This document shows, piece after piece, positions 1 through 37,204 of a stretch of 37,204 nucleotides of DNA. Each line of letters starts with the position of its first letter. Position 1 is the stretch's first letter. This stretch comes from Candidatus Methanomethylophilaceae archaeon. Lineage in GTDB: Archaea > Thermoplasmatota > Thermoplasmata > Methanomassiliicoccales > Methanomethylophilaceae. The DNA lies in contig SKGM01000069.1 of the NCBI GenBank assembly GCA_007117455.1, forward strand, positions 1 to 37,204, in the 5' to 3' direction. Position numbers and translations under genes: made by a program. A model generated the notes under the pieces. That model was not told the origin of the DNA. It made no database searches and saw nothing but the letters and a program-made list of their open reading frames with translations.

Positions 1-648
1 GAGATGACCTCCGATGACCTCGGATCCGCCGAGCTCGTCGAGGAGACCAATGTCGGGGACGAGGAGATGACCTTCGTCACCGGCTGCCAGAACCCCAAGG
101 CGGTGTCTATCATCATCCGTGGCGGTACCGAGCACGTCCTGGACGAGGTCGAGCGCTCCCTGCACGACGCCATCCGCGTCATAGGCATATCCATCGAGGA
201 CGGCAAGGTCGTCGCCGGCGGCGGTGCCCCGGAGATCGAGCTCAACCTGCGCCTGTCGGACTACGCTTCCAGTGTCGGCGGCCGTGAGCAGCTGGCCATC
301 GAGGCTTTCGCCGACGCGATGGAGACCATCCCCTGGACCCTGGGCCAGAACGCTGGTCTGGACGGCATCGATGTGATCATCGCCCTCAAGCACGCCCACG
401 AGCAGAACGGTGGCAGCGTGTTCGGCATCGACCTCAACACCGGGAAGGCCGTCGACATGGTCAAGATGGAGGTCCTCGAGCCTCTGAGGGTCAAGACCCA
501 GGCCATGAGCTCGGCCGCCGAGGTGGCCAACATGATCCTGAGGATCGACGACGTCATAGCCTCCCGCAGGGCCCCCCCGACAGACCCCATGAGCGACCCG
601 AGCATGGGCGGCATGGGTCCGATGGGACTGCCCGGCGGCATGATGTGA
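1..648 (+). CDS. ths: Thermosome (group II chaperonin) subunit, C-terminal part
   Basis: The reading frame enters from before the window, so only the last 215 residues are present (family members are about 540 aa). They show the C-terminal half of a CCT/thermosome ATPase: the VVAGGGAPEIEL segment typical of the ATP-binding equatorial domain, the GLDGIDVI and NGGSVFGIDL region, and the IASRR element near the end. The tail is the Gly/Met-rich sequence (GGMGPMGLPGGMM) that ends many archaeal thermosome subunits and projects into the folding cavity. The protein folds other proteins in the cytoplasm using ATP. It is followed by a T-rich stretch and the archaellum promoter, so it belongs to a separate transcript. 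The identification is secure; which subunit (alpha or beta) cannot be said. Confidence 0.95.
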   Translation, partial: EMTSDDLGSAELVEETNVGDEEMTFVTGCQNPKAVSIIIRGGTEHVLDEVERSLHDAIRVIGISIEDGKVVAGGGAPEIELNLRLSDYASSVGGREQLAIEAFADAMETIPWTLGQNAGLDGIDVIIALKHAHEQNGGSVFGIDLNTGKAVDMVKMEVLEPLRVKTQAMSSAAEVANMILRIDDVIASRRAPPTDPMSDPSMGGMGPMGLPGGMM

Positions 649-686
649 GCCCGGAGCCACATCCCAAACAACTTCTTTCCAAACCC

Positions 687-714
687 ATTCCTTCCCATTT
701 TGCTACCATTTTTT
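687..714 (+). terminator. T-rich archaeal terminator after thermosome gene
   Basis: A pyrimidine-rich stretch contains a run of four T (698-701) and then six T (709-714), without a strong hairpin. U-rich tracts of this kind stop archaeal RNA polymerase. It lies between the thermosome stop codon and the archaellum promoter, where a terminator is expected. Confidence 0.5.
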
Positions 715-785
715 GATTAATCTACCACCTCAACGGTAGACTGATTCCTTTATCAAATCCAACTCTCTGAAAATGATACATCACA

Positions 786-792
786 TTATATA
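786..792 (+). promoter_or_regulatory. TATA box of the archaellum operon
   Basis: TTATATA sits in an AT-rich spacer about 44 nt before the preferred arlB start codon. With the usual archaeal spacing, transcription would begin near 814-816, giving a short leader that still contains the GGAAGGTGG ribosome-binding sequence at 823-831. No other convincing promoter is visible until after the giant surface-protein gene ends at 24063. Confidence 0.6.
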
Positions 793-800
793 CCATCCAT

Positions 801-813
801 GTCAATAATTGAC
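801..813. promoter_or_regulatory. Perfect dyad (candidate operator) at archaellum start site
   Basis: GTCAAT-A-ATTGAC is a perfect inverted repeat with 6-bp arms. It lies just downstream of the TATA box and at the expected transcription start, where a bound repressor would block initiation. Related half-matching sequences occur near the promoters at 31431 and 32161. The binding protein is unknown. Confidence 0.4.
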
Positions 814-835
814 GCATCGCATGGAAGGTGGAACT

Positions 836-1417
836 ATGATGAAATGGGCCCGTATGGCCAAGGACAAGCGTGCAGAGATGGGCGTAGGGACCCTCATCAT
901 CTTCATCGCCATGGTCCTGGTGGCCGCTGTGGCGGCATCAGTGCTGATCAATGTCATCGACAACCTACAGGATCAAGCCACCGGTGTCGCAGAAGACACT
1001 CAGGACTACTTCAACACCCAACTGAGGATAATCACCGTTGACGCCAAGGATGACGGGGTCGGCTACGAGAGCCTATGGATAGGGGCTCAGCTCGCCACCC
1101 ACTCCGGCCCCGTGGATTCCCATGGGGTCGTCCTTATCATAAACGACAGATACTTCTTCTTCAATGAGGACCTGGATGACGAGATAGATGTGGATCCGGA
1201 TCAGTTCCGTTCCACCTATGAGATGGTCTGGCACAAACCCAGTGGCTTCGAGGGACAATACATCATGAAGGCCCACACGGTCCAGATCATTCTGGAAGAT
1301 GACGTCATACAGGAAATACTGGATGATAATGAGGGCGACAAGATATCGATCAGGATAATCCCACAGAACGGTCTGGAGACCAAGAAGGACTTCAGGGTTC
1401 CTGTGATCATCAACTGA
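836..1417 (+). CDS. arlB: Archaellin (archaellum filament subunit)
   Basis: This is a 193-aa class III signal-peptide protein. After a basic start (KWARMAKDKR) comes AEMG/VGTLIIFIAMVLVAAVA, the hallmark of archaellins: the prepilin peptidase (ArlK/PibD) would cut after the glycine, and the hydrophobic helix that follows packs in the filament core. The rest is the surface beta-domain. The start at 836 (or the adjacent ATG at 839) is chosen because GGAAGGTGG at 823-831 is well placed; an upstream TTG at 809 and ATG at 821 are in frame but less likely. It is the first gene of the operon, and only one archaellin gene is present here, whereas many archaea carry several. It is followed after 16 nt by the ArlC/E-like gene. 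Confidence 0.93.
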   Translation: MMKWARMAKDKRAEMGVGTLIIFIAMVLVAAVAASVLINVIDNLQDQATGVAEDTQDYFNTQLRIITVDAKDDGVGYESLWIGAQLATHSGPVDSHGVVLIINDRYFFFNEDLDDEIDVDPDQFRSTYEMVWHKPSGFEGQYIMKAHTVQIILEDDVIQEILDDNEGDKISIRIIPQNGLETKKDFRVPVIIN

Positions 1418-1433
1418 AAGGAGGGGAAATGAA

Positions 1434-2336
1434 ATGTCTGACATACTCAAAGGGATCCTGAACACATCGATGGCCGCCAAGGTCGAGGAGGAATCCCCTA
1501 AGAAGAAGGGCAAGAAGGAGAAGGACAAGAAGAAGGACCCCAAGGGAGAGAAGAAGACCGCCCAACCGGCCTTCGGCACCTCTTCGACCTCCGCCAAGGA
1601 CCTCAGGAAGACCATGGAGGAGGACAAGAGGATAAAGGAGCTGTCCGCCTCCTTCTACGATGTCCAGAACAAACTGAAGACCATCGAGATGAACAACAAG
1701 GGTTTCGGCGAGGAGCTGAGCATGCTCCGCGGCAACATGTCCGAGATGAAGGACAACATGAAGAACCTCCTGCTCATCTACGAGGTCATAGCCAAGACCA
1801 ACAACCCCTTCGTCAGCGGAGGCGGCGACTATGGCAGCTACAGCGACCTGCAGACCGCCCAGGCCCGGGCCTCCGAGGAGGAGGACCTGCTGGAGGACGG
1901 CAAGAAGCTGGGAGCCTCTGAGATGCTGATGTTCTCATCGCTCTTCCAAGCGGTGCGGAAGATGGAGAACCATATGGAGCACATCTTCAAACTGAGGATG
2001 AAGGAAGAGGAGCCTGATAAACAGGTCTTTGAGGACCTGGAGTCCTGGTATCAGGAGTTCCTGGCCATATTGGAGATGTATCGGTTCTATCCCAAGAGGG
2101 AGGGTTTCCAGAGCTCCATGGATGAGCTCAGCGATGAGGAGGACCCCGCCCGCAGGGCCGCCCGGCAGAGCGGGGGATTCGTCAAGAAGGACCATAACCG
2201 ACTGCACACATCAATCAGGATAACCGAGCACTACCTGGAGAAGATCGTGGTGCAGAAGGTGATGGGCAAGGACCCGCCGGAGTCGGAGCTGGACAAACTG
2301 GATTACTGGTACCGGGAGTTCGTGGACTGGAGGTGA
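1434..2336 (+). CDS. arlCE: ArlC/ArlD/ArlE-like archaellum cytoplasmic collar protein
   Basis: This 300-aa protein occupies the arlC-D-E position. The segment LLLIYEVIAKTNNPF near residue 115 resembles the conserved ArlC core. The C-terminal half has two related helical segments ending in WYQEFLAILE and YWYREFVDWR, taken to be the divergent ArlD/E part. Known fusions of this kind (ArlCE, ArlCDE) form the cytoplasmic ring that links the archaellum motor to chemotaxis signalling in Euryarchaeota. Residues about 20-45 are extremely lysine-rich and probably disordered, which is unusual. A strong GGAGG at 1420-1424 precedes the start. The ArlC assignment is good; calling the rest ArlD/E rests mainly on gene order. 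Confidence 0.8.
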   Translation: MSDILKGILNTSMAAKVEEESPKKKGKKEKDKKKDPKGEKKTAQPAFGTSSTSAKDLRKTMEEDKRIKELSASFYDVQNKLKTIEMNNKGFGEELSMLRGNMSEMKDNMKNLLLIYEVIAKTNNPFVSGGGDYGSYSDLQTAQARASEEEDLLEDGKKLGASEMLMFSSLFQAVRKMENHMEHIFKLRMKEEEPDKQVFEDLESWYQEFLAILEMYRFYPKREGFQSSMDELSDEEDPARRAARQSGGFVKKDHNRLHTSIRITEHYLEKIVVQKVMGKDPPESELDKLDYWYREFVDWR

Positions 2337-2339
2337 ACG

Positions 2340-2834
2340 ATGGGGGTAAGCGTCCCGGCCTCTACCGCCATACTCCTGGTGGCCGCATTGATATCGTTCG
2401 GTGTGGTCCATGACGCCCAGGATTCGGCCCAGAAAGCGTTCATCGAGGATCAGGACTCGATGTTCCAGAGGTACAACGATGCCGCCATGACCACCGTTGA
2501 GGTGAACACCGCCCTATCAATCTACGACGGAGCGACCTTCCTGTACAGCAACATAACCATGACCAACACCGGAGACCGACCCATCGACATGCGGACCTTG
2601 AACATAATCATCAACGGTTACATCCCCGGCCCGGTTGATACCCCCTGGACCTTCGAGGGGTATTACAACTACACCATACTCAACGCCGAGGACTCCCACC
2701 TGTGGCTTCCGGGGGAGGTCACGGTACTCAGCGTCTACGGGGATGATGCGGAGTTCGATGTGGACTCCACGAACCGTATATGGGTGATCACAGCGAACGG
2801 ATCGACCAATCTATTGGTCTATGGAGGTAGCTGA
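2340..2834 (+). CDS. arlF: Archaellum stator protein ArlF
   Basis: This 164-aa protein has an N-terminal hydrophobic helix (GVSVPASTAILLVAALISFG), characteristic of ArlF, followed by an extracytoplasmic beta-sandwich with possible N-glycosylation sites (NITM, NYTI, NGST). ArlF binds the S-layer and, with ArlG, forms the stator outside the membrane. GGAGGTGA at 2329-2336 overlaps the stop codon of the preceding gene and lies 3 nt before this ATG, a sign of translational coupling. The stop overlaps the arlG start by one base (TGATG). Confidence 0.9.
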   Translation: MGVSVPASTAILLVAALISFGVVHDAQDSAQKAFIEDQDSMFQRYNDAAMTTVEVNTALSIYDGATFLYSNITMTNTGDRPIDMRTLNIIINGYIPGPVDTPWTFEGYYNYTILNAEDSHLWLPGEVTVLSVYGDDAEFDVDSTNRIWVITANGSTNLLVYGGS

Positions 2835-3280
2835 TGGGAGCCTCGGTTTCAGCAAGTCACGTGATATTCATGGTGGCGGCCATAATCGCCGCCTCAGCGG
2901 TGGGGGCGGCCATGATAGGCATAGCCTTCACCTTGGCGGAGGACCTCAGCGACAACTCCGATAAGCTCTCGGAATCGATGGGCACCGACATAAAGCTGGT
3001 GAACGACCCGGCCATGATGCTCTATGACCCCAACGATGAGCTACTGTTCCTCTATGTGCTGAACAACGGCGACCGGTCCTTGGACGATACCGGTTGGATC
3101 GTGATAATAAACGGACAGCTAATCCCCGATGCATCGGTCACACCGGTGACCGCCTCGCCCTACCGCAACGGTGACGTGGCAGTCCTCATGGTGGGAGTGG
3201 ATCTAAGTCCTGGGGACCATACCGTGATGGTCCGCTACGGCAGCATGGCCGATGACAGTCTCAAGTTCAGGGTGATATGA
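2834..3280 (+). CDS. arlG: Archaellum stator protein ArlG
   Basis: This 148-aa protein starts with a long hydrophobic helix (ASHVIFMVAAIIAASAVGAAMIGIAF) and continues as a beta-rich extracellular domain. In length and layout it matches ArlG, which forms filaments capped by ArlF that tie the rotating archaellum to the S-layer. GGAGGT at 2823-2828 precedes the start. The gene overlaps arlF by 1 nt and arlH by 4 nt, so the three are translationally coupled. Confidence 0.88.
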   Translation: MGASVSASHVIFMVAAIIAASAVGAAMIGIAFTLAEDLSDNSDKLSESMGTDIKLVNDPAMMLYDPNDELLFLYVLNNGDRSLDDTGWIVIINGQLIPDASVTPVTASPYRNGDVAVLMVGVDLSPGDHTVMVRYGSMADDSLKFRVI

Positions 3281-3999
3281 TGGATGATGAGGAGAGGAAG
3301 GAGGTCATAAGCGGCGATCTGATGGTGGTCCATCTGCCACGGGACGAGTTCGCCAAGAAGATCGGCCTCGGCCTCCCCAAGAGCTCCACCCTGTTGATAG
3401 AAGGGGAGGAGGGATCAGGGCGCAGTGTGGTATGCCAGCGCCTCACCTACGGCCTTCTGGAGAACGGATACAGCGTCACCTACATATCCACCGAACTGAC
3501 CCTCAAGGATTTCATCAACCAGATGTACTCCATGCGTTACAGCGTAGGTCCGCATCTGATAAGCACCAATCTGAGGTTCATACCCGTGTTACCGATCATC
3601 GGCGAACGTCTACCGAAGGAGGGCTATCTGGAGACCTTGATGTCACATACCGACCTTTACTCCACCGACGTAACCATCATAGACTGTTTCGGGGAGATGC
3701 TCCACACCAGCAACGGCGGCGGTGACATGGACCGCTTCCTGGAGCATATGAAGAAGACCGTCCACAACGACAAGGCGCTGATAATAACCGCCCTCAAGGG
3801 TCAGCCTGGACTGGACCGCATACGCCAGAGTTGCGACCTGTACTTCGACCTGGAGCTCAAGAGCTCATCCTACGGGCTGCGTCACATCATCAAGGTACGT
3901 CGTTACCTGAAGGCCCGGGGGAAGGTCGACAAGATGGTGGAGTTCCGTGTGGAGCCCGATGTCGGTCTCATCATCGAGATAACGGAGGTGTCGGGATGA
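3277..3999 (+). CDS. arlH: Archaellum motor regulator ArlH, RecA-like ATP-binding protein with altered Walker A
   Basis: This 240-aa protein has the size and fold pattern of ArlH, the KaiC/RecA-like protein that forms a ring on ArlI and controls assembly and rotation. The Walker A loop reads EEGSGRSVV (residues 44-52), with Arg49 where nearly all P-loop proteins have lysine. The Walker B strand is VTIIDCF with Asp136. The N-terminal region and the segment AKKIGLGLPKSSTLLIEG fit the family. An in-frame ATG at 3280 is an alternative start, as GGTGA at 3271-3275 is closer to ideal spacing for it. The gene overlaps arlG and arlI by 4 nt each. The family call is firm; how the Arg49 change affects ATP binding is unknown. 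Confidence 0.92.
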   Translation: MMDDEERKEVISGDLMVVHLPRDEFAKKIGLGLPKSSTLLIEGEEGSGRSVVCQRLTYGLLENGYSVTYISTELTLKDFINQMYSMRYSVGPHLISTNLRFIPVLPIIGERLPKEGYLETLMSHTDLYSTDVTIIDCFGEMLHTSNGGGDMDRFLEHMKKTVHNDKALIITALKGQPGLDRIRQSCDLYFDLELKSSSYGLRHIIKVRRYLKARGKVDKMVEFRVEPDVGLIIEITEVSG

Positions 4000-5645
4000 A
4001 GAAGAGTGTCTTCGCCGTCGCTGACGAGAGTCCATTGATGAAGACCTACCTCGACACCCTCACCATCGAGATGGGGCCGCCGCCGATGTACCATGAGGCA
4101 TTGACGGTCAAGGAGCTCAACGAGATACGCAAGTCGGCCCTGTACGACCCGATCATGGCCAACATCATATACTCCGTGGGTGACGAGCTCGGCGATGCCT
4201 ACATCCACGTCTGCCCGTCCCTCAACCGCTACATATCGGTGGAGTGGCCGATCAGCGATGAGAAGAGGGTGACCCTGGACCGCATCAGGGCGGCGATGCT
4301 GGTCCGGGCGGCGAAGGAGAAGGCCATAAAGACCGACGATGAGAGGAAGGAGCTCATTGAGACCCTGTTCAACGATGTGGTCCGGACCAAGGAGATGGGA
4401 TTCGCCGACCGGATAAAGAAATCCTATACCATCCCCGTCCCGGAGGAGGACCGCGCCCTCTACCGTTACTACATCCATCGCGACATCAACGGATACGGGC
4501 CGATAAACACCATCATGCGCGATCCCTACATAGAGGATGTGCACGCCATCGGCACCGAGAACATAAGCCTCATCCACAAAGCTTTCCAGTTCGGCCTGGA
4601 GAGCAATGTCCGTTTCGCTGATGACACCTATCTGAACAGTTTCCTCATCGCTCTGAGCGAACGTATAGGCCGACCGGTCACACCCACCCGGCCGATAGTG
4701 GACGGAGCGATGCCGGACGGCTCACGTATAAACATCGTCTACTCCGAGGACATCAGCCGCAAAGGGTCGTCATTCACCATCCGTAAGTTCGCGGCCGAAC
4801 CGATATCCTGTGTACAGCTGGTAAAATGGGGGACATTGAGCGCAAAGCTTGCCGCCTACATATGGCTCTGCATGGAGAACAAGATGAACATGATATTCTC
4901 CGGCGAGACCGCCTCCGGGAAGACCACCTCCCTGAACGCCATACTGTCACTCATAGACCATCGCAACAAGATATTCTCCGCCGAGGACACCCCGGAGGTC
5001 AAGCCGCCCCACGCCACCTGGCAACGCCTGGTGAGTCGGGAGTCGGGGCCGAAGGAGTACCAGGTGACGATGTTCGACCTCCTGCGCTCCGCCCTCCGTT
5101 CCCGTCCTGATTACCTCATCATCGGTGAGATCCGTGGTGAGGAGGGCCGGGTGGCCTTCCAGGCCATGCAGACCGGTATACCCGTCCTGTCCACCTTCCA
5201 CGCCGCCAACGCCACCAAGTTCATCCAGCGTTTCACAGGGGACCCGATCAACGTCCCGCTCACCTTCATCGACAATGTCAACGTCCTCCTCTTCCAGTCC
5301 GCGGTCAATGTGGATGGTAAGATACTACGTCGCGTGACCAGCGTGGAGGAGTTCGTCGGCTACTCCAAGGAGGAGGGCGGGGTCCTGACCAAGAACGTCT
5401 TCAAATGGGACCCGGCCACGGACACCCACCAGTTCCGCGGTTTCCAGAACTCCTACATCCTGGAGGAGAAGGTCGCGGCGGAGCATGGCTTCCTGGACAA
5501 GAGGAAGATATATGATGAGCTGGACAAGCGTGAGGCCATAATAAAGAAGATGGCCGACAACGACATAACCGACCACCGGGCGGTGAACGCGGCCCTGGTG
5601 AGATACTTCGAAGGAGGTGTGGAGAACCTGCCGTTCTTCATCTAG
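3996..5645 (+). CDS. arlI: Archaellum motor/assembly ATPase ArlI
   Basis: This 549-aa secretion ATPase of the type II/IV superfamily drives archaellin assembly and archaellum rotation at the cytoplasmic face. The Walker A is GETASGKT at residues 303-310 with the normal lysine (Lys309); the Asp-box region is SAEDTPEV; the Walker B is YLIIGEIRG with Glu378; and the His-box lies in PVLSTFHA. The N-terminal domain carries the family's DRYISVEWP-like and IHRDINGYGPIN segments. The start at 3996 is chosen because it forms an ATGA overlap with arlH and follows GGAGGTG at 3984-3990; the frame is open further upstream inside arlH but lacks such support. Confidence 0.96.
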   Translation: MKKSVFAVADESPLMKTYLDTLTIEMGPPPMYHEALTVKELNEIRKSALYDPIMANIIYSVGDELGDAYIHVCPSLNRYISVEWPISDEKRVTLDRIRAAMLVRAAKEKAIKTDDERKELIETLFNDVVRTKEMGFADRIKKSYTIPVPEEDRALYRYYIHRDINGYGPINTIMRDPYIEDVHAIGTENISLIHKAFQFGLESNVRFADDTYLNSFLIALSERIGRPVTPTRPIVDGAMPDGSRINIVYSEDISRKGSSFTIRKFAAEPISCVQLVKWGTLSAKLAAYIWLCMENKMNMIFSGETASGKTTSLNAILSLIDHRNKIFSAEDTPEVKPPHATWQRLVSRESGPKEYQVTMFDLLRSALRSRPDYLIIGEIRGEEGRVAFQAMQTGIPVLSTFHAANATKFIQRFTGDPINVPLTFIDNVNVLLFQSAVNVDGKILRRVTSVEEFVGYSKEEGGVLTKNVFKWDPATDTHQFRGFQNSYILEEKVAAEHGFLDKRKIYDELDKREAIIKKMADNDITDHRAVNAALVRYFEGGVENLPFFI

Positions 5646-5654
5646 GTGATGGTC

Positions 5655-7328
5655 ATGTTTGAAAAGACCTATGAGATGATCAAGGAGGAACCAGGGCGCT
5701 ACCTGATCTACGTGGTGTCACTAACCATGGTGATCGGAACCGTGGTACCCTCCATCCTCCTGTCCGTCATCGACCTGGGGCCTCCGGGACTGGAGCTCTA
5801 CCTGTTCCTGCTGACGCCAGGTCTTTTGGTCTTCCTGATATCCATAATACCCTTCCTGCAGGTGGGTCTGGAGAGGAAGCGTGTCAATCAGACCATGCCC
5901 CTCTTCGTCACCCACATGGCGTCCATGGTCACATCCGGTCTGCCGCTTGAGAAGGTACTTGGGTATGTCTCAGAGATGAGAGACTACGGTATAATCGCCG
6001 AGGACTGTGCCGAGATCAGGAACCTGATTGTCAACTATGGTATGACCGTCTCCGAGGCCGCCCGCTTCCGGGCGGAGAACATACGCAACGATATGGAGAG
6101 GGACTTCTTCATACGTCTGGCGCATGCCATAGATGTCGGCGACGAGATGAGCAACTTCTTCAACTACGAGCAGGAGATCATCATGGACGAGTTCCTGATC
6201 AACGGGGAGGCCACCCTCAAGAACATGGAGTTCGTCAAGGAGATTTATGTGGCGCTGATTGTGGCCATGGTCTTCCTGGTGGTCTTCATAGCCATCATAC
6301 CCCTGGTGGGAGGCGGCGTCAACGAGATGATGCTCCTGGGGATAACGTTCACATTCTTCGTTCTGGAGGTAATATTCCTGATGCTCTCGGTCTTCGTCAT
6401 GCACATCGACCGGCTCTGGTACCCCTGGTCCACCAAGATGTCCAAGGGCATGATGACCTCCACGGACATGCTTATCGTGTATCTCATAGGATTCAACGTC
6501 CTGGCCATAGCGCTGTTGGTCGCCTTCGTTTACGTTGAAGGCGTGGAGCTCCGCATCGCCTTACCTCTGGTGAGCAGCCCTCTGCTGATATCCGGCCTTC
6601 TGATATACCGGGAGGAGTCCCGCATAAGCAACCGGGACAACATCTACGGCTCCTTCATCCGCGCCCTGGGGCGTTCCATGGAGGCCAGCTCCGCCAGCCT
6701 TCCTGCTTCGGTGAGGCAGATAAGCCAACATAAGTTCGGTTACCTCTCCAGCGCCATAGAGAACCTCTCCAAGCGTCTGGATACCACCATCGACCCTGAC
6801 CTGGCATGGGACCATTTCATCGCTGAGACCGAGAGCAACTTCATCGACAAGTTCACCAGGATGTACGTGGACACCACCGGACACGGTTCCAGTCCGGAGA
6901 GGACGTCCTATTTCATATCCAAGAACATGAACAAGTTCCTCGCCCTCCGCAAGAAGAGGGACGTTTTCGTTTCATCGATGACCGGCGTGGCCTACGGGAC
7001 CATGGTGGCATTGGCGGGCACGATGTGGATAATGTATGCGGTGATAAGGCACATAGGCATCGTGCTGGAGGAGATGTACGCCGGCGTCACCACCAGCTCG
7101 GCGGCGGCCTTCATGGGCGGGATAATCAACCCCAGCTACGACCTCGAGGTGCTCTCGTTGGTGGTCCTGGTGATCCTCGCCATCCATGCAGCGGTCTCAT
7201 CATTGACCCTGAGCACCATGAAGGGCGGTCACTGGTTCAGCGGTTCTTTCCATTTCAGCGGCATGGTCATAGTGGGGGTGGCTGTCACGTACATTGTTGA
7301 TGCATTCATAGGGGTGATCCTGTCATGA
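5655..7328 (+). CDS. arlJ: Archaellum platform protein ArlJ
   Basis: This polytopic membrane protein of about 557 aa is homologous to GspF/TadC-type platform proteins. Several hydrophobic helices near the N-terminus (LIYVVSLTMVIGTVV; LYLFLLTPGLLVFLI), in the middle (IYVALIVAMVFLVVFIAII; LMLSVFVM) and at the C-terminus (GMVIVGVAVTYIVDAFIGVIL) surround two cytoplasmic helical domains, as expected for ArlJ, which anchors ArlI in the membrane. The ATG at 5655 is preferred because AGGTGAT lies just upstream; GTG at 5646 and ATG at 5649 are in frame too. The stop overlaps the start of the C25 peptidase gene (ATGA), so that gene appears coupled to the motor genes. Confidence 0.93.
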   Translation: MFEKTYEMIKEEPGRYLIYVVSLTMVIGTVVPSILLSVIDLGPPGLELYLFLLTPGLLVFLISIIPFLQVGLERKRVNQTMPLFVTHMASMVTSGLPLEKVLGYVSEMRDYGIIAEDCAEIRNLIVNYGMTVSEAARFRAENIRNDMERDFFIRLAHAIDVGDEMSNFFNYEQEIIMDEFLINGEATLKNMEFVKEIYVALIVAMVFLVVFIAIIPLVGGGVNEMMLLGITFTFFVLEVIFLMLSVFVMHIDRLWYPWSTKMSKGMMTSTDMLIVYLIGFNVLAIALLVAFVYVEGVELRIALPLVSSPLLISGLLIYREESRISNRDNIYGSFIRALGRSMEASSASLPASVRQISQHKFGYLSSAIENLSKRLDTTIDPDLAWDHFIAETESNFIDKFTRMYVDTTGHGSSPERTSYFISKNMNKFLALRKKRDVFVSSMTGVAYGTMVALAGTMWIMYAVIRHIGIVLEEMYAGVTTSSAAAFMGGIINPSYDLEVLSLVVLVILAIHAAVSSLTLSTMKGGHWFSGSFHFSGMVIVGVAVTYIVDAFIGVILS

Positions 7329-10300
7329 GCGACGCGGGAGGCAGGGTAGCAAGGAGGAAGGCCCTGGCGCTGGTCCTGGTACTGGCTTTGGTATTGGTCA
7401 TGATACCGCCGCAGCCCGCTGCCGCCGGTGATGACCGGATAGTGCTGGTGATGGACCTCAGCTACGCCATGCCCACGGTGGATGGCGAGCCGCCGCGGGT
7501 GCAGCTCGATGGCCTCGAGCAACGCATGATGGACAACGTCCCGTACCTACTTCCGGTCGAGGGTCTGGAGATAGTCCTGGAGGACGGGGATGTAAAGGAC
7601 CTCCGTGTCGACCATCTGACCACCAAGAAGGTGCCTTTGGGCATCGTGGACCTCCCCATGCTCACCATGGCCTCCGAGGCCGGTAAGTTCCCTGCCGGCA
7701 AAGGGGACGCCAAGACCTCTCACGTCAACCACAACGGTCATTATGAACGCCGCGGCGAGAACGTGCTGTTCCTATCGGCATCGCCGGTGTCTTTCGATCC
7801 AGTCACGAAGGAGATGTGGTATGTATCGGAGATAACCATCATCATATCCTACCGCGTCCAATCCGGCGATACAGTAACGTCGGAGGGTCTCGGACCGAAG
7901 CCGCTATCCTCCCCCTACGACCTGCTTATACTCACCTGTCCGACGCTGGAGGATGAGTTCGACCGTCTCGCTGATTGGAAGGACCTCATCGGCTTCGACG
8001 TGCGGGTGGTCAACACCACGTCCGCACTCGCCGGTTCGCCGCTGAGCGCCCCGGCACTGAAGAGCTTCATCAACTCCGAGTACAACCAGAGCGCCATATC
8101 ATACGTCATACTGGCCGGCGATGACGACGCCATACCGGCCTGGAAGATCACCCGTTCAGTGGAGGCGACCAGCGGGACGGAGGTCGCGGACATCCCCTCC
8201 GACCACTACTATGCGACATTCAACTATGAGGTCGATTGGACCACCCAGATGTTCCCGTTCTCGGATGTCAGTCTCGGCAGGGTCCCCCTGAGCGACCCCA
8301 CGGCCGCATCCAACTGGGTTGATAAGGTCATCTTCTATGAGAATAGGGATAACACGGACCATCTCTATGATGTGCTGTTCATCGGCGAGAAGCTCGACCC
8401 AGTGCCGACCTGGGGCGGTGATGTGAAGGACAGCATCGAGACCCACATCCCTCCGGCCTACGACATAACGAAGCTATATGAGAGGGACCAGGGGGAGCTG
8501 GACTTCAATGATGTCCGCAACGCTTTGGAAGACGGAGCGCACATCATCAACCACATGGGCCATGGGAACCACCAGTTCCTCGCCGAAATAATACATCTGA
8601 ACGCTGACCTCATAGATTCGCCGATGCCCAACCTGTGGTACAGCCAAGCCTGTGAGGTGGGGGCCTTTGATTGGAATGACAACGTCGCCGTTGCGATGCT
8701 GGGGGCCGAGGACAACGCCGTCTCCATGGTATTGAACTCCCGTTTCGGATGGTACTTCGAGTATCCGAACCATGAGGACGGCCCATCCAACAAGTTCGAC
8801 AAGGCGTTCATGTCCCAGCTCTTCGATGAGGAGTTGCTGTTGGGTGATGTGCACCATGCGGCCAAGGAGTCCTTGGTCGGGGAGCTGGTGAACGGCATCG
8901 AGGAGAACGATGCCATGGTCTGGACCTATATAGGTCTCAACCTCCTCGGCGACCCGACATTGAGGCTGGGAGGATATGAGGAGCCGCCCATGCCCCCTCT
9001 GCGCATCGATGACGATGCAGACCTTGTCGCCGCCGCCACCGCCGGAGGATGGCCCGGTGACGGTTCGGAGACCACACCCTACCTGTTGCAGTCCAAGACC
9101 ATACGCGGGCCAGGTCCTGACGCCCTCTATGTGGGCAACACCACCCTCCACCTGCGTATCGAGGACAACGACATCCGACAGTCCTCAGAGTCTCAGACCG
9201 GTATCCATCTGCACGATGTCCGCAACGTCGTCCTGGACGGGAACGATGTGGCCAACAAGAACATCGGGATCTTGGTGAAGGATTCTGAGAACATAGAGCT
9301 GCTGAACAACACCCTGCACTCCAACAACATCGCCATGCTGCTCGATGGGTGCGAGGGATGCCTGGTTCAAGGAAACAGACTCGTGGATGGCAACGAGGTC
9401 GGCATAGTCCTCGTGGATGACGACGCATCATCGGTTCTGAACAACACCGTCTCCCGCTGCGAGGGCCCAGGGATTTCGGTCGATGGTGTCGGCACCGTGG
9501 TGAGCGAGAACGCCCTGTATCTTAACAACGGCTCCTCCATAGCCACCGTGATGGCCGGTACCGACCCTCCGCAGGCGCAGAACAACGGCCCCAACGACTG
9601 GGACGGCAACTTCTGGTTCCTCCATGATGGTGGTGCCTACGCACTGCAGGGCGCCACTGACGACGCCCCCCTAGCGCAGGACCCATTACCGGTGCCGGAG
9701 TTCAACACCGCTGCGCTGGACCTCCTGCAGGGGGCAGCGGTGGCTCCATCAACGACCTTCGATTTCACCGCCAGCTCGGAGATATCCCTGGAGGCCTACA
9801 AACTCAGTGTCAACGGTGGGGATCTAGAAACCAGCACCGCATCCTTCACCATGGGGTCCCTGGGACTGAGCTCCGGAAGCCATGACCTGGTCATGGTGGC
9901 CTTCACCGAGATCGGCAACGCCCAGTTCTACCATCTCAACGTTAATTATGCAGTGGCCGACCTCTCGGTCACCATAACCTCGCCCAGTGACCCCTATGTC
10001 AACAACGAACGTGTCACCGTCCGATGGACCACTGGTCACAACGACAACGTATCCCATTACAAAGTCAGCATCGGTACCGGCGACTGGGTGAATGTGGGGA
10101 AGGTCACCCGTTACACCACCCCCTCGCTTTCCGAAGGCCCGCATCTGATAAGCGTCCGGGCGGTAGGGTTCGACGGCAACACCGCCACCGCCACCCGCAC
10201 GGTGTTCGTGGACACCACCGACCCGGTGCTGGCATTCGATGGCATAAGGCAGGGGCAGATATTCACTGACGACCAGGTACTCCTCAGATGGACGGTGAAG

Positions 10301-12319
10301 GATCCCACTCCCTCCTCAGGCCTAGACCACCTCACCCTTCGTATCGGCGGTTCCACCACCATAAAGATCGATGACCCGTCCGCCCGTCAGCATCTCACCA
10401 TGCCCTTGGCGGAAGGCAGTCACCGGGTCACCCTGCGTGCCTATGACGCGGCAGGCAACTTCGCCCAGAGGGTCGTGGACATCATCGTGGACACCAAACC
10501 CCCGGTGGTGGAGTTCGATGACGGCCCCGACCATCCCTACTACGATGAGGACATGACGGTCTCCTGGACGGTGAAGGAGGAGGGCAGCGGTGTCGACCAG
10601 TTGCGCATCAGACTCAACAAGGGCGAATGGACCGATGTGACCGGGTCCGACCAGCACACGTTCACCGGCCTCTCCGAGGGTTACTATGAGGTGGAGGTCC
10701 GCGCCAGCGACCGGGCCGGCAACGAGGAGTCATACACCCATGGCAGGGTGGTCACCACCAAGCAGGCCACATTGGACTTCATCCATCCCCACAACGGAGG
10801 ATACTCCAAGAGCCCGGACACCTTCCGATGGAACGTATGGGACAAGAGGGGGTACACCTACACCTACGAGTACTCATTGGACGGAGGGGAGTACATCGGC
10901 ACCGGTGCCGCCGACTCCGTAACCCTGACCCTGGACAACGGGCCGCATACCATGTTGGTTCGGGCAACCTGCGACCAGACCGGTGCGGTGCTGAGCCGTG
11001 CGGTCTCATTCATCACGCTCTCCCAGGCCCAACCGCCTACCACCACCGACCCGGTCAACAATGAGGAGGAATTCCTGTTCGACAGGCCTCTGCGGGCGAA
11101 GTTCGCCCTGGTGATGTTGATCGACAAGGATCTTACAACCACCACCCTGACCGATTCCGGCGGAAGCCTGGTGGATTCCACATACAATTGGAGGGGCGAC
11201 ACCCTGACCCTCACGCCCACCGGCGGCCTTTTGCATCCCGCCTCATACGTCTGGAGGATAAACGTCGTGGACCTGGCCGGTAACGAGAGGACCTATCCTG
11301 TATCCTTCTCGGTGAAGAACGTCAGCCTGCCCACAGCACCCCAGAACCTTGTTGCCGACCACAGCGTGAGTTGGGACGGGGTCTCCATACAGCTCACATG
11401 GGACCCGCCTGAGGATGACGGGGGATATCCGCAGGAAGTCAAGGAGCTGATGTACAACGTCTACCGTCGCAGCAACGCCACCGATTTCGAGGTCATAGCC
11501 ACGGTCTCCGACACCAGATATGAGGACAAGAGTGTGACCTGGGATGACTATTACATCTACTACGTCACCGCGGTCAATCCTGTAGGAGAGGGTCCGGCAT
11601 CGGACATCTACCCCACCGGACTTCCCAAGGAGCCGGGCAACTGGGAGAAGTTCATGCTCCTGATCGATCATATCGGCGATTTACTGGGCGGTACCTGGGA
11701 CATGCTGGTGGAGACGTTCGACATGGTGGCCAGCACGGTCGCCGACACCTGGGACGACCTGGTGGCGGCCGCCACCGACCTATGGGACACAGTGGCCCAG
11801 GCGCTTACCGATTTCGGTGAGCTCGTGGTGGAGCTCGGGGAGGCGGCCTACGATGGGGCGGTCCATGCCTTGGAGCTCCTGGGTGAGTGGACGGTGTTGG
11901 CGATCGAGGCCATAGGCGATGCCATGGTGGCTCTGCTGGACTACATTTCGGGCACCGAGGGCTTGGAGAGGGTGTTCGTGATCGCGATCATCATACTGAC
12001 GCTTCTCCTCGCCTACATGCTGCTCAAGCCATCCCCTGCCGCCAAGGCTCCCTCGAAGAAGAAGGAGGAAGTGAAGAGAAGGCCTGAGACCACTTCATCC
12101 AAGCCGGCCGAAGACACGTACGTCCGCAGCCTGGACTCCACCCTGCAACTCCAGAACGGCATCCTGATCGCAGAGGAGATCAAGGAGCTGGAGGCGGCCT
12201 ATGCTGAAGGTCAGATCGGATGGATGGAGTATGAGGCCGAGTTGATGGAGAAGAGCTCCCGTCTCACGGCAATCAACCTCGCCTCTCACTACCTGAGAAT
12301 GGGGGAGGACCTCTACTGA
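7325..12319 (+). CDS. Membrane-anchored C25 (gingipain-like) peptidase with beta-helix, Ig-like and Fn3 domains
   Basis: This 1664-aa surface protein has the following order: signal peptide (1-34, ending PAAAG), a propeptide-like region, and a C25 peptidase domain (about 195-555) with the His-Cys pair visible as NHMGHG (His413) and YSQACEVGAF (Cys443). Then come a short parallel beta-helix (about 570-790), five Ig-like domains (about 790-1232), a Big_5-type Ig domain (about 1234-1332), an Fn3 domain (about 1335-1430), an amphipathic helical stretch, one membrane helix (about 1549-1571) and a cytoplasmic tail of roughly 90 residues. C25 enzymes are cysteine endopeptidases, usually specific for Arg or Lys; the specificity here cannot be read. 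The start codon overlaps arlJ (ATGA) and the next gene begins 8 nt after the stop, so it looks like part of the archaellum operon. A role in degrading proteins or maturing surface proteins is inference. Confidence 0.85.
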   Translation: MSDAGGRVARRKALALVLVLALVLVMIPPQPAAAGDDRIVLVMDLSYAMPTVDGEPPRVQLDGLEQRMMDNVPYLLPVEGLEIVLEDGDVKDLRVDHLTTKKVPLGIVDLPMLTMASEAGKFPAGKGDAKTSHVNHNGHYERRGENVLFLSASPVSFDPVTKEMWYVSEITIIISYRVQSGDTVTSEGLGPKPLSSPYDLLILTCPTLEDEFDRLADWKDLIGFDVRVVNTTSALAGSPLSAPALKSFINSEYNQSAISYVILAGDDDAIPAWKITRSVEATSGTEVADIPSDHYYATFNYEVDWTTQMFPFSDVSLGRVPLSDPTAASNWVDKVIFYENRDNTDHLYDVLFIGEKLDPVPTWGGDVKDSIETHIPPAYDITKLYERDQGELDFNDVRNALEDGAHIINHMGHGNHQFLAEIIHLNADLIDSPMPNLWYSQACEVGAFDWNDNVAVAMLGAEDNAVSMVLNSRFGWYFEYPNHEDGPSNKFDKAFMSQLFDEELLLGDVHHAAKESLVGELVNGIEENDAMVWTYIGLNLLGDPTLRLGGYEEPPMPPLRIDDDADLVAAATAGGWPGDGSETTPYLLQSKTIRGPGPDALYVGNTTLHLRIEDNDIRQSSESQTGIHLHDVRNVVLDGNDVANKNIGILVKDSENIELLNNTLHSNNIAMLLDGCEGCLVQGNRLVDGNEVGIVLVDDDASSVLNNTVSRCEGPGISVDGVGTVVSENALYLNNGSSIATVMAGTDPPQAQNNGPNDWDGNFWFLHDGGAYALQGATDDAPLAQDPLPVPEFNTAALDLLQGAAVAPSTTFDFTASSEISLEAYKLSVNGGDLETSTASFTMGSLGLSSGSHDLVMVAFTEIGNAQFYHLNVNYAVADLSVTITSPSDPYVNNERVTVRWTTGHNDNVSHYKVSIGTGDWVNVGKVTRYTTPSLSEGPHLISVRAVGFDGNTATATRTVFVDTTDPVLAFDGIRQGQIFTDDQVLLRWTVKDPTPSSGLDHLTLRIGGSTTIKIDDPSARQHLTMPLAEGSHRVTLRAYDAAGNFAQRVVDIIVDTKPPVVEFDDGPDHPYYDEDMTVSWTVKEEGSGVDQLRIRLNKGEWTDVTGSDQHTFTGLSEGYYEVEVRASDRAGNEESYTHGRVVTTKQATLDFIHPHNGGYSKSPDTFRWNVWDKRGYTYTYEYSLDGGEYIGTGAADSVTLTLDNGPHTMLVRATCDQTGAVLSRAVSFITLSQAQPPTTTDPVNNEEEFLFDRPLRAKFALVMLIDKDLTTTTLTDSGGSLVDSTYNWRGDTLTLTPTGGLLHPASYVWRINVVDLAGNERTYPVSFSVKNVSLPTAPQNLVADHSVSWDGVSIQLTWDPPEDDGGYPQEVKELMYNVYRRSNATDFEVIATVSDTRYEDKSVTWDDYYIYYVTAVNPVGEGPASDIYPTGLPKEPGNWEKFMLLIDHIGDLLGGTWDMLVETFDMVASTVADTWDDLVAAATDLWDTVAQALTDFGELVVELGEAAYDGAVHALELLGEWTVLAIEAIGDAMVALLDYISGTEGLERVFVIAIIILTLLLAYMLLKPSPAAKAPSKKKEEVKRRPETTSSKPAEDTYVRSLDSTLQLQNGILIAEEIKELEAAYAEGQIGWMEYEAELMEKSSRLTAINLASHYLRMGEDLY

Positions 12320-12327
12320 GGTGAGAG

Positions 12328-15300
12328 ATGCCCTCCTCCCGTGCCATACTGGCTGTCGTCATCTGCATCCTCCTCCTGCCCTTCCTTGCGCCGGTCTTTG
12401 AGGCCACGCCGTTGCCTCCGCATCTCCGGATCAACGCCCCTCAGCAGGGCGACTTCGTCTCCGGGGACCTGGTCATCGATTTCACCTCTTCGGACTTCAG
12501 CGACCATCGGGTGGAGCTTCGCGTGGACGGCCAACTTAGGAACGCATCCATATCCTCCCCCCATACCATATCCGGCCTGGAGGACGGCAGCCGTATCGTC
12601 ACCCTGACGGCGATCAATTCGCACGGTCTGCAGAACCAGCGCTCGGTCCATGTCAACATGGACAGCACCGCCCCGGTCATCGACATCCATTCCCCTCTTG
12701 AGGGCAACGTTTACGAACGCAGCCTGGACTTGAACTGGACCCTTGACGAGGAGAACCCCCTGCGGACCGAGTACCGTATCGACGACGGTGATTGGTTGCT
12801 GATAGAGGGCAATACGACACTCCAATTGCAGGAGGACGGTCCGTTCACAATCCAGATGCGCTCCCTGGATGAAGCAGGCAACATCGGTACCCAGGAGGTG
12901 AACTTCACCGTGGACACCGGGATGCCTGCCGTGCGCTTCATATCCCCGGACAGGAACTCCTACCACAACACCCCCGACCTGACGGTCAATTGGACCGCTT
13001 TCAACTATGACGCCCTGTCCTTCAGCCTCGACGGCGGTGGTTGGCAGGTTGCTGATGATGATGGCGTGGAACTCCTGGGCCTGGACAACGGTCGGCACAC
13101 CATCACCCTGCGGGCCGAGAACTCCACCACATCGTCGACCGCCTCCCGGACCTTACCATTCTACATAGACGACGTGTCGCCGGTGGTGCATATAATCTCC
13201 CCCCTGACGGGTATGCGCCATGGCTCCAGTACCGCCATGCTTATCTGGGACGTGGTCAGCGACTCACCCTTCACCACCGACATAGCCATAGATGTCGAAG
13301 GGCAGTGGGTCAACCACACCGAAGTGGAAGGTACCAGCCTGAGGCTGAAGGGCCTTCCGGCGGGAACGGCGAATTTGAACCTCACGGTCAACGACGCCGC
13401 CGGCAACTCCATGTGGGCCGATGTGTCCTTTGAGACCGGCGTGAAGGGTCTGCCGATGGGTGCCCTATCGATAAGCAATGAGGACAGCCTGAGGAACATC
13501 GCCGCCACCCTGGACCTCCCCGGCAACGGCAGTGCAACCAACCCCTGGGTGCTGGATAACATCGGCATAGATGCACAAGGGGCTGACAGGGCGGTCTCCA
13601 TATCCCACACCTCCAAGCACCTGGTCCTGAACAACCTCTCCCTGTTCAACACCCGCATCATCGATGGTCTTCCGCAGGGGACGGCGGTCCTGCTCCGTGA
13701 CGTTAAGAACATCGAGATCACAGGTGTGATCGCCCAGGACAACCTCTACGGCGTCAGGTCGGTATCCATGGCCGACCAGGTATCGATCATCGGCAACGAC
13801 CTGCGCAACAGCCATCGCGGAGCGGTCACCATCGAGCAGGCCCATGGTCTGACCATCTCCGGCAATGACCTCCGTGATGCGGGGCGCTGGGCGGTCAATG
13901 TGGGATGGGACCTCACCGAGACACGGGACGTGAATGTGACGGACAACGACTGCCGCGGCCATCAACGCTACGGCATAGCATTGGAGAGGGTTGTCGACGG
14001 TGAGGTGAGCAACAACGCCGTGACCACCACGGCGGGGCATGAGACCGTGGGCATCTACCTCTTCAACTCCGTCACCCGCACCACCATCGCCGACAACGAT
14101 TGCCGCCATAACTTCCAAGGCATACTATCCCGCGGCGGGGCATTCGACAACGTCATACGGGACAACGACTGCCGCAACAACACCCATGGCATCGAGATCG
14201 CCGACCGATCGGAGGAGAACCTCATAACCGGCAACGACTGCCGTGAGAACCCCTACGGGATATTCCTCTACGACGCCTACCGGAACAATGTAAGTTTGAA
14301 TCATTGTTACCAGACCGATAGCTCCCAAGGGGTCGGTATCCGCATAGAGGGCGGTGAGGAGAACAAGATTTGGAACAACAACGCCAGCAACAACCTCAAC
14401 GGAATAGAGGTCATCCATTCAAATGATAACAACGTGAGTATGAACGACTGCTCGCAGACCAACAACTCCCAAGGGGTGGGGGTGTATGTCCGCGGCGGTA
14501 TCGGAAACGACATATGGAACAACAACGCCAGCCATAACCACATCGGCATCTACCTCCACTTCGCCAGCAGTCAGAATGTCATAGCCAATGACTGCAGCTT
14601 CGCCGGCAAGCACGCCATATTCGTCAATTACAGTCTATGGAGGCACACGATAGCCCACAACGACTGCCGCCATGCGACCGAGGATGCATTGCGGATGGAT
14701 CTGAACGACATCGATTCATCCGCCCACATACATTCCAACAACATCACCGCCAATGACCTCAGGCACAACGGCGGTTCGGCCATCAACATCACCGGCGGCG
14801 CCAACAGCAGTTTCTTCAATAATCAGATCCAAGGTAACGATTGCCGTAACTCCACCTATGACCTGATCAACATATTCGCCGGTAACTACTCCTACAGCGG
14901 TTTCCGGGACAACATACTCACCGACGCTCCGATGCGCACCATCAACCTGAGCTCGTCGGACCTGGACTTCCATTTCTTCCGTAGCATCCAAATCATCGGT
15001 AACTTGATGTCCAACTCCTCCACCGACGGGTTCCGCCTGCACGGTAACTTGAGTTCCATCAGCATCATCGGCAACAAGGCTGACAATGCCAGCCATGATG
15101 GCATAAACATCACCGACTCCCGGTCGGGGATGAGGGATGTGGTCATAGACGGGAATGATGTCTCCGACCCGGGAGGGGACGGTATATTCCTACGTAGCAA
15201 CATGACCATGGAAGGTGGTTCGGTCTCCTCCAACCTGGTGCAGCGGGTTCCAGGAAATCCGATACAGGTCCTCTCCACCACACTGACAGATTTCAATATA

Positions 15301-18300
15301 GATGACAACATCGCCGATGACCATCCCGGGGTCCCGGCGCTGGTGGTCACCGCCCTGTCGCTGCAGGAGGTCAGTATCTCGGGCAACGACCTCCGTGACT
15401 GCGGCGCAGGCCTGATACTCGAGGACCGTGACTTCCTGAACGTGACGATCTCCGGCAACGACCTCCGCGGCTGCCCGGGCACGCTGATAGCCATCACATC
15501 GACGTCGGAGGCATACGGTCTCCATGTGGACGGGAACGATCTGAGGAGGGTCGGAGGACAGGGGATAAGGGTCGATGTCAACGGTTTGAGGAACTCAACC
15601 TTCAACAGCAACGACCTCACACTTTTGGTGGATGAGCCGTTGAGCATCGTCACACCCTACGTCCGCTACGTAAGTGTGGACATGAACATCTGTCCCGGAG
15701 CGGCCGACAACGGCATTGACATCCAGACCTCATCGGTTTACGACCTTTCCATATCAGGCAACGACCTGAGCGGGTCCCTCGGGGACGCCCTTCGTCTGCA
15801 TACCGTGTCCGCGGACATCCTCAATATATCATCCAACGATCTCAGCGGGGCATCAAGGGACGGCGTCAGCGTCACCACGGACGGCGACATGAACCACACC
15901 CGCCTCCAGGACAACGACGTCCGTGACATAGGTCGCGATGCGATGACCCTCACCGCCGGTGGGGACATCCATGTCTGCTGGGTCGAGGACAACCTGATGG
16001 AGTCCGCCGAGATGACATTGACCCTGCGGGCGGAAAGGGTGCTGTGGTTGTCGGTCGAGCGGAACGAGATGCGTGACGCCAACGTACGCCCCATACTCCT
16101 GGACACCGACCATTTGGACTCCATCTATATCCGGGACAACGACGCCCGCAACTCTTTAGGACCCGGGGTGGAGATGAACGGCACCTTCGTCCAAGACATA
16201 TGGGTCCTGTACAACGACCTCAGCCAATCTTCCGATACCCCGGTGCGGATAAGCTCCGGCAACGACCTGGTCGGCATCATGGTGGAAGGGAATAATGTGA
16301 GCGGCGCCAGCGACCATGCGGTGGTCGTCACCACCTCATCCGACATCCGGGACCTCTCCATCACAGGGAACACCGCCCTGGGCAACCTCATGGAACGGAT
16401 GATTGTGTCATGCGATGGGCTTACCAATGCCACGGTAAGCAACAACACCGCCCCCGGGGCCGCCATGGGGGCGTTGCATATCGACTGCCGTGTCATAGAT
16501 GGCCTCCGCGTGGAGGGCAACATCCTCCACAGCAGCGGAACCAACGGTCTCCGTCTGGACCCCGATACGTTAAGCGATGCGATCATCAAGGACAATCAGC
16601 TGCAGGATGCGGTCGGGGACTCCATCCGGATATCCGTCGGCGGCGCCATGCAGGACTTGATCATCGACGGCAACGACCTCTCAGGAAGCGGCGGTGACGG
16701 CATGGTCCTGCAGGCTGATGGGATCCTCAGGATGACTATCCACGGCAACGACGTCAGGAACAGCGTCGGGGACCCGGTCATCATCACCTCCGACTCCCTC
16801 AACGACGTCAACATCTCCAGCAACCTCTGCCCCGATGCCAGGGGCACCCCTGTCATACTCACCGTCCTCTCCATCGGCAACCTGTCCATGGTCTCCAACG
16901 ACCTCTCAGGCAGTGGCTCCCATGGCGTGGTGGTCCAATCACCCACAATATGGGATGTCAGGGTGATAGACAACGACATAAGCGATTCCGCCGGGGATGC
17001 GGTCAGGATCATCAGCGATGGAACCCTGGAAAGGATAACCATCGAAGGCAACCATGCCCCGCGCTCCGCAGGAGACGGCATCATGATCCAAGGCCCGAGC
17101 CTCATCGACATCGTGGTCAGGGGGAACAACCTGCATCAGGCGGGAGGGGACGCTGTGCGTCTGATGAGCGATGGGGACGTCAGCGACCTGACCGTCGAGG
17201 ACAATGTATGCACCATGGCCGTCAGGGACGGGATCCACCTGACCATCGGATCGGGTTCGTTGTCGGAATCCCTGATATCAAAGAACGACATGACCGATGT
17301 GGGAAGATACCCGATCCATATCGATGCCGGACAGCTGAGGGACACGACCATCATCGAAAACCATTGCCAGGACGCAACGCTGCCATTGCTGATCCTGACC
17401 GATGAGGTGCTACGCCTACGCATAGAGGGCAACGACCTCTCAGGCAGTGGGGGGGAGGCTCTCCGCCTGGAGGCGACCATAGACACCCTGTGGGTGATAG
17501 GGAACGACATGTCAGACTCCCAGGACGACTCCCTGCACATTATCGCCCTGGGCGAGATGGTGGATGTCACGGTCTTGAACAACACCATATCATCATCGGA
17601 TGGGAACGGCATACGGATCGACGCCGGCAGTCTCCTCCGTCTCGATATCGGCAACAACACCGTTTCCGCATCCCATCACCCGATATGGTTGAGCGCCGAT
17701 TCATCCCGCTCGATGACCATCACCGAGAACCGACTCACAGATGCCGTCTCGCAGCCTCTGAGGTTGGAGATACCCATCCTGGAGGAGGGCTCGATAGACG
17801 GGAACGACCTCTCTAGGTCGGTGTCGGGCATCCTGATAAGCACCCAGATGATCGAAGGGCTCACCATATCCTATAACAACCTCACCGACTGCGGTGGAGG
17901 CATCGGCGTCAACGCCGACGTCAGCATCACCACGCTCCTGATATCCGATAACATCCTGGAAGGGGTTCCAGGCATGGCCATCAGTGTACACTGCGATGAA
18001 TCGATCACCGCGCTGGACATACTGGGCAACAGAGGCGGTACCGACGGCATCATCATCACATCCGCGATGCTGGAGCATGGTAACATCAGCGGCAACGATC
18101 TCAATGGCGACTTGAACGTGGACGTCACCGGTTCTTTGGTCCTGGAGGGTGTGGACTCCAACGTGCTCTCCGGAGGCATGGTGCTGAACGCTGCGCATGC
18201 GATCCTGCTCTCCGTTCAGGACAACATCGCCCTGGATATCGAGGTGGGCACCTCCGGCTCCATGCGTCTGGACCAACTGTCAGGGAATCAATTCCCATCG

Positions 18301-21300
18301 GGTGTCAACCTTTCCTCGGGGGCTGACTGCACGGTTGGTTCCATGGCCTCCAACAGTCTTGGTCCCACGCTCATCAGCGCCGCCTCGGTGCACATCTCCT
18401 CCTTCAACGACAACAACATATCCAGCCCGGCCATCGGGGTGGAGGTCCAAGGCGGGGACGTCACCATACTGGATATGAGCCAGAACCTGATCCAGGAATG
18501 TCACGACCTGGCATTCAAGGTCGTGGGCGACGATGTCTATCTGGAACGGTTCCAGGGCAATGAGCTCGCCGGCGGTTCCCCGACGGGACTGCTGTGGGTG
18601 GAGGCGGATGATGTCAGTCTCCGTATGGAGGAGAACCTGATGAGTGTAGCCTCGGTCGATGATGCCGTCCGGATCGTATCGGACACATCGCTCGATGCGC
18701 ATCTGGAGGACAACACCCTCCTGGGTGCCGTCAACCTCAGCGCCCCATCATGCCTGGTCACCTTGATACATAACGACATCGGCGGCCCGGTGCACATGAC
18801 CGGTTCCCAGGTGGGTCTACCGAAGGTGGAGGATAACATCATGGACAGCATGCACGTGGAAGCCTCCACGGAAATCGACAGTGACTTGTTCCGCGGCAAC
18901 ACGATGGGCGGACTGACCATGCTGTCCGACGGCGACATCGCCATCTCCGTTCTCAGTGACAACACCCTGACCGGACATATGATGTTGTCCGCGGGTGGGG
19001 ATCTGGCGATCGGGGAAATGGCAGAAAACAACCTGGCCTCCGTCCATCTGGACGCATCCCGTGACCTCAGTCTCGACCTGATGGAGTTCAACGGTCTGAA
19101 CACCAACGACCGCAGGGCCATGGAGATCGAAGCCGGCCGTGATGTGGATATGGGAACCGTTTATGCGAACGTGTTCAGCACCACCGCCGCATTGCCCTCC
19201 CTGACCATCTCCTCCGAAGGGCTGAGGATTGGTTCCATGGAGGACAACCACCTCATTACCAGCTACGACGTGGCCATGCACATCGACGTATCGGAAGACC
19301 TGGAGGTACAGAGCCTACGGTCCAACGTTCTGATCGGCTCCCTGTCCTTGGAGGTCGGGGATGATGCGGCGTTACCGGAAATCAGCGCCAACACGATGAC
19401 CCATCTGAACCTGCAGGCCGGGACAGCGAGCCTGAACCTCACCGACAACATCCTGACCGGGGATGTGGTGATATCCGTCCAGGGGTCCTTGGTAATGGAG
19501 GTCATGACCGGCAATCAGCTCATGGGCATGCTGTCGGAAGCCTCCACCATCGGATTCGGAGTGGTCAACGGGAACACCCTGACAGGGGACATGGAGCTGC
19601 AGGCGGGTTCAGGGATCACCATCGACGGTATCTCCGCGAACAGCATGGCAGACCTGACAGCGAACTCCAGCACCATCTCCGTCGGTGACGTATCAGGTAA
19701 TGTATTGGTTGGAAACATGACCCTCACCGGCGAAGCCGGGGTCACCACAGGCGATTTGGAGGGTAATGAGCTACGGTCCCTCCGGATCCTCGACGACGTC
19801 TCCATAGATGTCCGATCCATCGTAGACAACATCTTCCAGGATGTGGATGGCGCAGCCATCATGCTACAAGCGGAAACGGTGGTGCTGGGTGGGTTGCAGG
19901 ACAACCAACTGGTCTCAGGGTCGCCCACCCATCTGCTGCTGATCGAAGGGGATGTTGTGACGGTCGAGGATGTGAGCTCCAACTCGGTGACCGTCCCGAC
20001 CTCATCGGATGCCGTCCGCATGGTCTCCTCGGGAGGCCTCACAGTGGGCGCGGTCTCCTCAAACTCACTCCAAGGTGGTATGGTTCTCATCGGCGGCAAC
20101 GACCTGGTCTGCGGGGAACTGATTGCCAACACCTTGACCGAAATCCACATGGAGGCCGGAGGGGTCTCGACCGGTGATGTGCACTCCAACAACCTCGACG
20201 GTCGCTTGACCGTTATCTCTTCGGAGGGGATGAGTATACCGTCCATACGAAACAATGACCTCCGAGGCCTAGACCTGTCGGCGACCGTATCCTTGATGGT
20301 GTCCGAGATCGACTCGAACAGATTCCATGCGGTGACCGGTGACACAATCTCGATCCAGAGCTCCGAGGTCAGCATACCGCTAATCATCGGCAACCAGGTG
20401 GAGAGCGGCGTCCCGGACCGTTTCCTCCACATCCAATGCGGGTCCTTCGGTTCGAGTGATGTGTCCGGTAACACCATGGATGCGGCCAGCATCGAGGAGG
20501 CTGTACGGATCTCCGCCACCGTGTCGGTGGATATCGGTATCTTCTCAGGCAATACATTGAACGGGATACTGAACATAACAGCACCGTCCGTGGTCCTGGA
20601 TTCATGGGAGGGGAATGAGCTTCAGGGGATGGAGATCGACTCCACCTCGACGGTCATCGGGGATATGGCCGACAACACCCTGGGCCATGTGAGCATCGTG
20701 ACGACCGAGGGTTGTTCCATCGGAGCGGTGGAAGGGAACACCATGGACAGCCTCCAGATACATGCAGCGGACCTGACCATAGGCGTTCTGAGGGACAACG
20801 GCCTCGCCGGTCGTATCGAACTCATATCCTCCCATCTTGACATGGGGGAAGGCGTGCTGGGCAACGACTTTGGTGACGGGATCGAGATCATGTCCACCAG
20901 CGCCGAAGCCCTGCGTTTCCAGGGGAACCTGATAGGTTCCACTGGTCATGGGATCCACGTGGACATCTCTGACGGATCGTCCATCCATTCCCAGGACAAC
21001 CAATTGACCGCAGTCGGGGATGGACTCCGCCTCATCACCGATGGCATAATGACACTGGTGTCATCCAACGACAATATCACCGCCGGCCTGAAGGCCCTCA
21101 ATCTGGAGGCCCATGTGGCCGAAGTCACGATAACGAACCTCACCGTACCCTCATCCGCTGACGGCGTGAAGGTCCAAGCGACCGCCATCACCATCCATGT
21201 CCAGGAATCCCACCTGAACGCCGATGGTGCTGGTGTTCACCTCATCGGACCGTCGGTCCTGCGGCTTTCGGACAGCATCCTGGAGGCTGAGGACAGAGGG

Positions 21301-24063
21301 GTGAAGGCGGACCAGAACCTCGAGGTCGAGGTCACAGGGTCCGTGGTCAGGGGCAGTGCATCGGTGGGTATCGAGGCGACAGGAGGTAAGGTCTCGATTA
21401 CCGACTCGTCGTTCGACGGCAACGGCGTCGCAATAGTACTGGATTCCGCCACCGAGGTCATTTTCATAGACAACCTGGTCCAGGACTCGCAAGGCGACGG
21501 TTTGGTCATGATGGGCTGCCAGGACATCCTGGTCCGGGGGAACGACTTCCATGACAACGGCGGATTCGCCATAAACGCCACCGCCTGCAGCGATATGGTG
21601 GCGGTATGGAACGCCTTCTTCAGCAACAACGGCGCGACCCTGGTCCGCCAGGAGGCGAATCTACAGTGCCATGATGACAACGACAACGTCTGGAACATGT
21701 CCCGCTTCCCCGGGTCCGGTGGTATGGAGGGCAACTATTGGAGCGATTGGCAGTCCCCGGACGACAACGAAGACGGCATCGTCGACATCCCTTACGAGAT
21801 GTCCGGAGGTGCCATCGATCACCATCCGCTGAAGGGTTTGGTGGACGATTACCCGCCCCATGTGGCCATCGAATCCCCCGTTGACGGTGACATGTTCTCT
21901 TACGACACCATCGAGCTGAGGTGGGAGGCGATGGACAACCGCAGCGGCATGTCCCAGGAGGATGTCAGGGTGCTTATCGATGGCCAGGAGGTATACAGCC
22001 TCCCTCACGGCACCGGATCATTGGACATCGACCCCCTGACCCTCGCTGAGGGTTGGCGTAACATAACCGTCTCGGTCCGGGACAACGACGGCAATGAGGG
22101 GAACGCAACCGTGACCATCCTCATAGACCGCACTCCGCCGGAGATCGTGGTGTTGCATCCTGGGGAGGATGAGGTCCTCCAGACACCGTTCGACCTGGTC
22201 TGGGAGACCACGGATGACCACGACCTGTCCCCGCGCTCGGACATATCCATCAACGGCGGCGATTGGATCGAGGACGTCAGCAGCCCTTACCAGATCGACG
22301 GCCTCATCGACGGGCGGCATGATGTGAGCATCCGTGCCGTGGACCACCTGGGCAACGAGAATGTGACCATCATATCGTTCATCGTGGACAACACCCCGCC
22401 GGTGGTGGAGATCATCGAACCGTCCACTGGAACCTACACCAACAGCAGCGAGGTACTGATCAGTTGGACCATTGAGGATGAGAACCCGGATCTCGAGGAG
22501 ATCTCAGTGGACGGCGTGGAGTGGTTCCTCGTCGAGGGTTCGACCACCTTCATCCTCTCCGATGGCGTCTACACCATCCATGTGCGCGCCACCGACCTCG
22601 CCGGCAATGTGAACCAATCCAACATCACAGTCACCGTGGACACCAGGCCGCCGGACCTGTCCATAGACTACCCTGACGACGGCGACTACCTGGACAGCGG
22701 TGACGTCCTCCTCGAGTTCGATGCCACGGACATCAATCTGGATATGGTGGAGGTATCCAGTGACGGTGATGTCTGGGTGGCCCCGGACCACGACGGTTCC
22801 CACCTCTTCGGAGATCTAGCGGACGGGGAGCACACCCTATACCTCCGGGCCGTGGACCTTGCCGGTAATGTGAATGTGACATCCATCACCGTGGTGGTCG
22901 ACACCGAGGACCCGGAGTTATCGATCCACTCGCCGGATGACGGATATCATTCCAATTCCTCGTCGGTCCTGGTGGAATGGACCGCAATCGATGCATCGCC
23001 CATGGTGGAGGAGGTGTCTACGGATGGTTCCTCATGGGCGGTGGCCATGGAGGAAGGACGACACGTATTCGAACTGGCTGAGGACGAGCATCGTCTCTGG
23101 GTCCGGGTGACCGACGCCGCCGGTAACGTCAACGTGACCAGCATCAACGTCACCGTCGACCTCACTCCCCCGGAGGTGTCGATCACATCGCCGGAGGACG
23201 GTATTTACAATTCCACCGGTTCCGTGACGCTGGTCTGGGAGGTCATCGAACTGAATGACTGGACCGCCGAGGTGTCGGTGGATGGCGGGGACTGGATGCC
23301 ACTCGGCCAGACCTTTGGGCATGAGCTCACCGGACTCCCGGAGGGGGAGTTGTCCTTTATGGTGCGGGTGACCGACCTCGCCGGGAACCAGGGTCATGAC
23401 TCCATAACGGTGCATGTGGACCTCACCGACCCTATAATAAGCATCACCAGCCATGAGGACGGGGACTTGATCCCTGAGGACCAACTGACATTGGAGTGGG
23501 AGGTCATCGACGACTCACCGGTCACCATTAACGTCTCCTATGACGGCGACCTGTGGCTGGAGTCGGGTCCCGACGGATATACGTTCACCGATCTGGATGA
23601 GGGCGTCAACGTCCTTTTGGTCCGGGCCATCGATGCCGCTGGTAACGTTAATGTGACAACAATCAGCGTCACGGTAGACACCGAAGAACCGCAGCTGACG
23701 ATCACACACCCGGAACAGGGATACTCCAGCGATACGGACAGCATCACCGTGGAATGGGATGCCTTCGACGAATCACCGTTCACAGCAGAGATATCCTACG
23801 ACGGTGAAACCTGGGAGGATGCTGACGACCTGTTGTCCCACACCTTCCAACTTCAAGAGGGAGAGAACACGCTGTGGGTCAAGGTCACCGATGCAGCGGG
23901 ATGGACGAACATCAGCGATGTGACTGTCAATTACAACACCCCCAATCCCACTGTGGCTTCAGGTTCCGATACCTCTGACGACCAGGCATATGCCGTGGCG
24001 GCGGCGGGCGCGCTCGGTCTGGGTGGAGGGTACATACTCCTCCGGAGCCGTCGTCCTCTGTGA
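12328..24063 (+). CDS. Giant surface protein: Ig-like, about 2800-residue parallel beta-helix (NosD/PbH1), Ig-like, C-terminal membrane anchor
   Basis: This 3911-aa protein (roughly 410 kDa) begins with a signal peptide (AILAVVICILLLPFLAPVF), then four Ig-like domains (about 30-370). Residues about 375-3170 form a very long parallel beta-helix built of short coils that often contain GNDLR, GNDLS or DNDCR. It is closed by a NosD-type cap (EGNYWSDWQSPDDNEDGI). Eight Ig-like domains of about 85-88 residues follow, most ending in a DLAGN/DAAGN motif and a VDT-type strand. The protein ends in a hydrophobic helix (AYAVAAAGALGLGGGYILL) with a basic RSRRPL end. It should stand out from the cell surface as a fibre. 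Adhesion or carbohydrate binding are plausible roles; no catalytic motif was recognised. GAGGTGA at 12318-12324 supports the start and coupling to the peptidase gene. Confidence 0.88.
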   Translation: MPSSRAILAVVICILLLPFLAPVFEATPLPPHLRINAPQQGDFVSGDLVIDFTSSDFSDHRVELRVDGQLRNASISSPHTISGLEDGSRIVTLTAINSHGLQNQRSVHVNMDSTAPVIDIHSPLEGNVYERSLDLNWTLDEENPLRTEYRIDDGDWLLIEGNTTLQLQEDGPFTIQMRSLDEAGNIGTQEVNFTVDTGMPAVRFISPDRNSYHNTPDLTVNWTAFNYDALSFSLDGGGWQVADDDGVELLGLDNGRHTITLRAENSTTSSTASRTLPFYIDDVSPVVHIISPLTGMRHGSSTAMLIWDVVSDSPFTTDIAIDVEGQWVNHTEVEGTSLRLKGLPAGTANLNLTVNDAAGNSMWADVSFETGVKGLPMGALSISNEDSLRNIAATLDLPGNGSATNPWVLDNIGIDAQGADRAVSISHTSKHLVLNNLSLFNTRIIDGLPQGTAVLLRDVKNIEITGVIAQDNLYGVRSVSMADQVSIIGNDLRNSHRGAVTIEQAHGLTISGNDLRDAGRWAVNVGWDLTETRDVNVTDNDCRGHQRYGIALERVVDGEVSNNAVTTTAGHETVGIYLFNSVTRTTIADNDCRHNFQGILSRGGAFDNVIRDNDCRNNTHGIEIADRSEENLITGNDCRENPYGIFLYDAYRNNVSLNHCYQTDSSQGVGIRIEGGEENKIWNNNASNNLNGIEVIHSNDNNVSMNDCSQTNNSQGVGVYVRGGIGNDIWNNNASHNHIGIYLHFASSQNVIANDCSFAGKHAIFVNYSLWRHTIAHNDCRHATEDALRMDLNDIDSSAHIHSNNITANDLRHNGGSAINITGGANSSFFNNQIQGNDCRNSTYDLINIFAGNYSYSGFRDNILTDAPMRTINLSSSDLDFHFFRSIQIIGNLMSNSSTDGFRLHGNLSSISIIGNKADNASHDGINITDSRSGMRDVVIDGNDVSDPGGDGIFLRSNMTMEGGSVSSNLVQRVPGNPIQVLSTTLTDFNIDDNIADDHPGVPALVVTALSLQEVSISGNDLRDCGAGLILEDRDFLNVTISGNDLRGCPGTLIAITSTSEAYGLHVDGNDLRRVGGQGIRVDVNGLRNSTFNSNDLTLLVDEPLSIVTPYVRYVSVDMNICPGAADNGIDIQTSSVYDLSISGNDLSGSLGDALRLHTVSADILNISSNDLSGASRDGVSVTTDGDMNHTRLQDNDVRDIGRDAMTLTAGGDIHVCWVEDNLMESAEMTLTLRAERVLWLSVERNEMRDANVRPILLDTDHLDSIYIRDNDARNSLGPGVEMNGTFVQDIWVLYNDLSQSSDTPVRISSGNDLVGIMVEGNNVSGASDHAVVVTTSSDIRDLSITGNTALGNLMERMIVSCDGLTNATVSNNTAPGAAMGALHIDCRVIDGLRVEGNILHSSGTNGLRLDPDTLSDAIIKDNQLQDAVGDSIRISVGGAMQDLIIDGNDLSGSGGDGMVLQADGILRMTIHGNDVRNSVGDPVIITSDSLNDVNISSNLCPDARGTPVILTVLSIGNLSMVSNDLSGSGSHGVVVQSPTIWDVRVIDNDISDSAGDAVRIISDGTLERITIEGNHAPRSAGDGIMIQGPSLIDIVVRGNNLHQAGGDAVRLMSDGDVSDLTVEDNVCTMAVRDGIHLTIGSGSLSESLISKNDMTDVGRYPIHIDAGQLRDTTIIENHCQDATLPLLILTDEVLRLRIEGNDLSGSGGEALRLEATIDTLWVIGNDMSDSQDDSLHIIALGEMVDVTVLNNTISSSDGNGIRIDAGSLLRLDIGNNTVSASHHPIWLSADSSRSMTITENRLTDAVSQPLRLEIPILEEGSIDGNDLSRSVSGILISTQMIEGLTISYNNLTDCGGGIGVNADVSITTLLISDNILEGVPGMAISVHCDESITALDILGNRGGTDGIIITSAMLEHGNISGNDLNGDLNVDVTGSLVLEGVDSNVLSGGMVLNAAHAILLSVQDNIALDIEVGTSGSMRLDQLSGNQFPSGVNLSSGADCTVGSMASNSLGPTLISAASVHISSFNDNNISSPAIGVEVQGGDVTILDMSQNLIQECHDLAFKVVGDDVYLERFQGNELAGGSPTGLLWVEADDVSLRMEENLMSVASVDDAVRIVSDTSLDAHLEDNTLLGAVNLSAPSCLVTLIHNDIGGPVHMTGSQVGLPKVEDNIMDSMHVEASTEIDSDLFRGNTMGGLTMLSDGDIAISVLSDNTLTGHMMLSAGGDLAIGEMAENNLASVHLDASRDLSLDLMEFNGLNTNDRRAMEIEAGRDVDMGTVYANVFSTTAALPSLTISSEGLRIGSMEDNHLITSYDVAMHIDVSEDLEVQSLRSNVLIGSLSLEVGDDAALPEISANTMTHLNLQAGTASLNLTDNILTGDVVISVQGSLVMEVMTGNQLMGMLSEASTIGFGVVNGNTLTGDMELQAGSGITIDGISANSMADLTANSSTISVGDVSGNVLVGNMTLTGEAGVTTGDLEGNELRSLRILDDVSIDVRSIVDNIFQDVDGAAIMLQAETVVLGGLQDNQLVSGSPTHLLLIEGDVVTVEDVSSNSVTVPTSSDAVRMVSSGGLTVGAVSSNSLQGGMVLIGGNDLVCGELIANTLTEIHMEAGGVSTGDVHSNNLDGRLTVISSEGMSIPSIRNNDLRGLDLSATVSLMVSEIDSNRFHAVTGDTISIQSSEVSIPLIIGNQVESGVPDRFLHIQCGSFGSSDVSGNTMDAASIEEAVRISATVSVDIGIFSGNTLNGILNITAPSVVLDSWEGNELQGMEIDSTSTVIGDMADNTLGHVSIVTTEGCSIGAVEGNTMDSLQIHAADLTIGVLRDNGLAGRIELISSHLDMGEGVLGNDFGDGIEIMSTSAEALRFQGNLIGSTGHGIHVDISDGSSIHSQDNQLTAVGDGLRLITDGIMTLVSSNDNITAGLKALNLEAHVAEVTITNLTVPSSADGVKVQATAITIHVQESHLNADGAGVHLIGPSVLRLSDSILEAEDRGVKADQNLEVEVTGSVVRGSASVGIEATGGKVSITDSSFDGNGVAIVLDSATEVIFIDNLVQDSQGDGLVMMGCQDILVRGNDFHDNGGFAINATACSDMVAVWNAFFSNNGATLVRQEANLQCHDDNDNVWNMSRFPGSGGMEGNYWSDWQSPDDNEDGIVDIPYEMSGGAIDHHPLKGLVDDYPPHVAIESPVDGDMFSYDTIELRWEAMDNRSGMSQEDVRVLIDGQEVYSLPHGTGSLDIDPLTLAEGWRNITVSVRDNDGNEGNATVTILIDRTPPEIVVLHPGEDEVLQTPFDLVWETTDDHDLSPRSDISINGGDWIEDVSSPYQIDGLIDGRHDVSIRAVDHLGNENVTIISFIVDNTPPVVEIIEPSTGTYTNSSEVLISWTIEDENPDLEEISVDGVEWFLVEGSTTFILSDGVYTIHVRATDLAGNVNQSNITVTVDTRPPDLSIDYPDDGDYLDSGDVLLEFDATDINLDMVEVSSDGDVWVAPDHDGSHLFGDLADGEHTLYLRAVDLAGNVNVTSITVVVDTEDPELSIHSPDDGYHSNSSSVLVEWTAIDASPMVEEVSTDGSSWAVAMEEGRHVFELAEDEHRLWVRVTDAAGNVNVTSINVTVDLTPPEVSITSPEDGIYNSTGSVTLVWEVIELNDWTAEVSVDGGDWMPLGQTFGHELTGLPEGELSFMVRVTDLAGNQGHDSITVHVDLTDPIISITSHEDGDLIPEDQLTLEWEVIDDSPVTINVSYDGDLWLESGPDGYTFTDLDEGVNVLLVRAIDAAGNVNVTTISVTVDTEEPQLTITHPEQGYSSDTDSITVEWDAFDESPFTAEISYDGETWEDADDLLSHTFQLQEGENTLWVKVTDAAGWTNISDVTVNYNTPNPTVASGSDTSDDQAYAVAAAGALGLGGGYILLRSRRPL
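13780..17830 (+). repeat. Beta-helix coil repeats with GND(L/C)(R/S) motif
   Basis: Within the giant surface gene the coding sequence for GNDLR, GNDLS and NDCR recurs dozens of times, commonly 66-75 nt apart (22-25 codons), often as the near-identical string GGCAACGACCTC. Each unit corresponds to one turn of the beta-helix. The asparagine would stack into a ladder along the helix turn. Confidence 0.75.
21850..23940 (+). repeat. Eight tandem Ig-like domain repeats
   Basis: Eight units of about 255-290 nt encode domains that start with PP or DP, then a strand ending in SP-DG, a central W, and finish with DLAGN or DAAGN plus VTVDT. They are diverged at DNA level, so this is an old tandem expansion. 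They form the stalk between the beta-helix and the membrane anchor. Confidence 0.8.
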
Positions 24064-24098
24064 TGTCCGACATCAGGCTGCCTTTAATCCACAATTAG

Positions 24099-24126
24099 TC
24101 TGACAAATGTCAGATGTTTTTTATAT
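24099..24126 (+). promoter_or_regulatory. Inverted repeat, T-run and TATA box between giant gene and recombinase 1
   Basis: TCTGACA-AA-TGTCAGA (24099-24114) is a perfect inverted repeat, followed by six T (24117-24122) that merge into TTTATAT (24120-24126). The hairpin plus T-run could end the upstream operon. The same bases supply the TATA box of the recombinase gene, whose ATG at 24151 lies about 25 nt on, so its mRNA would be leaderless. The dyad could also be an operator or recombinase site. Confidence 0.5.
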
Positions 24127-24150
24127 CCTCGCGTTGCTAGTTGTGTCGGG

Positions 24151-24954
24151 ATGCCGATGAGGGCCGCACTCTATCTCCGGGTGTCCACCGAGGACCAGGC
24201 CCGGGAGGGATTCTCGCTGGACGCCCAGCGCAAGCGCCTTTCCGCCTACTGCAAGGCCAGAGGATGGGAGGTCGCCGGGGTCTACGTGGACGAGGGTCAT
24301 TCCGGCCGCAGCACCAGAAGGCCGCAGTACCAACGGATGCTGGAGGAGCGTGGGGACTGGGACCTCATACTGGTGTTGAAGATGGACCGCATACACCGCA
24401 ACTCCATGAACTTCACCCTCATGATGAACTCCCTGAGGGCATGGGGCAAGGAGTTCAACTCCATGCAGGAGAGCTTCGACACCACCACCGCCATGGGGCG
24501 TTTCGTGATGGATATCATGCAGCGCATCGCCCAACTGGAGAGTGAGCAGATCGGTGAGCGGGTGAGAGTGGGCATGGACCGGAAGGCCAGACATGGAAAG
24601 GGCATGTTGGGTTGCGGCCATCCTTATGGTTACGACGTCACCCCCGAAGGCCTGGTGGTGAACGAGGAGGAGGCCGATGTGGTGCGTTCCATTTACCGCC
24701 TGCGTTCCGAGGGGAGGTCGCTGCAGGCCATCGCCGATCATCTGAACTCCTTGGGGATAAGGGCGAAGAAGGGAGGACCGTGGAGGAGACAGACTGTTTC
24801 CCGCATCCTTAAGAACCCGCTGTACTGCGGTTGTCTACGTTGGGCTGATGTGCTCAGGGTGGATCATCTTCCCCCGATAATAAACAGGGATGATTTCTCA
24901 CGTCTCCAAGGTATCTCAGGCATTTCGATCCCGGAGGCGGATGTGGATGCTTGA
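24151..24954 (+). CDS. Compact serine recombinase (resolvase/invertase superfamily)
   Basis: This 267-aa protein has an N-terminal serine-recombinase catalytic domain: YLRVSTEDQA with the nucleophile Ser12 and Arg10, SGRSTRRP with conserved arginines, LVLKMDRIHRN with Asp79/Arg80/Arg83, then the long helix AQLESEQIGERV. A 'recombinase' DNA-binding domain follows (RRQTVSRILKNPLYCG). It stops soon after, without the zinc-ribbon and coiled-coil region of full large serine integrases (usually 450-600 aa). It cuts and rejoins DNA through a Ser-DNA link. There is no ribosome-binding sequence; TATA spacing suggests a leaderless start at 24151, though the ATG at 24157 aligns with the paralogue at 30326. 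It follows the giant surface gene directly. Confidence 0.9.
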   Translation: MPMRAALYLRVSTEDQAREGFSLDAQRKRLSAYCKARGWEVAGVYVDEGHSGRSTRRPQYQRMLEERGDWDLILVLKMDRIHRNSMNFTLMMNSLRAWGKEFNSMQESFDTTTAMGRFVMDIMQRIAQLESEQIGERVRVGMDRKARHGKGMLGCGHPYGYDVTPEGLVVNEEEADVVRSIYRLRSEGRSLQAIADHLNSLGIRAKKGGPWRRQTVSRILKNPLYCGCLRWADVLRVDHLPPIINRDDFSRLQGISGISIPEADVDA

Positions 24955-25678
24955 TAGGTAATCTTGGATGGAATCGTACAGTTGAAACTACTGTTGGAAG
25001 GCCATTTATCATGAATGGCTTCCGTGCAGAACAATTCCTTATCTATGATCCAAGCTGAGATACTTTGGGTACATAATCTCAGAGGACTCTAAATTTAACA
25101 TGTTACAGACATGAATTCTGATATGGACATGATAACAATCTGAAAGGTATGACATCCATGCACAACGGATCGGATTCCGCTAATAGGAATAAGGATAATC
25201 ATCAATGACTCCTCTCATGGATTACCAAAGCATGAGGTGCCTTGAATCTAAGAAACTCAATGTCAAAAAAACTTTGAATACCATCTATGTCCGAATCCAT
25301 GATTTCCGTAGGAATCTTTCAAGTATCGATTAGACAAGGGGAGTGTTTCAACGTAATACCCTTCATCGAATCCGTTCGACGACATCGATGAATACCGTCT
25401 TGATCGGTTGAAGCCCAGTTTCGGGAGATCGCTACGTTGACAATGGATGATTATTGAATTGTAGATTGAGATTGGACTCCGGGTCTACTTGATGATCTAG
25501 AACGCTCGTCTCCGATCCGACCCTTTTCCAAAACCCATACATAATATCCACACTGAGGCTCCGTATGTTAAGGTTTAGATAGCATTCGATTTTTAGTAGA
25601 AATTCCCATCTTTTCAATTCGGGGGAGCTTGATAATTCATCAGGGTTCAGAACTAAATCTAAGGTCCACTTTCATTCA
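24955..25678. other. AT-rich gene-free spacer
   Basis: About 720 nt of AT-rich DNA with no convincing gene in either direction. It begins with a stem-loop (24996-25023, described separately). The rest shows no recognisable domain remnant, RNA gene or insertion-sequence end. Base composition differs clearly from the genes on both sides, consistent with decayed or horizontally acquired DNA, or a recombination region for the flanking recombinase. Confidence 0.5.
24996..25023. repeat. Near-perfect stem-loop after recombinase 1
   Basis: GGAAG-G-CCATT pairs with AATGG-CTTCC (10 bp with one bulged G) around the loop TATCATG. It lies 41 nt after the stop of the first recombinase. It may be a terminator structure or a recombination site; no T-run follows, which weakens the terminator reading. 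Confidence 0.45.
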
Positions 25679-25679
25679 T

Positions 25680-25719
25680 TGATAATATCATTATATACCC
25701 CAATAACGAATGATATCAT
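25680..25719 (+). promoter_or_regulatory. Promoter with two dyads, leaderless start for PKD surface protein
   Basis: TTATATAC (25691-25698) is a good TATA box about 26 nt before the ATG at 25721, implying a leaderless transcript. It is flanked by two palindromes: TGATA-A-TATCA (25680-25690) at the TFB-contact position, and ATGATATCAT (25710-25719) right at the expected start site. The paired TGATA/TATCA sites look like operators for one regulator. Confidence 0.5.
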
Positions 25720-25720
25720 C

Positions 25721-28700
25721 ATGGGGAAATTCATGGGGTCATCACTTAAACTTATTTCAGCAACCATAGCCTTGGTTCTGCTGGTGCCGTTGTTCGCCAC
25801 CGTAATTTTGTTACCCTTCGGCTCTCAGGCCGAATCTGGTTCCATGGATTGGAATGAAGGTGACGGTTTCGGCGCTGGAATCGAATTCGATGTTCTACAC
25901 CTGTATTATGCATACAGCGATGAGATCATCGACATGATCATGGACACCATCAGCGAACAGTCCCAAGGTCAGGCTGAGTTGAATGACTTCAGTATAACGA
26001 AGGGCACCATCAATGCCTATGCCATGACCGGAGTCACGAAGGTGACCGATGACGAGGTGACCATTGAACAAAGTGGCGGTCTGGAGGTGCATCTCAAGAT
26101 AAATGCCAAGACCACCGTTTATGACCTCCCCAAGGAAGGGGTCTACACCCCCGAACATGACTTCACTGAAGAGGATTATGAGGACATGGTGACCATATCA
26201 TACTTCGAGGTCATCATCGGACTGGCTCAGAAATTCTCCGTGACATTCGACAAGGAATCCATGGATGTCAAGGAGGTCTCTTCCACCCAACTTCTATCAT
26301 TGTCCATGGAGGCTGATTTCAGCAAGCTACCTTTCGTGGAATTCGATGAAGACATGGAGGTCAGCTATGGAAATATGAACCTCCTCTTCACATACGACTA
26401 CAATCAGACCCTTTCTCTGGGCTTCATCCCCTCCCTGAGCATACCCGATCTGGAAAATGGAATTGAACAGGGTTTCGGCTCTGAAATCGAAGGAATGGTC
26501 ATAGACCTCTCTTTCGAGGGGGAGGTAGACCTGCAGATAACCGGTGACCATAGGGCCGTCAATGAGCTGAACATGGGGATAGATCTGATTTTCCAGGGCA
26601 TAGCTGAGGATATGCCCGATGCCGAAGGACTCGATGGTTTCCCGATCAAATTACACGAGATATACATTCCCGCAGAATACCTCCCTGAACCTGGTCCGTC
26701 ACCGGTCGATATGATACTGTTCGATGTGCCGGAACTCACCATCCCCGTGGAGTTGTTCGAGATACCTCTGGAAATCCCCTGGACGATATCGGATGGTGAG
26801 GAGACCGACCTGCTCGTCATACATGGTCTCCGGACTGAGAACTCCACCATGTATTGGCTGTGGCTGGAGGATGTGCCTGTGCCCGGGTTGTTCGACATAC
26901 CTCTGTCCCAGGTGTTCACTGACTTCCATCCCGATGTCGATGATTTCTACATCGGCGGGATACCGATAATCCCCGACCTTGCGGACCCCCTGATGTGGGA
27001 GGAGCTCATGGAGGAGCCCATGGATATGATGGAGGAACTCATCGTCACCATGGTCTATGATATGACCGGAGGGGCCGTAGAGATAACCAGGCCCATAGAT
27101 TACGAATCGATGGACATGGAGGATGTGATGTACGTCCTGAGGGCCATCGTCTCGAGCATCCTGATCATTTCCGATGATGATGATGATATTTCGGACACCG
27201 TGCCTCCGGTTGCCGATGCCGGATCGGACAAATCTGTTGTTGAGGGCGCCACCATCAACTTCGACGGCTCCGCATCCACCGATAACGTGGGCATCGTGAA
27301 TTACACTTGGACCTTCACCTACGATGATCAATCCATCACCCTCTATGGCGTCTCTCCGAGCTTCAAGTTCGAGATTCCCGGTGCATATGAGGTCACACTT
27401 ACCGTGAAGGACGCCGCCGGTAACTCGGACACCGATACCCTTATCATAACAGTTGAGGAGGCTCCTGATACCGAGCCCCCGGTGGCCGATGCCGGGAAGA
27501 ACCGAACTGTTAAACTCAACGCCTTGGTGACCTTCGACGGCCGGAAGTCCACTGATAATGTGGGTATCGTATCCTATCATTGGTCGATTCTCTCCCCTGA
27601 GGGTCATGAGATTCACACATCGAACCAACCGTTGTTCTCCTACCGCTTCACCGCCGGTGGCACCCACACTGCGATACTGACTGTCGAGGATGCTGCCGGC
27701 AACAGCGACAGCGCCACGGTGACGGTGTTCGTGGACGATCTTGACACCACTGACCCAAGGGCGCGTGCCGGTTCCGATGTCAACATCGGATTGGGCGGAT
27801 TGGTGGTGTTCGACGGCTTCGCCTCCTGGGATGATGTCGGTATAGACAACTACACCTGGACCTTCAACTATGACGGTCAGGACCGTGAGTTGTACGGAGT
27901 ATCACCGGTCTTCCGCTTCTCTGCGGTCGGTTCGTACGAAGTGACCCTCACCGTGAGGGACGCCGCCGGCAACTGGGACCAGGACACCATGACCGTGACC
28001 GTGGAAGGGGACACCGTACCGCCAATAGCCCGCGCCGGCCCTGACCGCACCGTTGACGAAAGAGACTGGGTGGTCTTCGACGGCTCCAGGTCCTGGGACA
28101 ACGTCGCCGTGACTGGTTATGAGTGGACCATAAGTCATAACACCGACCCAGGGTTCGATGATGTAACTCTGGATGGTATGATAGTCATGTACCGATTCAC
28201 CGACCCCGGTGAATATACCGTTGCACTCAACGTGACCGATGCCGCCGGTAATTGGGACGTTGTGTCTTTGACTGTCACAGTTGTTTCAACCGGTGACATC
28301 ACGCCGCCTATAGCGTCCATAACACATTCGATACATGGGAAGATAGTGGTGTTCGATGGGATAGCATCATGGGATGATGTGGGAATCGTGAACTACACCT
28401 GGAACATCAGTAGCGGGGGCGATGTGATCAAGACCCTGTATGGCGAAGCGGTCTTCCATATGTTCACCGAGGCCGGTGTATATGAAGTGACCCTAACCGT
28501 GAGAGACGACGCCGGTAACGAGGGTAGCGAGACGGTCACCGTGGAGATAACATCCGCCTCTCCCACTGTAAGGATGCTTGGCGGACTCACTGCAAGTGCC
28601 GTGGTGAATGAGGATGTGAACAAGGGGACGGTGCAGGCACTCGACGGTAGCGGTTCAACCGGTGCCAGCAGCTACACGTGGACCATAAGCCACAACACCG

Positions 28701-30262
28701 ATCCTGGGTTCGATGATGTGGTGTTGGATGGAGAGGTCGCCATATACCGTTTCAACGTCAGCGGTGAGTACACAGTAACGCTCAACGTCAGTGACAACGG
28801 AAACTTCGCTGAGGATGTGGTCACCGTGACCGTGCATCCCGAGGACAACATCCCACCCATATCCCGCCCCGGCAGTGACGGGGAGGTCGATGTGGGAACC
28901 GCCGTCGCTTTCGATGGCTCCCGCTCTTGGGACAACGTTGCCGTCACCGGATACAACTGGACCATCCTCCTTGACGATGAGGTGGTGCATGTGCATGACG
29001 GCGTCACATTCACCTACCGCTTCGATGTCGATGGCATATACACCGTGGCATTGAACGTCAGCGACGCCGCCGGCAACTACCACAACCGTTCGCTCACCAT
29101 GACCGTCAACCCCGATGACAACGTCGACCCGGTGGCGGTCATGGCATCGTTGCCGGATGTGGACATGGGTGCCTTGGTGGTACTGGACGGCTCCGCCTCC
29201 TATGACAACGTGGCCGTAACCGGCTACGAGTGGACGATCACCAAGGATCACGTGGTGGTCGCCACCCTCAGCGGTGAGACTACATCCTATCGCTTCAACG
29301 TACCCGGCGAGTATACCGTCACGCTCAACGTGACCGATGCAGCAGGCAACTGGAACGAGACCTCCCTGCAGATGACCGTGTCCGCCCTGGACACCACGCC
29401 ACCGATCGCTGACGCCGGTGACGACGCTGAGATCCGGCAGGATCAGGTGTTCGTGTTCGATGGCTCTCGGTCCTGGGACAACGTCGCCGTGACCAACTAC
29501 ACCTGGACCTTCACCTACGACGGTCAGACTGTGACCCTCTACGGGGAGACGCCGATCCATACATTCCAGGAGCCTGGCGTATACGTGGTCACCCTGACGG
29601 CCAAGGATGCCGAGGATAACCAGGATGAGGACACCGTGACCATAACCGTTCTGGAGAACTGGGCGCCGACCATCGAGTCCGATGCGCCCACCGGTCCGGT
29701 GGGCGATGACGAGTTCATAGTCGGATGGTCCATCGTGCACGCCATGGAGGCCAACGAGACGGTCACCTGGTCCTTCAGCACCAATGCCTCCTTCATACAG
29801 TACTCCGCCGCCAACGGAACATTCTGGGGTACCCCCGATGAGGTGGGTTCCTACCACGTGACGGTCACCGCAACATCCGTCGACGGAACCCTTGAGACCC
29901 AAGTGACGTACCACATCAACGTCACCGCCCGCGTCCTGGTCACCGGAACGGTCATGGACTCATCCGACCTAGCGGTCGCCGGAGCGACCATAAGCGTGGA
30001 CGGAGTGGAGGTCGCCGTGTCCGGAGAGGATGGCAACTACTCGTTCCTCATAGAGCCCGGCACCTACACCCTGCAGGCCACCAAGGAGGGCCACTCGTTC
30101 AAGAGCAGCACCCTGACGGCCACCACCGGCTCGGTAGCGGTGACGGAGATCACCGAGGACCTTGCGGAGGATGACGACGATGACATGACCATGTACATCG
30201 GCGCCGCCGCAGCGGTGGTCGTGATCCTCGCATTGCTGCTGGTGATCAAGAGGAGGTTCTGA
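25721..30262 (+). CDS. PKD-repeat surface protein with unknown N-terminal domain and C-terminal membrane anchor
   Basis: This 1513-aa protein has a signal peptide or anchor (SSLKLISATIALVLLVPLFATVILL). About 450 residues (40-485) follow that I do not recognise: acidic, cysteine-free, beta-strand rich, ending in ISDDDDDIS. Then come nine PKD domains (about 493-1310; FDGSxSxDN, YxWT and DAAGN motifs), a further Ig-like domain, a carboxypeptidase-regulatory-like domain (VTGTVMDSSDLAVAGATI) near 1403-1475, an acidic linker, a membrane helix (MYIGAAAAVVVILALLLVI) and the end KRRF. PKD domains usually form extended extracellular stalks or bind polymers. The start at 25721 is chosen from the TATA spacing; the frame is open to a TTG at 25679 that overlaps the promoter. 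A recombinase gene follows 63 nt later. Confidence 0.85.
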   Translation: MGKFMGSSLKLISATIALVLLVPLFATVILLPFGSQAESGSMDWNEGDGFGAGIEFDVLHLYYAYSDEIIDMIMDTISEQSQGQAELNDFSITKGTINAYAMTGVTKVTDDEVTIEQSGGLEVHLKINAKTTVYDLPKEGVYTPEHDFTEEDYEDMVTISYFEVIIGLAQKFSVTFDKESMDVKEVSSTQLLSLSMEADFSKLPFVEFDEDMEVSYGNMNLLFTYDYNQTLSLGFIPSLSIPDLENGIEQGFGSEIEGMVIDLSFEGEVDLQITGDHRAVNELNMGIDLIFQGIAEDMPDAEGLDGFPIKLHEIYIPAEYLPEPGPSPVDMILFDVPELTIPVELFEIPLEIPWTISDGEETDLLVIHGLRTENSTMYWLWLEDVPVPGLFDIPLSQVFTDFHPDVDDFYIGGIPIIPDLADPLMWEELMEEPMDMMEELIVTMVYDMTGGAVEITRPIDYESMDMEDVMYVLRAIVSSILIISDDDDDISDTVPPVADAGSDKSVVEGATINFDGSASTDNVGIVNYTWTFTYDDQSITLYGVSPSFKFEIPGAYEVTLTVKDAAGNSDTDTLIITVEEAPDTEPPVADAGKNRTVKLNALVTFDGRKSTDNVGIVSYHWSILSPEGHEIHTSNQPLFSYRFTAGGTHTAILTVEDAAGNSDSATVTVFVDDLDTTDPRARAGSDVNIGLGGLVVFDGFASWDDVGIDNYTWTFNYDGQDRELYGVSPVFRFSAVGSYEVTLTVRDAAGNWDQDTMTVTVEGDTVPPIARAGPDRTVDERDWVVFDGSRSWDNVAVTGYEWTISHNTDPGFDDVTLDGMIVMYRFTDPGEYTVALNVTDAAGNWDVVSLTVTVVSTGDITPPIASITHSIHGKIVVFDGIASWDDVGIVNYTWNISSGGDVIKTLYGEAVFHMFTEAGVYEVTLTVRDDAGNEGSETVTVEITSASPTVRMLGGLTASAVVNEDVNKGTVQALDGSGSTGASSYTWTISHNTDPGFDDVVLDGEVAIYRFNVSGEYTVTLNVSDNGNFAEDVVTVTVHPEDNIPPISRPGSDGEVDVGTAVAFDGSRSWDNVAVTGYNWTILLDDEVVHVHDGVTFTYRFDVDGIYTVALNVSDAAGNYHNRSLTMTVNPDDNVDPVAVMASLPDVDMGALVVLDGSASYDNVAVTGYEWTITKDHVVVATLSGETTSYRFNVPGEYTVTLNVTDAAGNWNETSLQMTVSALDTTPPIADAGDDAEIRQDQVFVFDGSRSWDNVAVTNYTWTFTYDGQTVTLYGETPIHTFQEPGVYVVTLTAKDAEDNQDEDTVTITVLENWAPTIESDAPTGPVGDDEFIVGWSIVHAMEANETVTWSFSTNASFIQYSAANGTFWGTPDEVGSYHVTVTATSVDGTLETQVTYHINVTARVLVTGTVMDSSDLAVAGATISVDGVEVAVSGEDGNYSFLIEPGTYTLQATKEGHSFKSSTLTATTGSVAVTEITEDLAEDDDDDMTMYIGAAAAVVVILALLLVIKRRF
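27200..29655 (+). repeat. Nine tandem PKD domain repeats
   Basis: Nine units of about 260-285 nt. Some share near-identical DNA: 28089-28113 equals 29469-29493 over 25 nt, and 28126-28175 matches 28681-28730 over most positions, including a shared insertion (SHNTDPGFDDV). This points to recent duplication or gene conversion within the array. Confidence 0.75.
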
Positions 30263-30295
30263 ACGAACAAACCCCTTCCACCCTTTTCAACAAAC

Positions 30296-30303
30296 GATAA
30301 TAC
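30296..30303 (+). promoter_or_regulatory. TATA-like element of recombinase 2
   Basis: GATAATAC lies about 26 nt before the ATG at 30326, the same geometry as for the first recombinase. This suggests a leaderless mRNA. A T-run at 30282-30285 may help end the preceding transcript. Confidence 0.4.
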
Positions 30304-30325
30304 CTCCAAAATCCATCACCGAAGC

Positions 30326-31243
30326 ATGAGGGCCGCTCTCTACATCCGCGTATCCACCGAGGACCAGGCAAGAGAGGGATACTCCCTGGCAGCCCAAGAG
30401 GAGATGTTGCGTGCCTACTGCGATGCCCAGGATTGGGAGGTCGCCGACATCTATGCGGACGATGGATATTCCGGACGGAGCACCAATCGACCCGAATACC
30501 GTCGGATGATCGAGGAACGTGACCGATGGGACTGCGTCCTGGTCCTGAAGATGGATCGTATACACCGTAACTCCAAGAACTTCATGGCCATGATGGAGGA
30601 CCTCGGGTCATGGGATAAGACGTTCTCTTCCTCCACCGAGTCCTTGGACACCTCCAACGCCCTGGGCAGGTTCGTTATGGATATGATACAGAGGATCGGC
30701 CAATTGGAGAGTGAGCAGATTGGCGAGCGGACCTACATGGGCATGAGGGAGAAGGCCGAATCCGCCCGTGGGATCCTCGGGTTCCGGGTGCCTTACGGAT
30801 ACCGACTGGATAACGGCATACTCATCCCGGATGAGGAGGAGGCTCCCAATGTGCAATGGATGTTCTCATCCTATCTGGAAGGTTCAAGTCTATCATCATT
30901 GGCTTACGCTTTGAACAATCATAAGGACCTCAGCACCAGAAAGGGTAATCCCTGGACCGTCCACAACGTCCGCTCCATACTCCATAATCCGGTGTATGTC
31001 GGTCATTTGCGTTGGGAGGGCATGATCATACCATCCGACCACCGGCAATTGGTGAGTCAAGAGGTCTTCAATCAAGTTCAGGAGATGATGGCATCCCGTG
31101 CACGGAACCCGGCTCAGAGACGATTTCTCAGATTACCGGATGAACTCTCATCATCCATTGATATGGAAGGCCTGATGAGGGCCTATGAAGGAAAAAGAAG
31201 GCCGTCCAAGGATTTGAAGGTGAAAGCCGAATATAAAGAATGA
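30326..31243 (+). CDS. Compact serine recombinase, paralogue of the one at 24151
   Basis: This 305-aa serine recombinase has the motifs YIRVSTEDQA (Ser10), SGRSTNRP, LVLKMDRIHRN (Asp77/Arg78/Arg81) and GQLESEQIGERT, then a recombinase domain (TVHNVRSILHNPVYVG). It shares these blocks almost unchanged with the protein at 24151 but diverges strongly in the DNA-binding half, so the two probably recognise different sites. Its C-terminus is about 40 residues longer (SRARNPAQRR to KAEYKE) yet still has no cysteine-rich zinc ribbon. It follows the PKD surface gene by 63 nt, just as its paralogue follows the giant surface gene. Site-specific inversion, integration or deletion are all possible; the target is not identifiable. 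Confidence 0.9.
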   Translation: MRAALYIRVSTEDQAREGYSLAAQEEMLRAYCDAQDWEVADIYADDGYSGRSTNRPEYRRMIEERDRWDCVLVLKMDRIHRNSKNFMAMMEDLGSWDKTFSSSTESLDTSNALGRFVMDMIQRIGQLESEQIGERTYMGMREKAESARGILGFRVPYGYRLDNGILIPDEEEAPNVQWMFSSYLEGSSLSSLAYALNNHKDLSTRKGNPWTVHNVRSILHNPVYVGHLRWEGMIIPSDHRQLVSQEVFNQVQEMMASRARNPAQRRFLRLPDELSSSIDMEGLMRAYEGKRRPSKDLKVKAEYKE

Positions 31244-31285
31244 ATTGGATAACAACAGGAAGATATAAACTTATTGCATAATATG

Positions 31286-31312
31286 AAATCGACTATCGTC
31301 ATATGTCGATTT
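31286..31312. repeat. Inverted repeat downstream of recombinase 2
   Basis: AAATCGAC and GTCGATTT are perfect 8-bp inverted arms separated by 11 nt. The site lies 42 nt after the recombinase stop, about the same distance as the stem-loop after the first recombinase (41 nt). It could be a recombinase core site or a terminator or operator. Confidence 0.4.
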
Positions 31313-31385
31313 ATTAAACCTCCAGTGCCAAAATATCATTTTAGAAAGAGATAGGATGTCAACGATTGATAAAGAAAAGTAACTA

Positions 31386-31443
31386 TTATAAATAAAAATC
31401 AGAGCGTGATATATTCAGACACTCGAGTGTGTCAATGATTGTG
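31386..31443 (+). promoter_or_regulatory. Promoter region with 12-bp palindrome
   Basis: TTATAAATA (31386-31394) is a likely TATA box; GATATATT near 31408 is an alternative. ACACTCGAGTGT (31419-31430) is a perfect palindrome at the expected start site and is followed at once by GTCAATGATTG (31431-31441), related to the dyad in the archaellum promoter. This arrangement suggests repression of the membrane-protein gene at 31455. Confidence 0.45.
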
Positions 31444-31454
31444 AGGAACGGAAC

Positions 31455-32021
31455 ATGACGAATCATGAAGAAGTGAAAGTGAAAGTGGCCATGCCGGAGG
31501 TATTGGGGCTGTTCGTAGTCGCCTATATAGCCGCCATGGTCGGATTTGTAATGCTGGATTTCGGAGCTGACCCAGGGGCCCTAGGCATGATCGCAGGGTT
31601 CCTACCCTATGCCGCATTGTTGTTCGCCATCGTAACCGTCGCATGCTATCTCAATGAGAACATGTTCGGCACTGCTTTGTTCGGTGTCCTGGCCTTGTTC
31701 TTCTACGGATTCGTGCCCGTGTATGCAGCGATAGCTGCAACGAGCATGCAGGACTTCGCCCTGTATGTCCTGTTCGGTGCCGTTTTCCTGCTGGTCATGG
31801 CCGTGGTTTCAACCGCCCAACCGGTAAAGATGGTGACTGCAATAATAGCTCTGGCAGGTGTGACCTTCCTCGCTCTGGGCGCGGGAGTCTGGATGGAGAC
31901 AACAGACCTGGAGTGGGTCGTCGGTATCTTCGGTATACTGACCGCGATAGTCTCCTTCTACCTGCCGGTCGCCATCCTGTTCAACACCATGAAGGGTGAG
32001 AACAAGCTGCCGATAATGTGA
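31455..32021 (+). CDS. Six-helix membrane protein, possibly GPR1/FUN34/YaaH (acetate transporter) family
   Basis: This 188-aa, very hydrophobic protein has six predicted membrane helices: VLGLFVVAYIAAMVGFVML; MIAGFLPYAALLFAIVTVACYL; ALFGVLALFFYGFVPVYAAIA; FALYVLFGAVFLLVMAVV; MVTAIIALAGVTFLALGAGVW; VVGIFGILTAIVSFYLPVAIL. The length, helix count and the segment ENMFGTALFGVLALFFYGF resemble the acetate uptake family, where GNTFGAT...AFW is found at the same place. The NPAPLGL signature of that family is not visible, so the protein is either a divergent member or something else. GAGGAACGG precedes the start. It has its own promoter and is separated from the eanB-like gene by about 240 nt, so a link to ergothioneine is only positional. 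Confidence 0.55.
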   Translation: MTNHEEVKVKVAMPEVLGLFVVAYIAAMVGFVMLDFGADPGALGMIAGFLPYAALLFAIVTVACYLNENMFGTALFGVLALFFYGFVPVYAAIAATSMQDFALYVLFGAVFLLVMAVVSTAQPVKMVTAIIALAGVTFLALGAGVWMETTDLEWVVGIFGILTAIVSFYLPVAILFNTMKGENKLPIM

Positions 32022-32143
32022 AGGCTGTCTTAAACCACACAACTCAAACCATTTCATTTTTCCTTATCATCATCGAATTGAACATTAATTCGCTAATTTC
32101 AACGAATGGATTTTTGAGTTGATATTTCTTGTAATCGACAAAC

Positions 32144-32174
32144 CATTTTATCAAATAATTGTCAATAATGATTC
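32144..32174 (+). promoter_or_regulatory. Possible promoter/operator region upstream of eanB
   Basis: The 243-nt AT-rich spacer holds TTTTATCAAATAATT (32146-32160), which could serve as a TATA region, running into GTCAATAATGATT (32161-32173), which resembles the GTCAAT-A-ATTGAC dyad of the archaellum promoter. The leader to the start codon would be about 85 nt. The assignment is weak. Confidence 0.3.
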
Positions 32175-32264
32175 ACCGGGAATAAAGCCAGTCGATCAGT
32201 TACATTCCAGTTAGAGGAAATAGGATGCGAACAATTCGGAATAAGGAGATCGGAGAAAGGAAAC

Positions 32265-33581
32265 ATGATGAAAAAGAGGACCACATCGACTGTTGAGATG
32301 GAGGGGCTTCTGGGGGCAGATGTGCAGATACTCGATATCCGCCCGATAGAGTCTTACAATGGTTGGCCACTCAATGGAGAGGATAGAGGAGGCCACATAC
32401 CTGGGGCAAGATCCGTTCCGATCAAATGGTTCGATTACATTGATCTGAACGACATCCTTGAAGCCAAAGGACTGGTCAGGGATTCGAAGACCGTGATATA
32501 CGGTTACGACTCAGAACATTGCAGTAAGGCCTTCGATCTCTTAGAGCGCATGGGATTCCAGGATCTTAGCGTGTACGAAGACTTCTTCCAGGAATGGATT
32601 CCCGATCCGGATAAACCATTGCAGACACTCGCCAGATATGAGTGCGCTGTCCCTGCCTCGTGGTTGAAGGAGGCCATCGAAGAACCGAAGGGCAAAGGTC
32701 TCGGAGATGACGGTCTGGTGGTCTGCCATTGTCACTACAGAAATTTTGATGATTACATTCTGGGCCATATCCCTGGAGCCATTGATATGGACACCAACTC
32801 ACTAGAATCAACTGAGACCTGGAACCGAAGGACGCCGGAGGAGTTGTCCGAAGTACTGAAAAGTAAGGGTATAACGTCAGAGACCACCGTTGTGGTCTAT
32901 GGCCGTTTCTCACATCCGCGTAACGAAGACCCCTTCCCTGGCAGCAGCGAGGGCCAGCTGGGGGCGATGCGTTGCGCCTTCATACTACTCTACGCCGGCG
33001 TCAAGGATGTCAGAGTCCTGAACGGAGGTCTCCAATCCTGGCTGGATGCTGGCTACCCATTGTCTAAGGAAGAATCCAAATCTATTCCGGCGGATGGTTT
33101 CGGCACTGATATACCTGCGAGGCCGGATATCGTCGTGGACACTGAAGAGGCTAAAAGGATACTTTCAGCGGAGGATGCCAACCTGGTCTGCGTTCGCAGC
33201 TGGCCGGAGCTTATAGGAAAGGTGAGCGGTTACAACTACATCGAGAAGAAGGGACGCATCCCCGGTGCGGTATTCGGGAATTGCGGTAGTGACGCCTACC
33301 ATATGGAGAATTACCGGAACCTCGACCACACTGGGAGGGAATATCATGAGATAGAGAGGATGTGGGAAGAGATCGGGGTGACGCCTGAAAGGTTTAACGC
33401 GTTCTACTGCGGTACCGGTTGGAGGGGATCGGAAGCATTCTTCAACGCATATCTAATGGGTTGGCCGAGGATAGCCGTCTATGATGGAGGGTGGTTCGAG
33501 TGGAGCAGTGATGATTCCAACCCCTATGAGACGGGAGTGCCGGAAGGTATGATGATAAGCGGGAGGATATATGGACTTTGA
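32265..33581 (+). CDS. eanB: Three-domain rhodanese, probable hercynine sulfurtransferase (EanB-like)
   Basis: This 438-aa cytoplasmic protein has three rhodanese-type domains (about 1-118, 125-270, 285-430). Only the third has a complete active loop, YCGTGWRGSE with Cys382; the equivalent positions in the first and second read VIYGYD and VVYGRF without the cysteine. In the Chlorobium limicola anaerobic ergothioneine enzyme EanB, Cys412 carries a persulfide and inserts sulfur into the imidazole of hercynine; from memory, that loop has the same CGTGWR form. A Tyr323 here matches Tyr353 there with the same offset of 30. The gene overlaps an EgtD/EanA-type methyltransferase by 11 nt and is followed by sufS and sufE. 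GGAGAAAGGA lies before the ATG; ATG at 32268 is also possible. A generic thiosulfate sulfurtransferase is the alternative. Confidence 0.8.
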   Translation: MMKKRTTSTVEMEGLLGADVQILDIRPIESYNGWPLNGEDRGGHIPGARSVPIKWFDYIDLNDILEAKGLVRDSKTVIYGYDSEHCSKAFDLLERMGFQDLSVYEDFFQEWIPDPDKPLQTLARYECAVPASWLKEAIEEPKGKGLGDDGLVVCHCHYRNFDDYILGHIPGAIDMDTNSLESTETWNRRTPEELSEVLKSKGITSETTVVVYGRFSHPRNEDPFPGSSEGQLGAMRCAFILLYAGVKDVRVLNGGLQSWLDAGYPLSKEESKSIPADGFGTDIPARPDIVVDTEEAKRILSAEDANLVCVRSWPELIGKVSGYNYIEKKGRIPGAVFGNCGSDAYHMENYRNLDHTGREYHEIERMWEEIGVTPERFNAFYCGTGWRGSEAFFNAYLMGWPRIAVYDGGWFEWSSDDSNPYETGVPEGMMISGRIYGL

Positions 33582-34572
33582 TAACAGCACCATCCGATAC
33601 AATGAGAGATTGGAGGTCAAGAATTATCTACCCGAGATGGGAAAAGACCAGTTGGCGGAGAAGATATGGTACGGTCTTCAGTCGACACCTAAGAGCATCC
33701 CTTCGATGTTCTTCTATGATACCGAGGGGTCGAAGATATATGAGAGGATAACCGAGCTTCCCGAGTATTATCCGCCACAGGTTGAGAAGTCCCTCATACC
33801 ATTTGCAGCAGACGCACTGGCGCAACATCTTGTGGGGTCCGATGTGATCGAGTTGGGTAGCGGCGACTGCTCCAAGATCTCGATCTTCCTGGACCATGTG
33901 CCGACCGAGACCCTGCAGGGCCTCAGGTACATACCCGTGGATTTCAGCCTCTCGGCCATCGTTGACTCTGCATACTGTCTACAATCCAGATATTCGGACA
34001 TCGATATCATGGGAGTGGTCGGTGATTTCCTCAGCCACCTGTCCTTCCTTCCTAATGACAAACGCAAACTATTCATCTTCTTCGGAAGCACGATAGGCAA
34101 TCTGGAAAGGCATGATGCACTTTCATTCTGTGAACAGTTGGCCCAATCCATGTCTCCCGATGACCTTTTCCTGATGGGGTTCGACATGGTCAAGGATCGT
34201 GACGTTTTGAATAAGGCTTACAATGATGGTGAAGGGGTCACCGCGGAGTTCAACAGGAACATAATCAATGTCGTCAACTCCCTACTCGGAACCGATCTCG
34301 ATCCCATGGCTTTCGAACACGTCGCCTTTTTCAACGAGAGTGAATCCCGCATAGAGATGCACCTTAAGGCACTGAACGACTTGGTAACCATCACTTCGGA
34401 TGGAAAGAGACTTCAAATCGAAGAGGGTGAGATGATACACACCGAGAATTCATACAAGTTCACACTGGATGGTATGAAAGACATGGTGGAGGACAGCGGC
34501 CTGATGCTGGAAAGGGTATTCAGTGATGACAAGGGCTGGTTCTCGTTAGGCATCTTCAGGAAGAAGAGGTAG
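33571..34572 (+). CDS. eanA: L-histidine N-alpha-methyltransferase (EgtD/EanA family)
   Basis: This 333-aa SAM-dependent enzyme should trimethylate histidine to hercynine, the first step of ergothioneine synthesis. Visible EgtD-family blocks are MFFYDTEGSKIYERITELPEYYPP (split here by me at FYDTEGS and LPEYYPP), the SAM loop IELGSGDCSK, YIPVDFS, FFGSTIGNLE, and KAYNDGEGVTAEFNRN. Near the C-terminus is HTENSYKF, with Glu292 and Ser294 matching the Glu and Ser that bind the histidine substrate in mycobacterial EgtD. The length agrees with the family (about 320-330). GGGAGG at 33561-33566 precedes the ATG, which lies inside the end of eanB. No EgtB or OvoA-type iron oxygenase is present nearby, which favours the anaerobic route. 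Confidence 0.9.
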   Translation: MDFDNSTIRYNERLEVKNYLPEMGKDQLAEKIWYGLQSTPKSIPSMFFYDTEGSKIYERITELPEYYPPQVEKSLIPFAADALAQHLVGSDVIELGSGDCSKISIFLDHVPTETLQGLRYIPVDFSLSAIVDSAYCLQSRYSDIDIMGVVGDFLSHLSFLPNDKRKLFIFFGSTIGNLERHDALSFCEQLAQSMSPDDLFLMGFDMVKDRDVLNKAYNDGEGVTAEFNRNIINVVNSLLGTDLDPMAFEHVAFFNESESRIEMHLKALNDLVTITSDGKRLQIEEGEMIHTENSYKFTLDGMKDMVEDSGLMLERVFSDDKGWFSLGIFRKKR

Positions 34573-34578
34573 ACCCGG

Positions 34579-35793
34579 ATGCTGGATGTGGATAGGGTCA
34601 GGGCGGATTTTCCCATATTGGGGACAAAGGTCAACGGCCGTTCTTTGGTCTATTTCGACAATTCCGCCACTGCCCAGAAGCCCGTTCAGGTCATGGATGC
34701 GGTGAGGGAGGCCTATATGGTCCACAACAGCAACATCCATCGCGGTGTCCATCATCTCAGTGATGTGATGAGCGGATTGTACGAGGATGCTCGGAACAAG
34801 GTAGCGAAATTCATCAACGCCCGTGAGGAGGAGGTGTTGTTCACTGCCGGCACGACCCAAGGAATCAACATGCTGGCCGCCTGCCTCGCTGAATCAGAGA
34901 TCGGGAAAGGGGATGTGGTGTTGCTATCAGAGATGGAACACCACTCCAACATAATACCCTGGCAGATGGCCTGTGCAAAGGTCGGTGCCAGCATAAGGGT
35001 CCTGCCCATCAAGGACGATGGGTCCATATCGATTGATGGCCTGAGCGATATCTTGGATGAAAAGGTCAAACTCCTGGCAATCAGTCAGGTCTCCAATGTA
35101 TTAGGGATGGTGAATCCCATCAAAAAGATAACCCAGGCCTGTCATGAGAATGGTACCCTTGTGATGGTTGACGGCGCCCAGTCCGTGCCTCATCTCAAGA
35201 CCGATGTCAAGGAGCTGGATTGTGATTTCCTGGTTTTCAGTGGCCACAAGCTCCATGCAGAGACCGGGATCGGCGTACTATTCGGTAAGAAGGATCTATT
35301 GGAAGAACTGCCTCCCACACAAGGTGGGGGAGGGATGGTCGATAAGGTCACCATGACCTCCTCCACCTACGCTGAGGTACCGCAGCGCTTCGAATCCGGA
35401 ACACCGAATTACGTGGGGGCCATAAGTCTGGCGGCAGCCATCGATTACATGATGTCCCTGGGCATGGACGATATAATCGAGCATGAGAAGGTTCTGAACG
35501 GGGAGATGATGCGGAGCCTGGGTCGCATCGAGGGCGTTACAGTTTATGGCGACGGAGCTGAGAGATGCCCGATATACTCCTTCAACATCCGAGGCCTCCA
35601 CCCGTATGACATCGGTCAGATACTGGATAAGATGGGTATTGCCGTAAGGACCGGTAACCATTGCGCCCAGCCCCTGATGGCCCGATTGGGTATAAGCGGG
35701 ACCGTGCGGGCAAGCCTGTCATTCTACAACACCGTGGAGGAGATATCTGACTTCATCGACGGTTTGGAGAAAGCCGTCAGCATATTGGAGTGA
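34579..35793 (+). CDS. sufS: SufS-type (group II) cysteine desulfurase
   Basis: This 404-aa pyridoxal-phosphate enzyme converts cysteine to alanine and holds the sulfur as a persulfide. The PLP lysine is in FSGHKLHAETGIG (Lys224, after His223), the cofactor-stacking histidine is in EMEHHSN, and the catalytic cysteine is in RTGNHCAQPLM (Cys362), the short-loop arrangement typical of group II enzymes that need a SufE/SufU partner. It starts 6 nt after the eanA stop, with AGAGGT overlapping that stop, and overlaps the sufE-like gene by 4 nt. No SufB, C, D or IscU scaffold gene lies beside it, so the sulfur is probably destined for the neighbouring rhodanese rather than only for Fe-S clusters. 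That last point is inference. Confidence 0.93.
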   Translation: MLDVDRVRADFPILGTKVNGRSLVYFDNSATAQKPVQVMDAVREAYMVHNSNIHRGVHHLSDVMSGLYEDARNKVAKFINAREEEVLFTAGTTQGINMLAACLAESEIGKGDVVLLSEMEHHSNIIPWQMACAKVGASIRVLPIKDDGSISIDGLSDILDEKVKLLAISQVSNVLGMVNPIKKITQACHENGTLVMVDGAQSVPHLKTDVKELDCDFLVFSGHKLHAETGIGVLFGKKDLLEELPPTQGGGGMVDKVTMTSSTYAEVPQRFESGTPNYVGAISLAAAIDYMMSLGMDDIIEHEKVLNGEMMRSLGRIEGVTVYGDGAERCPIYSFNIRGLHPYDIGQILDKMGIAVRTGNHCAQPLMARLGISGTVRASLSFYNTVEEISDFIDGLEKAVSILE

Positions 35794-36215
35794 TCAACCT
35801 GAACATAGCTGACATCGATCGGAATATAACTGAGGAGTTCTCAAAGGCTAGCGACTGGTTCGAACTCTATGAGATGATCATCGCATCCGGTAAGGCAATC
35901 CAAGGCCTAGCCGATGAGGATAGGACAGAAGAGAACGCGGTGCCTGGTTGTCAGTCCAATGTATGGTTGAAGACCGGACTCGAGGATGGAAGGATGATGA
36001 TAACAGCCGATAGCGACGCATCGATAACCCGCGGCATCCTCTCCTTGGTACTGAGGGTCTTGGATGGTCAGAGGCCACAGGACATCCTTGACGCAGAATT
36101 GCGATTTCTGGATGACATCGGACTCAGGACCAACCTCTCACCCTCCAGAAGCGATGGTCTCAATTCGATAATCCATCGTATCAAGGAATCCGCAAGGATG
36201 ATGATTGAGACCTGA
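35790..36215 (+). CDS. sufE: SufE-family sulfur acceptor protein
   Basis: This 141-aa protein matches SufE/CsdE in length and layout: FSKASDWFELYEMII near the start, the acceptor-cysteine loop VPGCQSNVWL (Cys54), then ITADSDASITRGILSLVL and FLDDIGLRTNLSPSRSDG. SufE takes persulfide sulfur from SufS and passes it on. The start is taken as GTG at 35790, overlapping the sufS stop (GTGA), because no ATG exists before residue 28. SufE proteins are much commoner in bacteria than archaea, so the sufSE pair may have been acquired. It is the last gene of the ean-suf unit, and a hairpin-forming sequence follows. Confidence 0.88.
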   Translation: MINLNIADIDRNITEEFSKASDWFELYEMIIASGKAIQGLADEDRTEENAVPGCQSNVWLKTGLEDGRMMITADSDASITRGILSLVLRVLDGQRPQDILDAELRFLDDIGLRTNLSPSRSDGLNSIIHRIKESARMMIET

Positions 36216-36228
36216 GAAGGATATTTTT

Positions 36229-36246
36229 GTATAGTTATCACTATAC
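36229..36246. promoter_or_regulatory. Dyad after the ean-suf cluster
   Basis: GTATAGT-TATC-ACTATAC is a perfect inverted repeat with 7-bp arms, 13 nt after the sufE stop. Five T lie before it and a T-rich stretch after it (ATTTATTTTC). It could be part of a terminator or an operator for the next gene. Confidence 0.4.
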
Positions 36247-36375
36247 CTAATTTATTTTCTGTAATAACGTAACATACAACATATTTATCATGTAATTCAT
36301 ACTAGTTAGAAATTAATGCTCAATCTTATCATATGGGTGATAGAATCAGTTAATTCACAGTAAGGCCTCTATCAT

Positions 36376-37125
36376 ATGATGAGGGATCTTTCTGAAAGTA
36401 TAGCTTCTTCGATGGGTTGTAGTGAGGATGCGTTACCATATCTCGATTACATACTCCAGGACCTCAGAACCTTGGGCAGCAATCCCGACATCATCCTGAA
36501 TACGATAAAGGAATTTTTTGCCAACCCCTCTGAACTACGACTGTTGGATGTCGGATGTGGAAAGGGATCATGCACGGTCGAAGCAGCTAAGGAGGGTATC
36601 GATTGTGTTGGGATCGACGCCATGGAGCCATTCATCGATGAAGCAAGGTCAAACGCTTCAGTATCAGGTGTGATGGGGAAATGTGAATTCATACAGGGAG
36701 ATGCTGGAACCGTATTGAAGACTCTAGGGTCATTCGATGTCGTTCTTCTAGGTTCAGTCGGTCCCATACTCGGGGAATTGGAAGATTCCTTGAATATGAT
36801 CAGGGGCCATGTAAGGGATGACGGCATCTTGATATTGGATGAGGGCAGGGTCGTCGATATTCAGGAGATCATGGATATTTCAGAAAGATGTGGTTTTACT
36901 TTGGTCAGAGAATGCCTGCATGATCCTTCTGGATTCCACTCAGAGTATGATGAGGAACTTACCAATATCGAGAAGAGGTGCCAAGAGCTGATAAGAGAAC
37001 TCCCTCATAAAGCAAATGTATTCTTGAATTATCTAGAATCCCAGAAGGAGGAGTATGAATTTTTGAAGACCTCCTTCATCAATTCGACCATGGTTTTCAA
37101 ACCAACGAGGAAAGAATGCGTATAA
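36376..37125 (+). CDS. Class I SAM-dependent methyltransferase, substrate unknown
   Basis: This 249-aa protein has a Rossmann-type methyltransferase core: LLDVGCGKGSCTVEAA (motif I, about residues 55-70), the acidic GIDAMEPF after the second strand, FIQGDAGTV, and FDVVLLGSVGPIL for motif II. After the core comes a helical, charged C-terminal part (YDEELTNIEKRCQELIREL). An N-terminal helical segment (SSMGCSEDALPYLDYILQDL) precedes it. No substrate motif was recognised. It is separated from the ean-suf cluster by 160 nt of AT-rich DNA, so it is probably transcribed on its own. No clear ribosome-binding sequence precedes the start; ATG at 36379 is an equal alternative. Confidence 0.75.
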   Translation: MMRDLSESIASSMGCSEDALPYLDYILQDLRTLGSNPDIILNTIKEFFANPSELRLLDVGCGKGSCTVEAAKEGIDCVGIDAMEPFIDEARSNASVSGVMGKCEFIQGDAGTVLKTLGSFDVVLLGSVGPILGELEDSLNMIRGHVRDDGILILDEGRVVDIQEIMDISERCGFTLVRECLHDPSGFHSEYDEELTNIEKRCQELIRELPHKANVFLNYLESQKEEYEFLKTSFINSTMVFKPTRKECV

Positions 37126-37204
37126 TCGGCCCTACCAAACGACCAGAATCAATTGTGAATGTATCAACCTATAATAATAAACATGTTATCGAAACTATAT
37201 TTAA

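Follow-up and report, generated by a model that had tools for sequence, protein, structure and literature searches.

The question raised by this locus is where a methanogen would obtain the sulfur for making the antioxidant ergothioneine without oxygen. Within the window, that is, the whole stretch of 37,204 nucleotides analyzed here, four genes follow one another on the + strand: eanB for a three-domain rhodanese-type hercynine sulfurtransferase (32265..33581, 438 aa), eanA for a SAM-dependent histidine N-alpha-methyltransferase of the EgtD family (33571..34572, 333 aa), sufS for a group II cysteine desulfurase (34579..35793, 404 aa), and sufE for a sulfur-acceptor/carrier protein (35790..36215, 141 aa). 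The initial annotation had read these as one tightly packed cluster for anaerobic ergothioneine synthesis, and all four ORFs are in place with the spacing it gave: eanB and eanA overlap by 11 nt, eanA and sufS are separated by 6 nt, and sufS and sufE overlap by 4 nt. The genes are not chance neighbors, since dozens of unrelated genomes have them in the same order. The reading preferred here, with a probability of roughly 0.78, is that they make up a single operon that would synthesize ergothioneine, the predicted product, without oxygen and that brings a sulfur supply of its own.

The presence of such a pathway in an archaeon was part of the earlier claim, and the cluster is indeed present; as a novelty this part falls away, as EanA and EanB are already published from anaerobic bacteria and from archaea, including methanogens (PMC9103826, PMC7278568, PMC11993508). 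Ergothioneine itself had yet to be detected in archaea as of PMC7278568. The apparently new element is the sulfur end, with SufE tied to one EanB branch, which appears unreported within the literature searched: no link between EanB and SufE was found there, the primary EanB papers lying outside that search, and none of the papers naming both "ergothioneine" and "SufE" was about EanB as judged by title and abstract.

Source genome and surroundings of the cluster

The genome is a metagenome-assembled genome (MAG) of 1.14 Mb in 70 contigs and is 68% complete, so absences from it carry little weight. Its relatives are methanogens, McrA being found in 19 of the 21 genomes searched as relatives, and the host is a methanogen of the Methanomassiliicoccales type. 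Searches for tRNAs and Rfam families gave no match anywhere in the window.

Upstream of the cluster, an ORF of 3911 aa (12328-24063) has long repeats of the type NDxxxNxxxGI that look parallel-beta-helix-like by eye, as well as a C-terminal hydrophobic stretch, and is adjoined by very large surface-type ORFs at 7325-12319 and 25679-30262. Serine-recombinase genes of the resolvase/recombinase type lie on both sides of the latter, at 24151-24954 (assigned by eye) and 30326-31243, and this pairing may reflect DNA inversion or mobility. Downstream, a gene for a SAM-dependent methyltransferase (36376-37125) lies 160 nt past sufE; L019 and L020, the two nearest relatives, are the only loci in which a close homologue comes after the cluster.

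Identity of the four proteins

The first protein had been described as a three-domain rhodanese with a CGTGWR loop, and three Pfam rhodanese stretches and the loop CGTGWRG are found in it. In a phmmer comparison it scores 554 bits against Chlorobium limicola EanB (6ktv), 294 bits against YnjE, and at most 78 bits against two-domain sulfurtransferases, with 55% identity to the crystallized C. limicola enzyme. Comparison of predicted structures, which had been proposed along with the initial annotation, agrees: the AlphaFold model (pLDDT 86.5) finds only EanB at Foldseek PDB ranks 1-14, with TMq of 0.89-0.91, followed by YnjE, so that the protein is nearest to EanB by fold as well as by sequence. 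An ordinary thiosulfate or mercaptopyruvate sulfurtransferase, named beforehand as the competing identity, is thus rejected (at most 78 bits vs 554), and so is a YnjE orthologue, for which both the bit score and the TM-score are below those of EanB. By sequence and model the rhodanese is EanB, with catalysis predicted.

The catalytic residues point the same way. The numbering is shifted throughout by 30 relative to EanB, so that C382, Y323, T384, and R387 correspond to EanB C412, Y353, T414, and R417, and all four are invariant in 84 of 84 sequences. The codon of the catalytic Cys382 is at 33408..33410 (+) and that of Tyr323, the counterpart of the proton shuttle (PMC10903977), is at 33231..33233 (+); the roles of Cys412, Tyr353, Thr414, and Arg417 have been described for EanB (PMC10903977, PMC9103826). 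The fold of the model matches EanB-hercynine complexes, residues 341-354 being of low confidence, so that the hercynine pocket and its tunnel are putative. Elsewhere, a natural EanB-EanA fusion of 749 aa is encoded in a Bacteroidales MAG (L087:6922-9171).

For EanA, the match to TIGR03438 (egtD) reaches 320.7 bits, over a cut-off of 290.9, and that to PF10017 reaches 323 bits. Its assignment as an EgtD-type methyltransferase with a Glu/Ser pair also holds in alignment, where its TENS matches TEVS of mycobacterial EgtD, including the EgtD crystal sequences; this pair is presumably the one that binds the imidazole. The protein passes the curated cut-off for the L-histidine N-alpha-methyltransferase family, and action on histidine is predicted from its sequence. 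SufS, already recognized as a group II cysteine desulfurase, scores 539.1 bits against TIGR01979 (cut-off 475.1), and its PLP lysine (Lys224) and persulfide cysteine (Cys362) are kept in 20 of 20 linked SufS. The last protein is likewise the SufE it was taken for: it scores 136.7 bits against PF02657 (cut-off 27), its model (pLDDT 94.4) has Salmonella and Escherichia coli SufE as the best PDB matches (TMq 0.84-0.85), and the acceptor Cys54 is kept in 27 of 27 linked SufE.

Linkage of SufE to one branch of EanB

When each species was represented by one genome, 421 EanB relatives were recovered, of which the best 80, nearest to the window EanB, were kept; the locus counts below describe these 80 and a few Thermoplasmatota loci, a subset of all EanB. 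In a tree built from 83 EanB sequences, sufE adjoins eanB in 27 evaluable loci and does not in 30, the other 26 loci being unscored because too little sequence is available 3', and the label changes only twice. In 26 of the 27 positive loci sufE shares the strand of eanB, and in the remaining one, L060, it is convergent. One EanB branch thus has sufE at each of its 26 same-strand loci that could be evaluated, usually with both eanA and sufS in between, and the other branch has 30 evaluable loci without it, a strict linkage of SufE to one branch; L060 is placed among the sequences of the other branch and may represent a second association that arose independently. The residues N178, R214, S228, L232, I299, and N378 separate SufE-linked from unlinked EanB. 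In a second tree, the EanB of C. limicola groups with SufE-less sequences; the deep forks of that tree have modest support (about 60-95) and the SufE-linked sequences do not form one clean clade.

A search for eanB-eanA-sufS-sufE synteny had been suggested for Thermoplasmatota, and the arrangement recurs far beyond that group. Titles of the sufE-positive loci come from archaea and many bacterial phyla, with the caution that some MAG titles may be misbinned (e.g., Nealsonbacteria for L020). The same-strand order is always eanB-(eanA)-(sufS)-sufE, with the exception of L049, in which eanA is 5' of eanB. Of the 26 same-strand loci, 18 have sufS and 6 gave no match to it; for eanA these figures are 17 and 8, the remaining loci ending too soon. 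Since six loci keep eanB and sufE with neither sufS nor eanA found within approximately 4.5 kb, SufE is the most constant partner of EanB.

A different neighbor was seen in about 21 loci, mostly in the SufE-less Bacteroidota branch but also in two Thermoplasmatota: a small protein of the DUF427 family (PF04248), in which a Cys-x-Trp-Lys-Gly motif is conserved, encoded near eanA or eanB. Examples are L089:5856-6137, L027:10656-10937, and L065:6346-6630(-), as well as L054, L051, L077, L057, L086, L050, L066, and L017. This protein is a possible second partner for EanB, as an alternative.

Co-occurrence of SufE and EanB in whole genomes

Among 186 genomes of Methanosarcinales, the order of Methanolobus, SufE is present in 29 of 29 genomes with EanB and in 1 of 157 without it; these are given as counts, with no probability attached, because the genomes are related. 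The lone genome with SufE and no EanB match, G536, has sufE-sufS-eanA with eanA cut by the contig end, and is therefore rejected as a true exception. At 26 further Methanosarcinales loci, the complete eanB-eanA-sufS-sufE cluster is present in all 24 that can be evaluated, mostly with 4-nt overlaps. One of the 24 has eanA apparently split into two ORFs (L170:1799-2761), the other three genes being intact.

In Thermoplasmatota, EanB is found in 5 of 390 genomes. SufE is above the cut-off in 124 genomes, all but four of which belong to the families f34 and f42. Each of the four others has EanB; in the fifth EanB genome, G193, the contig stops inside sufS. The f34 and f42 SufE that were sampled form a clade apart from the EanB-linked SufE, with a support of 100. 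All 12 genomes tested, two of which have records titled chromosomes, have no SufE other than the one beside eanB, while for the other EanB branch the single SufE is away from eanB in 5 of 5 genomes.

SufE is rare in methanogens and occurs mostly in Methanosarcinales, where it was reported for 10 of 132 genomes and discussed as part of Fe-S assembly (PMC8351635). As all 29 EanB-bearing Methanosarcinales have SufE, the cluster of G536 is cut, and the sole SufE is the one beside eanB in every genome tested for this, methanogen SufE is probably an ergothioneine gene, and its tie to EanB offers an explanation for its rarity.

Route of sulfur and alternative explanations

The identity of EanB by sequence, fold, and four catalytic residues, together with the EanA cut-off score, supports the earlier reading of an anaerobic ergothioneine cluster. 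In the proposed pathway, EanA would transfer three methyl groups from SAM to histidine, yielding hercynine, SufS would take the sulfur of cysteine onto Cys362 and pass it to Cys54 of SufE, SufE would charge EanB directly or as polysulfide released by SufE or SufS, and EanB would convert hercynine to ergothioneine. That SufS and SufE feed EanB had been proposed from the gene order, and supply of EanB by this pair is well supported by the linkage, with precedents in the interaction of IscS with YnjE (PMC8931425) and in the activity of EanB with IscS in vitro (PMC9103826); the manner of feeding has to stand against the published view of a polysulfide donor and a tunnel (PMC9103826). Gene linkage speaks for a shared function and is silent on the direction or route of sulfur. 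We infer ergothioneine as the product and SufE as the protein that hands sulfur to EanB, and direct transfer between the two, as against released polysulfide, is a further inference of the same kind.

In the alternative that survives best, although it is considered rather unlikely, SufS and SufE make sulfane sulfur and EanB takes up its sulfur from free polysulfide or some other small persulfide without contact with SufE, the operon serving to raise local polysulfide. For the C. limicola enzyme, polysulfide is the direct donor that works best, and Cys412 is at the end of a 13 Å tunnel, beyond the reach of a cysteine desulfurase, for which reason IscS, which drives EanB in vitro, was later reinterpreted as a source of polysulfide (PMC9103826). 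The window EanB retains the same fold and catalytic residues, as this alternative would have it. However, making polysulfide alone would need no carrier, sufE is kept by eanB even without sufS, and the SufE-less branch is the very one that holds the polysulfide-fed enzyme of C. limicola. A more specific form of the preferred reading, given an even chance, is that EanB comes in two kinds, of which one (C. limicola and Bacteroidota) would draw on free polysulfide and the other (methanogens and several bacterial phyla) would receive persulfide directly from a dedicated SufE, in which case methanogen SufE would be a gene of ergothioneine synthesis and not of Fe-S assembly. No experiments on any SufE-linked EanB were found in the literature searched.

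A single ancestral accident of gene order is a less likely origin of the linkage, which keeps some weight because transfer of the operon makes the loci non-independent; the strongest points against it are the retention of sufE without eanA or sufS nearby and the co-occurrence at the level of genomes. A product other than ergothioneine, such as a further methylated or selenium-containing relative made perhaps with the methyltransferase at 36376-37125, is very improbable: the two nearest relatives also have the gene close to the cluster, but apart from one weak match no other locus of the first set has it alongside, the residues of the hercynine route are kept in EanA and EanB, and EanB made no selenoneine in vitro (PMC9103826). 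An aerobic EgtB route was also looked for, and the genome, 68% complete, has no match to PF03781 (FGE-sulfatase).

Service of SufS and SufE in general Fe-S assembly with SufBC, beside eanAB by accident or shared regulation, is strongly disfavored and very improbable, for although SufBCD is the usual recipient of their sulfur (PMC12584684) and methanogen SufE was surveyed as a part of the SUF system (PMC8351635), the only SUFBD match of the genome is on contig C58 with no SufS or SufE match in the surrounding 8 kb, Methanosarcinales without EanB are also without SufE except for the contig-cut G536, and the eanB-sufE linkage recurs in many phyla. As the genome has its SUF scaffold gene elsewhere, and likewise a further two class V genes resembling cysteine desulfurases (contig C34), the SufS and SufE of the cluster need have no part in Fe-S assembly.

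Published answers on the natural sulfur donor of EanB have shifted, IscS having worked in vitro and polysulfide then being named as the direct source (PMC9103826), and a sole SufE tied to one branch is a concrete candidate. The eanB-eanA-sufS-sufE combination, common to many methanogens and bacteria, could settle the sulfur source of the pathway, and Methanolobus profundi and Methanosalsum natronophilum are culturable EanB hosts in which to seek ergothioneine.

Comparison with known systems

Several known systems share components with the cluster. YnjE, the three-domain rhodanese of E. coli, has the same architecture, is the nearest relative outside EanB, and interacts with IscS (PMC8931425), but it is not an ergothioneine synthase and scores 294 vs 554 bits. 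SufS-SufE of the SUF system and CsdA-CsdE belong to the same two families as the window pair, with the same active cysteines and SufE fold; a SUF Fe-S operon is rejected because the cluster has no SufB, SufC, or SufD scaffold genes, and the acceptor of the window pair is probably EanB. MES of Caldithrix abyssi also works without oxygen and is supplied by a dedicated, fused cysteine desulfurase (PMC9516567), but its sulfurtransferase is unrelated, whereas the window cluster has a separate SufS, SufE, and rhodanese; the metallopterin domain fused to the desulfurase in MES is absent, the 404-aa SufS having aminotransferase class V as its sole domain.

The closest counterparts are other EanA-EanB pairs. 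EanA and EanB of C. limicola (Clim_1148/1149) are the same enzymes, also adjoining, with the same catalytic residues and, at 55% identity, the same fold; the C. limicola EanB is from the branch without an adjoining SufE, while the archaeal cluster described here has both sufS and sufE. For Methanococcoides vulcani and Methanohalophilus mahii, eanA-eanB has likewise been reported (PMC7278568, PMC11993508). The portions consulted of the published accounts of archaeal pairs make no mention of SufS-SufE, which in the present analysis accompany EanA and EanB in 24 of 24 evaluable Methanosarcinales loci.
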